A stretch of 64,000 nucleotides of DNA, taken from assembly GCA_032622095.1 (NCBI GenBank), contig CP136062.1, forward strand, positions 139,580,351 to 139,644,350, written 5' to 3'. The notes beneath the pieces were generated by a model, which worked only from the letters and a program-made list of their open reading frames with translations, searched no databases and was not told where the DNA came from. Below, one piece after another: positions 1 through 64,000 of the stretch. This DNA comes from Siphonodentalium dalli (taxonomy: Eukaryota > Mollusca > Scaphopoda > Gadilida > Siphonodentaliidae). Numbering within the stretch: position 1 is the first letter of the stretch; each line of letters begins with the position of its first letter. Position numbers and translations under genes: made by a program.

Positions 1-478
1 ATTAAATCCAATTCACTAATTCCATCCCATGCCTTTGGACTACTTAGCTATTGATAAGGCTATATTATTTTCTGATGTCTCTTATGCCAATGCGCAGACA
101 ATCTGATAAAGAAAGCTATGGTATCTAATTTAAAATAAAGATTCAACAATACACATCACATGGTATTAACAGTAGACTTGAACAGCTTTGCTGCCTTGCA
201 CAGCTGAAGATATCACTCTACAGATAGTCTGAGGTCATTATAAATGTTATTGGTTTAATAGAGATACCAGCTTTCAACATAACAATTCCTGTGATTTGTT
301 GACAGCTCTGCTATATAATTGATATTAATGGGTCAGCAGTGAGTAGGCTTATCTTGATCTATATTGTTGGTAGAATTTGATACATTATCATTGTAAACTT
401 AAATTGGACTCTCTTAACCCAAGTAAGATCGATCGATTATGTGTCATTCCCTTTATATTATACAAATAAATGTTACAT
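1..478. other. upstream stretch, nothing recognised
   Basis: AT-rich, without coding potential, repeat structure or palindromes that I can identify. Confidence 0.5.
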
Positions 479-690
479 TTGCGAAAAACCTGTGCCAATG
501 CATTCTCTTATATATGGGAGTCTCCCATAGGGAGCCTAGCATATTTTGGAGAATGCATTGGCCTAACAATATATACCTTGACCGTGTAAGCCAGTGCAGT
601 CTCTTGTGTTTTGTGAGACTCGCATTCATAAGAGAATGCATTGGCACATGATATTTAATGCTGCACCAGCGCAGCTCCCGTCATTAAATT
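479..690 (-). mobile_element. family B palindromic MITE, degenerate
   Basis: Contains the B modules CCTGTGCCAATGCATTCTC, GAATGCATTGGCCTAACA and CTGCACCAGCGCAGCTCCC in reverse orientation. The second hairpin is decayed and the TTAA flanks are lost. Confidence 0.8.
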
Positions 691-1169
691 GTTGGTTAAT
701 TTTGTTCCACATTTCATTCTGAAAACTTATGTACTCATGTCCTTGTCACAGTAATGTCACTGTAAACTTTCAAGTTGGTGACAATTATAATTAATTTATA
801 TATCCAATAAAACTAAATTCTAAAATGGACACCCCACAACGGAGACATTCCAGCCACGTCCCCGTCCCTACACAGACGCATATTGTGTGGCGCCCTTATA
901 ATAACAAGGCCGCCTGACCATATAATCGAAAGTTAAAAATGTGCTTTTTGCAAAATGACCACTTGCCGACTTCAGAGCTTGGTTTGTTTCAAATTAGTAT
1001 ATAGCATTCACACAACAATATCGCGGCAAACGAACCTCCTAATTTGATACTAGACTAAACTGGCTAGGTAAGCCTCTGAATAGAATCGAACATTGAGATA
1101 TTTCGCGCTAGTTGATTATATATTAACACTCAAATGAAGTTCAAAGGGTTCCGTACACCTTGTCGGCAA

Positions 1170-1178
1170 GATCAAAGG
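1170..1178 (-). promoter_or_regulatory. TCF/LEF consensus site upstream of nkd
   Basis: GATCAAAGG is the exact reverse complement of CCTTTGATC, the high-affinity TCF/LEF site. It lies 515 bp upstream of the ATG. NKD genes are direct Wnt/beta-catenin targets in several animals. Inferred from sequence only. Confidence 0.45.
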
Positions 1179-1677
1179 ATATATACTCGAGCGACTGCGG
1201 GACGTATACTGTTTGTTCAGAGAAGGCACATGAGAGCAGTATTCCAGTGGAATAGTCCATTACGAATAACAGGAACGAAAGGATCTAAAATTGTGTAAAA
1301 TCATTGTTATTTATAGTCGTGTATTTGGTAACTTATTTCTATATTATCAATCTAAATAATTTTCCCAAGTATAGTTTCAAAATTGGCCAATATAATGACA
1401 AGAATTCTTACGTTATTACACCTGAACTCAAAACAACACCCACGGTAAGTAGACACTCCCAAGTGTCAATCACGGAAACAAAGTGCCCCGCTAAGCCACG
1501 CCTCCTTCTGGTCGATCGTAGAGAGTGGTTATAACTGTGTGAATGAGTCGTTTTGTGTATTGACAAGTAATGTTTCCTTCGTTAACAATCGTTTCCTAAC
1601 GGTATATCGTACACGCACGGAGTTCTTACCTACTTTCACGGATTTACTGCTTAAAATGGCATGAAGCAGAACTCAGT

Positions 1678-1686
1678 GCTTTGATG
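1678..1686 (+). promoter_or_regulatory. TCF-type site overlapping the upstream in-frame ATG
   Basis: GCTTTGATG fits the CTTTGWW core and sits directly before the start codon. It is weaker than the two CCTTTGATC sites and could be chance. Confidence 0.25.
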
Positions 1687-1692
1687 ATTAAA

Positions 1693-1717
1693 ATGGGAAA
1701 ATTTCAGAGTAAACATG
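1693..1717 (+). CDS. nkd: nkd coding exon 1 (N-terminal MGKFQSKH)
   Basis: Encodes MGKFQSKH plus one base and ends at a strong donor GTAAGT (1718-1723), phase 1. Vertebrate NKD proteins begin MGKLxSKx, and their Gly2 is myristoylated and directs them to membranes. This short exon carries the same signal. I chose the ATG at 1693 because it places Gly at position 2 and has A at -3 and G at +4. An in-frame ATG lies three codons upstream at 1684 in a weaker context; initiating there would bury the Gly. A coding exon this short is expected for the family, in which the first intron follows the myristoylation signal closely. The 5' UTR extends upstream, but its limits cannot be read. Confidence 0.85.
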
Positions 1718-1874
1718 GTAAGTTCGTTTGGTCAGATGATCTCGTGTTGGTCATTTGTCCGCAAACTTACAAGCGCTTGCATCTTTTATACACTAAGAAT
1801 TTATCGGATTTCCACTTTTGTTTACATTTCAGCTGCGATAGAATTGGAGTTTCATTTTGCTTTCAGCGACAAGT

Positions 1875-1882
1875 CTTTGATC
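1875..1882 (+). promoter_or_regulatory. TCF-type site in intron 1
   Basis: CTTTGATC, 158 bp after the exon 1 donor. It matches 8 of the 9 consensus bases (T in place of the first C). Confidence 0.3.
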
Positions 1883-2108
1883 CTACAGAAACTGTGCTAC
1901 TTTGTTGAACTCGTGATAAATTTCATACGCGGATGTGTGCTTGTTTTGACAGATGGTCAAGAGTAAAGTGTACAGTTGTTGCCAGAAGTAATAGTAATAT
2001 ACAGTAGTCCTTAACGTGTCTCAGATTCCAGTGTCCTGCCAGTCATGATATCACTCGCTTGTAATTAATACTCCCTTCCTCTAAATAAGTTCTCTAATAT
2101 TAATAATT

Positions 2109-2117
2109 CCTTTGATC
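2109..2117 (+). promoter_or_regulatory. TCF/LEF consensus site in intron 1
   Basis: A perfect CCTTTGATC 392 bp downstream of exon 1. With 1170-1178 it makes two perfect 9-mers within 950 bp. The only other perfect copy I noticed is at 20488-20496. Confidence 0.45.
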
Positions 2118-2565
2118 TACATGTATTTGAAACGCAGTCATTGGACCCAAATGCACAAAAGAGGATTTTGCCAATATTAGGCCTGCCCTGTATCTCAAAT
2201 CAGAAGGCAGGATTATTATACGGACCAGGTATCTTCATGGTTGTCAAGAAACTGGTCAAGATATAAAATAAATTTCCTGGTTTTTCTTTCGGTCATTGTC
2301 CAAAGACTGTGGATCAAATTATTTTCTATTAGTCCTACTTGCCATCACTGGATTTTTTGAAACTGAAAATAATTTTTGTTAAACACTGTTTTAAACAGAG
2401 TAAGACCACATTGCAGTGGATAATATGGTACAATTGTCTCTTTTGTGGTTTTATAAATCATACTGGAAGACCTATTTATTATTTAAATAATTCTATGATC
2501 CTTGTCTTACTTTAGATAATGCCATGAATATATACTCTGCATGGCTAGTTGGCTATGTCTGTAGT

Positions 2566-3002
2566 CTAGAGATCATACTCGACCAGTTCAAAAGCTCGGA
2601 ACTTTTTGATGTTGTGACAGGGAAGTTTATAACATTGAAAAAGTTCATATCTGTTCCTTAATAATATATTTCACTATTGGTGAAAATTGCATGATTTTAG
2701 TGACTTTGGGCCATTTTGGTTTGAGTGGCTAATAATCATGGAATCTATACCGGGTAATTAATTCAATGTTTATTGCGATATTGGGTCACAAAAGAACATA
2801 CAATCTCAAGCTGGGACCACTCCTACTGTGAAATAGATTATTGAGGAACAAGTATTAACAAATAAATATATTCGCTGCCTTGTTTGTTGAATGTTATAAA
2901 GTTCCCTGTCAGAACGGGTCAGAACATCAAAATGTTCCCAGGTTTTGTACCGGTGGAATATGATCTCTACGGGCGTGGCCAGGGTAATAGTTGACATGAT
3001 CT
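2566..3002. mobile_element. family F foldback (Mutator-like) copy 1
   Basis: Long imperfect inverted repeat. The left arm holds GATCATACTCGACCAG and the right arm CCGGTGGAATATGATCTC, with the family core about ATTGCGATATTGGG between them. It ends GACATGATCTA. The left terminus is eroded, so no target duplication is readable. Confidence 0.75.
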
Positions 3003-3291
3003 AACTTACGTTCATACTGGTAAGTTTGACTACATGTATGTAGATTTCTAACTTTGACCTGTTCAACTTCCAGGTAGCCGCAGTAGACTTAGCCCCTCTA
3101 GTGGTAGGTAGTGACCTGTCTCTAACAAACACTGAATTCTAACCTGTTTTGTTCTTGCAAAAATAACTTTAATAACATTAACTACCTATCAATATTTTGT
3201 CACGTCCTCCATATCATGGAAATAAACCAATGCTAATACTCTCAATTGTTACAAAATTTATTTTGTTGATGGTGCATTGTATATGTATTAC

Positions 3292-3377
3292 CAGGGGTGG
3301 CGGAACAGGGGGACTTGCAGGGGCTCCAGGCTCCAGGTTTAGCACCCCCTTGAACCCAAGTGCTTCCGCCACCCCTG
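3292..3377. mobile_element. 86-bp hAT-like MITE
   Basis: Terminal inverted repeats CAGGGGTGGCGGA and TCCGCCACCCCTG are flanked by TGTATTAC and TGCATAAC, an 8-bp duplication with two mismatches. CAGGG ends and 8-bp duplications are typical of hAT elements. Confidence 0.7.
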
Positions 3378-4079
3378 TGCATAACATAGATCCATTTGGT
3401 GGTGGTTTAATATTACTAAATGTCTTTCAAGATTGAATATTGCCTTTAACTGTAACATGCAAAATTATAACTGTAACAGGCAAATTACTGTAGGGTATAA
3501 ACAATTATTAATTTTTACGGTAAAATATATCCGTGTACATGTATGAGTTATATTGATATATATAGAGATTCATGGCATGGTCTAGGGATTTACATGCAAA
3601 TCTGCAGACCAAAAGATACTTCTGAATGAATGTGACTTGATGTGGTATTGAAAACAATAGATATTTATTTGGTGGGTCCACTTGGAACTTGTTTCATTAT
3701 AATTGTTGGTGTACCGGTATTTATTTTTGAATTTTATATTAATTTTTCAAAAGTAGGTAAAGTACATGTATTATAATTCCATAAATAAATTTTAAGAAAT
3801 TTGTTTTTGTAAATTTTATAATTGAATCCAGTTAAATGGTATGACTGATCGATGATATACTAGTACCTGCTTTGGTTCCCAGACAACTTCTTCATATATA
3901 ACTTTTGCCCCAGAGATGTGCATGGAAATCCCCAATTCAAAATTGGTCACTTCACCTCCCCCTTAAATCCAACAGAAGACTAAGTATCTGCTATTTTGTC
4001 CATTCCAATTTGAGGGCTCAAATTAAAGATGTTATACATTTAATTACTGTACAATCTTAATGAAATACTCTGGAGGTCT

Positions 4080-4342
4080 TTAACCATTCCATGACTGGAG
4101 CTTCCTGAAATTTTGCGAAAACCCTGTGCCAATGCATTTTCTTATATATGCGAGTCACAAATATGGTGCCTCACATATATAACAGAATGCATTGGCCTAA
4201 CAACATTTATCTTGATCTTGTAAGCCATTGAATTCTCTTATATATGCGAGGTTTGCTATGGGAGACTTGCATATACAAGAGAATGCAATGGCAAAGTGTC
4301 TTTAATGCTGCACCAGTGCAGCTCCCATCATGAAAGGGTTAA
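4080..4342 (-). mobile_element. family B MITE, full length
   Basis: Flanked by TTAA on both sides (4080-4083, 4339-4342). Starts CCATTCCATGACTGGAGC and ends GCAGCTCCCATCATGAAAGGG. Both inner hairpins are present. Coordinates for B, C, D, G and H include the flanking TTAA. Confidence 0.88.
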
Positions 4343-4812
4343 AATAAAAAAAATTAGCATGGAACCTGAAAACATCATTACGAAATTTAAGCTTGTGACA
4401 CTATTTACACTGTTCCCAGTGAGAAAGCTGTGCCACTTCCATTAGTTATGTTGAATGTGGATTACACAGGATGACTGGGAAGAGCAATTAGCGGGCTAAT
4501 ATTTGCGGAATCGTCACTCAAAGAATAAGTTGGAATGTTGCCAACTAGAACACATCAAAGCATAAATGTTTATACTTTTTTCACATTTTTCTACACACAT
4601 CGTCTATTTCTTCATATGTGATTAACACCCAGAGCATAGCATTTCTTATGACATAATAGCCTGAGCAAGAGTATGTTGTTATTGTACAAGAAGGCTAACT
4701 AGTCCCTGCTGCACCAATCTAACAGACTCAAAGAGCCATTGTACCCAGATAAACTGTCTGGTTGTGAAATCTTTAGAAGTATGGTACTAGTATACTGTAG
4801 TTAGCTGGACTG

Positions 4813-5495
4813 TAGATCATGCCAAGAATCTCTACTCTTGTTATGCCCCTATACAGTAATGCCCTAAATAATCGACTCCTTAATCACAGCAGAATTATGG
4901 GTAACTTTTCAGGATTTAGTCGGAAATATGGCTTGTTGTCATTCATCGGAAAGCTCTCAGTGAAAAGTTACCCATAATTCTGCTGTGGTTAAGGAGTTGA
5001 TTATTTAGGGCATTGCATGTACTGTAGATCATACTCCACCAGTTCAAAACTTGGGAACAGGCAAGTTTATAACTTTTAAGAAATAGCGCCCGAATATTTC
5101 TTTGTTAATATCTGTTCCTTAATAATATATTTCACTGTAGGTGAAGGTTCCAGCTCGAGATTGCATGATTTAAGTGACTGGCCAATAGTGAGGAATTTTT
5201 GCTTTGCTTCATTTTCAATCATGGAATTTCTCCTGGATAATCAATTTAATGTTTATTGCAATATTGCATTGGCGCACAAAATTCACAGAAATCATGAGCT
5301 GGGACCACCCCCTACTGTGAAATGGATTATTAAGGAACAAGTATTAACAAAGAAATATATTCTCTGCATTGTTTGTTCAATGTTATAAAGTTCCCCATCA
5401 GAACAGTTCAGAACATCAAAAAGTTCCCGGGTTTTGAATGGATGGAATATGATCTCTGCTGGCATAGCCAGAGTAGAGATTCATGGCATGATCTA
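4813..5495. mobile_element. family F foldback copy 2, interrupted by an A element
   Basis: Ends TAGATCATGCCAAG and GGCATGATCTA, flanked by GCTGGACTG and ACTGGACTG (9 bp, 8 matching). The left arm is split by an A-family insertion at a TA. The arms carry GGAACAAGTATTAACAAAG and CTCTACTC-type subterminal motifs shared with the other F copies. Confidence 0.85.
4854..5024. mobile_element. family A foldback MITE, nested in F
   Basis: CAGTAATGCCCTAAATAATC start and mirrored end, inserted at a TA that is duplicated on both sides. The right arm is shortened by an internal deletion. Confidence 0.9.
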
Positions 5496-5691
5496 ACTGG
5501 ACTGAGGCCTTGATCGCACGCATAATTCCGGTATGCTATAAATCGTTTAGCATAAAAAAATGGGCAAAGTGTTATCCGCATTAAGTTAGTACTGTCCATT
5601 CATATGGTGCTTCAATACGATACGTGTGAATGCTTTGTCATAATACTATTGTTTTGACACAATTTCTCATTTCTTACCTGATTAAAGGGGT

Positions 5692-5879
5692 ACTGTACAC
5701 TAAATCCACCCACAAATTCATTTTCATTATAATTACCATGTTGTTTGCATCGTTCATAGAGCTCGCGAGTGTATTTTGCACTAATCCAATGCTCAAATTC
5801 ATTCATTTGTTGCATATACAATGTACATGTACTCTGTTGAGCATAAAATGGCCGGATTTAGTGTACGTTACCCCTTTAA
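5692..5879. mobile_element. family H TTAA element, copy 1
   Basis: TTAA flanks with inverted ends AGGGGTACTGTACACTAAAT and ATTTAGTGTACGTTACCCCT. The second copy in this window is at 35737-36061. Confidence 0.75.
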
Positions 5880-5960
5880 CATATTGTTATATCAGTGACT
5901 TCTTTTAATCATCTTTGTTTAAACCAAATCATCTGATCAGGAATGTAAATACTGTATTGC

Positions 5961-6323
5961 TACCCTGCTGGACAAAACAAGTGTCCACTCAACCGCGGTG
6001 TGGTTAGCGTTGCCACCGCGGCCGAAATGCAACTACACCGCAGCTGCACTGGCTAACTACAGTTGCCATTCAGCCATGGTGTAGATGCCGCGGTGTACGT
6101 TCATTAAACTGAAAAAAGACAATACAAACCAGAAATCTAACCACGGCGCACATGCCATTCAGTCGCGTTGTAGTTGCCTTTCGGCCAAGATGTACTTGCC
6201 GTTTGGCCGTAGTGTACATGCTGTTCGGCCGCGGTGCTCAACTACAGTTACAAACTCTGACACCGCGGCTGAACGGCAAATACACCGCGGTGCCAATGGA
6301 CACTTGTTTTGTCCAGCAGGGTA
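5961..6323. mobile_element. family I: TIR element with GC-rich internal minisatellite
   Basis: Terminal inverted repeats of about 25 bp (CCCTGCTGGACAAAACAAGT and complement) flanked by TA. The interior is strikingly GC-rich for this window and built of degenerate units of about 21 bp around CCGCGGTGTA and TGCCGTTCGGCC, some inverted. Open reading frames across it are artefacts of the repeat. Confidence 0.75.
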
Positions 6324-6649
6324 CAATGCTGGGTTGTTGTAAGTTTTAACCATGTATAGTGTGAAGACTCTTACTGTTGTCCCTACATGATCAATCATGT
6401 TTGATCTTACCCACGTTAAGTGTGAAGAGTAACTCCCAGCCATTATAGGCAGCTAACCTGTCTAGGTGTGAAATAAAGTATGGTGTATCTCGACTGATAC
6501 TTCAGTACACTGGGCCTTTCAAACATGGATGTGCTGCTATTAAGTACACACTCATACCGATATATATAGGGGTTTTCTTTTTTATGAAAAACGAGCAAAA
6601 ATAAACATCATCTATCTGAAATGAAATTACATGTATTGACATTTTTGTG

Positions 6650-6864
6650 TTAACCCTTTCAGTGCCAAGTCCGATTTTTGTATCAACTCATATTTCCTTG
6701 ATCAGTTTTCAAATTTATTGAATATAATAATGTGATACATTGATGGAAAGAGCTCTTAGAGCTCTTTCTATCAATGTATCACATTATTATAATCAATAAA
6801 TCTGAAAAATGATCAAGGAAATATGGGTTGATACAAAAATCGGACTTGGCACTGAAAGGGTTAA
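6650..6864. mobile_element. family D TTAA palindrome
   Basis: TTAA flanks. CCCTTTCAGTGCCAAGTCCG and its complement begin two arms of about 100 bp that pair almost perfectly, meeting at AAGAGCTCTTAGAGCTCTTT. Only this copy was seen. Confidence 0.85.
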
Positions 6865-7189
6865 AGTTGCATTCTTGTGTTTGCTCATTTTTCTTAACTA
6901 CAAACACATGTAAGCGATTCCCAAGACATGTACAGGTATAACAGTGGTGTTCAGAAAATATTGCAGAGCAGTACTAGTTTTGCCCCTTTACATGTTGTTA
7001 TTCTAAACAGAACTTATGGGGGATTCATGATCCCTGGTATCATATACATGTACATTATACATGAAAATATGGTCTCTATTTTTTGTATGGATTCACGAGG
7101 TATAAAATATTAAATAGCTTTGAGTCAGGTTTACTTTATATATTCATTATTGGCTACACTTTATTGTCAGTGTTTCTTTCTTATTTCAG
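6865..7189. other. end of intron 1, nothing recognised
   Basis: Unique AT-rich sequence leading into the exon 2 acceptor. Confidence 0.5.
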
Positions 7190-7299
7190 CGGAATGTTTC
7201 TTGGTTAATGCTCATCTGAATAAAACATTTGAAGAAGAAATTTGGAAGAAAAAAACTGGTTTCAACCTGGCTAACTACAACATGAGTCAATCATTGTCG
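7190..7299 (+). CDS. nkd: nkd coding exon 2 (residues 9-45)
   Basis: 110 nt between an acceptor with a pyrimidine tract (TTTCTTTCTTATTTCAG, ending at 7189) and donor GTGAGT (7300). It enters in phase 1 and leaves in phase 0. The translation after the split Ala codon is ECFLVNAHLNKTFEEEIW..., containing an acidic patch followed by KKK. The position just after the myristoylation signal and the SFxVxA-like pattern (CFLVNAHL) resemble the start of NKD exon 2. The rest is divergent, so the assignment is by phase and position as much as by similarity. The downstream intron has a 23-base C tract only about 80 bp from the donor. Confidence 0.72.
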
Positions 7300-7380
7300 G
7301 TGAGTGATCTTTTTTGTTTCAAAATACAAGTTCTTCCTTACAGTTGCGGTATATTTGATTTTGGGCATACTGGTAGTTCT

Positions 7381-7403
7381 CCCCCCCCCCCCCCCCCCCC
7401 CCC
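7381..7403 (+). repeat. C23 homopolymer in intron 2
   Basis: Twenty-three C in a row, about 80 bp after the exon 2 donor. G-rich on the - strand. Confidence 0.95.
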
Positions 7404-8707
7404 GGACCACCATGCAGAGTATAGTATACCAGTATACACATCATCCTGTATATCATTTTAAAATCTAGTGTTAAAGTACACAGTTTGCAGTGCAAATAAT
7501 TTTGTTTTCTATATTGGTCAAGGTTGGTTTTAGACAAATATAATATACCTTGATTACGAAACACTCATATACATGTACTATGTAATGCCAAATGTACAAT
7601 ACCTTGTGTCCCAGGGACATATACCATACTAATACTGTGCATGGAGGTCTATTAGGGGATACAGTAAGATCAGAACTGTGATTAGATACCCCATATTTTA
7701 TCACCTGCCTTCCAATTAGAGAGGATTATATCCCACAGGGCCCACTTAGCACTCCCCCAGTAATGCTGCCTGTCTGCTGTGCTTCATTCAGGGACAACAA
7801 ACACACACCACCTGATCCCCATCACACCCAGACTGACCCCTGGGCAAGGTCATGTACTGTTCAGCTCAAAATAGCATGGTCATAATGCGTAAATAAGGTG
7901 CCTAGATGTTCTTTGCCATTTGAAATTTAATTTGAACGTGTGATTTTTCTTGTAATTCATGGCTTACACCCTGCTGCAGGCTACTAGTACAGTAAGATGA
8001 TTGCAAGCTTCATAAATTTTATGTTTGAAGATTCCTGCAGCATATGATGAGTCACTATACCGCCATACCAGTACATGACTGATATGTCAAATTTCAGTAA
8101 GTCAATTTGATCCTGTTCTTTTGTTGTTATCGCATCATTGTAATTATGGGCCTTGGTTATTAAACTATTTACCATAATCTTTTCCATGTTCTGTTTTTAC
8201 AAGTTAAATGCTAGTAAAATCATTTTAAATCAAGGCACATGTACCAGCACATACAACTTATGATACAAGGTACCAGTAGCGTTATTTTGTATTAGAAAGG
8301 TATAAAGCCATCTTACAACAAAATAGTTTTCTTGACTAGGGCTAAAACAATATAGATGAGCAACCACCTAAGCATGATAGACATCATTAGCGAAATACAA
8401 ATACCCATATCATATACACATAACTTCTAGTAACTTAGTAGATAAGAAACATTCAATTATAATATACACATGTAGGTAGTTATGTATTAAGTTCTGAAAG
8501 TATGTTTCGTAAACAAAATCATGTTTATTCCCAATTTCTGACCCCCAAATTCTCATTTCAAAGAAATTCTCTTGTTTTCTGAACAAAAGTTGGGATTTCC
8601 CGTTCATTTTATGACGTTTATCAAATCCACTCACTACATTGCATAAAATATGAATAAATAATATAAGAAATACATCAATCTGTCTGATTACACTGAGAAT
8701 GAAAATA
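7404..8707. other. intron 2 stretch, nothing recognised
   Basis: No repeats, palindromes or coding signal that I can support. Scattered TACATGTA-type words occur here, as elsewhere in the window. Confidence 0.5.
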
Positions 8708-8772
8708 CAGTAATGCCCTAAATAATTGACTCCTTCACCACATCAGAATTAAGGGTAATTAGGGCATTACTG
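8708..8772. mobile_element. family A MITE, 65-bp deletion derivative
   Basis: Only the two ends remain: CAGTAATGCCCTAAATAATT and AGGGCATTACTG, with TA flanks. Confidence 0.85.
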
Positions 8773-9203
8773 TACTTGTTCCCATATTCTCTATACATTC
8801 CCAATTATAAGCCTCTATGTCTCCAATGGAAAGAATCCTAACTTCCCGGCTGTACTATATACATGTATATATAGTATCAGTACCTGTGATGTGCCCCTTC
8901 CTCTCTATGACTCATTATCTCCACAGGCTCTGTGAGTAGCATAGCCCCTGTGTTATGTCTGCTGACAGACCATGCCATATTGACAGTTCATGACACATGT
9001 TATTGCATCTGTGAGACTGATTAGCATGGAAATTTGATTATAAATCAATGTTAATGTCCTCACAATGCAGGCGCATAAAGCCCAATTTCACAGCAATCTG
9101 TTCCATTTCAATTTAGAACACTGAGCTGGAGCTGTTCCAGTGCTGGTGCATGCAGATACTGTTACAGCCACTGCAAAACTCATGGATAGTTTCATAGTAA
9201 TTA

Positions 9204-9338
9204 CTAGTAATGCCCTAATTAATCGACTCAGTGAGAGCTTTCCGATGAATGGCAACAAGCCATATTTCCGACTAAATCCTGAAAAGTTACCCATAATTCT
9301 GCTGTGGTTAAAGGAGTCGATTAATTAGGGCATTACTG
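9204..9338. mobile_element. family A MITE, left arm mostly deleted
   Basis: Left end CTAGTAATGCCCTAATTAAT jumps straight to AGTGAGAGCTTTCC. The right arm is complete, ending GGGCATTACTG. TA flanks. Confidence 0.88.
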
Positions 9339-9559
9339 TAGTTCCCCATATTGCCATTTTATTGTTTGAATATTTAGAGAACTTTGATGACTTTTGAATA
9401 TGATCATTTGAAATAGATATGGATAGACTCCAGTTTGTTAAATGATTTAGGGTGGTTTAGGGAGGTCTCAACTGCCATAGGGGCACTTTTCCATGTTGTT
9501 TATGCATTTACATACACAGGGGTCAGACCAAGGCATGAGGGACTGAACCCCCTGCATTT

Positions 9560-10066
9560 CCCCTGCTCTGCCACCCCATTATTCAGACAAGCCTTGAAAT
9601 AGTGGGTCTGTCATTTGCAGAATGAGGTCCCCAGAGAGTGAATTTAGTGACACTATCCTGCACGGTGGGCTAGCGTCACCAAATTCACCCTCTGGGGATC
9701 TCATTCTGCTTAAGCCTTAACTTCTATGGGAGACCTACATGTAAGATCAGATTGACATTCCCCAGTTGAAGTTGGTGATGTTTACCCCATTAGTCATCTT
9801 GATTATGCATTTTATCTTCTGCAAATTAGGGGATATAGAAACTGAACAGAAGGGGAAAAGTAACTAAAAACAATGTTAATTTTAGACTATAGATACTTCC
9901 CAGAAGATGAAGCCTAAACAGAATGAGGTCCCCAGAGGGTGTATTTGGTGATGCTAGTCCACTGTGCGGGGTAGCATCACTAAATTCACCCTCTGGGGAC
10001 CTCATTCTGCAAATGACAGATGCACATTGCAAGGCTTGTCTGTATAATGAGGTGACAGAGCAGGGG
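9560..10066. mobile_element. family E double-hairpin element, long-TIR variant
   Basis: Two hairpins of about 90 bp built from GAATGAGGTCCCCAGAG arms lie at the two ends in inverted order. Outside them the inverted repeat continues through CAAGCCTTG and CAGACAAGCC out to CCCCTGCTCTG. No clean target duplication was seen. It sits beside a CAGGGGTCAGACC hAT-like end at about 9519. Confidence 0.8.
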
Positions 10067-10599
10067 GCTTGAATCTCCAATCTGTCATAGGGACTATCTT
10101 TACTGTAGCTGTATCAACCATATGGATATATCAAAGGTACATTACAAGAGACATCAAAAAGCTTGAATCAAGTTTCAGCCATCCTATTGAGTTTAGTTGG
10201 GCTATTGAAATGACTTGATGGGTCCGGATCCTTGAGTGTATTTGGTTTTAATTTGTGGGTGTAACAAGAGCTTGCTTAGTATATTTGTTGCCTTTGTGAG
10301 TGATCCCGTGTGCTGGGTGTCCCCTTACATTCTCCGGGTATATCATACAGCCATATCACCTGCTTCATCTCTACCCTGTAATTGTCATGTCACAGAAAGC
10401 TATTTGGCCCTGTAATTTCGCCCCAAGATAAATTATATTTTTAGGTTTGTTTTATGCCTTTTAAAAATGTTATTTTGGGTCCCAGGGCACTAAACCTGGT
10501 ACTGGGTATATACTCCACACAGTTCAATAGTAAGATTGGAGACAGCATTAGCTATGGCAGCTGGGATGAACATTTATTATTGCATCCAGGTGTTTTCTA

Positions 10600-10792
10600 C
10601 AATAATGCCCAAAGTAATTGACCACTTAACCACAGCAGAATTTAGTCAGAAATATGGCTTGTTGCCATTCATCGGAAAGCTCTCGCCAAGAGCTTTCCGA
10701 TGAATGGCAACAAGCCATATTTCCAACTAAATCCTGAAAAATTACCCATAATTCTTCTGTGGTTAAGTGGTCAATTACTTGGGGCATTACTG
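10600..10792. mobile_element. family A MITE, subfamily with CCAC/GTGG
   Basis: Both arms carry the mirrored variants AAAGTAATTGACCACTTAAC and GTTAAGTGGTCAATTACTT. TA flanks. Confidence 0.9.
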
Positions 10793-10987
10793 TATCAAAT
10801 AAATGAGTAATATAAAACCAAACAACAGCTTTCTATTTTTGTTCTTCTATTTTACTGCACCCCAACCTGCACCCATGTTTTTCGATGGATATTTTTTTAA
10901 CCTCTTTTAAGTTGAACATTCATTTGTGACACCACTATATTTAGTGGATATAAATGCAGGGCCGGGTATCAACATCATAATTTGCCT

Positions 10988-11037
10988 GAAAATGAGGTCC
11001 CCAGAGGGTGAATTTAGTGATGCTATCCCGCACAGTG
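10988..11037. mobile_element. family E fragment (half hairpin)
   Basis: AATGAGGTCCCCAGAGGGTG through CTATCCCGCACAGTG, then unrelated sequence. Confidence 0.75.
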
Positions 11038-11259
11038 ATGGCAAGATTCTCACATCGAAGCGAGTATTAAATGTTTTCTTCACGTAATCGCCTATTTAAC
11101 CAAAAAAGAAAGCGAATGAGATGCATGTACATACCCTGTCAATTTTTGTTAGCCCATTATGAATCACGTCCCCATATAAATATGACTGTTGAGCTAGAAG
11201 ACATAAGTGTTGCAAGCGACAATTTTTCAAGGTGGTCAAATTTGAACGCGAAAATGTCT

Positions 11260-11518
11260 ATAACCCTTTCATGAAGGGAACTGTGCTGGTGCAGCATAAA
11301 AGATACTGTGCCAGTGCTCCCATAGGGAGCCTCACAAATATAAGAGAATGCACTGGCTTACAAGGTCAAGGTAAATATTGTTAGGCCAATGTATCCTCTT
11401 ACATGTATATATGTGAGGCTCCATATGAGAGACTCGCATATATAAGAGAATGCATTGGCACAGGGTTTTTCGAAAAAATTCAGGTACATGTACTAGTAGC
11501 TCCAGTCATGGAAGTTTA
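11260..11518 (+). mobile_element. family B MITE, degenerate
   Basis: Starts TAACCCTTTCATGAAGGG and ends CTCCAGTCATGGAAG. The first hairpin is reduced, and the TTAA flanks are mutated (TATAA, TTTAG). Confidence 0.82.
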
Positions 11519-11924
11519 GTTTATTCTCTTAAAACTCATATTCTACAATTTCATGAGTATTGAGACACAACATATTTACAAATAAGAATAGGAGAACATT
11601 GTTATATGCAATAGCTATTATGTACACAGATCCAAGATTGTATATAGTAAGTCATAAAGCTTGGTATAAAACAGGCTATAATCATCTGTTCGATCGAAGC
11701 CGGTGTGACGGCACCCTATTTAGTAGTGCCTTAGGTTAAAATCTCTGTATCAGAGATAAGTTGTTGGGATATCTACCTATATCTTTGGAAAATATCGACG
11801 AATATGGAAAGTATGTTGTTGTTGAAAGAATATAAATGAGGAATTGATAAGCAGTTGACTAACTTAGAAGATAATTATGGGTACTCCCCAGTACACGGGT
11901 ACTCAAACTTTTTCAAAGAAAATA

Positions 11925-12411
11925 AGCCATGAATCTCTACTCTTAGCTACACACCTAGAGATCATATTCCACCAGTACACAACCTGGGAACTTTTTGATG
12001 CTAATATATGACAGGGAAGTTTATAACATTGAAAAAGCAGTTCAGATAATATATGTCTTAGTTATTACCTGTTCCTTAATAATGTCCCAACTCAAAAATG
12101 TACAATTTAAGTGACTTTTGTGAGCAATTTTTCTTTGTGTCGCTTACAATCATGGAGTTTCTCGCTGGTAATTAATTCAAGGTTTATTGCGATATCAGCC
12201 CACAAATGTCACAAAAATAGTGAATTCTCGAGCGGTGACCACGCCCTGCGGTGAAGTATATTATTGAGGAACAAGTATTAACAAAGAAACATATTCCCTG
12301 CCTTGTTTGTTCAATGTTATACAGTTCCCTGTCAGAACATCAAAAAGTTCCCAGGTTTTGTACTGGTGGAATATGATTGCTGGGAGCAGTACAGATTCAT
12401 GATATGATCTA
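11925..12411. mobile_element. family F foldback copy 3
   Basis: GCCATGAATCTCTACTCTTA at the left, ACTGGTGGAATATGATTGC and ATGATCTA at the right. The arms pair over most of their length. The extreme left end is lost, so no target duplication is visible. Confidence 0.78.
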
Positions 12412-12437
12412 GTCTTAATAGGGTAGACATACATGTA

Positions 12438-12711
12438 CTAGTAATGCTCTAATTAATCGACCTCTTAACCAAAGCAGAATTATGGGTAACTTTTCAGGAT
12501 TTAGTCGGAAATATGGCTTGTTGCCATTCATCGGAAAGCTCTCGGGTAACTTTTCAGGATTTAGTCGGAAATATGGCTTGTTGCCATTCATCGGAAAGCT
12601 CTCGGCGAGAGCTTTCCGATGAATGGCAACAAGCCATATTTCCGACTAAATCCTGAAAAGTTACCCATAATTCTGCTTTGGTTAAGAGGTCGATTAATTA
12701 GAGCATTACTG
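12438..12711. mobile_element. family A MITE with internal tandem duplication
   Basis: Subfamily with mirrored CCAAAGCAG and CTGCTTTGG. The 60-bp segment from GGGTAACTTTTCAGG to CGGAAAGCTCTC is present twice in tandem in the left arm. TA flanks. Confidence 0.92.
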
Positions 12712-14671
12712 TACTAGTAAGGCTATGATACTGCCAGAGACACCAGTAGCATCAGCTATCCTGGTCTGTCATCATCAACTAGTCATCATATACTACTAGT
12801 AAGTAGTGGATATATGATGGCTTAACTCTTTGTTTGGGCTTTGAACTTGACATACTTTTTACACCACATGTTGTTTATCACTGACTGATTTCTCATTCAG
12901 GGGTTTATGGCTGATAAAACTGATTCATGGGGACTCCTATTTCACAATTAATGTTCAAAACATATGTTATTCCTGTCTGTCAGAAATATTTGTGAGGGTT
13001 GTATGGAGGTCAGGCAAAGATAACAATATCATTTATGGCTCAGTGCTGGATATCATTAGTCCTAACACTGAAATATCCATGGGATGTCACTATGATGGTT
13101 TGATGATAAGAAAACTGGAGACCACCCTAGGAGCTTGTTGTTATGACAAACATTCGTTTTTAATTTAAATTTTTTTTTAAAGTTTTTATGTTGTTTTCTT
13201 AAGGACAAGTCCATATGAATCCATCAAAGATGTGAGACTGATTTCCCTTTTTGATGGCATATATGTATGTCACTGCAAATATACATATGTACAGGGTTAC
13301 TTCTACTGGTAGATTCAATTTTTATTTGGTATACTTGTGTGTTCAAAATTCTACATTTCCTTCTGTTTGGGGTTGCAGAGACTCAGCTGGTAAGATGCAT
13401 AGTGCTTTGAGCTATTATATAAAACCATCCAGCAATACAGCATTGGTTCAATTCATGGTACAAGTGGATTCATGTTCCACGCAAATGATGAGTAGTCTGT
13501 TTCATGTATCTTTTCAATTTTGTCAGTTGCCTACTGGGGTTGGTGGTAATTGCATGCAGTGGATCCAGTTATATGCCAGAAAAATTAACCCTCGATGTAT
13601 TCTATTCTACACCAATACAACTGACGTCATGATATGGCCTTGTGGCTGAAATGACAGCACTAAGATAATAAATACCCAACCCACATCAACAACCAAAGTT
13701 TCATGGAATTTTTCAAACTGGTTGCCCACAATAAGCTGATGATACTGATGTTTGATGGTGATTGTTGGACATCATTTAAACAATATTTTACTGCATCCCA
13801 GGATTCCCTTGCCTTTGATATTTCTGGTAGGATGGCATGATGAATCATTGATGTGGATATCCTGATATTGCGATATTGCATGTCTGGACTGGGCAGCCCT
13901 AATTGCCACTGATATCATAAACTGATGGCAGCCATGTTATTAATACATGAGGATTTCTGACATAACCACTGTTTGATCACATAAAACTCTGCTGCCATCT
14001 TTATCACAGGTTATAATCATAATCTCCAAACCATTGACCAAACAGTCCAGGATAACACAGCCATATCTCCGAGTTCGAGGACATTAGCACTAAAGCAAAC
14101 GGCTAATGATATCCGTTTCATTGCTCATGTGCCATAGATTTGGTATATTTATATGTTTACCTGGGTATACATATATTTTACAGGTATTATGTACTTTATG
14201 CTACATTGCATATTGGTATTTGCCTACATACTAGTACATGCAGCTTATCAATACTTGTAGCTACAGCCCCAGTCAAGTTTGGAAGTTATAGCTTGTGTTA
14301 TCGCCACACTGGCATTATGAAGTTAAGTACATGTATATACCGTAATGTATTTCGTTTTTCAAAATGTGCATACCGGTATATATGAGCTGGTATTTTCGCA
14401 GAAATTTATTTCTTGTCGTTTTATTGACAAGACTTGGTTGCGGTATTTGAAGTCTACTTTGTATGAGATCCGCGTATTAAGGTACAAGGTGCTGAATTTT
14501 GACCCCTTCTATAAACTTGCTAGACCAACTATCCATATGTGAAGTTTAAATTTCTGTTCCTATCATGATCCCAGGATGAAAATAAGTCATGAAAAATATG
14601 GCTGAAAAAACTCTGACAGACTTCAAGTGTTATCAACAGATCCATCTTTAGAGGGTTTTCATCATCTCTTA
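12712..14671. other. intron 2 stretch, nothing recognised
   Basis: A 132-codon open stretch at 13251-13649 has no family resemblance, and its GTTGCAG...GTAAGA borders would give an 11-nt exon. Otherwise unique AT-rich sequence. Confidence 0.5.
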
Positions 14672-14852
14672 CAGTAATGCCCTAAATAATCGACTCCATA
14701 ACCACAGCAGAATTATGGGTAATTTTTCAGGATTTAGTCGGAAATATGAGGGCTTTCCGATGAATGGCAACGAGCCATATTTCCGACTAAATCCTGAAAA
14801 ATTACCCATAATTCTGCTGTAGTTAAAGAGTCGATTATTTAGGGCATTACAG
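14672..14852. mobile_element. family A MITE
   Basis: CAGTAATGCCCTAAATAATC start and AGGGCATTACAG end. The loop side of the left arm is deleted. Confidence 0.9.
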
Positions 14853-17800
14853 TTACTATATTAGTTAACCTTCAAGAAGGATGAGCCCCATCCACAGGAG
14901 ACTTTCAGTGAAGTCTTAAAATTTGCAGATATCCCTGTTGCCTGACTTTAGCCACTCAGGGCTCTGCAGGTCTCAATATTCTCCTTGATATTATCTTCAA
15001 GAGTTTTGGCAGTAAGCATCTGGATGATGATGGTATTTGATTGAAGCAGTCCTATGCACGTTGTGCGGCAGCTTGTGTGCCATGGATTTTCCCATTGTTG
15101 ACCATGCTTACTCAACCAAACTACAAATATTTACCTATTTTCGAGCTGAGATAGTCTTTCTAAGCTAGCATTGGATCTGATTTGAGGGTCGCATGAGTTC
15201 TTTAGAGCTGTATTTATACAATTTTCTTATTGCAGTATTGACTCATGTATCTAATAGTTTGTTTTGTTGCGCTTGGTCTTTAAAAGATAGGAGATGCTGG
15301 CAGTATGCATACTGAATGTTGATGGGGTAGATCAGGGTTCCTAGAGGTTTTTAGTTTGGTTACCCATCTGTTACCACAAAGGTTCAAAAGCCGTTTAGCC
15401 CTCTGATGACTGGATTTTTTTATGATTAGTTACTTGGTTCCCATTCATTCATTTGAAGGGATGTTATGCTAATATGTTCAAAAACTGCATTAGGCTGTTT
15501 TGTTCGTTGGTGTTTTAGGCCAACATACTTGGCAGGTTGTCCTTCGATGCATGGCAAATCTGGTTAAAACCATGAGAAATTATGGCCTAGTAACTAAAGA
15601 TGATAAACCCAAAAAACAATATCAAATCTTCTTCTCGCCACCTTTCCTCATACATGTACATGCATGCTTCACTCTAATCTTACCATCTTTCTTCAACCAG
15701 TACATGTTAGCAAGGACATGGCTGAAATGTCTCTATTGGGGAGAGTCCAGCTTATAATTTCCAAAACAATCAAGTACTAGACTATCATTTTGACCTACAT
15801 GTACTCTATTCATTCTAATTGTTGAAAACTTTAACCAAATTTGTGTGTGGGGGGGGGGGGGGATCACACTTTCCCTGTCTCAGTATCCCTGCATGGTAAA
15901 CTCTCATCTCATCACCTTCCCTGCAGCTATGGTAAGGCTCATACCTCAGCACCCAGTTAATTCATGAGGTGATTTTTTACCATCCGAACTCAAAGGAGAT
16001 TAAAGAAGAGCTTTGATTCCTTTGAGGTGTGTTTGATCCTGGTTGAGAACAGAGAAAGACTTTGCTTTATAAGCCAAGTGTCAGGGCTCAAATGTTTGAC
16101 TCTATTATTGTCAAGTCTTCTTGGTGCTTCTGTGAGTTTTTCTCTTTTCTTGAGTAGGTATAATGGAAAATTATGCTGACAGAATGATTCCAAGATCAAA
16201 GTTGTTGTGTACTCAAAGTACTTGTAGGTAAAATGGGAAGATATGATAATGATTTAGGAATTGCTTTCGTAGATTGATAGAACCGAGGCGTTTGTACTAG
16301 TACTATTAAGAAAAGGATGTTTGGCTATCAGATTAATGCTTCGCAACATCTCAACACTTAGCTGGGTCTACTGTTCAGACCTTCAAGGAACTATTTTGTT
16401 AAGCTGTTTTTTTTTTTGTGGGCGAAATATGTTTATTACTGGTATATCTTCAATGCAACCGATTATAATTAAAGAAAGACTGAATACAAATGTATATTGT
16501 CATGTTCTCTCTTTTCGTTGTTTGTTTTGCCAGTAAAAAAACTTATTCATTACACCTAGGCTATTGTATAAACCTTAAAGGCATATTGTGCACTTATTTC
16601 AGTGAATAAAATGGTATTTGAGAATCCAGACACATTGCCCACTGAAAGAAAGTAGAATTCAAATATTACCGAAAATTCCAATCACACACCGATCATGCCT
16701 ATCATTACAGAAAACACAACATCTGAAGCTGCATGTGTTTTGACACAATGCATATTTTTTGGATTGGGTGGGATTCGAATCCCAGCCCGTGACGGCGAGC
16801 GCGCCTTGTGACTCAGTCTGCCATCAATACCACACAGCATGTGCCAAAAATCTACCATATACATTCACAAATTAACATCTGAACTTTTCACAATTGTAAA
16901 TATTTACTCCTTAATGCAGGATGAATTTATTGCTAATAAAACGACAATGATAACACCAATGAGAGTAGCTTCATATAATTCATTCAAAAGATTGATGATG
17001 GGTGCTGATAATTTGGATATAAAATTTATGAAAAGAACTATTTTGGTTAATATTTTTTATTCCTGTTTTATCGCCTTGGCAGAGTGTTCCACATCACTTG
17101 GGTAGGCTGCTTTAAAGTTACACATATGTAGCAATACACAGTTTCCAGCATGGGAGGGGGTACTGCAATTCAAATGTATGCTGAGCCATTATCTTTGGCA
17201 TCCACCCAATCAAGCGTTTATTTATTTTCCACAGGAATGGTGGGTGTAAACATCTCAACTTTCTTTTTCTGAAACCTGAGATAACTCCCAACAAGAATAC
17301 GATTTATTTTTGTGACTGATTTTGTCACTGATATATAATATTAACTCATATCATCAGAATTTGAAAAACAATCGCTGTGGGCACCTTTAACTGCATATGA
17401 AGATGGAGATAACGAGATGCTTTGTATTATGGCATATTTTTTTGTAAAATTAGAAATAGAGTCTGTCTGGCTGCAAATATGCGCAATACTGCACCAAATG
17501 TGCACCCACAATGCAGAAAACACATATATCATGCATTCCATAGACACCAGGATCTGTTTAGTTGTATAATTTTCTGCATTTGTGTCATGTTGTCTCATAA
17601 TTATGCATGATTTAGTGGTTATAGAGTGGCAGAAAAAATGGACTTGGCATTCAAGTATGCTGATTTGTTGCATTCTTTGATAAAACAAAGTTTCGGCTCA
17701 TGCCCTGTCTATGACTCTATACAGATAACAATATCCAGGTTGGCTTTATGCCTAAATCAATGCAATTTTGGTTCCAACCAGCAGTAATACTGTTTTTTTA

Positions 17801-18200
17801 GTTTCTCCTAAATTAAGAAATGAATGTGGTGGCCCTGTGTTTTATTGGAGAATACCAAGATGTGCCCGACATGCACACCCTGTCAGGGACAAGCCTGGAG
17901 GGTTCAAATTACGAGAAGTCATTTCTCCCTGTTTGGTTATTAGGAAGAAGTGGACTGTTATCAGGGAGAAGTAACAATGACTGAAGTTCAATTTACACCC
18001 CAATGTCAGTCTTCCATGATCCAATAAGTAGTATACAAAACAAGAGCACAATTATAAAACCATTGTAGTGAGTAAGAATACCATTATAATCAATAAATAT
18101 ACTTTAAATATGCTGTTATGACATATGCATACTCGCATATGAGGGAGACTTCTCCCTAGGACAAAAATAAGGAGAAGTGGCACATTTTAGTGGGAATATA
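14853..18200. other. intron 2 stretch with a G tract and a SINE-like segment
   Basis: G14 at 15849-15862 and a tRNA-like segment at 16755-16835. I recognise nothing else. Confidence 0.5.
16755..16835 (-). mobile_element. candidate tRNA-derived SINE head
   Basis: On the - strand, TGGCAGACTGAGTCACAAGG resembles a pol III box A, and GGGATTCGAATCCC about 40 bp later is an excellent box B/T-arm. The acceptor and D-arm do not fold as a functional tRNA, so a tRNA-derived SINE or relic is more likely. Confidence 0.45.
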
Positions 18201-18390
18201 CAGTAATGCCCTAATTAATCGACTCTTTAACCACAGCAGAATTATGGGTAACTTTTCAGGATTTAGTCGGAAATATGGCTTGTTGCCATTCATCGGAAAG
18301 CTCTCCAACAAGCCATATTTCCGACTAAATCCTGAAAAGTTACCCATAATTCTGCTGTGGTTAAAGAGTCGATTAATTAGGGCATTACTG
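18201..18390. mobile_element. family A MITE, near-perfect palindrome
   Basis: Mirrored CCTAATTAATCGACTCTTTA and TAAAGAGTCGATTAATTAGG. TA flanks. Confidence 0.93.
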
Positions 18391-18981
18391 TATGTCTCCT
18401 AAGACTGCCTCTAGGCTGGTCCCTGCATCGTGTCAACCCCAAAATTGAAGTGGCAAGTTCACACTAAATGTGCCCAATGGCTACAGCATCCTATTCCTAA
18501 AAAAATTATTCATGTCTTATACCTTATCTAGATTGATTTTGATCACTATTACATGTATCATAAAATTAGCTGTATATTTCTGAAACCTGATAACATTTCA
18601 TTTTATAGTGTGTATTTTGGGTACCAATGTGATTTATTGGAGTTTAAAACACATGGTACAATTGGTACATTGTAATTGACCAAACAGTGAAAAGGATTTA
18701 GTTTGATATAAACATGCTGGTAAAATATTACTATATTATTTATATTGGAGCTTTGCTTAAGCAGATATATCATTTATATATGATTGGGAGGGAATGGCTT
18801 ACATGTAGCATACCAGTAGTATAATTACAAAGAGATTGAAAAGTTTGCTATAAAATCTCTCTTTTACCTTACTTTAATAACTTAAATCATATGATGGTTA
18901 AAGAAGAATAAATTTAGTGTGGTGTCCAGAAAGATTGAAAGATGCCTCCATGTTGTGAAGTATTTTAGAGGAAGGTATATA

Positions 18982-19119
18982 CAGTAATGCTCTAAATAAT
19001 CGGCTCCTTAACCACAGCAGAATTATGGGTAATTTTTCTGGATTTAGTCGGAAATATGGCTTGTTGCCATTCATTGGAAAGCAGCACTCACAAGGAGTCG
19101 ATTATTTAGGGAATTACTG
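18982..19119. mobile_element. family A MITE, right arm deleted
   Basis: Left arm CAGTAATGCTCTAAATAATC to the loop; only the last ~30 bp of the right arm remain. TA flanks. Confidence 0.88.
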
Positions 19120-19232
19120 TAGTTACCAAAGATTATGGGATAGAAATTTAACTTTCACAGTATCTGTGATAAAATCTGTGTGTATCTGATGTTTTTCAGG
19201 GATAACTGCCAGGTTTAGATTGTTAAATGTCA

Positions 19233-19495
19233 TTAACCCTTTCATGGCGGGAGCCGTACTGGTGCAGCATTAAAGATCCTGTGCCAGTGCATTCTCTTAT
19301 ATGCGAGTCTCCCAACAGGAGTCTCACATATAAAAGAGAATGCACTGGTTTACAAGGTCAAGGTAAATACTGCTAGGCCAATGATTTCTCTTTTAGATGC
19401 GAGGCTCCCTATGGGAGACTCGCATATATAAGAGAATGCATTGGCACAGGGTTTATTGCAAAATTTCAGGAAGCTCCAGTCATGGAAGGGTTTAA
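19233..19495 (+). mobile_element. family B MITE, full length
   Basis: TTAA flanks, CCCTTTCATGGCGGGAGC start, GTCATGGAAGGG end, both inner hairpins present. Confidence 0.9.
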
Positions 19496-19574
19496 TTCAC
19501 CCATCAAGCACTCACTGACTGCCATTGGACACAAATCTCTTATCACTCTTATGAAATAATATACCAGTTGTCTG

Positions 19575-19972
19575 CAAGCTGGCAAATAGCCAGTCTGTCT
19601 TTTGCAGAATGGGGTCCCCAGTGAGTGAATTTAGTGATGCCATCTCGCATAGTGGGTTAACATTACCAAATTCACCTTCTGGGGACCTCATTCTGCTTAG
19701 GCCTCATCTTCTTGGAAGTATCTACTAGTATATCCCTTAATTTGCAGAAGATAAATTGCATAATCGAGGTTACTAATGAGTAAACACCTCCAACTTCAAC
19801 TGGGGAAATTCAATTTGATCCTAGGTCTCCTACAACAGTTGAAGCCTAAAGCCTAGTAAACCAGAATGAGGGTTAATTTGGTGACGCTATCCCGCCGTGC
19901 AGGATAGCATCACTAAATTCACCATGTGCGGACCTCATTTTGCAAATGACATACACACTATTTGCAGCATTG
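19575..19972. mobile_element. family E double-hairpin element
   Basis: CAAGCTGGCAAATAG at the left and CTATTTGCAGCATTG at the right, flanked by GTTGTCTG and GTAGCCTG (8 bp, 6 matching). Terminal hairpins are partly decayed; the right one is deleted in part. Confidence 0.78.
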
Positions 19973-20534
19973 GTAGCCTGCTTCTGCTTGATCATCAATG
20001 ATCGGCAAATTTGGAGTTTTGTAACAAATTGTGGAAGAGAGAACACATCTTGACTGCGTTGTCTGATGGCTGATACCACCTCATTGTGTTTGTCACATAG
20101 TACTTTTGATCTATCTGTGATCACTTACAGATCAGACACCTATCAGACATTGCTGTTTGTTTTGATTTCCCATCAAAGTAAAAATATGGATCACAGGGGG
20201 CACAAAAAATCCTCCTCTCTCACTCGTATGTTTACATACAAAGATATTGAGCCCAATAACTTATCAATGAAGCCTTTGAGTGTGGCTCTGTTTGATAAAT
20301 AATATTGTTTGAAGTTTCTTTTTTTTTTCCCGGCTGTAGTCAGTCACTCAGGCCAATGCACAAAGATATGGCCCCCTATTCTATATTTGCTGTTGTAGCT
20401 CACTAAAGAATGCATATTGTGCTCCAAGCTATGGTGAGGCTAGAAGCCTATAACATTTGGAGAACTGCATGGGTACAAACAATTTCTCCTTTGATCTGTA
20501 CAAAACCACTCATTATACATGTACCCCCATCTTT

Positions 20535-20885
20535 TTGGGGAGTATACTGGATTACATGCGTCTGTCTGTCCATGCATCAGGGCTTCCATCCGCTCATATA
20601 TCTCAACCATGGGTGATCGAATCTCAATGAATTTTGGTATGCAGGTTTGTCATAGTCATAAGGAGGGCTTTCAAAAGAGGGTTCATCGATGTTCACATTT
20701 CCCGTTCAAGAGTTATCCCTCTTTGTTTATCTGAAAATGTTGGATTTCTGTTCGTCGTTTGTTAGAATTGTCAAGTAATCTGTTCGGTCATCACATTTTT
20801 TTCACAATTTGGTTTCCGACCTTCCCATATTTCAATTTTAACCATTAGGGTATCCCAGCACCCATGGTGCAACCTCTTGTTTGAC
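20535..20885. repeat. probable dispersed repeat
   Basis: Style typical of dispersed non-coding repeats in marine invertebrates (GAATCTCAATGAATTTTGG, then TTCAAGAGTTATCCCTC). No termini were found and there is no second copy in the window. A TCF-type CCTTTGATC lies just upstream at 20488. Confidence 0.35.
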
Positions 20886-21074
20886 ATACCCTGTCTGGAA
20901 ATGTTGCCTGTTGTACCAGGTACTACATTGGATCTGTCATGACAATTGCATGTAATTGGCTTATTTTGTTATATTTTGTGGAACTTGTTAGAAATATTTA
21001 GAATTTGCCAAGCATCAGCTGGGAAATTTGAAGAGATGTATCTGAAATACAAAGCTATATATGTGTGAAGCTCC

Positions 21075-21290
21075 ATCATCCAGTGATCAGTGCATTGGAC
21101 ATGCCTTCACTGTCAACACAGCGAGGTGAGTTCGCAGCCTACCCCTGGTCTCATGTGAGTTGCACACAGCAGTGGCTTGGTCGAATTGATTGACGTGGAA
21201 AAATTGTCGGATTGTACGCTGTACATATTTTCTTTCAAGTTGAGACCCCTGAGCAAGGGCGCTCGAACCACCCATGCATTGATAAGGGTA
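21075..21290 (+). mobile_element. candidate tRNA-derived SINE
   Basis: Box-A-like CCAGTGATCAGTGCATTGG and box-B-like GGTGAGTTCGCAGCC lie about 40 bp apart, followed by an unrelated body. Not a functional tRNA fold. Single copy here. Confidence 0.35.
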
Positions 21291-22222
21291 CCTGATTATG
21301 AGCAGTGAAAGATATTGTTACATTTTGGCTGTACCTCACTTAGTGTTCAGGCTCATCAGGGTAATAATAATTGTTCCATACATTGGAATGTGGTACCTGT
21401 AGAATCTGTGTAATAAATGTATCGATTAGTATTATTATATATGCCTTAAAAACCCAGAATTTCATGTAAACTCTGAATACCGATATTAAAAGATGATCCT
21501 TGGAACTGTCATGAGGTTTTTGTTATTTTCTGAATAATTGTCAAATATACCCAGCTAAACATTTCAGTTTGAATGAAATGTATTTAGAATTTCCAAGTTG
21601 GTCACCCTCACCCCATTGTGTAGCCCCTCTAGCCATGTCCTTCATTTTGAACGGTGAATACATTGTTAAAGACTGCACATATATCTACAGAAACCAAGCC
21701 ATTGACAGCACCCTTTTTGTGTTGGTATCTCGAAAGCTTTGTTAGAAATACAGTGGCTTTTCACAAGAGAGCAGTGTTACTGTGTACTCGCAGGATGTGT
21801 CCGCACAAGTACATAGTCTGCTTGTGATCCACAAACAGAAGCTTGCTGTACAACAAATCATTACTCCAACAAATATTGAATTAAATTTCAATTCAAATGC
21901 TTGAGTAATTCTCACAATTCCATTCATAACAGCCCTCTCCACAGTCGTCACTACATCAAACATAATGAGAGGTTTTATATGAATTTGCATGTGGGTCAGC
22001 TGTATGTCATTTGACTCATCTTAATCCAGGGTTACTTAGCATGTGAGCAATTGTGGTCAGACTCTGGGACAGATGGAAGTGAGGAAATAATTAATAATGT
22101 ACAGGGTACTTATATTGAGGTTCCAGACCTCCCATTACAACAACAACAACATATTTTATTAATAAAATCTAATTTTACATAAACTATGGCTTTAGAAAAC
22201 AGAAAAGTTGTTATAGACCATG

Positions 22223-22395
22223 CAGGTAATGCCCTAAATATTCGACTCCTTAACAACAGCAGAATTATGGGTAACTTTTCAGGATTTAGTCGGAAATATG
22301 GCTTGAATGGCAACAAGCCATATTTCCGACTAATTCCTGAAAAATTACCCATGATACTGCTGTCGTTAAGGAGTCAATTATTTAGGGCATTACTG
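22223..22395. mobile_element. family A MITE
   Basis: GGTAATGCCCTAAATATTCG start, mirrored AATTATTTAGGGCATTACTG end. The loop is deleted and one terminal base is changed. Confidence 0.88.
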
Positions 22396-23326
22396 TTGTT
22401 CTTAACTTTAACATCTTCTTTCATATATTTGTCTAAATTCTAAGCAAAATATTAGCTTAGAATAGGATTCACCATCAAGGGGATATTTATTTTTGAAATA
22501 GTAATCTGTAAATCCCAACCTGTTAAAATAATTATTTTAATATAAGTTTTTTTTCCCTGCACAAATGGGTCTGACATTTTAGATAATTTTACTGGTACTG
22601 TGGTACATCGCTGTCGGTATTTAAAAAAATTCTTGTACTCAAAATTATGAATATGATGTTTGTTCTATATTAAAAATGCACAAGTAGCTATTTGCTGCAA
22701 TGCTATGGCAGGGACCTACATGGTGGGGTATGTATCCCTCTTATAACAATCTGATTGACAATTATTGCTTTATAAGCATATTTCGATTAGTTGTTCAATG
22801 TATAAATTCATTGTATAGAAATTCTACAAGTGCCACCTCTAATGATTGCAATCAGAACGCTGATTATTCTTACATAAAGTCACCTATAAAAATCTGTTCA
22901 CAAAGTTACAATCCCTGCTGCTATTGAAGGTGCTTTGCACCACATGCAACTTCAATGTCCTTCAAACACTTAATTGTAGGTAAATTCCTTGTGATAACTA
23001 TCATTATGTTTATATGTTTTAGAAATTCTTTGTGAGTTGGCTGTAATGATTACAGCTTTACACGTATAATAGTGGCAATACATATTTGGTTCAATAACTT
23101 CACAATCGCACCCAAAATAGTTTTTTTGTTCAATAGAATATTAATTGGCCTGAGTTTTATTACACTAGTTTTAATTTCCTTGTGCAAATTGTGTAAAAGT
23201 TGCATGCATGTATACTTTTTATATCAATGAAGTTTCCACTTGTATCTGGATTCATACTCGTGCAGGCAGGTGTACAGGCAGGTTGTCACTGTGGCTTTTT
23301 GTATACATGGCTTATTTAAAATGTAT
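22396..23326. other. intron 2 stretch, nothing recognised
   Basis: AT-rich unique sequence. Confidence 0.5.
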
Positions 23327-23335
23327 GGTCATGGC

Positions 23336-23732
23336 TAGATCATGCCGTGAATCTCTGCTATGGCTAAAGCTTGCAGAGATCATATTCCACCAGTACAAAA
23401 CCTGAGAACTTTTTGAAGTTTTGACAGGGAACCTTATAAAATCGAAAAAATAACAAAAGGAATACATGTATATTTCTTTGTTATTATCTCTTTATTATCT
23501 ACTGTAGGTGAAGGTCCCAACTCGAAATCTCACGATTTAAGTGACTTTGTGAGCGATTTTACATATAGTGAAGTACAATATTAAGGAACAGATAATCCAT
23601 AATAAATAAATTCCCCATGTTATTTTTCGACTTTATAAGGTTCCCTATCAAAACTTTCAAAAAGTTCCCAGGTTTTGGTGGAATCTGATCTCTACGGGTG
23701 TTAGCCATAGTTGAGATTCATTACATGATCTA
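23336..23732. mobile_element. family F foldback copy 4, perfect 9-bp target duplication
   Basis: TAGATCATGCCGTGAATC to TTACATGATCTA, flanked on both sides by GGTCATGGC (23327-23335 and 23733-23741). Part of the centre is deleted. Confidence 0.9.
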
Positions 23733-24254
23733 GGTCATGGCAAATTCTCGACAATGAAAAAGGTAGAAGCACTGGCTCAGAATGATGTGTCCTTGCTTCA
23801 TATGTGCCTGAACAAATGATAATTTGTTATTGAAATCGGATTGGAATGGCACATAGAGATTTCCCTCAAATTTTTTGTTGAAATTCAAGAAAAATAAATG
23901 GTGGAGCCCTCTCATGCCGTCAGTTTCCTCAAAATTTGCTAATTCTTGTTAATTAGACCATTATCGATTTTCAACTACTGAGATATCTCATAAAGTTGAT
24001 AATGCCCACTCCAGTCACAATACATTTCTGAATCATTCACAGACACATACAAATACAAGCATGGATGAGATGTTATATGAAGATATGTTTCGCATTAGAG
24101 GTGTGTCTCACATTTGAATATGCTAGCCTACCATACTACCAGAGGCATGGCAAAAATCTGGATCCCATACCTGTCCCATATGCTAAAATCTGCAGGCTGT
24201 TTGCCCAGACTTTCTCTCTACTCTCGCTGCCATTTGGTTGGGCTAATCTAGCTT

Positions 24255-24468
24255 TTAACCCTTTCTGTACTAAATACTCATTGATGAGTAGTAGTTCCCT
24301 CAGGAAATGTTCAGATAAATGTGTTCAACAAATGGTTTGTTGAACTTATCTGAATATTTCCCACCAATGTCATAGGCTTGTGTTTCCTGAACACCCCTCC
24401 TAATTAATAACAGACCATTCCAATGTATAGTTTGAACGGGAGATTCCATTTAGTAAAGAAAAGGTTAA
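24255..24468 (+). mobile_element. family G TTAA element, copy 1
   Basis: TTAA flanks; ends CCCTTTCTGTACTAAATAC and CATTTAGTAAAGAAAAGG. An inner hairpin lies around GTTCAACAAATGGTTTGTTG. Confidence 0.82.
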
Positions 24469-24801
24469 CATCTTTGATCTGGAATATGGAGCATTCTAGT
24501 AGAAATGATACCTTGGCAGAGGTACAACACACACAGATTTCTTTCATGTTGTGCCAAGTCGTAGATAAACACATTACAAGCCACTGTGATATATTTCTTG
24601 TAAATCGTGCAGTTAAGCGGGACAACCCTCTCCCTAATAAGTTTTTCCAGACATATAATGCTCATTTCCAGTTTTTTTTTTATATTTATTTTTATTTCCG
24701 CTTTAGTGCCTCGATTACTATCTGAATAATACTTGTTGCATCATCATATAAGGGTCATTTATAACCAAGGAAATAGAAAGTCATTTAAAAAGACCAGTAT
24801 G

Positions 24802-25214
24802 AGCCTGCAAATAGGGTGTCTGTTATTTGCAGAATAAGCAGGCAAGCATCACCAAATTTACCTTATGGGGCCTCACTCTGCTTTGGCCACATCTTCTGGG
24901 AAGTATCTATAGTGTCAAATTAACATTGTTTCAATTACTTTTCCCCTACTGGGAAGCCTCTATATTCCCATAATTTACACAAGATAAAATACATAATCGA
25001 TGTGACTAATGGGTGAGCATCACCAACTTCAACTGGGGAACTTCAATCTGATCCTAGGTCTCCTATAGCAGATCTTTAAGGCCTACAAGCAGAATGAGGT
25101 TCCAGAGGGTGAGTTTGGTGATGGTAGCCTGCCTGCACGTGCAGGATAGTGTCACTAAAATCACCCTCTGGGGACCTCATTCTGCAAATGACAGACACAA
25201 TATTTGCAGGCTTG
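24802..25214. mobile_element. family E double-hairpin element
   Basis: Flanked by GACCAGTA and GACCAATA (8 bp, one mismatch). TIRs TGAGCCTGCAAATAG and mirror. The left hairpin is reduced and the right one is intact. Confidence 0.82.
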
Positions 25215-25241
25215 GACCAATACCTGATAGTTATCCACCAA

Positions 25242-25521
25242 ATTAACCCTTTCTTTGCTGAACACCCATCGATGAATACCGATAGTTCTTTTAAGAAATG
25301 TTCTGATAATAACTGCAATAAATGACCATAGGGCATTCTGTTGGGCTTATTATCAGAACATTTCCCTCCAATGAATATGATTCCTTCTGCACTTGTATTA
25401 TTTTTTGTCTGTCTGTCATCTGCTCATAATTCCGGAACACCCCTGCAAATGAATAATAGACCATTCCAATGTATGCTTTCATAGCTGAATGGTAGAATCC
25501 GTGCAGTGTAGAAAGGGTTAA
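25242..25521 (+). mobile_element. family G TTAA element, copy 2
   Basis: TTAA flanks; CCCTTTCTTTGCTGAACACC start and GTGCAGTGTAGAAAGGG end. The inner hairpin is present. Its right TTAA is shared with a B fragment. Confidence 0.82.
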
Positions 25522-25566
25522 CCCTTTCATGATTGGAGCTGCGCTGGTGCAGCATTAAAGATCCTG
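25518..25566 (+). mobile_element. family B left-end fragment
   Basis: TTAACCCTTTCATGATTGGA through GCAGCATTAAAGATCCTGT, then unrelated sequence. Shares its TTAA with the G element on its left. Confidence 0.85.
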
Positions 25567-26254
25567 TTGTAGCGATTCAGTTGTAGCGATGTTCAGGCTT
25601 ACAGTTCAGCTAGATATCCCTAATATGGATGACTGGGAAATAAAGAAACTACAGATCAACAAGTATCCATTTGCTAAATTCTACCCATGGTAAAGGGTTG
25701 ATATGAGTTTACAGTTGTATATGACGGCATACAGGGTGTTTACCATTCTCGAATGATTGAACAGTTTAGAGAGTGCATGGGACCGCTGTTCGTATAAATT
25801 ACTCCCCATGCATACTGTCCAATTACACTAGGGGGAGCTGTAGGCATCCCCGATTACATGAGGGATGCCGTTACCGGTAATGGGAAAATTGCCTATTGAT
25901 CATCCTGTCTCGGCTAATTTGTGCAAATTTTCCAATAAATGTTTTATAATCGTGAGAGTTGCACAGGCAAATCACAACATCAGTTTGGTGACCCTTTAAC
26001 CCGTTGCTTCTAAGATCATTGTGCCTTTGTATCACATACCGGTACTGGTATGGGGGTTACTGGTATGTTTTTGCAGTGTACATTTCAATTTCATGTATCT
26101 TGAGAAGTTCACTGTGAGTCAGAGATTTAAGTTGTTACAATGAAAACTGTTTTTGAACATCATCTTCAATTTCTAACGTATAAGTGTGTACCTAAAATTA
26201 GAGATACCTGTTGTCTCAGTCTGATAAAATATTAACCCTTTCATCACTGAATGG

Positions 26255-26715
26255 CAGGCCTCAAAATGTGGTGCCAAACATTTGCAGAATGAGGGATCCA
26301 GAGGGTGAATTTAGTGATGCTACCCCGCACAATGGGGAAGCATCACTAAATTCATCCTCTGGATCACCTCATTCTGCATGATGTCTAATATGGGAGACCT
26401 AGACACAAATTTAAGTTCCCAGATGGTGAAGATGGTGATGTGCACCCATTGGGCACCTCGATTCTGCATTGTGTAATCTGCCAATTGGGAGATACAGAGA
26501 AACTGAACTAAAAAAGAAAATGAAACTTTCTAAAGAAACTAAAAACCTTGTTAATTTGGTAATAAAGATGCTTTCCAGAGAAAATGATGGCAAAGCAGAA
26601 AGAGGTCCCAAGAGGGTGAAATTAGTGATGCTAGCCAGCTGTTGGGGTAGCTTTGCTAAATTCACCATCTGGGGACCTAATTCTACAAATGTCCAGCAAC
26701 ATATTTTGAGGCCTG
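26255..26715. mobile_element. family E double-hairpin element, perfect 8-bp duplication
   Basis: TIRs CAGGCCTCAAAATGT and mirror, flanked by CTGAATGG on both sides (26247-26254 and 26716-26723). Both terminal hairpins are visible. The interior includes AACTGAACTAAAAAAG. Confidence 0.9.
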
Positions 26716-26746
26716 CTGAATGGATTATTTCACTCAGACATACATA

Positions 26747-26850
26747 CAGTAATGCTCTAAGTAATCGACTTCTTAACCACAGCAGAAATATGGGTAACTT
26801 TTCAGGATTTAGTCGGAAATATGGCTTGTCGATTACTTAGAGCATTACTG
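26747..26850. mobile_element. family A MITE, right arm deleted
   Basis: Subfamily CTCTAAGTAATCGACTTC, with the mirrored end GTCGATTACTTAGAGCATT. TA flanks. Confidence 0.9.
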
Positions 26851-27197
26851 TATATGCATTGGAATGGACCATTCTTCATATGTAACGATTTTCAGACACA
26901 TGTACTCAGTCTAACTCAAGCACAGACCATTAAGATCTCATTATAATCACGATTAAATGACACTTGGTGATTTGAATGAGATGGTCGGATACTATAAGCA
27001 AAACAGGTATGGACAGCTATCTATTAAAAAGCTTAGGATTCATTCGTAGAATGTTCAGCTGACATGTCCCAGAATTATAATCAGCCTAAAGAGTGTTTGT
27101 TGAACTTATTAGCTGAACAATCTTCAGTGAATATTCCTACAAATGAATCAGGGGAATCAAGTTTCTACTCACTGGGGATTATTCAGTTATAAAAGTA

Positions 27198-27277
27198 CAG
27201 TCATGCCCTAAATAATCGACTCCTTAACCACAGCAGAATTACCGTGGTTAAGGAGTCGATTATTTAGGGCATTACTG
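27198..27277. mobile_element. family A MITE, 80-bp derivative
   Basis: Ends plus CCACAGCAGAATT only; a compact perfect hairpin. TA flanks. Confidence 0.9.
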
Positions 27278-27679
27278 TATTAAACAGAATTTCATGTGTA
27301 AATTTTGAACAAATACCCGTAGCACCATCAACCATAGTGCCATTGAGGATCATTGAATGCATGAGGCGTACCAACGTGACACACAGAGCTTTCAGGAAAC
27401 ATTACACACCTAGATGTAGGTTTCAAAGGGATAGAGCCAGAAAAGTCGTTGTTTTAGGTCACACCCTGCAAGGAATGAAATGAAGGCGACTGGACTAAAT
27501 GAATGTTATCTACCATATGGCTAATACACAGCAAAGTATGTGTCAGCCTAGAATGATAAAAGGCAGGCGCAGTACTCAAACAGTCCATGTGCTTTGAAGT
27601 TATGATATGTTTAATTTGAAGTTGATAGATGCTCTAGTTTGAACTAAAGCTGTATGCTAACTTGCTTTGTGTTTGTGAC

Positions 27680-28680
27680 AGCTGGCTTGAGTGGCCTGGT
27701 GTTGATTTGATTTGCTGTTTTTTTAGCTTATATCACTCTGGACCCTTGTGATCTCTGTCTTTCCTCGGCAAGCCTGCAAATAGCTTGTCTGTCATTTGCA
27801 GAATGAGAATTTAGTGACACTATCCCGCATAGCGGGCTATCATCACTAAATTCACCCTCTGGGGAACTCATTCTGCTAAAGCCCTCAACTGCTATGGCAG
27901 ACCTAGGATCAGATTGAAGTTCCCCAGTTGAAGTTGGTGATGTTCACCCATTGGGCACCTCAATTATGAATTTTATCTTCTGCAAATTAGGGATATAGAA
28001 ACTTCCTAGAAGGGAAAAGTAACTAAAAACAATGTTAATTTGATACTATAGATACTTCCCAGAAGATGAGGCCCAAGCAGAATGAGGTCTCCAGAGGGTG
28101 AATTTGGTGATGCTAGCCCACTATGCGGGATAGCATCACTAAATTCACCCTCTGGGGACCTCATTATGCAAATGACAGACACGCTATTTGCAGGCTTGTT
28201 CCTCGGCTGTAACCTTTTGAAAAAATATCATTCTGTTGACATCTGTGTACATCTTAGGTCAGGACTTCTATATTTTTCATGGTATCCCAACTCTCAGCTT
28301 GTCTTGATTACATAGTACAGTCCACTGATTTTTTTTCTGGTGATACAGCTAGCTCTTCATGTATCAAAAGGAGAAGTTGTGGAATAGTGTTGGTTTGAGT
28401 ACCATTAGAATTGTTGATACTGAACAAGGTTTTATTTAAAATGAGTTCAAGTATGAGGTGGCTCCACATATAAAGGGCCCAGCGCTTGCTGCCAAATCCT
28501 CACATGACTTTCATCATGTTATTATATGATGTTCATAAATAAATAATATTTACATCAATTTGATTTCAATGGTGCCAATTTGGCTACGATGTTGGTAGAG
28601 TCAATATATGTATTATTCTCATATTTTGTTATCTTTGGCACATTTGAACATTTGAGTTAGCATCAGTATTTGTTTGGAAC
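27680..28680 (+). repeat. local tandem duplication, copy 1 (with E inserted)
   Basis: Shares ACAGCTGGCTT, AATTTGCTGTT-like, AGCTTATA and TTGACATCTGTGTACATCTT with 28725-29340 in the same order, at clearly diverged identity. The E element at 27779-28198 is absent from the second copy. Confidence 0.7.
27779..28198. mobile_element. family E double-hairpin element, perfect 8-bp duplication
   Basis: TIRs CAAGCCTGCAAATAG and mirror, flanked by TTCCTCGG on both sides (27771-27778 and 28199-28206). Both terminal hairpins are present. The 28.8-kb duplicate supplies an empty site. Confidence 0.93.
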
Positions 28681-28724
28681 ATTCACGAACATAGATATTT
28701 AAAACATTTTAATATTATTTATAA

Positions 28725-29340
28725 CAGCTGGCTTCATCCTCTGATGTTTCTTTAATTTGCTGTTTGTTTTTTTTAGCTTATAGCACTTTATTTATCTCTG
28801 TCATTCCTGGGATATAAACCTTTGAAAGAAAATCATTCCGTTGACATCTGTGTACATCTTCTGTCATGCCCTCCATATTTTTCATTTTCTGGCCACTTTG
28901 GGTAACTCCCATCTTGTCATGCTTTTAATATACAATTCACTGATGTCTTTCTGATAAAAAGCTAAATCTCCATGCGTTCATATCACAAAGAGTAGTTGTG
29001 AAAATGTTATTGATGCACAGGGGCAGGGAGGCATGAAGGGGTTCCAGTCTCCTTTACCCTCATCTGATGTTTGTACAAATGCCTAATTTATTTGGGGAAC
29101 ATGCCTTCTAAAGGTTGCACCCCCATGCCTTGCAACGTTTTTGCTACTCCTGTAGTATCAGAATTATCTGTAGTACTGTAGTACCAGGATTGTTTATCTA
29201 AAAATTAGAATATCAGTTTAATGATGCCAGTTTAGAAATGTTGGTAGAACAAATTGGTGTTGTCAAGAAAAAAATTGTAAATTTTATCCAATTTTCATTC
29301 AGATTGCGATCATTGGGAAATCTGAACGTTTCATGTTCAT
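28725..29340 (+). repeat. local tandem duplication, copy 2 (empty site)
   Basis: Parallel to 27680-28680: AACAGCTGGCTTCATCC, TTTTAGCTTATAGCACTTT, TCATTCCTGGGATATAAACC, TTGACATCTGTGTACATCTT. It carries a hAT-like CAGGGGCAGGGAGGC segment at about 29019-29155. Confidence 0.7.
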
Positions 29341-30573
29341 CATTCAAGGATATATACTGAATATATTCTAATGATGAAATTTAACACTCTAATGCAACAC
29401 CACTCTTGTAACAGCTCAGCCAGATTCACCAACATCTTCACATTATGGGTGGACCAGTTATCTAGGCTTGTATCCCATCACTTTGTTCTGTTTAACATTT
29501 TCCTTCCTTGGCTGTTGTGGAGAAATCTTGCGTGAAAGTATTTTATGATACACCCGTATATCTCACTTCACCCCAGAAATTATAGCCCCTAAAGCGGAAC
29601 AAGTGGAGCATATATTTGAAGTATCCCTTATATACCCAACACAATGATATACATCAAATATCAGAAGTATTCCTTACAGCTCAACGGTATTTGATAGCCA
29701 ATCTTATGGATCCCTTTTCCAACACTGTAATCTAAAATAAACTCAAGACAATACCCTCTTCGGTTCTCCTCTTGTGATATCTGGTTATTCAGGGATATTC
29801 AAGTTAATTTATGATTTTAGGGTCAATATTAGAACTTAACAAGTGCATTTGAATGAATAGTTGCTTTGAGATTTGATATGTACCACTTGATATAGTGATA
29901 TTCCACCATTCATACCTCAGAAACCAACCAAGGCTCACATCGTTGTATTTATGCACTGATTCATGAACATATCTGACACCATAGACTTAAGAGAATATTA
30001 GTTACCCATTCATCGATATATTTAAGTATGTAAGGTGACGGATCTGTATGAAGAGTTCATTAGTACTCACATTTGAATCGGCGTTCATGATAGGTACAGT
30101 GGGTACAGCTGAAAAATCATACAAAGTTCATTAAACCATTATTACCAAGAAGAACATGAAAAAAATAGAACAAATTTGTTCTTTCTTTCATTATCAATAA
30201 CCCTCCAGTAATGAGATTCCTCCTGTTGAAACCAGTGTTTGTAAACATTTTCTGTAACATGCAGTGCAATCACCATTATATTTTCCAGAATGAAAGATGA
30301 CTCTAAAATTCAAACACTTTTGGCTTATGATCAGACACGAGGTGCTGTGTATTTCCTAATTAACGTAGTTGCGGATGCACTCAAGTCACTCTACATTTAT
30401 ATTGTCTTGGTGTAAAAACAAAAGAGAATTAGTGCCACATATTGCACAAATTAATCCTTCTCAACTGCTAAAACTTTGAATAAGGTCCTCGATGGACAAA
30501 CATAACACAAGTACACACAAATATAAAAACCAACTTAGGAAAAACACATATCATAATGAAAAACCCTCACATA
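29341..30573. other. intron 2 stretch, nothing recognised
   Basis: Unique sequence with no palindromes or coding signal that I can support. Confidence 0.5.
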
Positions 30574-30816
30574 CAGTAATGCCCTAATTAATCGACTCCA
30601 TAACCACAGTAGAATTATGGGTAATTTTTCATGATTTAGTCAGAAATATGGCTTGTTGCCATTCATCGGAAAGCTCTCCCCAAGAGCTTTCCGATGAATG
30701 GCAACAAGCCATGAGCTTTCCGATGAATGGCAACAAGCCATATTTCCGACTAAGTCCTGAAAAAGTTACCCTTAATTCTGCTGTGGTTAAGGAGTCAATT
30801 AATTAGAGCATTACTG
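30574..30816. mobile_element. family A MITE with duplicated segment in right arm
   Basis: CAGTAATGCCCTAATTAATC start. GAGCTTTCCGATGAATGGCA occurs twice in the right arm. TA flanks. Confidence 0.9.
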
Positions 30817-31170
30817 TACATATCTCAAGTACATGTACACCCAAATATAAAAACCAACAGTCAGTCTTGGCCTTGGCTGATAAATCAAACTTTAACAGGT
30901 CAACAGGCTCTGTCATGCACTTGACAGGAGATGAGGAGCCCTGACCAACCAATATATATAAGTCAACTGGATTGCATTGGACACTCTCCTGGGCATTGAG
31001 CCTGTAGTACAAGCCCAGAATCTGACAAGACTACAGTAACAGGAATCTATACAAGTACTAACTGCAGGTACTAGTAGGTAAACAGGCCACGCCTTATTCA
31101 AATCAATATATACACACACAAAGAAAAATAAAGTACTGGTAAGTCACAAATCGCCAGACCATGTCTGGCA

Positions 31171-31204
<34 letters not shown>
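31171..31204 (+). repeat. G34 homopolymer
   Basis: Thirty-four G in a row, just after a 7-bp hairpin GCCAGACCATGTCTGGC. The true length in the genome is uncertain. Confidence 0.9.
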
Positions 31205-31206
<2 letters not shown>

Positions 31207-31738
31207 TGGGTCTTTGCTGCATCACCTTTCGCCGTATATGAATTTGAGGACTTTACATTATTTGTACCAGAAACATCGAGAGTTTCAGACAGCTTGAATA
31301 CACCTTTAATAGTGACCTGCACTTTAGCATACAATACATGAAAAAATTATGCCACTTTATAATTTCAAGTTAAAAAATAATGTATATATAAAGTATACCA
31401 TAAAGTATAACCATATAAGTATTCATTAAAAGTTGGGTCAGGTTTTATTGTATAAGTGTTGCATTGTTGAGAGTTTTTGGAATTCACATATTATTTATGA
31501 GCATTCCTTCCACAAGGGGATTGGAAGTAATGTGACACCTGTGTTAATTGTGAATGGGCTTTGTTGTGGTCAAATCAAAAGAATTCCTCAATTCATAAGG
31601 CAAATAAGCAGGTGATAAAATCAACATTGTGAGCCAAGATTGTGTTCACACTTTAACACTTGATACCTTCATGTAACTTCTCAGTGTAGATGTACTAGGT
31701 CTTTAAATTGTTTTTTTTTATGCGCAGGTTATTCATTT

Positions 31739-31820
31739 GATTAACCCCTTTCTTTACTAAATGGATTGTCCCATCCATTGGATAGTCTACTATTCATCAG
31801 GAGGGGCATTCAGGAAATAT
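31739..31820 (-). mobile_element. family G fragment carrying an F insertion
   Basis: TTAACCCCTTTCTTTACTAA through CATCAGGAGGGGCATTCAGG, the reverse of the right end of copy 24255-24468. It continues after F as AGGAAATATAAGCAAACTG. Confidence 0.78.
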
Positions 31821-32309
31821 TAGATCATGCCATGGACGCCCATAGAGATCATATTCCACCAGTACAAAACCTGGGAACTTTTTGGTTTTGACAGGGAACC
31901 TTATAAAATCGAAAAAATAACACAAGAAATATATTTCTTTGTTATTATCTGTTTCTTAACAATGTACTTCACTGTAGGTGAAGGTCCCAAATCGAAATTG
32001 CACAATTTAAGTGAATTTGTGAGCGATTTTGCTTTGCATTTCTGACAATTATGGAATTTTTCCTGGGAAATTAAGTGAATGTTTATTGCGATATCGGCTC
32101 TCAAAAGTCACTGAAAAGTATGCATTTTCAAGTTGGGACCTTCATATATACAGTGTAGTGAAGTACACTATTAAGAAATATATTCCCCATGTTATTTTTT
32201 CGACTTTATAAGGTTCCCTGTCAAAACTTCAAAAAGTTCCAATGTTTTGTACTGGTGGAATATGATTTCTATGGGCGTTAGCCAGAATAGAGATTCATGG
32301 CAGGGTCTA
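31821..32309. mobile_element. family F foldback copy 5, perfect 9-bp target duplication
   Basis: TAGATCATGCCATGG to GGCAGGGTCTA, flanked by AGGAAATAT on both sides. Inserted into a G-family fragment. Confidence 0.9.
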
Positions 32310-32329
32310 AGGAAATATAAGCAAACTGT

Positions 32330-32482
32330 GTGTAGGTCTCTCATAGCAGATGAGGCCATGCAGAATGAGGTCCCCAGAGGATGAATTTGTTAACGCTAGC
32401 CTGCTGTGCGGGGTAGCGTCACTAAATTCACCTCCTGGGGACCTCATTCTGCAAATGTTTCGGCACTATATTTTCAGGCCTG
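32330..32482. mobile_element. family E fragment, one complete hairpin
   Basis: AGAATGAGGTCCCCAGAGG and its mirrored arm enclose a GC-rich loop, followed by the TIR TATTTTCAGGCCTG. The other half is missing. Confidence 0.8.
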
Positions 32483-32512
32483 CTTATGAGATACCCCAAT
32501 AGAACTTAACCT

Positions 32513-32710
32513 CAGTAATGTCCTAAATAATTGACTCCTTAACCACAGCAGAATTATGGGTAACTTTTCAGGATTTAATATGGCGTGTTGCCATTCATCA
32601 GAAAGCTCTCACTGAGAGCTTTCCGATGAATGGCAACGAGCCATACTTCCGACTAAATCCTGAAAAGTTACCCACAATTCTGCTGTGGTTAAGGAGTCGA
32701 TTATTTAGGA
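32513..32710. mobile_element. family A MITE, right end truncated
   Basis: CAGTAATGTCCTAAATAATT start; the mirrored arm stops at CGATTATTTAGGAC. Confidence 0.9.
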
Positions 32711-35700
32711 CTAAACATATGATACATATAAAATGATTGCTCTTTGTCATTTACAATACTATGCAACCGTCATTCAAGAAAATATTTCTGTCACGATCAC
32801 AATCTTCCTCTTAGATTGCGTATCTAGTTTGAGGATCAAGACCCTTTTCGCTATGAGCGCTCATTCTCTCTTTCTCTGGGTGAGAGCTGAGCAGGCAACC
32901 ATTTGGTTAACAGCTGAGGTATTCTATAGAAGCTTGAAGCATGATATCTGCTGGTGATATCTCATGTGGTAGACTTCTCTATGTATTTGTTCATGATGCC
33001 ACCTGTTTCCATTCTGGTGGGTATGCCAACAATGCTTAATGGCAGATCAATTGGATTCTGAACTTCACCTGATGAATATCCTCTATTTCATCCAATGGTG
33101 CCAGGGTACATTATTATGAGGCCTTCATATGTGGTGTCACCATCTGTGATTGTTCCCTTATAGAAATGACCTCTGTCCGTCCGTTCATGTGTCCATCGCA
33201 CATTATGGGAACCTTCATTGTGTAATCAACTCCTCCCACAGTTTAAAATTCAGATAATTGAACTTTAGGATATTGTTACCCATATATTGCTAATGTGCAA
33301 CATGTATATGGACGACAAAAATAAATAATTTTCATAGAGCTATTCCCCTTTCTTGACTCAGTATATGGCGATAGAACCATATCATGACTCGAGTCCAAAT
33401 GGTCAAATGCCAGTGTAAGGGTTTTTATTTTTTTTATTTTTGCAAGACTCAATACAAGAATACAATTATATTGTAGAGTTAGTACAAGAAATGGGGAATA
33501 TTTTGGCACATTCAGAAAGAGAATTATACCATAATCTATCTATATAAAAGCCCAGTGTTTGTCTGTGTGTCTGCTGTATCTCTGTCATGATTTTAGCGCA
33601 TCTAAAAATATATCACCCTCATGTCCGATTGCGCCCAAATTTTGATCATGTCATGTGGCCCATATTAGAATACGACATCCAAAATGTCAGGCCAATCGGT
33701 ACAAGATGACCTGAGATAAAACGCTTTTCCTAAAGATTATCAAGACAATATTTTCACTGATATTATGCATTTGTCCAAAGATGAATGTATTTTATCGGCA
33801 TACGTCAGAAAACACCAAGAAAAATTCCGGACAAACTCCGCGCACAGTTAGCCGGGTTTCTTTATATCATTATCAGCGGTGACAATATTTTCCTGCATGT
33901 CATGATTGTCACCAGTCCTGTCAATCCCCTAGTACCAATATATTAACCCCTGGGTCCTTTGTATTAGAACCCAAAATCTAGGCCCTTGAACCTGGCTATT
34001 AAAACCAAAAGTTATTCCGTTTTTTAATCTGAACTCTGAACTACTGACCTTTATCCCCCTCTGGTAGACCTCATATATTTCATGGAATAAAGCCACTTTT
34101 CTTTATCTTGTAGGCAAATTTAGCCTAGCATCATGTTTCCCATCAGGAATCTTTAAGTAACTGATCTAAACTATGACCTTAAAGCCTGTGGTATTATCCA
34201 TACATTCTATGAGCTTGTGTTGAAATGTCTATCTTAGTACCACACACCAAGACTAAACATCATTCCAAGTTTTGATGGACCTGCAACAACAAATTGGTTT
34301 GAGCACTGGACTAATAGATGGAGGGGTAATTTTAGCTTCTGAGGTACTAAGAATTCTAAAGTTTGTTGTCTGTCAGACATCTGGAGGAAATATTTGTTTA
34401 GAGCAAATTCTCAGTTGGTTTTTGTAGGGTTCAGTTTAGGAAACAGCCATGACTGCTATTAAAGGCTGTTTATACCAAGAAACTGATCCATTAACATCAT
34501 CTCATGTATTAAAGTAGTAGTGGAGTAATGTGGGGTGGGGGGTCCTACATAGTTCATTGCCTGCTGATGCAGCAGTCATCACGTGAGGGGCGGGGTGGTG
34601 GGTCCTACAGATGTACATGCCTGTTGTTGCATTAATCATGAGAGTTATAGGCTAATTTTATTGAAATTCTATTGATTTAGGTAAAACTATAAAAAAAAAA
34701 ATTGAATTGTCATTTTCAACTAATTTTGGTGAAGGTTCACATGACTGATTCATCTGCTAATTCAGTCATCTAATGTAATATATATATAGTATCTAGTTCC
34801 TATGTATGTGGTTGTAATTGTTAACCCACCATCCGGATCCCATATAATATGAAATTTTCAAATTTTGGGCTTTGGAGTCTAAAGTTTGCCAGAAAATAGG
34901 AACATTTTCAACACTTGGTATTGATAACACATACTTCACACTAAATAAGGGTTGCGTAGTGCAAAATTAAACTTTTAAAACATTCTCAACCTGTTGAAAA
35001 ACTTGTTCAAGGATGGGAGAAGGGACGCAAGTGATAAAATAAGATTTTATTTAAGCAAACCATAAAACAATGGTGTCTGCCAACATTTTAAAATGGAATG
35101 GGTATACATGTACATCAAATTATAATAAGCTCACAGATGGCATCATCATACAGATAATAAAGTGTTTCAATGTTCATCCAATCATCTACTACCGCTGTAT
35201 GCCTGGTTGATACAGTTTAATATGTTCCAATATACTGTAGCTCTCCTGATATTGTTTACATTACATTCCGTGCTGTCAGCCCATTTGAGTGACGATGCAG
35301 AATTATTGACAGTTATTTTCAGTTAAATGGTTAACACTTGACAATGGCTTTCATATGTGATTAATCAGATCTAGACGAGAATAAGGCTGCGCATCAATCA
35401 CATAAGGATATCACATGTACGGAGTACCCCAATGGATCAGGTCCCAACTGTAAGTTTAGTCAAGGAGATTTAATCGGAATAAAAGCGCCAAATTGGATGA
35501 ATTATTCTGTAATCCTACAGCCATTCCCATCAATCATTCAATATCATCCGTAATTAACAAACCTGTGTTTGGACAGTCTTGGTTATGAGTTATTTTTCCT
35601 GATGATCCAGTGATGGTCCAGTTCAGAGTGTCCCAGCGATGGTGCCAATAATATTTCATGGTGTACGAATGTCCGATCAATGTCATTGGTTCCCTTATGA

Positions 35701-35736
35701 TAATTCTGATGTGAAAAACACTTGAGAATAGATAAG
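32711..35736. other. intron 2 stretch with two minor repeats
   Basis: Contains a dispersed-repeat-like start (ATCTATCTATATAAAAGCCC, about 33535-33730) resembling family K, and an imperfect tandem duplication at 34510-34640. I recognise nothing else. Confidence 0.45.
34510..34640 (+). repeat. imperfect two-copy tandem repeat, about 68 bp
   Basis: GGGGTCCTACATAGTTCATT and GGTGGGTCCTACAGATGTAC head two parallel units that both continue TGCCTG(C/T)TG. Confidence 0.7.
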
Positions 35737-36061
35737 TTAAAGGGGTACTGTACACTAAATCCTGCCATTTATGGGACCATCTCCTTTTATACTCGACAGA
35801 ATATTAGCAACAAATGAATGAATTTGAGACATGGATTAGCGCAAAAAAAGGGAGAAAATGACTCCAGTCATAAATTCATTTTCATTATAATTGCCATGTG
35901 TTTTGCATTGTTCATAGAGCACACACATGTATTTTGCACTAATCCATGGCTCAAATTCATTCATTTGTTGCATATATTCCATTGAGTATAAAAAGAGATG
36001 GCCGCATAAATGGTCGGATTTTAATAATAATAGTGTACAGTACAGTAAAGTACCCCTTTAA
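35737..36061. mobile_element. family H TTAA element, copy 2
   Basis: TTAA flanks, AGGGGTACTGTACACTAAAT start and AGTACCCCT end. It includes a second inverted copy of the inner CATTTGTTGCATATA segment, so it is longer than 5692-5879. Confidence 0.75.
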
Positions 36062-36241
36062 AGTATTATATAACATAAGAAAATCTTCATCCCAAAAAGT
36101 ATTCTTCACCCAGCAGAGCTTTTGAGGGAGTCGTTTTGAATTATTTTATACTTGAATTCTTCGAGTTAAAATTATGTCTACTGTAATTTATAGGAGTTTC
36201 TATTAAAGACTATTATAACTCGTGTTTTGTTTTATTTCCAG

Positions 36242-36299
36242 GAACTGTCAATTGTTTTAGAAGATTCCTGCAAGTCCGATAACAACATCCCTTTAAAAG
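36242..36299 (+). CDS. nkd: nkd coding exon 3 (residues 46-64)
   Basis: 58 nt between acceptor TTTTATTTCCAG and donor GTGAGTAAG, entering in phase 0 and leaving in phase 1. It encodes ELSIVLEDSCKSDNNIPLK plus one base. Both splice sites are strong, and the phases match exon 2 and exon 4 exactly. This linker before the EF-hand is poorly conserved in the family, so no domain can be named. A truncated B-family palindrome begins only about 16 bp after the donor. The preceding intron is 28.9 kb and could hide another small exon whose length is a multiple of three. Confidence 0.68.
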
Positions 36300-36315
36300 G
36301 TGAGTAAGTCAATCA

Positions 36316-36502
36316 ATTGCATATACGAGAATGTACTGGCTTGCAAGGTAAATGTAAATGTTGTTAGGCCAATGTATTCTCTTATATATGCGAGGGTCCA
36401 TATGGGAGACTTTCATAATTATATAAGAGAATACATTGGTAGTACCAATTTGGTACAGGGTTTTCGCAAAATTTCAGGAAGCTCCAGTCATGGAAGTGTT
36501 AA
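36316..36502 (+). mobile_element. family B MITE, left end missing, next to exon 3
   Basis: Starts within the first hairpin (CATATACGAGAATGTACTGG), keeps the second, and ends CATGGAAGTGTTAA. It begins about 16 bp after the exon 3 donor. Confidence 0.85.
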
Positions 36503-38277
36503 AAGGTGTAGGTTTTTCTGAGACATATATAGTACATATGTAATATTCCTAGTATTTACGGACCTATTCTGATTCACAGAATGCAATAAAAAGCTAGAAA
36601 TTGCTAACAGTATGTAAAAATTTGAGGTCTGAAGATTACACGCCACTTTAAAGGTATTGTATGATCAAAGCCATCCTCAATAAACGAACTCAGTTGAGGG
36701 TTTAGCCCATGATTGAGAGCACAGGCGTCACTAAGTTTATGATTGCACCTTGTGAATTAGCGTGCATGCTTTGATCAGAAACATACAAAGAAAATTAAAG
36801 CAAATCTTTCTGTTTTATCTGATTTTTTCTATATGAGATTTTAATTAGTACACGAAATCCAGCTTTGAGGGATTATCGCTTGATAAGATTTTGCCCTGTA
36901 GCCATCCAGGTATATCTAACTTTGCTCCATCCTACCTTTGTGAGTGAATAGGCTGGCTCTCTGTCTGTGATTAGAAGGGCTCCTTGGCTACCTGTTGATG
37001 TGAGATTGTCTGTCTTTTACCCCAACAAGTACAATCAGAGCTGGATGATATCAAAGAGCAGACTGCTTTGATGATGTTAATTTATCTAACATAAAGGAAT
37101 CTTCTTGCTATTACACACCAAATGATCTTTGGGGAAAGCTAGAAATTGAGATTGTTAATGTCACCTTGAGGTGGAATTCTGCTGAGTAGAATAACGAGCA
37201 CCTGACATGATCTTATTGCTCAATCACAGTGCACACTTCCCTTACCATACATGTAGATTCTGGGTCGGTTTATGAAGCTCTATTTGTTTCTACTATATGA
37301 TAAGGTATACAATCTGGTAGTCTGTAATATCCAGCAATTTTGATATGCATTCTAGCTAAAATTCAAAGATTGTTATTTCTTTATGTTATACCATGGTTAT
37401 ACTAGCTGAAACAGGCTCCATTCGACTGCCTTTATTCAACGGCCCCTTGGTGCACTTCACAGAGATTTTGATCTTGTAAACATTTTTATTTTATTTTTTT
37501 TATTTATTTTTTTATGAATTGTTTTAGATTTGTTTTTCCCTGCTCAAATTTAACAAAAAAGATTTTTTTTTTTTTAAATAAAAGTTAATTTAAAAACAAT
37601 ATCTGAATTTTGAAAAGCTAACGCTGTTAAAACATCCACCGGGGTACCCTGAGTCACCACACCAAATTTGGTTGAAATCGGTCCAGGGGTCTGGGAGAAA
37701 AAGCGTGAGCAGACATATCCTACTCTTTTATTATATAGATGCTAATGAAACAGTCTCTTGAACCGTTTTTCTTGAAAATTATCCCATTGGTCATTGTTTA
37801 TTTTAGACAGAAATGGTGGGAAGTCACCTGTACTTCAATTGGTTTGTGTTATCACTCCCTTAGATAAGCCCTTTGCATTACAGTCACCCAACATTAAGGT
37901 TTAAAAATTTCTGTCCAAAATGTCTTCCTTTCCATCCTCAAAGTCCACCATCACGGAAAAATGCCAGTAATTATGAACATTCTCAACTGATATAGCTATG
38001 TATCATGGCCAATTTAAAATATTGTCCATGAAGTTAATTTGGAAAATTTCAGTAGCAAAAAATATTCAGGTAAAAAAAAAAAGCAAGGTGTTATAGTTAG
38101 CCTACCAAATACACTTCCAAATATTCTAATTTTTGTGAACTCTTACACCTTCATAATGTTTGATCATTTTCACAATGTGTGCATGTCAAAGAATCCTACT
38201 GTGGAAAACAAGTCGTGGTTAAATAACAAAGTTTTATGGAAAAAAAAGTTTAGTTATAATATATACATGAATATATA
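36503..38277. other. intron 3 stretch with a family K repeat
   Basis: Apart from the K copy near 37500-37745, I recognise nothing. Confidence 0.5.
37500..37745 (-). mobile_element. family K repeat, possibly Helitron-like, copy 1
   Basis: The - strand reads ATCTATATAATAAAAGAGTA, then TTTGGTGTGGTGACTCAGGG and CCCCGGTGGATGTT. The same order occurs on the + strand at 56195-56402. The start resembles 5' ends of non-autonomous Helitrons, but no 3' hairpin/CTAG end was found. Confidence 0.45.
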
Positions 38278-38465
38278 CAGTAATGCCCTAAATAATCGAC
38301 TCCTTAACCACAGCAGAATTATGGGTAATTTTTCAGGAATTAGTCGGAAATATGGCATGTTGCCATTCATCTGATGAATGTTGCCAGCCATATTTCCGAC
38401 TAAATCCTGAAAAGTTACCCACAATTCTGATGTGGTTAAGGAGTCGATTATTTAGGACATTACAG
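38278..38465. mobile_element. family A MITE
   Basis: CAGTAATGCCCTAAATAATC start, mirrored end ATTATTTAGGACATTACAG. TA flanks. Confidence 0.92.
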
Positions 38466-39179
38466 TATACATGTATATATATGGATAAATAAGGTTCCAG
38501 CCTTTTACTGTGTCATATCCCAGAGCCTTAGGCTGAACAATCTTACTCATCTAGACTGGTATGGGTTATCTGTTATATGAGAACTCGTAAACTTGTGTTT
38601 GGTAAAGTTAGTTCTTATATTGTACATTAGTGTTGGTGGGAAAACATTTTATTCCTTCCCTATGGCTCTTTATATCTTGATACTATTGTTTCCTCATGAA
38701 CAACTGTTTCTGATCAAAGACTACATCAAAGTCAGGCAACAAATGAAATACCACCAATTAGAAGCCACATCTACCTTTAAGACCCATAAATTCCTGTGTA
38801 CGACAAACATAAAAGTTAACACCGGAAAATCACTTTGAAGTGGGCGATATTACAGACGGCTTCAACCACCATCATTCACCTAATATATATATCCATATAC
38901 TTAAAGTGATTAATGGTCCCTTTTCTTTTTAATTTTTTCATATTTTTATAAATTCTTGATTGACTAATTGGCTAGTTTTGATCCATCAAAGGGTTGTATG
39001 TCTGTCGTTCAGTGTTCATCTTTTTGTTGGGTTGTCCCTCTGTGCGTTCTGCTCTTTGAAGGCTTAGTTTTACGACATCTCTTCTTTTATCAAATTAGAA
39101 GGGATTTATTTGAAGGCAATAATTTTGCTTGTTATATATGCTCGAGCTACACCAAAGGGATATTTGTTGCCGGCACTTT

Positions 39180-39760
39180 CCACATTGGTTTAAAAACATT
39201 CATTGTGGGTCTTGTCTCTATGGGAATTTAAAATGATGACATTGAGTTGCAGTTCATATCACTGCAAAGCTTATATAGTCCCACAGGCATGTTATTGAAC
39301 CAAACTCCTAATTTATGGCATAAACAACTGGAAATGGCATGTCGCAAAGTCTGGAAGAGAAGCTAGTACTTGCCACATTGGTTTAAAAACATTTACTCTG
39401 GCTGCTGTCTGTATGGGAACTTTATATTATGAAATTGAGTCGCAGTTCATATCAATGTAAAGCTTATATAGACCCACAGGCATGTCATTGGACCATACTC
39501 GTATAGTTTTCCATAAACGGCTAAAATTTATATGTCATAAAGACTGAAAGAGAGAGAGGCTTGTCTCCTTCATTGACCTCTGTGTGGGAACTTTAAATGA
39601 TGACATTGATTCAGAGTTCATATCATTTCAAAGCTTATATAGCCCTACAGGCATTGTTGCACAGTTATTGGTCCAAACTCCAATTATATGGCATAAAGGC
39701 CAAAAATGGTATGTCACAATGAAATCATATGGCGATTTGTTCTCAAAAATACACCTAACA
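39180..39760 (+). repeat. three-unit tandem array, period about 170-195 bp
   Basis: Units share CCACATTGGTTTAAAAACAT (first two), TATGGGAA-TTT, ATTGAG, GTTCATATCA, AAGCTTATATAG and CC(A/T)ACAGGCAT in the same order. Anchors at 39222, 39415 and 39586. Confidence 0.85.
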
Positions 39761-40360
39761 ATAATCACTTTTGAATTTTTCCGAGTATCTAAATATAGTC
39801 GATAAATACCTTAAATAGCTTTCTACAACAATAATATGTCCCAGAAGACATGAATTGAAGTCATCAAAAATTCAACTTCGAACACTATGTTCGGGCCGAA
39901 CACTTGGTACACCATTTGTATTTTTCATGGAATTTCTGGAATTGGAAGCGGAATAATGTGCGACTGTCTGGAAAAAGATTATTGCGTTATCTTAACTGGA
40001 AACCCCATAGTAATATAAAAATTGCAGACCTACATATGACAGCTCCTGGATTTACCTCCCATGGTTTATAGGTGCAATTTTTACGCAACTACTGATTAAT
40101 ATTTTAACCGGCATAAATGAAACATTCTCAAATTTACCAATAAAATTCAGAAACAAAACATGTTTTTTTTCCAGTACTATATCCTCGACTTTGTATGGAA
40201 ATCTGTGCTGGTAATTTTGAGATACGTTTTGCCAAATTATGTGTAATAATTTTGGGGTTGAAACGAACCATATCCGCTTTAAAAAACAATGTACATGTAC
40301 ATCATTCAAGTAAATTGTGCTGTTTTGTAACCTGTACCTTCTTCACTGTTTTGTTTGCAG

Positions 40361-40485
40361 TTGACCTTCCTCCATCCAAAGATAGTTCTGAGACATGTAA
40401 AGTGTTGATGTTTGATCAGGACGACAATCTCAATGACAAGGAGAAGATAAAATTGGAAATTGATGAAAATTTCTTGAACATAGAG
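40361..40485 (+). CDS. nkd: nkd coding exon 4 (residues 65-106)
   Basis: 125 nt between acceptor TTTTGTTTGCAG and donor GTTTGT (an acceptable but weaker donor), phase 1 in and phase 0 out. After the split codon it reads VDLPPSKDSSETCKVLMFDQ..., an acidic/Lys-rich hydrophilic linker ending KLEIDENFLNIE. It leads into the EF-hand exon, as the linker ahead of the EFECxV segment does in other NKD proteins. Composition and length suit a disordered spacer. No catalytic or binding motif is visible. The assignment depends on phase compatibility on both sides and on the open frame across the exon. Confidence 0.75.
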
Positions 40486-40677
40486 GTTTGTATTGGTAGA
40501 ACACATATTTTGATAGCCTCCGAGATATATGGAAAATGTTTGACCTAAATACTAGGTTTGTTTCCACTAACCCAAATGACTGCATGTGGGGCCTACGACT
40601 TACACAGTTTACTGACTGCTTGTGCAAATGTTTCCATGGTGCCAATGAAATAACGGTGAGGAATTAGTGATGTGCCT

Positions 40678-40939
40678 TTAATCCTTTCACGATGGGAGCT
40701 GCGCTGGTGCAGCATTAAAGATCCTGTGCCAGTGCATTGTCTTATATATGCGAGTCTCCCATAGGGAGCCTCGCGTATATAAGAGAATGCACTGGCTTAT
40801 ACAGTCAAGGTAAATATTGTTAGGCCAATGCATTCTCTTATATATGCGAGGCTCCCTATGGGAGACTTGCATATATAAGAGAATGTATTGGCACAGGGTT
40901 TCGCAAAATTTCAGAAAGCTCCAGTCATAAAAGGGTTAA
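40678..40939 (+). mobile_element. family B MITE, full length, close to consensus
   Basis: TTAA flanks; starts TCCTTTCACGATGGGAGC and ends CAGTCATAAAAGGG. Both inner hairpins are nearly perfect. It lies 190 bp after exon 4. Confidence 0.92.
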
Positions 40940-41144
40940 ACAATGCTTGAAGAGATAAAACTACTAGAGAGATAGAGAGAAATTCAATGATTGTCAATCC
41001 ATAATTGACTGGAATCTCATATCTTTATAAATTTTCCTAATGGTTCCTTCCCATAAAACTTCCTTCAAACATTTTGTCAAGGTCATCAGGGAATGAAAGT
41101 TTAACCTGTCACCAGAGTTGTATTCGAATCTGTGTTATTCTGTG

Positions 41145-41330
41145 TTCGTGAATGACAGGTTACCAAGTCCCTATACTAAATCTTGAACGGGAACACTGGC
41201 ATGTGGCCACACGTCATTTTTGCTGGTCACAATTTAGGGAGTAAGAATCTGGACCCACGAACGTGACGTGCGTCCACGTGCCAGTGTTCCCATTTTGTAT
41301 ATGGTCTGAGGTAACCTGTCATTCACGAAC
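41145..41330. mobile_element. family J palindrome
   Basis: GTTCGTGAATGACAGGTTAC and its complement form the ends. A second paired block GGGAACACTGGCA / TGCCAGTGTTCCC lies inside. Single copy in the window. Confidence 0.7.
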
Positions 41331-41396
41331 GAACTAACAACGTTTAGTTGTTTGGAGTGCTCTTGTGATGCTGAGTCTTTTTTTACTGGGTTTTAC

Positions 41397-41773
41397 TTAA
41401 CCCTTTACCCAACAAACCGGCCAAAAACGCCCAAATAAAGATTCAACAGCCTAAAATATCTTTGGTCTGTCTCAATAACACCATACAAATATGGATATCA
41501 TTGGAACCGGTTCATTGACCACATTGTGATGGTTACAGTTATGCCCTGTGCCAATGCATTCTCTTATATATCCGAGTCGACCATAGGTCGCCTCGCATAT
41601 ATAAGAGAATGCATTGGCCTAAAAAAACAATTTTATCATTTTTTCTTACATTTTTATCATTTTTAATATGTTAAGCCAATGCATTCTCTTATATATGCGA
41701 GGCGACCTATGGTCGACTCGCATATATAAGAGAATGCATTCGCACAGGGCCGTTCTGTTGGGTAAAGGGTTAA
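41397..41773 (-). mobile_element. family C TTAA double-hairpin element, copy 1
   Basis: TTAA flanks; TIRs CCCTTTACCCAACA and GTTGGGTAAAGGG. One side holds two hairpins of the B core with the variant loop stem TCGACCATAGGTCG; the other holds C-specific unique sequence (CCGGCCAAAAACGCCC). Confidence 0.92.
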
Positions 41774-42585
41774 TGTAAATTACATAAATTCAAAATTGAT
41801 CAGTTGTGTTTACTGTCGCTGGTATAGGTTAGTTAACCAGCATAATGTATTAGAATGACTCCAGCTTCTTTTTGTTATTCATTGATTGACATGCCTCGTT
41901 GTTTTGTTATCGTTGGCGAAGACGATTATCTTGTGTATGCAGCCTATGTCTAATCCAGTTCATCCAACATTCATTGTGTGCATTGCAGCTTGTTCAATCA
42001 CTAGTTGCTGTAACAGGGTCTGGTCCTACTGTTCTCCATATTATATGTGATGTGTGGGTATGTTTGGGTTTCATTCAGCGAACAATAAACTGCATTAAAA
42101 ATGAATTGAAGTTCATTGATCTGAGAACGTTGAGTCGTCTGTACATGTTGACGTCTGAACAATGATCTGTATTAACATCCGCATGTTTTCTCTCGGCTTG
42201 TTATCACCATCTGTCGAAGTGGTTTGTAGCCAACAAGTGGGTTTTGTTGAAATTAAAAACATACATCTGAGCTTATTGTAAATTTTGACAATGGTATTAG
42301 TCTCACTGTTTTGACAGTTTTGTGTTTTGAAACATTCGGCCACCTATATCCACCCTACATTCCATAGTTGTGATCATTTCTTAATAAGAATGTAACTCTG
42401 CGTATGTATTTGTTGTTTTGATTGGTGAAATTGGGGTTGTTGATGATTATATATTCTGCAAATACGCAAGGCATTTATCTTGACAAAACATAAATTCTTA
42501 CTTCCTGTGTTCATTGTGTGTGACACCAGCGCATGTAATATTATGGAAAATTAAAAACTTATTTTGAGCTACAGTAACAGTTATA

Positions 42586-42915
42586 GCTAAACACTTGTGA
42601 TTAAGTTGACTTGAACCTTTTAACCCTTTCATGATGGGAGCTGCACTGGTGCAGCATTAAAGATCCTGTTCCAGTGCATTCTCTTATATATGCGAGTCTC
42701 CCATAGTATGTCTCACATATATAAGAGAATGCACTGGCTTACAAGGACAAGGTAAATATATTAGGCCTGTGTATTCTCTTATATATGTGAGGCTCCCTGT
42801 GCGAAACTCGCATATATAAGAGAATGCATTGGCACAGGATTTTCCCAAAATTTCAGGAAGCTCCAGTCATGGAAGGGCTAAACACAGGTGATTAAGTCAA
42901 CTTGAACCTTTTAAC
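42586..42915 (+). repeat. 37-bp direct repeats flanking a B element
   Basis: CTAAACACTTGTGATTAAGT before and CTAAACACAGGTGATTAAGT after, each continuing ACTTGAACCTTTTAA. The flank is much longer than a TTAA duplication. Confidence 0.8.
42620..42881 (+). mobile_element. family B MITE, full length
   Basis: CCCTTTCATGATGGGAGC start, CAGTCATGGAAGGG end; left TTAA, right CTAA. Both hairpins are present. Confidence 0.9.
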
Positions 42916-43773
42916 ACATTATCTTGAAGGGACAGATGGGTTGATAGAAACTATTTGGTTGCAACAGATCCTGCAGTGATTCTAGTATGCCAAAAAATGT
43001 CTTATCCAGAGTCCAGACCTATCATTTTAGTTCTTATGTTTAATGCTGACTGACACTGAAAAAAATGAAAAGTTATTTCTAGTTTGAAGGAACTAAAACC
43101 TGAGAAAGTTTTCTTTGATCTCAAATTTAGAAAGACGAAAGTATTGTCGGTGTTTGTTAGATAATTAGATATTAGTTGCCAATTCTGTCAGCCTCCCTGG
43201 CCAGACATTCTGTGTCTTTGAAAACAAAATTGTTTGAGAAGCACCAGCAGATTCTTTGCAGATCCTTGAAGATATTCTGGCAAACAAAGACTAATTTATG
43301 GAAAGAAGTCATCGTAACCAAGGCCATTCTTGTGCAAAACAGCCCTCCCTTCCTGAACATATGTTGTTGCCACTTGACGTTCTATACTGTATGTAATGCT
43401 ATGATTCAGGCCATTTGGTTTTAAACTTTAGTTTATATATGCCTGTTGAAAGATGGCTGTATTATGTAATCATTATACAGTTTATTATTTGTCAAAAAGG
43501 CAAAATAAAGTGGTTTATTTCTCATGCAACAGAGCGAAATCTCTTCAAATCAAAATGAAATTTGCCTTGATGGAGGGTCCTAACAAGATAGTGTTCACCC
43601 TATTACTAATGATGTTCCGAATGTGTTCTAAAAATAGCCCCTTTTACCATCCTGTTTGAAGGCGTGTATTATATATATGAGAAAAATTCTAAATAAAATC
43701 CAATATTAATTTGATAGATGCTTATCTGGACAGGTGTCCTTGATTCATATCTAATATTTTATATCCTGGAATC
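42916..43773. other. intron 4 stretch, nothing recognised
   Basis: Unique sequence; short open stretches here show no family resemblance. Confidence 0.5.
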
Positions 43774-43775
43774 TA

Positions 43776-43981
43776 CAGTAATGCTCTAAGTAATCGACTT
43801 CTTAACCACAGCAGAATTTTGGGTAATATTTCAGGATTTAGTCGGAAATATGGCTTGTTGCCATTCATCGGAAAGCTCTCACTTTCCGATGAATGGCAAC
43901 AAGCCATATTTCCGACTAAATCCTGAAAAGTTACCAATAATTCTGCTGTGGTTAAGGAGTTGATTAATTAGAGCATTACTG
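43776..43981. mobile_element. family A MITE, arms from different subfamilies
   Basis: Left arm CTCTAAGTAATCGACTTC, right arm GGAGTTGATTAATTAGAGC: the arms do not mirror each other here. TA flanks. Confidence 0.9.
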
Positions 43982-44167
43982 TAGGAAGGTATACACTATC
44001 ATGTCCATTATTTATTTATTTTTTGGTGGGGGGGGGAGGGGGTTCCAGTTTACGTTTATATTGGCATTTGTTTCCATATTGTTGTTTCCCATAAGAAATT
44101 TTAATTTGTTCATGCAATAAACACTTCACGCTGAGCCAGTGTCGCTTAAACTCTGATATTCCACCTA

Positions 44168-44380
44168 CAGTAATGCCCTAAATGATCGACTTCTTAACCG
44201 CTGCAGAATTATGAGTAACTGTTCATGATTTAGTCGGAAATATGTCTTGTTGCCATTCATCGGAAAGCTCTCAGTGAGAGCATTCCGATGAATGGCAACA
44301 AGCCATATTTCCGACAAAATCCTGAAAAATTACCCATAATTTGGCTGTGGTTAAGGAGTTGACTATTTCGGGCATTACTG
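44168..44380. mobile_element. family A MITE
   Basis: CAGTAATGCCCTAAATGATC start, TTGACTATTTCGGGCATTAC end. TA flanks; several point changes in the arms. Confidence 0.9.
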
Positions 44381-44382
44381 TA

Positions 44383-45605
44383 TTTTCTTCAATTTATGGA
44401 AACGATTTCAGAAAAAAAAATCCAGAATTCCAGATTTTGTGGAAAAAAGTTGTAACAGTTAGCTTCGAAGATAGGCCTATACTCTATCTTTAAATTTGAT
44501 CAAATTATCATGTACTATTTTGTTTATGTAGCCTGAAAATATCTGTTCCATTTTCTGCAACAGGTTCACTTTTTATTATATAGAAAACTGCTCATTGGTT
44601 CATATCTGGGTGCCTTGAATACCACAACACTTGAACATTATGAAAACTCCTTCAGAAATATTACACATCATAAGTATTCTCACATGATTTTCTAGCCTTT
44701 TCCTGTATCCGGCTGGTGCAGGCAGAATGAGTAGCTCTGTTACCACCAGCCTTTGATGGCTTTCTCTGAGTATTTTTCCTCTATCATCTGTTCTATCATA
44801 ACAAATTAGTAATTTGTGTAGACTTCTGGATTACTGAGTTATTGCCCGAGTTATTGTGAGGACTAATTACGGTCTAGCACTCTGGGATGTTCACTGATTA
44901 AAGTCCTGTAGAGAAGTGGATGCTTTATTTTGTGGAATTTCGTCTTGTCCTTCTGCTGTAGTGATTCATTGTGCTCACGTTTCCTGGAAATTTTTCAATT
45001 TTCTTGAGAGGTCTTTTGATTACTTTGTGATGACTCATGGTGAGTATAAACAACAGCGTAAACATATGCATATCTACTCAGTGCTCATAACTTGCTTTGA
45101 GTATAAATTTTATTTCATTACCTAACAGCACTGAATGCGAATTCACTCGATGATGAAATTGATAAACATAGCATGTTAACACTCCTTTTTTGCCAAATCA
45201 TTTTAATTTCTGTTTCACTAGGTTTTCACTGTATTACATTCAACTAAATATGAAAATACAGAATACAAATATAATTCTCATTACTGAATGTTTAATTCTC
45301 ATTTAGTATTTTTTTTAGAAATCTCATTCTTCAGTGAAATTTCTCTTTAGATATATGGTATTGTCTGCATTACACGGCTTTCAAAGCAGCGTCTTTCATA
45401 GCACATGAGTTTCAAAACCATTTCACAATTTAAACCTATATGTTTCTGCAGTTAGAACTTTGGCCTTTATATGGTAGAACCAAATTCATATATTGAGTGT
45501 TCTCATAACAAAGCTTTCTGTTTCACAAAAATTGACATTTCCAGGTGCCTTGTTACATATAATAAACTAGGCCCCAAATGTTTTACTTCTGTTTTCACTG
45601 AGCCA
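44383..45605. other. intron 4 stretch, nothing recognised
   Basis: AT-rich unique sequence. Confidence 0.5.
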
Positions 45606-45854
45606 TTAACCCTTTCTACACTCAATTGACGAGTAGTTATCCCTTAGGAAACGTTTAGATAATAAGTTCAACAAACGAACATAGGTTGTTTGTTGAACTT
45701 ATATCTGAACATTGCCCTCCAATAAATAGGACTCCTTCTGCACTTGTATTATCTGTTGTCTGCTTACTTTTCCTCAACATCCCTCCAGATATACCATTCC
45801 GATGTGCAGTTTTATAACTGAGTGGGATAATCCATTTAGTATAGAACGGGTTAA
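45606..45854 (+). mobile_element. family G TTAA element, copy 3
   Basis: TTAA flanks; CCCTTTCTACACTCAATTG start and TTTAGTATAGAACGGG end. The inner hairpin AAGTTCAACAAACGAACA pairs with TTGTTTGTTGAACTT. Confidence 0.85.
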
Positions 45855-46739
45855 TTACAAATTTGTTTACATTCTGGATTCAATATTAAACAACAGCTAG
45901 AGGGTATACTATATCCAACAGTAAATCGTTCAGTATGGCCCTGAATAAATTTACCAATATTAAGTTATTAGGCCATGAATGGCTTAATCAAAACAAGCAA
46001 ATTAATCAATTGTTGACACCTGTTTCTTTTCTTTCCCACAATTGTCTCCAGTCTTGATGTATTGTTTCTTGTCCATTTCATATTTCACCATCTAATGCCC
46101 TCTGGGTACAGCTAAGTCTTAAGCCCTATAAATTATTGTATTAAAAAATGTGGACAAATTGTTTTACACTAATACTGCCCTGGGGGCAAGCAGCTGAGTT
46201 ATTAACACATAAAACATGAATGGTATATTATTCCCTTCACCTGGGGGTTAATGTAGTTGATTACCAAGGATAATATATTTGAATATAGTTTTGTTTACTT
46301 TGCAATCTTAGGCACTAGTTATATAAAGTGGTCTGAAGTTTGGGGTCATATTTTACCTGAAGTGGACATGGGTTATTTATAAAATTCTTATCAGCATGTT
46401 CTGGAATAATACCAAGCAGAGGGAGGATTTTTGCATGTTTTTGTTATAGAACTGGAGTTATAATTAATTCCTCAATTCATTGTCCATTATCGATCATACG
46501 ACACAGTATGGGGGTATGTATTTATTCACCATTGATAGTCCTTGACTATCTTTATTCAGGTGACATTATGGAAATGACCCACTTTAAACATGACTACCCA
46601 AATAATTTATTTGCCATATTTTTGAGTAATAATTGTATTCTCATTAACAAATAATCTAAATTGATATGGGTCAGGAGTTGGAAGATATTCATTATATTCA
46701 CTATTTTAATTACATGTTTTTGGCTCATTCCGAAATAGC
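45855..46739. other. intron 4 stretch, nothing recognised
   Basis: Unique sequence without palindromes. Confidence 0.5.
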
Positions 46740-47001
46740 TTAACCCTCTCCCGATGGGAGCTGCGTTGGTGCAGCATTAAATATCATGGCCAGTCCATTC
46801 TCTTATATATGCAAGTCTCCCATAGGGAGCCTTGTCTATATAAGAGAATACACTGGGTTACAATGTCCAGGTAAATATTGTTAGGCCAATGTAGTCTCTT
46901 ATATATGTGAGGCTTCCTTTAGGGGACTCGGATATACAATAGAATGCATTGGCACAGGATTTTCGCAAAACTTCAAGAAGCTCCAGTCGTGGAAGGGTTA
47001 A
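46740..47001 (+). mobile_element. family B MITE, full length
   Basis: TTAA flanks; CCCTCTCCCGATGGGAGC start, CAGTCGTGGAAGGG end; both hairpins with scattered mismatches. Confidence 0.9.
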
Positions 47002-47008
47002 CAGATAC

Positions 47009-47190
47009 ATGAAATACCTATATAAGGACAGTAAAGAACGCACTTTATATCCACCAATATAAGGACTGCAAAGAATGCTCTTTATATCAACCAACAAACC
47101 ATAAGCTTGTTTTCCTTTTTGAGGAAATAATCTCTGTCACTTCAGTAAATATTTCCATGGTATATAAGGTCTGTATATAGGTATTTCATG
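47009..47190. repeat. inverted repeat enclosing a two-unit tandem repeat
   Basis: CATGAAATACCTATATAAGG and CTGTATATAGGTATTTCATG are mirrored. Inside, TATAAGGAC(A/T)G(T/C)AAAGAA(C/T)GC is repeated twice. Confidence 0.7.
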
Positions 47191-47293
47191 TTTTAATCAA
47201 CCTATATCTATATGAATGCCTAAAACATGGCAAATGTCAAGCAAGTTCTATTGGTTAAATGTTTAGATTGAGGCTTGTAATGCACATTATATA

Positions 47294-47510
47294 CAGTAAT
47301 GTTCTAAGTAATCGACTTCTTAACCACAGCAGAATTATGGGTAACTTTTCAGTATTTAGTCAGAAATATCGCTTGTTGCCATTCATCCATATTTCCATTC
47401 ATTCGAGAGCTTTCCGATGAATGGCAACAAGCCATATTTCCGACTAAATCTTGAAAAGTTACCCCATAATTCTGCTGTGGTTAAGAAGTCGATTACTTAG
47501 AGCATTACTG
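47294..47510. mobile_element. family A MITE
   Basis: Mirrored CTAAGTAATCGACTTCTTAA and TTAAGAAGTCGATTACTTAG. TA flanks. Confidence 0.92.
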
Positions 47511-47533
47511 TATGCCTTTACTTTAATTGTTGC

Positions 47534-47725
47534 CAAGCCTGAGTTCAGTGTGCCTGTCATTTGCAGAATGAGGTCCCCAGAGGGTGAATAAAGTGATGCT
47601 CTCCCGCACGGTGGGCTAGCATCACCATTCAACCTCCGGCAACCTCATTCTGCTTAGGCCTCAACTGATACGGGAGACCTTGGATCAGATTGAAGTTTCA
47701 AGAAGCTATCCATGTTTGATTGTGG
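47534..47725. mobile_element. family E fragment, left half
   Basis: CAAGCCTGAGTTCAGTGTG and one complete hairpin, then truncated just before the next E copy. Confidence 0.8.
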
Positions 47726-47733
47726 CTTGTAAG

Positions 47734-48129
47734 CAAGCCTGAGTTTAGTGTGTCTGTCATTTGCAGAATGAGGTCCCCAGAGGATGAATTAAGTGATTAT
47801 GTGATTCACCCTCTGGGGACCTCATTCTGCTTAGGCCTCATCTTCTCTGGTAAGTTTATTGATTATAAAATTTCTATAGAAACTTCTGCACATAGATTCT
47901 ATTTTTTGTTTAGTTTAGTTTCTCTATATCACCAAATCGAGGTTTCCAATATTTACCATTTGGGAACTTCAATCTGAGTCTATGCTCCCATAGCAGCTGA
48001 GGCCTATGCAGCATGAGGTCCCCAGAGGGTGAATTTAGTGATGCTATCCCGCATAGCGGGCTAGCATCACTAAATTCACCCTCTTGGGACCTCATTCTGT
48101 ACATGACAGGCACACTAAACTCAGGCTTG
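47734..48129. mobile_element. family E double-hairpin element, perfect 8-bp duplication
   Basis: TIRs CAAGCCTGAGTTTAGTGTG and mirror, flanked by CTTGTAAG on both sides (47726-47733 and 48130-48137). The right hairpin is complete and the left is reduced. Confidence 0.93.
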
Positions 48130-48459
48130 CTTGTAAGAGTTGAATCCCACAATTGACATTGATCACACTGTGTGGCCATCCAGCCCTTAATGTATTCTAT
48201 ATAAGCATCTGCTCTGATCTCTTCTATTTGTCCATCCATTCTGAAAGCCGTTCACTGTTTACTGTTCTTATTCCTCAGTACACAGACCTCCCTGTGCCAA
48301 ATTTACCAAATTTTGCTTTCATATTTGCTTATGTAGATGACAGCTTTACATCCTAAGTGATATGCACTACTAATAGTCTGGTTGCCCTTGTGGTTCTCTG
48401 GAAAAATGCTTAACCCATTCATTTCTTAACTCTTTCTTTACTAAGAACTCATTGACTTA

Positions 48460-48670
48460 GAGTAATGCCCTAAATAATCGACTCCTTAACCACAGCAGAA
48501 TTAAGGGTAATTTTTAAGGATTTAGTTGGAAATATGGCTTGTTCTATTCACTGGAAGCTCTCACTGAGAGCTTTCCGATGAATGGTAACAAGCCATATTT
48601 TCGACTAAATCCCGAAAAATTACCCATAATTCTGCTGTGGTTAAGGGGTCGATTATTTAGGGCATTATTG
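48460..48670. mobile_element. family A MITE with related empty site nearby
   Basis: TA flanks. The left end has G for the first C. The flanking GACT-TA-GTTG recurs uninterrupted at about 48947-48955. Confidence 0.92.
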
Positions 48671-48678
48671 TAGTTGTC

Positions 48679-48930
48679 TTAACACTTCCATGACTGGACC
48701 CTCCTGAAATTTAGCGAAAACCCTGTGCCAATGCATTCTCTTATATATGTGAGTCTCCCATAGGGAGCCTTGTATATGTAAGAGAATGCATTGGCCTAAC
48801 AATATTTACATTGACCTTGTAAGACAGTGCATACTCTTTTATATGCAATGCTCCCTATGGGAGACTTGCATATATAAGAAAATGCACTGGCACTGGATAT
48901 TTAATGCTGCACCAGCGCAGCTCCCTCCCT
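48679..48930 (-). mobile_element. family B MITE
   Basis: TTAACACTTCCATGACTGGA start, CAGCGCAGCTCCCTCCC end; both hairpins are present. The right TTAA is changed. Confidence 0.88.
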
Positions 48931-48958
48931 TAGCTAAGAACTCATTGACTTAGTTGCC

Positions 48959-49235
48959 TTAACCCTTTCTTGGCAGGAGCTAGGCTGGAGCAGCATTAAA
49001 GATTATGTGCCAGTTTATTCTTTAATAAGACTATTAAAATATATAGTAGTCTCGCATAGGGAGCCTCGCATATATAAGAGAATGCTCTTGCTTACAAGAT
49101 CAAGGTAAATATTGTTAGGCCAATGTATGCTCTTATATATGTGAGGCTCCCTTGGGGAGACTCGCATATATAAGAGAATGCATTGGCACAGGGTTTTCTA
49201 AAAATTTCAGGGAGCTCCAGTCATGAAAGTGTTAA
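48959..49235 (+). mobile_element. family B MITE
   Basis: TTAA flanks; CCCTTTCTTGGCAGGAGC start, AGTCATGAAAGTG end. The first hairpin is partly decayed. Confidence 0.88.
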
Positions 49236-49304
49236 GGTATGTTCAGATACTAAGTTCACAAAGAAATCCCTAAATACCCCAGACAAAGTCGGGCACATCA
49301 GCTA

Positions 49305-49402
49305 GTCTTATATATATATATGGGAGACTCGCATATATAAAAGCATGCACTGCCACAGGATTGTTAATGCTGCACCAGTGCAGCTCTAGTCATGTAAGGG
49401 TT
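49305..49402 (-). mobile_element. family B fragment
   Basis: One hairpin arm (GGGAGACTCGCATATATAA) and the end GCACCAGTGCAGCTCTAGTC. Confidence 0.82.
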
Positions 49403-49663
49403 TAGCAGACCACTACTTCCATTGAACAGTTTTCCTGCCTCTGAAACTATGGTCAATACCCAGTGGATGCCCAGTCCTGATCATCCATAAACTCTTGATT
49501 GGTTACACTGAAATGCATCTCTGGGGCCTGAGTCAGGATCATTAAAGATTGAGTCAATGATTTATCATGTGCAGTAATGAGCAATCAGACCAACAAACAT
49601 GATTAACCCCATTCCTTTAGAAGTGTCAATAATATATTCATTGCTATTCCTATGGGAGGAGAA

Positions 49664-49780
49664 AAATAATTCAACATACATCCCATATTTATGGTTCTGA
49701 ATAAAATATTTATAATGATCCCCAGAAACAATTAATTCAGCTTACATCCCATATTTAAGGTTCTGAATAAAATATTTTGG
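49664..49780 (+). repeat. imperfect two-copy tandem repeat
   Basis: AATTCA-CATACATCCCATAT and AATTCAGCTTACATCCCATA units share GGTTCTGAATAAAATATTT. Confidence 0.8.
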
Positions 49781-50228
49781 ACTGTCCTGTAGAATACTTG
49801 AATATTGGAGTTTTCTGATAATGGAAGTGTCCAAACCTCCTGGGATGGAAGAGATGAAATCTTTAAGATAGGGAGATTGGACATATTACTGTAGCATTCC
49901 CTTGGATTAATAATTCACAATGTGAGAAATGGAGCATTCAGAATACTTTCAGATACTAATCTTACTAAATTGCATGGGGGAATTCCTCAGGGAGAAACCA
50001 AAGGATATTGGATAAGTGCAGCTGTCAGTCTCCAACTAGGCCTACCAGCTCTCTCTTTCTGTACAGAGAGCCATTTCAGTACTAAAATTAAAACCAGCCA
50101 GCTATGTATAGCTAGTGCCAGGAATAAGAGAGTTGTTCAAACTCAAAATTGTTCAAGTCCTGGCCAAGTTCATCTGTCAGTCTCCGACCACATGGTCTGT
50201 TTGTCCATAGAATTCCTTTTCAGTGCCA

Positions 50229-50288
50229 GATAAAACATGGGTGGAAAAAGGAGAATGATAAAACATGGGTGGAAAAAGGAGAATGATA
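50229..50288 (+). repeat. 28-bp exact tandem duplication
   Basis: AAAACATGGGTGGAAAAAGG plus GAATGAT occurs twice head to tail. Confidence 0.9.
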
Positions 50289-50401
50289 ACTGCGGATATG
50301 GAGAAGGGTGTGGCTCAAGATTGCATTAACAATAGCTTAAAATGAATTTTAAATATTTCATTTCACCAAAAAGAATGGTTTAGTTGTCGGTTTTGCAGAA
50401 T

Positions 50402-50511
50402 TCAGTGAGAGCTTTCCGATGAATGGCAACAAGCCATATTTCCGACTAAATCCTGAAAAATTACCCATAATTCTCCTGTGGTTAATGAGTCGATTATTTA
50501 GAGCATTACTC
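50402..50511. mobile_element. family A MITE, right arm only
   Basis: Starts at the hairpin tip (GAGAGCTTTCCGATGAATGG) and runs to GAGCATTACTC. The whole left arm is absent. Confidence 0.9.
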
Positions 50512-50520
50512 TATGTAGAA

Positions 50521-50900
50521 ATCAGGATCAAAGTGGTTGCTTTTGGCTGTTATGATCAATATGTTGTCTTATGGAATGTTCCCTATGATCAGAATGCAAG
50601 GGAAACTGGTACGAAAAAAAATGTGGGACATCAAAGAATCAGAAATAAATACAAATAATCTGCAAACTATAGAAACATTCTGCAGGTAATTATTAATAAT
50701 TCTACAAAGCAAAACTAATATGAATACGATGCATGAAGCTTGCAGGCATCCTTCAAAATGTCAAAAGTGTGAAAATAATTTGGATGCTAAAGGAATAAAT
50801 ATAGGCTGAAGTGCACTGTTCCTTTGAGAATTAAGTCAGCCACGACAAAAGAAAGAGTACACGAGTGCATGTGCAGTATGGTTATGATAAGACTGTACTG
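50521..50900 (+). repeat. 375-bp direct duplication, copy 1
   Basis: High similarity to 51265-51640 over the whole length; for example CTACAAAGC-AAACTAATATG, GCATCCTTCAAAATGTCAAA and GTTCCTTTGAGAATTAAGTC occur in both. Confidence 0.92.
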
Positions 50901-51083
50901 GTTTTTGAACTCAGCATAGTTGAGAAAGTATCATATACACAGCATGTCAGTCAAATCAAACCTCAAGTCAAGTTTTGAAGAAGAAAAAAACTTGATTGAA
51001 TACTATGCGAGAAGTTCTATAATCAATAGATTTGTTTCAGTTACTGTAGCCAGATGCGCAGAATTCATTTCCAAGTTTATTAC

Positions 51084-51177
51084 ACAGGCCCCTGGTGAAA
51101 ATTACTAAAATACCAATATAGACTATACACTGGTATAGTCTATATTGGTATTTTAGTAATTTTCCCCAGGGGCCTGT
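51084..51177. repeat. near-perfect 94-bp hairpin
   Basis: ACAGGCCCCTGGTGAAAATT and its mirror pair with one mismatch, around a very small loop at GTATAGT/ACTATAC. Between the two copies of the 375-bp duplication. Possibly a small MITE; no clear target duplication. Confidence 0.85.
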
Positions 51178-51264
51178 GGTTCATTACCTTTCAACAGATG
51201 AAATTATGTGAAAAACAAAACTCCACTATTCTTTTAAACTGAGTAACATTTGCTGATGGTATGT

Positions 51265-51640
51265 ATCAATCTGGATCAAAGTGGCTACTCTTGGCTGCTA
51301 TAAGTTCAATGTTGTCATATGGAATGTTCCCCAATGATCAGAATTCAAGAGAAACTGGCGCGAAAACTAAAATGGATCATCAAAGAATCAGAAATAAAGG
51401 AAGAATATTCTGAATTTGTGAACTATAGAAACAGTCTGCAGGGAATGCATAATATTTCTACAAAGCGAAACTAATATGACTACGATGCATGAAGCTTGCA
51501 AGCATCCTTCAAAATGTCAAAAGTGTGAAACTAATTAGGATGCTAAAGGAATAGGCTGCAGTGCACTGTTCCTTTGAGAATTAAGTCAGCGACGACAAAA
51601 GAAAAGAGCACACAAGTGCAGTGCAGTATGGATATGATAA
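51265..51640 (+). repeat. 375-bp direct duplication, copy 2
   Basis: Partner of 50521-50900, about 745 bp apart. Differences include small deletions in ATAAATATAGGCTG and GTGCATGTGCAG. Confidence 0.92.
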
Positions 51641-52330
51641 TCATAGTGATGAATCGCCGATGATGATAAATGTGAAGACATTTCACAGCTCGCTGTTATA
51701 TAATCCACTAATCAATTATACACTGACATTAATTTGCATAATCACATGATGAGATTTGCATACAAAAACTTTTTTCAAAGCAGTTGAAAGGCAAACTGGA
51801 GATCTCAAACTCTAACAATTACATAGAATCAAAAGAGATGAAAGCGCTTTGTGATGTTTGAAGATTTCACGAATCAAAGGGTACGAACTCACGGTGGAAT
51901 ATCATCACCATATTTTGAAGTCATGAAACTTCAACCATCTCTTTCTACTGGAGACAAATTACAACCAACATATCACAAGAAGTCTGTTATTAAATTTTTT
52001 ATCCAAAACAATGAGAACTGTAAACTCAAAGCTTTCTCTTATTTCATTTGGAGACCCTTCATTTTCTGTCTTTGAAGGTTGATTCAATAGAGCTAAATTA
52101 AAGGGGAGAATTACAGAAGAGATTTGTGGACGCTTCTTTCCAATATGATGAATATTCAAAGCAAATTTGCAAGGAATTTGTTAGCTTTACGTGAAAGGAG
52201 GTTTGACAATAATTAAATATGGTCAAAAAGTGCAAGATAATAAAAATGATTATTTCAATTTACATCAATTTACATATAGGATGCCATCATTAAAACTCCA
52301 GTGTTCCCAGGAAAGTAACAAATAATTGAA
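51641..52330. other. intron 4 stretch, nothing recognised
   Basis: Unique AT-rich sequence. Confidence 0.5.
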
Positions 52331-52473
52331 ATATATAAGAGAATACATAGGCTTAACAATATTTACCTCGACCTTGTAAGCCACATTATATGTGAACGGC
52401 TCCCTATGAGATAATGAACTGGCACAGGATCTTTAATGCTGCAACAGCGCAGCTCCCGACATGAAAGGGTTAA
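52331..52473 (-). mobile_element. family B fragment
   Basis: Starts mid-hairpin (ATATATAAGAGAATACATAG) and ends CAGCTCCCGACATGAAAGGG-TTAA. Confidence 0.83.
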
Positions 52474-52677
52474 AAGTGTTCTAAAAGATACAGTTTCAAT
52501 TAAAATGTTGTAATGTTCTAAATTAGTAACATTTCCTGTCCCAGTTTGTGAAAAAAAATAGCAACAAAGATTATTTGATGGTGACAGAAGCTCCCATTAA
52601 GTGGTCTCTTATGACTCAAAATTATTATTTTATACCTTTGAATCAATACAGAAAGTTCAGGGAAGAGAAACACTATC

Positions 52678-52862
52678 TTAACACTTCCATGACTGGAGCT
52701 TTGTGAAATTTTGTGAAAACCCTGTGCCAATGCATTCTCTTATGTATGCGAGTCTACCATATGGAGCCTCGCTGGCCCACACATATATAAGAGATTACAT
52801 AGGCCTAACAATATTTACCTTGACGTTGTAAGGCAGTGCATTCTCTTATATATGCGAGGCTC
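52678..52862 (-). mobile_element. family B MITE, right end missing
   Basis: TTAACACTTCCATGACTGGA start, first hairpin, then half of the second ending TATATGCGAGGCTC. Confidence 0.85.
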
Positions 52863-53071
52863 ATTTGGTCTTCATTGCTACCCCAGGAGCACAGAAATCA
52901 TCCATGGGTGATGGGTAGGATTCCAAGAAAGGTCATATTTTTGAGCCAGGGGTCAATATATAATTAACATACTATGATGACAAGACAGTGAATTCAAACA
53001 GTATCTTTCCTCAGTACATACAATGGTTTTAATTCTGCAGATATTTCAGGCTCTGGGAAATTCCATATAAT

Positions 53072-53085
53072 GTCCCCCCCCCCCA
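53072..53085 (+). repeat. short C tract
   Basis: A run of C within TGTCCCCC...CACAT. Confidence 0.85.
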
Positions 53086-53145
53086 CATATCGGCATTTCA
53101 GTAGATCTCTTATATTGTAGTATTTTTAAAAGCCTCATGGAGGTT

Positions 53146-53385
53146 TTAACCCTTCTATAATGGGAACTTCCTGAAATTTTGCGAAAACTCTGTGCCAATG
53201 CATTCTCTTATATATGCGAGTCTCCCACAATGGAGCCTCTCATATATAAGAGAATGCATTGGCCTAACAATATTTACCTAGAACTTGTAAGCCAGTGCAT
53301 TCTCTTATATATTCGAGGCTCCCTCTGAGAGACTCGCATAAATAAGAGAATGCGGTGTCACATGATCTTTAATGCTGCACCAGCA
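53146..53385 (-). mobile_element. family B MITE, right end missing
   Basis: TTAACCCTTCTATAATGGGA start, both hairpins, then stops at AATGCTGCACCAGC. Confidence 0.86.
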
Positions 53386-56050
53386 TCATATATACTGGAC
53401 ATGTGTTAATTCATCCTCATCCTTTTAGAATAGCTTCATAGCTTGACATTCAATACAAAAGCTGTGTGCATGCAGCTTTATGCACTGGGTGACATTCGAA
53501 GACATCCATTCTGCAATAAGAGGGTTACACGGGAGGCAGTTTGCTTTGATATGACTTCAAGCTGCTTTGTGACTATAAAAATAATATTTATCATTGGCAG
53601 TCCTATCTGTTTATTTTATAACTGTGTGGCCTACTATCTATGTTATCTAGGAAGCACTCAGTTATACTATATCTCAAAAATGTAACTGATAAAAAACTTC
53701 TTTTGATGTTTGAATAGACCGGACACTGAGCAAGACTACAGATTGTTAAATGAAACAGTATACACCGTATTTTCAACAGTATAACATTGCGGTGATGTTT
53801 GGTGTCTAGTTGATAGGCATCAGAATAATTCATGTTTTGTTTTGTGGGAACATAGGTGTGCCGTTTTTAAAGATCTATAACCTGCATAAACTAAACATGA
53901 AACATGGAAATTGTCAACATTTGAGTTTCACATGATTCTTCATGCCCTTGAGATGGGAGCGATTGCTCTCACACTTGTATGCACTCGCAATTTTTAATTC
54001 AAGGGTGCTACAATTTGCACTCAGTCTTTCTTGTCAAAATGTTTATGGTCAATGTAATTGTTGATTCAATATTGATCTATTTGAAGGTATATTTAGAAAC
54101 ATTCCCATCTTAGTTACGTTATCGGCATGTGAAAGTGTAACTGGACATGGTCTATTTCACAATGAAATTTGTTTGAGAAAAACCCAACTTAAAATTATAT
54201 TAGGGCGCAATTACACCCGTCTATTGAATTATCAAGAGGAAATAAGTTCTCTCGCTGTGTTTTCCTCAGGATTTCATTGTTTTTATCAACATAGTAGCAG
54301 AATTTAGAAGTTTATAAAATATACTACAGCAAACAAGTATTAAATCTGGGAGATGGAAGCTTAAAATATACCTACATGCACATACATTGAAGATTTTCAA
54401 CTGATGTTGTAGTTTATTTTATGATTTGTAATGGTCTGTAAGTTTACCTCCACTTTTCAAAGAAAAATGATAAAGGCCCACTTAATTTTCGAATCCCCAG
54501 ATCACATTATATAAAATATATGCCATATTATATACCATTTGAAAGAGGAAGCTCCAATACATAGTATTATCAACTTATCCGGTGTAATAAACTGTGAATA
54601 TGTTGTTTTTGTTGAGGTACCGATGTGTTTTCTGTGCTAAAGTTTCATCTGGACTGTATTGCAATGTCTATTATTTTTAATGGAGGGGAATAACTCTATA
54701 TCTTAGTTTGACTTCTGTTGCCTTCTGGGAGCGAAACGGGGGAAATGTTTCCATGAATTCAGCTATTTACTATTACTCTATGGGCACTGTCTCAGACACA
54801 GACGTTTCAAATGGTGATGAATTATTATAGTATTTTAATCATATTTTATGTCATATATTTATTAAAACTGAATAGATATCAAGGCATTATAAAAATAAAT
54901 AATCGGTGACTCGAAAATTAAATGGGCCTTTAAGTGTACTGGATGCCCATATTTTAATTTGGCACATTCTTATCTCATTATATCCAAACTTTTGATAGAC
55001 CAAAATTTCTAACTTGCTCTCCTGTGTATCATACCAATCTGTGTTACTTAGACACATACTGTATTCGTTCTAGATCCTGGGATTCTGGGAACTCCAAAAC
55101 TCCTGCTTCATTTTCCATTGGACCGATGTACAATGTACTAGATATCTTTATATCTTTATCAAGGATTTCTTTTCAAATTGTTGGCACAGAATATTCTTTT
55201 TTTCCTATTTCATTCCATGATAAAAACAATAAAATCATGAACTAAAATTATGGCATATTATGCCGCCATAGAGCTTCAATTCATTCAAATTAAATGTTCA
55301 CAGAGAATTTGTTCAAGCATTTTCCATGAAGATGCGGTAATAATTTCTGAAGTCGCTCTCAGTCCAGACCTCATGACGCGTAGATTCCCTTAATTAAATC
55401 TCACCATGCTGCCCTATGGGGTTCAATCTCTAATAATTTGTAATGCTGGTCTCGTTGCTCCAGCTATTTGACTAATAATATTGATCTTCTTCTCTATAAA
55501 CTTTACCTTAGGCTGCAGTGTAAATTGACTGCTGGCTTGTTTCGGGAGTCGCAGGAAGCTGTTTTACACGTCGAACACGCAGATTCCAATATCCGCTCAC
55601 TCCCAATTAGGGACCGCCAATCAATAGAAGCCAGGCTGGATGTTGTGATTGTCCCACGAGGTTTAGTCATGGCTTTCGTGCATGTCTACGGCAGGAAATT
55701 AGACTTATGAATTCTACTAACTCGTCCTATTGATTTGGTTTATCAAATTAGGCTCCCTCTAGTCAATCAGTATGTTCTAATCTTGACGTATGTAGGTGGT
55801 TTGGGATTTAACAGAATGCTGATTTAGTCTTTTTAGACATCTTAATAACTGGAGGAGAAAGACGTCAACACTTTCAAATTACGAACCTTCAATTTTTAAG
55901 TCGCAAGACAAAATGTGCTTCCATTCTGTCTGCCGTATAATTGTATTTTGAAACATGCTATGGTGGATTTATTACAATTTAATGCTATGGTGGATTTATT
56001 ACAATTTATTCCTTTAGAAATGAGTCTTTATTATGGTGCTATCATGACAC
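53386..56050. other. intron 4 stretch without recognised repeats
   Basis: The longest repeat-free part of the window (about 2.6 kb) apart from a 26-bp tandem duplication at 55956-56008. An open stretch at 55468-55710 is less AT-rich but matches no family I know and has no good splice borders. Candidate place for conserved regulatory DNA. Confidence 0.45.
55956..56008 (+). repeat. 26-bp tandem duplication
   Basis: TGCTATGGTGGATTTATTAC plus AATTTA occurs twice in succession. Confidence 0.92.
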
Positions 56051-56078
56051 TGTCAGTTTTAGTGGGGAAGAAATTTGA

Positions 56079-56107
56079 GGGGGGGGGGGGGGTTTGGGGG
56101 GGGGGAG
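56079..56107 (+). repeat. G-rich tracts, possible quadruplex
   Basis: Two G runs of about 10-13 separated by TTT, followed by GAGG. Confidence 0.85.
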
Positions 56108-56194
56108 GTGTTAGCCATGAAAAATGACATGTTCTTCCTACCCCTGAGAATGATTATCTATAGTTTGTTATTTGTTCAGATATACTCTCCTGAA

Positions 56195-56402
56195 TTGGAG
56201 GATATATAAAATATATAATAAAGTGTAGGATCTGTCTGTGTGTCCGTCCGTCTGTCTGTTTGCAATTTTTCTTCCAGACCCCTTGACTGATTTAAACTAA
56301 ATTTGGTGTGGTGACTCAGGGTTCCCCGGTGGATGTTATAACGGTGTTAGTTTTTCAAAAGTTTCATTTAAAAAAAATTAGTTTTATTTAAAAGAAAAAA
56401 AG
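56195..56402 (+). mobile_element. family K repeat, possibly Helitron-like, copy 2
   Basis: Parallel to the - strand of 37500-37745: AAATTTGGTGTGGTGACTCA, then CCCCGGTGGATGTTATAACG. Preceded by CTGTCTGTGTGTCCGTCCGT. Confidence 0.45.
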
Positions 56403-56487
56403 GGAATCCTGTCAGTAGAGAAACAAAATCCTAATCACAGTTCCACCTGTTCCACAGACGTAAATCTGATAAAATTATCAATGGTTT

Positions 56488-56749
56488 TTAACCCTTTCAT
56501 GATGGGTGCTGCGCTGGGGGCAGCAGTAAGATCCTGTGCCAGTGCATGCTCTTACATATGCGAGTCTCTCAAAGGGAGCCTCGCATATAGAAGAGAATGC
56601 ACTGGCTTACAAGGTCAATTTAATATTGTTAGGCCTCTGTATTTTCTTATATATCCGAGGCTCCCTATAGGAGACTCGCATATATAAGAGAATGCATTGG
56701 CACAGGATTTTCGCAAAATTTCAGGAAGCTCTAGTCATGGAAGGGTTAA
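56488..56749 (+). mobile_element. family B MITE, full length
   Basis: TTAA flanks; CCCTTTCATGATGGGTGC start, TAGTCATGGAAGGG end; both hairpins are present. Confidence 0.92.
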
Positions 56750-58045
56750 AGAGACTGATGAAAACAGTGTAGAATAAAAGGAATAATCGCCTGGAATTCA
56801 TGCTGTGCACTATATACATGTACATGTAGTTACCATGCATTAGGTAATAATATTTCATTTGAGCTGAGTTCTTGACACTCTCTTTTATAGTGGTATTTTA
56901 TTCTAAATATAATTATATTCATATTATAAAAGAGAAAATCCTCAAGAATTCATGCAGTGCACTACAGTGTACCGCTTCAGCAACAATTTCATCAAGTGGT
57001 GACAAAGTCAAACAGGTGTTGTGAGAGTAACACCTCAGTTGTTGTTTGTATCATGGAATCCAGGAGCGTCCCTCTGATATTTTTACCTGAGCAATTAGTG
57101 AGCCAAAATTGCCTGCTTCTCAATCATCTTCCTTTGATGTCTAGAGTAAGTTGTCAGATTGTTGAACACTGGTAATGTTTCAGGCCAGGATGTGAATAAC
57201 GCTTAATGACGCACAAGTCATTACCAGCCTGATAGTAGATTTATAACCCAGAGTTACATTCTCTTTATCATCGCTGAATGAGCTGGTGATAGTGGAAAAA
57301 AGCATGTTTGCTCATAGCGTGTGGTCCAGTGTCATATGAGGATTCAGTGAAATGAAACATACTGTCTAGATAACTAAAATTCTGACAGATAACAATTCTT
57401 GAGTTCTCTTGCACCATAACAATGATAAAATTGTTTCATTTTATGCACTCAATTTTTTCTTGGAGGCCATAACAAAAATATGTTCTGTTTACATTTTCTC
57501 TACCAACACATTTTATCCCTTTAACCCATTCAGTTATAAAAGTGTACATTGGAATGGTCTATTATTCATCTGGACCATGCCATGAATCTCTACTATGGCT
57601 AACGCCCGTAGATATCATATTCCACCAACACAAAATCTGGGATTTTTTTTTTTTGGACAGGGAACCTTGTAAAGTCGAAAAAATAACACGGGGAATATAT
57701 TTCTTAGTTAATACCTGTTCTTTAATAATGTACTTCACTGTAGTTGAAGGTCCCAACTCGAAATTGCACGATTTAAGTGACTGTGAGCGATTTTGCTTTG
57801 CGTCGCTTACAACTATGGAATTTTTCCTGGGTAATTATTTAAATGTTTATTGCAATATAGGCTCACAAAAGTCACAGAAAAGCATGCAATCTCAAGTTGC
57901 GACCACCCCTAATGTGAATTAGATTATTGAGGAAAAAGTATTAACAAAGAAATATATTCCCTGCCTTGTTTGTTCAATGTTACAAAGTTCTCTGTCAGAA
58001 CATGAAAAAGTTCCCAGGTTCTGTACTGGTGGAATATGATACCTA

Positions 58046-58571
58046 CAGTAATGCTCTAATTAATCCCCCCGAGAGCTTTCCGATGAATGGCAACAAGCCA
58101 TATTTCCGACTAAATCCTGAAAAGTTACCCATAATTCTGCTTTGGTTAAGAGGTCGATTAACCCTTTACCCAACAGAACGGCCCTGTGCCAATGCATTCT
58201 CTTATATATGCGAGTCGACCATAGGTCGCCTCGCATATATAAGAGAATGCATTGGCTTAACACATTAAAAATTATAAAATTGTTAAAGAATGTAAGAAAA
58301 AATGGTAAAAAGTGTTAAAAACAGATTTTTTTTAGGCCAATGCATTCTCTTATATATGCGAGGCGACCTATGGTCGACTCGCATATATAAGAGAATGCAT
58401 TGGCACAGGACATAACTGTAACTATCACAATGTGGTCAAGGAGCCGGTTCCAATGATATCCATATTTGTATGGTTCTATTGAGACAGACCGAAGATATTT
58501 TAGGCTGTTGAAGCTTTATTTGGCCGGTTTTGGCCGGTTTGTTGGGTAAAGGGTTAATTAGAGCATTGCTG
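58046..58571. mobile_element. family A MITE hosting a C element
   Basis: CAGTAATGCTCTAATTAATC start, most of the left arm deleted. The right arm is split inside CGATTAATTAGAGC at its TTAA. TA flanks inside F. Confidence 0.93.
58158..58557 (+). mobile_element. family C TTAA double-hairpin element, copy 2
   Basis: CCCTTTACCCAACA and GTTTGTTGGGTAAAGGG ends with TTAA on both sides. The hairpins carry GAGTCGACCATAGGTCG and the mirror. Inserted into A, so the TTAA duplication is proven by the A consensus. Confidence 0.95.
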
Positions 58572-58780
58572 TATGGGGTTAGCCAGAATAGAGATTCATG
58601 TCATGATCTATTATTCATCAGGATGGATGGTCATGAAATATAAGCAGACTACAGAAATGCGAATAGATAATACAAGTCCAGTAGTAGATATATTCCATTT
58701 CAATTGAAGGAAGTGTTAAGATAATAAGTTCAACAAACCGCCTATTGAACTTATTATCTGACCATTTCCTAAGGGATCTA

Positions 58781-58940
58781 CAGTAATGCCCTAAATAATC
58801 GACTTCTTAACCACAGCAGAATTATGGGTAATTTTTCAGGATTTAGTCGGAAATATGGCTTGTTGCCATTCATCAGAACTCACTGAGAGCTTTCCGATGA
58901 ATGGCAACAAGCCATATTTCCGACTAAATCCTGAAAAATT
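58781..58940. mobile_element. family A MITE, right end truncated
   Basis: CAGTAATGCCCTAAATAATC start; the second arm ends at GACTAAATCCTGAAAAATT. Sits in the G element after a TA. Confidence 0.9.
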
Positions 58941-59166
58941 GAATACATATTAGTGTATACCTCTAGTGGAATACAAGCCTGAACTATTCTTGTTGACGTT
59001 GTCGCCAAGAAAGATGACGTACATTACGTCGATCATCCGCTTCCAGTGATCCCCCATAACTACTGGTTATTTGTCAGACTTAAATCACAATAAATGTAGC
59101 TATAGTAACAATGAAGGTGACATTCATGGATTGAACTTATCTGACTGAACGGTGTAGAATAAATAC

Positions 59167-59327
59167 AGAACACAACTTGCATCATAATCTCGAATCTTTT
59201 ATCGAACTCGTTGCGGACGGCGCAAAGTTATATTTCGCTCGAGCTACGCTCTTGCGAAATATATCCTTGCGCCATCCGCAACTCATTCGATAAAAGAGTC
59301 TCGATTAAGATGTGCGTTGTGTTCTTT
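59167..59327. repeat. 160-bp palindrome
   Basis: CAGAACACAACTTGCATC pairs with GATGTGCGTTGTGTTCT; CGTTGCGGACGGCGCAA pairs with TTGCGCCATCCGCAAC; TATTTCGC pairs with GCGAAATA. A MITE-like hairpin; single copy here. Confidence 0.8.
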
Positions 59328-60558
59328 CTATGTATCACACATAAATGTATATAATATTTTCCTAGCTTTATTGAACAAAAGATTTTTATTAGCTGTTTTG
59401 TAAATCTAAAAAATACCTCCCTTGCCTCTTGCATGCACCTGAGGGCAAAACTCAAAGAGGGAGTATTTCCTCCTCATGCCTATCTCAAGTGCCCTCTAGT
59501 AAACGCGCTTCATGTTTCAATGCTGTATGGCCAAGGGTAACTGCCTAATATTATTATTTTTACTCAGTCATTGTGAAACTGCATTCAAAATCAGAGCTAC
59601 ACAAATTTCTTGTACAATTCATTTGAAAGATGATATTTCAACTGATCAGCACGAAGTGTTTATTGCCAAACGAGAGTCATATAATGGAAATTATACTCAA
59701 TGCTAACTTGATTAGTCATGGTCAAATGTCATGGGAATGTTTGTCACTAAAATTTAAATTATTCAAGATAATGTGCCAGAATAACAATATTTCTGCAGAC
59801 TCAGCAAGATTAGTCAGAAAAGCGACCTATAGAAAACCGAGTCATTGGATTCAATCTCCGCCAATTGAGTAAATTCTCTTCAATTAGCAATGCTGAGTCC
59901 ACCAAGCGCCTGTTGCACAAAGGACCTTATTAAATTTCTCTAATCTGCCATCGCTGTTAAAGTAGCTGGTCAAATCAATATCGCAATCCTGCTCATGGAA
60001 ACGTGAACAAATAGTGTGATTCATGCACTAATTTAGCCAACGAGAAGTTATGTCCCTATGGACCAAATACTCAATCAAAAATGCAGAGAAATCGTTGCAG
60101 AAAATATTCTCCGATAATGTGTTGACTCAGCCTTTTTTGTTGATATTTTGAAACCCATATTTTATCTGTATCTTATTTCTTGTTGATCTTATTTCTTGTT
60201 CAACAGCTTGTTTGTGTTCATTAATGTTCATTCGTTTCCATAAAATAAAATAACATAGAGTTGGGTGAAGGTAATAGGATAATATAATGATATATATCTT
60301 CTTTGGAATTTGATGGAATGTGAAATATTATACTCATTAGTTTCCAATAACGACTAAATTTACTGATTATGTTGGTGTTAGTTAGCTTCATTTTGTGGCA
60401 TTACCTGGAAGGTATAATCTGGTATCATGTCTCCCACATTATAACCAAGGAGAAGCATCGTGTTGAGGATTTCCACTCTGGTATATTAATGGCTTGCTTG
60501 GACGTAGTTCAGCTTACACAAAGGTTTGATCACAGGTATGTTGTTTTTCGCATTTCAG
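59328..60558. other. end of intron 4, nothing recognised
   Basis: Unique sequence before the EF-hand exon. Confidence 0.5.
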
Positions 60559-60660
60559 GAGTTTGAATGTGGTGTCCATGTTGAGGGATTAGAGAATTCT
60601 AAACAAGAATGGTCGTTCACGCTCTATGATTTTGATGGTCATGGGAAAGTCACCAGAGAG
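60559..60660 (+). CDS. nkd: nkd coding exon 5 (EF-hand, first 11 loop residues)
   Basis: 102 nt, exactly 34 codons, phase 0 to 0, between acceptor TTTTCGCATTTCAG and donor GTAAGA. It encodes residues 107-140 and is the most diagnostic part of the gene: EFECGVHVEG, then KQEWSFTLYDFDGHGKVTRE. NKD family members have ECxVxxE followed by RQEWTFTLYDFDxxGKVTRED. The single EF-hand loop starts at Asp130, with side-chain positions Asp130, Asp132, His134, Lys136 and Thr138. The twelfth loop residue (Asp141) comes from the next exon. Position 5 is His instead of the usual Asn/Asp. The NKD EF-hand is known to bind metal weakly (zinc in the fly protein) and to contribute to Dishevelled binding. An E-family element begins 80 bp after the donor. 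Confidence 0.93.
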
Positions 60661-60740
60661 GTAAGATTACGTTCAGTTTTCAACATGTCACTTCATGATT
60701 CAACATAAGTTTTTCAAATCCTAATGAGCATGGATGGTAA

Positions 60741-61125
60741 CAAGCCTGAGTTTAGTGTGTCTGTCATTTGCAGAATGAGGTCCCCCAGAGGGTGAATTTA
60801 GTGATGCTATCCCTGCAATGGGCTAGCATAACAAAATTCACCCTCTAGGGACCTCATTCTGCATGGCCTCATGCAGAATGGGAGACATAGACTCAGATTG
60901 AAGTTCACAGATGGTGAATATTGTGATGTACACCCATTGGGAACCTCGATTGTGCAATATGTCATCTGCAAATTTGGGGATATAGAGAAACTAAACTAAA
61001 AAAGAAATAGAATCTATGTGAAGACATTTCTATAGAAATTTGATAATAAAGAAACTTTCCAGAGAAGATGAGGCATGAGTAGAATGAGGTCCCCAGAGGG
61101 TGAATTTAGTGATGCTAGCCCCCTG
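60741..61125. mobile_element. family E double-hairpin element, right end truncated
   Basis: CAAGCCTGAGTTTAGTGTG start, complete left hairpin, interior, then the first arm of the right hairpin up to GATGCTAGCCCCCTG. 80 bp after exon 5. Confidence 0.88.
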
Positions 61126-61930
61126 CTACATGCATCTGAGCAAGTTTCTAAGTTGTTTTCCGTGGTCGATGCCTTCGTGATAAACCATCTGCAATATTTG
61201 CGCTTCCTCTCATTGGCGGATTCATTTCTGCATGTTTGTCAAAGATTAATACAGTCTGATTGAAATGCTAAATAGTTACATGTTTACATAACTCAGATGT
61301 CATGTTGTCTTTTACAGGACAACCAGTGTGTTTGAAGTTTTTGGCAATAATAGTTTGACACGTTCATCAATGAGGTCTTATTTGACTAGAAATTTGAATT
61401 ATTGAAATTAGTGTGCAATATGCCTTTAATCTACTGTCAGTTTACTTTTAATTGGGTAAACATTGGCCATTACACATGATTTCAGTTTAGATAACCCGTA
61501 TCAAAGCAGTGATTTACAATTATGGGCATATTACTAAAGCACTTGCACGGGAAGGGTCAATAATTACGTGAAACATCAAATGATATTAGGTGACATTAAA
61601 TCACTTGTCTGTTATTCTATATTTCCGTTTGTGATATTCAACACATAAATGGAATCACAGAGCGATGGTGTAAAAAATTGATCCAAATTGTACCCATTGA
61701 CATTTAGGTCTTGTTTATTGCAACAGCACGCTGAAAGATCAAACAAAAGCTGTCAGGCACGATGATCAGTTGTAAATTCAGAATCTCTTTTGAGTTCAGG
61801 GTGTGCATGAGCGGGGTCTCTTTGTGACATCTGACTAATCTTGCTCTGGGAATCGAATAGCAATTTTGCTTGCTCATGGTACAAAGATATTTGCCATTAG
61901 TGGTGCCAGTCACTAAAAAGAAAGGGAATT

Positions 61931-62335
61931 TTAGCTCACCTGAGACGAAGTCTCCTGTGGAGCTATAGTCATCACTCCTCGTCTGTCCGTTGTCTGTCCG
62001 TCCATCTAGCCATATGTCCGTCCATCCGTCAACAATTCTTTAAACATCTTCTTCTCCAGAACGATAAGACCAAATGGATCATAATTGGTGTGTTGCATGT
62101 TCCCTAGGTGATTCAAATTCAGATTTGTTAAAATGAGATCACTTGGTCAAATAGTTGCGAAGCCAGGGCCCAAACTCTTTTTCTCCATAGTAATTCTTAA
62201 AACGACTCCTTCTCAAATACCATTGGTCCGAATGGGTTCATATTTGGTATGAAGGGTCCTTGGGTGATTGGGGTTCAGATTTTTTTCAAATGAGGTCATG
62301 GGTCAAATGTGGGCGGAGCTTGGACTTAACTCCAA
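61931..62335 (+). repeat. dispersed AGCTCACCTGAG-type repeat
   Basis: Begins TTTTAGCTCACCTGAGACGA, passes through CTGTCCG-rich sequence, then two diverged sub-units with GATCA-AATTGGT / GTTCATATTTGGTATG and TGGTCAAAT / GGGTCAAATG. Repeats of this style are common in lophotrochozoan genomes. No termini could be fixed. Confidence 0.55.
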
Positions 62336-62489
62336 AAAAAAACATTACAGTGAAAGAAAAAAAAACATTCCATTTATTAAAAAAAGAATTTATGTGTACC
62401 AGACCTTTTGTCCTAGTAATAATTTATATGAGGTCTATGTATCCTACTCATGATATTTTTGTGCATAATATCTGTGTTTTTACTTGCAG

Positions 62490-62866
62490 GATCTTTCAGG
62501 TCTGCTTAAAGCACTGTACGACGCTGTCGGCTCATCCATCAATATCCCTGCAAATGGGAGAAAAACACTCAAGCTACGACTATCAGTCGGTCAAGACAAT
62601 ACACAAGCTGATGTGAATAAAAACTCTCCAAAGTCAAAACTGAAGGAATATGAGAAAAACAAAGATTCAAACTGCATGCGCCTTAAAGACATTAAGTTAA
62701 AAGACTGTTCAAAGTTGAACAATTTGTTACAGGAGCCATCTCCTAAGTGCATAAACACTGATAAAGTTGACGCTAAGCAGAAGTTCTTTTTCAATTGTAA
62801 GGAGCGACAACAGTTGGCTGAACTTGTGAAAGAAAACATGGATAGAAACTATGTTAAGCAACTGAG
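62490..62866 (+). CDS. nkd: nkd coding exon 6 (EF-hand end and basic region)
   Basis: 377 nt from acceptor TTTTTACTTGCAG to donor GTATGT, entering in phase 0 and leaving in phase 2. It encodes residues 141-265 plus two bases. It begins DLSGLLKALYDAVG, the exiting helix of the EF-hand. Next comes the NKD-typical KTLKLRLSVG (compare KTLRVKLTV in vertebrates). A Lys/Asn/Ser-rich stretch with many KD and KLK pairs follows, and the exon closes with ERQQLAELVKENMDRN, an amphipathic segment that looks conserved. Reading on without splicing gives a stop after 14 codons. This, plus the donor, argues for splicing to further exons. A dispersed AGCTCACCTGAG-type repeat ends about 150 bp upstream of the acceptor. 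Confidence 0.9.
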
Positions 62867-63373
62867 GTATGTATTATTAACTAAAAAGATGTCATTTTTA
62901 TGAACTCATTGGAAATAGATCATTGTTTGTGCAACAAAACTAGTTTCAGATTTCATAGCAAAAATGACATAAATGCACTTTGTTTTACCCCATTGACCGA
63001 CTAAAAAGTAACAATATTTTTGATGAGATAAATTCTCCAATTATGGTAAGTCTTTTCAGAGCATATATATATATCCATATGTGCATTATATATCAACAGC
63101 CAATTTCGATCCTCAGATTGCGACAAATGCTACAGGTTGATGAAGATATTAAACTGATCTTGTCTATATATAGCTGAAATAATTATTTTGCGATTTATAA
63201 TTTGTCATACATTTACATTTATCATACAAAAAATTTTCTAACCTTTTTCAGTTTTGAAATAAAAGTATTTTCAATGCATTAAATTTCTACCACTACATAT
63301 ATGCTTTCAAAATTGATAAAACTCCAGATATGAGTGAAACATTATATTTTTTCTTGCTATTTCATCCCCATAG

Positions 63374-63425
63374 TCAAATTAAAATCATGAAAAAACAGTT
63401 TAAATCTTCCATGGGGGCTTTACAG
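63374..63425 (+). CDS. nkd: possible nkd coding exon 7 (tentative)
   Basis: A 52-nt segment has a good polypyrimidine tract and acceptor (CTATTTCATCCCCATAG) and a donor CAG|GTACTA. It accepts phase 2 from exon 6 and leaves in phase 0, with no stop: it reads SQIKIMKKQFKSSMGALQ. Its basic character would continue the preceding region. I see no clear family match, and the donor is only moderate. The intron ahead would be just 507 bp in a gene whose other introns are kilobases long. It may equally be chance in AT-rich DNA. Confidence 0.3.
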
Positions 63426-64000
63426 GTACTAAACTCGATCAGACGGTCACCATATCATCAAGTTACAACAACAACATTTCTTCAAAATACGCTTTTGTTG
63501 TCAGAATCGATTAATTACAACAAAATAATGCTAACCACTGTCAACGTGTTATTTATCAACAATGTTGTTCAACGAAATATGGCCGTTTTTTCACTTGATT
63601 TTATGGTTATCCATCTTCATCTGCAATTTTGTCCGAGACCTTCGCATTGATAAAGTTTTTCCAGGCCACAAATAAGTACATATCTCGAGAAATAACAAAT
63701 TTTCAAAAAGTTGTATATGATCACTCTGAGCTTTGATGGGTGGGCTCCTTGACTCAATAAAAAATAAAAAAAACCAAAGAAATAATATTTGGGAGCTTTA
63801 ATTCAGATTATGCATCTTTAATGTAGCTCTGTATGAGTTCACATCTTTGAAGCAGTGTCATACAGTGCTGGCAATTAAAATTCCACTACAAATGTTTTCA
63901 CTCGCCACCATCAGCTTCCCTAAACTAAGCAATATATCATCACTACTAAGATAAATATTATATCACAAATAACATGAGATGATACATTAAATCAGCCCAG
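63426..64000. other. right edge of window, nothing recognised
   Basis: AT-rich sequence, presumably intronic. I found no acceptor followed by a frame resembling the NKD C-terminus. Confidence 0.45.

Follow-up and report, generated by a model that had tools for sequence, protein, structure and literature searches.

B and C belong to a known kind of small, non-autonomous MITE, the piggyBac type that uses TTAA sites, and form two families of it. The matched changes in their hairpins probably arose by copying between arms in founder copies, were spread by transposition, and were followed by decay of one arm at a time. Within the window, the whole 64,000-nucleotide stretch that was analyzed, elements of both families lie in the range 40678-58557 to which the original prediction had assigned them, but B copies are also present near 489, 4080, 11260, 19233, and 36300. 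Sizes are 262-263 bp for B and 377 and 400 bp for C. Several B copies are truncated. The copies, together with one paralogous empty site, are listed below.

40678..40939, + strand: B element, TTAA at both ends; hairpins 40728-40796 and 40824-40892
41397..41773, - strand: C element, TTAA at both ends; hairpins 41550-41618 and 41675-41743
42620..42881, + strand: B element, left TTAA, right end CTAA; hairpins 42670-42738 and 42765-42833
46740..47001, + strand: B element, TTAA at both ends; hairpins 46789-46857 and 46885-46953
48679..48928, - strand: B element lacking its left tip, with approximate end; hairpins 48727-48795 and 48823-48891
48959..49235, + strand: B element, first arm altered; second hairpin 49119-49187
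49297..49404, - strand: B fragment comprising the left end and some of hairpin 1; inner boundary approximate
52331..52473, - strand: B fragment, left end, rearranged hairpin 1, and start of hairpin 2, inner end approximate
52678..52885, - strand: B fragment, right end, hairpin 2 with insertion, and partial hairpin 1, inner end approximate
53146..53395, - strand: B element, left tip degraded, end approximate; hairpins 53194-53263 and 53291-53359
56488..56749, + strand: B element, TTAA at both ends; hairpins 56538-56606 and 56633-56701
58158..58557, + strand: C element inserted into an A-repeat copy, all four arms identical, TTAA on both sides; hairpins 58188-58256 and 58336-58404
12634..12713, + strand: paralogous empty site with one TTAA, an unbroken relative of the repeat split by C58158 (98.75% identity, 80 nt)
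4080..4342, - strand: B element outside 40678-58557, TTAA at both ends, hairpin 2 with its own tip variant
19233..19494, + strand: B element outside 40678-58557, right end TTTA
11260..11511, + strand: B element outside 40678-58557, hairpin 1 partly deleted, end approximate
489..676, - strand: B fragment outside 40678-58557, ends approximate
36300..36500, + strand: B fragment outside 40678-58557, right arm expanded, ends approximate

Insertion sites, ends, and element type

TTAA is found at both ends of six of the nine elements tested; two more have one changed letter at one end, and the end of the ninth was guessed. The termini read CCCTTT, with the ends of both families beginning CCC. In both C copies the first 16 nt, TTAA included, are identical at the two ends, and the consensus ends of B match at 16 of 19 positions (counted by eye). 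Joining the two flanks of C58158 gives a sequence that is matched by 32 A-repeat stretches of the window; the best match, at 12634-12713, is identical at 79 of 80 positions. As this relative is unbroken and contains a single TTAA, C58158 inserted at TTAA. No clear empty site was found in the window for the other eight tested elements, B46740 giving a weak match of 76.8% over 56 nt.

A TTAA target-site duplication, CC[C/T]T inverted termini, and a short length (262 to 400 bp) without coding capacity are the marks of piggyBac-type MITEs, for whose ends we used the definition of CC[C/T]T termini with inverted repeats of about 12-19 bp (PMC2872659). Kolobok elements and T2-MITEs share the TTAA target duplication but, according to excerpts of PMC6004289 and PMC9587614, Kolobok starts 5'-RR, whereas B and C start CC; an origin from this group was rejected. 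Neither an autonomous partner nor a transposase was found in the 64-kb window, where the longest stop-to-stop frame is 149 aa. A Pfam scan of 20 of the 97 frames of at least 75 aa gave no transposase, with sub-cutoff matches only (DUF7292 and HSNSD-CE), and scans of viral and genome contig collections for exact 21-22 nt stretches taken from the arm or the A repeat gave no match. We infer mobilization by a piggyBac (DDE_Tnp_1_7) transposase, which would be encoded elsewhere in the genome and would move B and C into TTAA sites.

Architecture and folding of the common core

The arm motif GCCAATGCATTCTCTTATAT occurs 52 times in the 64-kb window at up to three mismatches, against a shuffle mean of 0.02 (n = 100); 36 of these matches lie inside 40678-58557, as do 14 of the 17 exact copies. 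In complete elements the arms alternate in orientation (+ - + -), for example at 40728+, 40777-, 40824+, and 40873-, and likewise in C58158 at 58188+, 58237-, 58336+, and 58385-. B and C elements each carry a 69-nt hairpin followed by the same hairpin reverse-complemented, giving four arms per element, and the fourfold alternating motif of the original prediction is thereby confirmed. The stem comprises 32 bp plus a mismatch. In the B consensus, pair 5 and arm position 8 are the only places where hairpin 2 is not the exact reverse complement of hairpin 1. C58158, with four identical arms, has no mismatch in either its 64 local pairs or its 69 long pairs, and C41397 has two in the local and two in the long pairs.

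The internal stem mismatch is never paired in any counted copy, being T.C in hairpin 1, or T.T in 3 of 10 B copies, and G.A in all 13 copies of B hairpin 2. Together, this mismatch and the loop show that all of hairpin 1 is repeated, inverted, as hairpin 2. What looks like a palindrome of palindromes is thus a hairpin located inside inverted ends: there is a hairpin-forming stretch at each end of the element, and since one end is an inverted copy of the other, the second hairpin is the reverse complement of the first and four arms result. A reading of the core as a separate nested transposon was rejected, no target duplication being seen by eye at the core borders.

Alignment of the elements agrees with the proposal that B and C have this core in common and differ in outer sequence; their spacers are also unlike. 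The boundaries flanking each hairpin are common to the two families, with CCTGTG outside and TTA adjoining GGC or GCC inside. As they are alike on both hairpin sides, they suggest one doubled ancestor, and the same core could have reached both families, whose outer ends differ, via exchange or shared descent. These boundaries speak against a separate origin of the B and C cores, each by inverted duplication of its own, already distinct ancestral hairpin (MITE birth by end duplication), a route that would still require joint change of both arms inside one hairpin. Although such an origin would accommodate the identical arms of C58158 and the copying of hairpin 2 as a whole, with four-arm agreement as a by-product, we consider it unlikely.

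Folded as single-stranded DNA, the cores of C58158 and B40678 are far more stable than shuffles (z of -24 and -21, respectively), and the best fold of each is one long hairpin. For all eight cores the best overall energy lies below the sum of the halves folded apart, a test that could hardly come out otherwise; the gap between whole core and separate halves is only 0.6 kcal/mol for B46740.

Matched differences and later decay

At the hairpin tips B has CTCCCATAGGGAG, and both hairpins of both C copies have CGACCATAGGTCG. As predicted, the letters have changed on both sides of the stem with pairing kept, in all four C arms. This is one subfamily difference, and, as there are only two C copies, it amounts to a single comparison; the tip pairs that changed lie side by side and may reflect one event. 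An additional matched difference is present within B, where pair 5 is G-C in hairpin 1 and A-T in hairpin 2. The two letters of pair 5 match within every local hairpin but not in the long fold, so each hairpin was changed on its own. The chance of three compensated pairs among six random differences is, by a rough post hoc estimate, 2.5e-6, so arm-to-arm copying or selection acted in the founders, and the original prediction was right to seek one cause behind the paired changes. Matched changes are concentrated in these subfamily-diagnostic pairs: of the 18 both-side cells counted over all hairpins, 14 fall there, with 7 at pair 5 and 4 and 3 in the tip pairs; among the 4, one is due to B4342 and not to C.

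The matched tip and pair-5 changes most likely arose by copying in founder copies. A mutated arm would have been copied onto its partner by template switching at the hairpin, and the tip change additionally onto the other element end; transposition would then have multiplied the matched changes, and each inserted copy would have decayed arm by arm. In excerpts of PMC8794818, several matched changes at once in one stem are reported to be enriched and are attributed to template switching, and the evidence for template switching in the upkeep of short stems is called circumstantial. Any copied tract must have been short, as the stem mismatch, one pair away from the changed tip pairs, is unpaired in every counted copy.

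The main rival to founder copying is selection for symmetric transposase sites, which in founders would give the same pattern. The arms would be bound by a transposase dimer, and selection at transposition would have changed both half-sites as specificity shifted between B and C, with no special copying needed. The position of the changed pairs at the hairpin tip, in all four C arms, fits this idea, as do the palindromic subterminal sites of piggyBac and of the piggyBat left end, which are bound by pairs of C-terminal domains (excerpts of PMC7351741 and PMC11707139). The right-end outer arm of B also appears to fit, with 5/225 changes versus 184/1997 elsewhere (9 of 15 B rows; column-permutation minimum-window P = 0.0028) and 19/225 in its own partner arm (P = 0.005). 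However, only this arm looks slow, and once three polymorphic columns and their partners are removed the contrast between the partner and this arm becomes 10/198 versus 5/198 in 9 copies (P = 0.29) or 15/286 versus 7/286 in 13 copies (P = 0.13). As the segment was picked post hoc and the partner contrast is not significant, we do not rely on this slowness, and the arm was rejected as a candidate binding site. The terminal repeats, which a transposase would also be expected to need, are not slow (left tip, 33/205 in the same nine rows), and the hairpin is far longer than the 19-bp piggyBac repeat. Selection on dimer sites is conceivable, if improbable. Protein binding may be the role of the core. 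It could further be speculated, with considerable doubt, that the doubled hairpin is a transferable mobility module whose tip acts as a specificity code, kept uniform by arm copying and switched with a change of transposase; TTAA elements with quite different ends would then acquire the doubled hairpin, and all four arms would have to share the tip. The rivals considered here are not all mutually exclusive with founder copying.

After insertion, B copies have decayed mostly on one side of the stem. Of the 779 stem cells in 14 of the 15 B rows (B49380 being left out), 124 show a one-sided and 8 a two-sided change. In the same rows, with hairpins 1 and 2 as separate classes, compensated doubles number 6 against 3.2 expected from shuffles, no clear excess (P = 0.076); B4342 alone supplies three of the six, and two fall in a CpG pair. 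Subfamily-level changes in B hairpin 2 are mostly unmatched: position 8 is T in 8 of 14 copies, of which six of the seven with a readable partner are unmatched and one is matched; on one strand, RNA would keep the unmatched T as G-U. A T-A pair has been restored at position 8 of B36300. Divergence shows no significant slowing in the hairpins (91/1168, versus 106/1084 in the rest; P = 0.10; 9 of 15 B rows, six left out), tip changes in B amount to 12-13%, and Rfam gave no match above the gathering threshold in the whole window.

Most of this weighs against ongoing selection that keeps the hairpin as RNA or a cruciform (a small-RNA precursor or regulatory RNA), an explanation we regard as very unlikely. 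It would suit the very stable folding, and selection on structure would also give what was seen over the whole alignment, where the share of paired cells was reached in 3/500 and 0/500 plain shuffles and the both-side cells and covariation score lie above all 500. Most of this excess, however, is in the subfamily-diagnostic pairs, and the number of pairs with both-side change is ordinary, being reached in 88/500 and 71/500 shuffles. Alignments A1 and A2 leave out the incomplete hairpins near 590, 11284, 36321, 49039, 49308, 52333, 52386, and 52832, and the alignment of B489 is doubtful where its first hairpin is partly deleted. We see no sign of structure maintenance after insertion. Of the original prediction that structure, or a copying process preserving it, is maintained, the common cause in founders stands and ongoing maintenance is not supported; covariation beyond subfamily ancestry is largely absent within this window.

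Comparison with known systems

Compensated base-pair changes are usually read as proof of a functional RNA. Here they can be traced mainly to the founders of transposon subfamilies, and copying between hairpin arms is perhaps their source. Such copying resembles the template-switch hairpins described in excerpts of PMC8794818, in which several pairs change in compensated fashion as one stem side is copied from the other; those cases concern rRNA and microRNA genes, whereas here the process is proposed for the founders of transposon families, and a mismatch beside the tip has stayed uncorrected.

B and C resemble piggyBac and piggyBat in their TTAA target and in palindromic subterminal sequence near the ends. 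As given in excerpts of PMC7351741 and PMC11707139, the known palindromes are short, a 19-bp repeat in piggyBac and an imperfect palindrome of 12-14 bp at the left end only in piggyBat, whereas each end of B and C has a hairpin of 69 nt; a transposase for them is not seen in the window.

A close parallel is that of the CMITEs of Acropora corals, which are about 100 bp long with one 75-base internal region (PMC2872659). These are likewise TTAA-flanked, CC[C/T]T-tipped, and non-coding, and their families have different terminal repeats around a conserved internal region, a trait also found in B and C. The B and C elements differ in being 262-263 bp and 377 and 400 bp long, respectively, and in having two inverted hairpins; the cores are likened by description only, and the ends in Table 1 of PMC2872659 share no more than their first 8 letters with those of B or C. 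The unexplained coral finding of TTAA MITE families with different ends and a conserved core is repeated here with a different architecture.

Architecture of the doubled hairpin

The motif GCCAATGCATTCTCTTATAT has 52 matches in the whole window at up to three mismatches (0.02 expected by shuffling), 36 of them within 40678-58557, and these matches are the arms of 69-nt hairpins, each made of 27 bp, a mismatch, 5 bp, and a 3-nt loop. In complete elements of B and C, two families of small TTAA-flanked elements, hairpin 1 is followed by a spacer and then by hairpin 2, which, as the original prediction held, is the reverse complement of hairpin 1, mismatch and loop included. Conservation of the mismatch and loop shows that hairpin 2 is an entire inverted copy of hairpin 1 and not an independently made hairpin; the four-fold motif follows from a hairpin lying inside inverted ends, since inversion places its reverse complement in the second end.

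The alignment comprised two C copies and 15 complete or fragmentary B-type sequences. The hairpins of the B consensus depart from exact mutual inversion at pair 5 and hairpin-2 arm position 8 only. The C copy at 58158-58557 (C58158; copies are named by family and window position) has no mismatches in 64 local pairs or in 69 long pairs, and C41397 has two among each. A single long hairpin, a fold also foreseen, is the lowest-energy DNA fold of C58158 and B40678. In all eight cores, the best whole-core energy is lower than the sum of the separately folded halves, an outcome expected by construction; the gap in B46740 is 0.6 kcal/mol.

Termini, insertion site, and probable class

Near-complete B elements measure 262-263 bp (five of five found as end pairs) and the C elements 377 and 400 bp; both families start with TTAACCCTTT and finish with AAAGGGTTAA or a near variant. 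TTAA is present at both ends in six of nine elements tested; two of the remaining three have a single changed letter at one end, and in the last the position of one end was guessed. C58158 sits within a copy of the A repeat, which we take to be possibly a Tc1/mariner-type MITE.

Other repeats and frames in the window
12440-12713, 43764-43986, 44156-44387, 58769-58994, and others: A repeat, an inverted-repeat element present in many copies, its CAGTAATGC-like ends adjoining TA
Near 9684, 9985, 11012, 27851, 28102, 47588, 47805, 48033, 60837, and 61104: further repeat family, TTCACCCTCTGGGGACCTCATTCTGC-like stretches in both orientations
6650-6864: 215-bp TTAA element, one near-perfect end-to-end palindrome (RNA-parameter fold, -160 kcal/mol)
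24255-24468, 25243-25521, and 45606-45854: further TTAA elements with CCCTTTCT tips and an interior hairpin
17344-17697, reverse strand: open frame with unreliable, below-cut-off Pfam matches to DUF7292 (E 0.00012) and heparan sulfate N-deacetylase (E 0.024)

The interior hairpins of other TTAA elements indicate that internal palindromes are not peculiar to B and C in the window.

When the flanks of C58158 are joined by one TTAA, 32 other window stretches match across the junction, the best being 12634-12713 (79/80 identical; 69/70 with a shorter query). This stretch, with its single TTAA, is a paralogous empty site and shows that C58158 inserted at TTAA with target duplication. Published piggyBac-type tips are given as CC[C/T]T (PMC2872659) and Kolobok ends as beginning with RR (PMC9587614); the CCC tips of B and C therefore fit the former and rule out Kolobok. 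Judged by target and tips alone, both families would fit a piggyBac-type assignment. No transposase was seen, and the longest open frame in the window is 149 aa. The elements, together with the lack of long frames, suggest a eukaryotic host.

Matched stem changes and their probable origin

The tip change, near the hairpin loop, comprises two adjacent pairs altered on both stem sides, as had been claimed, and is present in all four hairpins of the two C copies. Pair 5 provides another matched difference: it is G-C in B hairpin 1 and A-T in B hairpin 2 and C, and it is matched within each local hairpin but mismatched in the long fold. Counting each stem pair in each copy as a cell, 21 B hairpins hold 12 cells changed on both sides, seven of them at pair 5; adding the four C hairpins raises the number to 18 (24 distinct rows of 25), of which 14 lie at pair 5 or in one of the two tip pairs. 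Two of these 14, one at a tip pair and one at pair 5, come from B4342.

4080-4342: B4342, a copy in which hairpin 2 shows a third form of the tip, where two pairs are compensated and one is mismatched; it may represent another subfamily

For each of the two alignments, none of 500 plain shuffles reached the observed both-side cells or covariation score, and 3/500 and 0/500 reached the observed proportion of paired cells, but the number of pairs with a both-side change was unremarkable (88/500 and 71/500), which points to a few pairs inherited by many copies. Slid controls score lower, a tendency expected when the structure derives from the same sequences. With B hairpins 1 and 2 counted as separate classes (14 of 15 B rows, mismatch position included), one-sided changes affect 124 of 779 cells and two-sided changes eight, and the compensated doubles number six against a shuffled mean of 3.2 (P=0.076, 5000 shuffles). 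Of these six, three belong to B4342 with its unusual second tip, two involve a CpG pair, at which decay is similar in the two arms, and the last comes from B489, which lacks part of its first hairpin. At hairpin-2 position 8, T occurs in 8/14 B copies, and of the seven with a readable partner six are unmatched and one is matched (B36300); at position 4, T occurs in 4/14 copies, with all three readable partners unmatched. These T changes are subfamily-level; that at position 8 would keep a G-U pair on one RNA strand.

Across nine near-complete B copies, non-CpG divergence does not differ significantly between hairpins (91/1168) and the sequence outside them (106/1084; P 0.10), and 12-13% of tip positions are changed (16/135 and 17/135). 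The right outer arm of hairpin 2 (40866-40892 in B40678), singled out post hoc, has the lowest divergence among the segments compared in B (5/225), and it no longer differs significantly from its partner arm once three polymorphic columns are removed; a recognition site there is suggestive and not robust.

Three compensated pairs among six random differences in 32 bp have a rough, post hoc chance of 2.5e-6, so independent hits hardly account for the matched pairs of the founders, and the behavior of pair 5 means that the acting process worked hairpin by hairpin. The main rival is that selection for symmetric transposase sites produced these changes in the founders; palindromes to which paired domains bind are described for the ends of piggyBac and for the left end only of piggyBat (PMC7351741, PMC11707139). 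The likeliest source is template switching, by which one stem side is copied onto the other and several compensated changes can arise at once (PMC8794818); the authors of that study regard the evidence for its part in short-stem maintenance as circumstantial. One stem side would be copied onto its partner within a founder hairpin, the changed tip would then spread to the other end of the element, and transposition would amplify the changed copies. Of the proposal that structure, or copying that preserves it, is maintained, arm copying in the founders stands as the likeliest source; continuing maintenance is not clearly supported by the within-class doubles.

The shared core and known TTAA elements

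B and C share CCTGTG, the hairpins, TTA on the inner side of each hairpin, and CACAGG; apart from CCCTTT tips, their outer parts and spacer are unlike when the alignment is judged by eye, which agrees with the predicted common core within different outer sequence. Each ingredient of these elements is already known, and among the titles and abstract openings listed by word searches of a limited body of literature, none describes the elements themselves. A likeness is found in corals, in which TTAA MITE families carry differing ends around one conserved internal region, an arrangement whose origin the authors leave open (PMC2872659) and which B and C resemble in joining different ends to one conserved interior.
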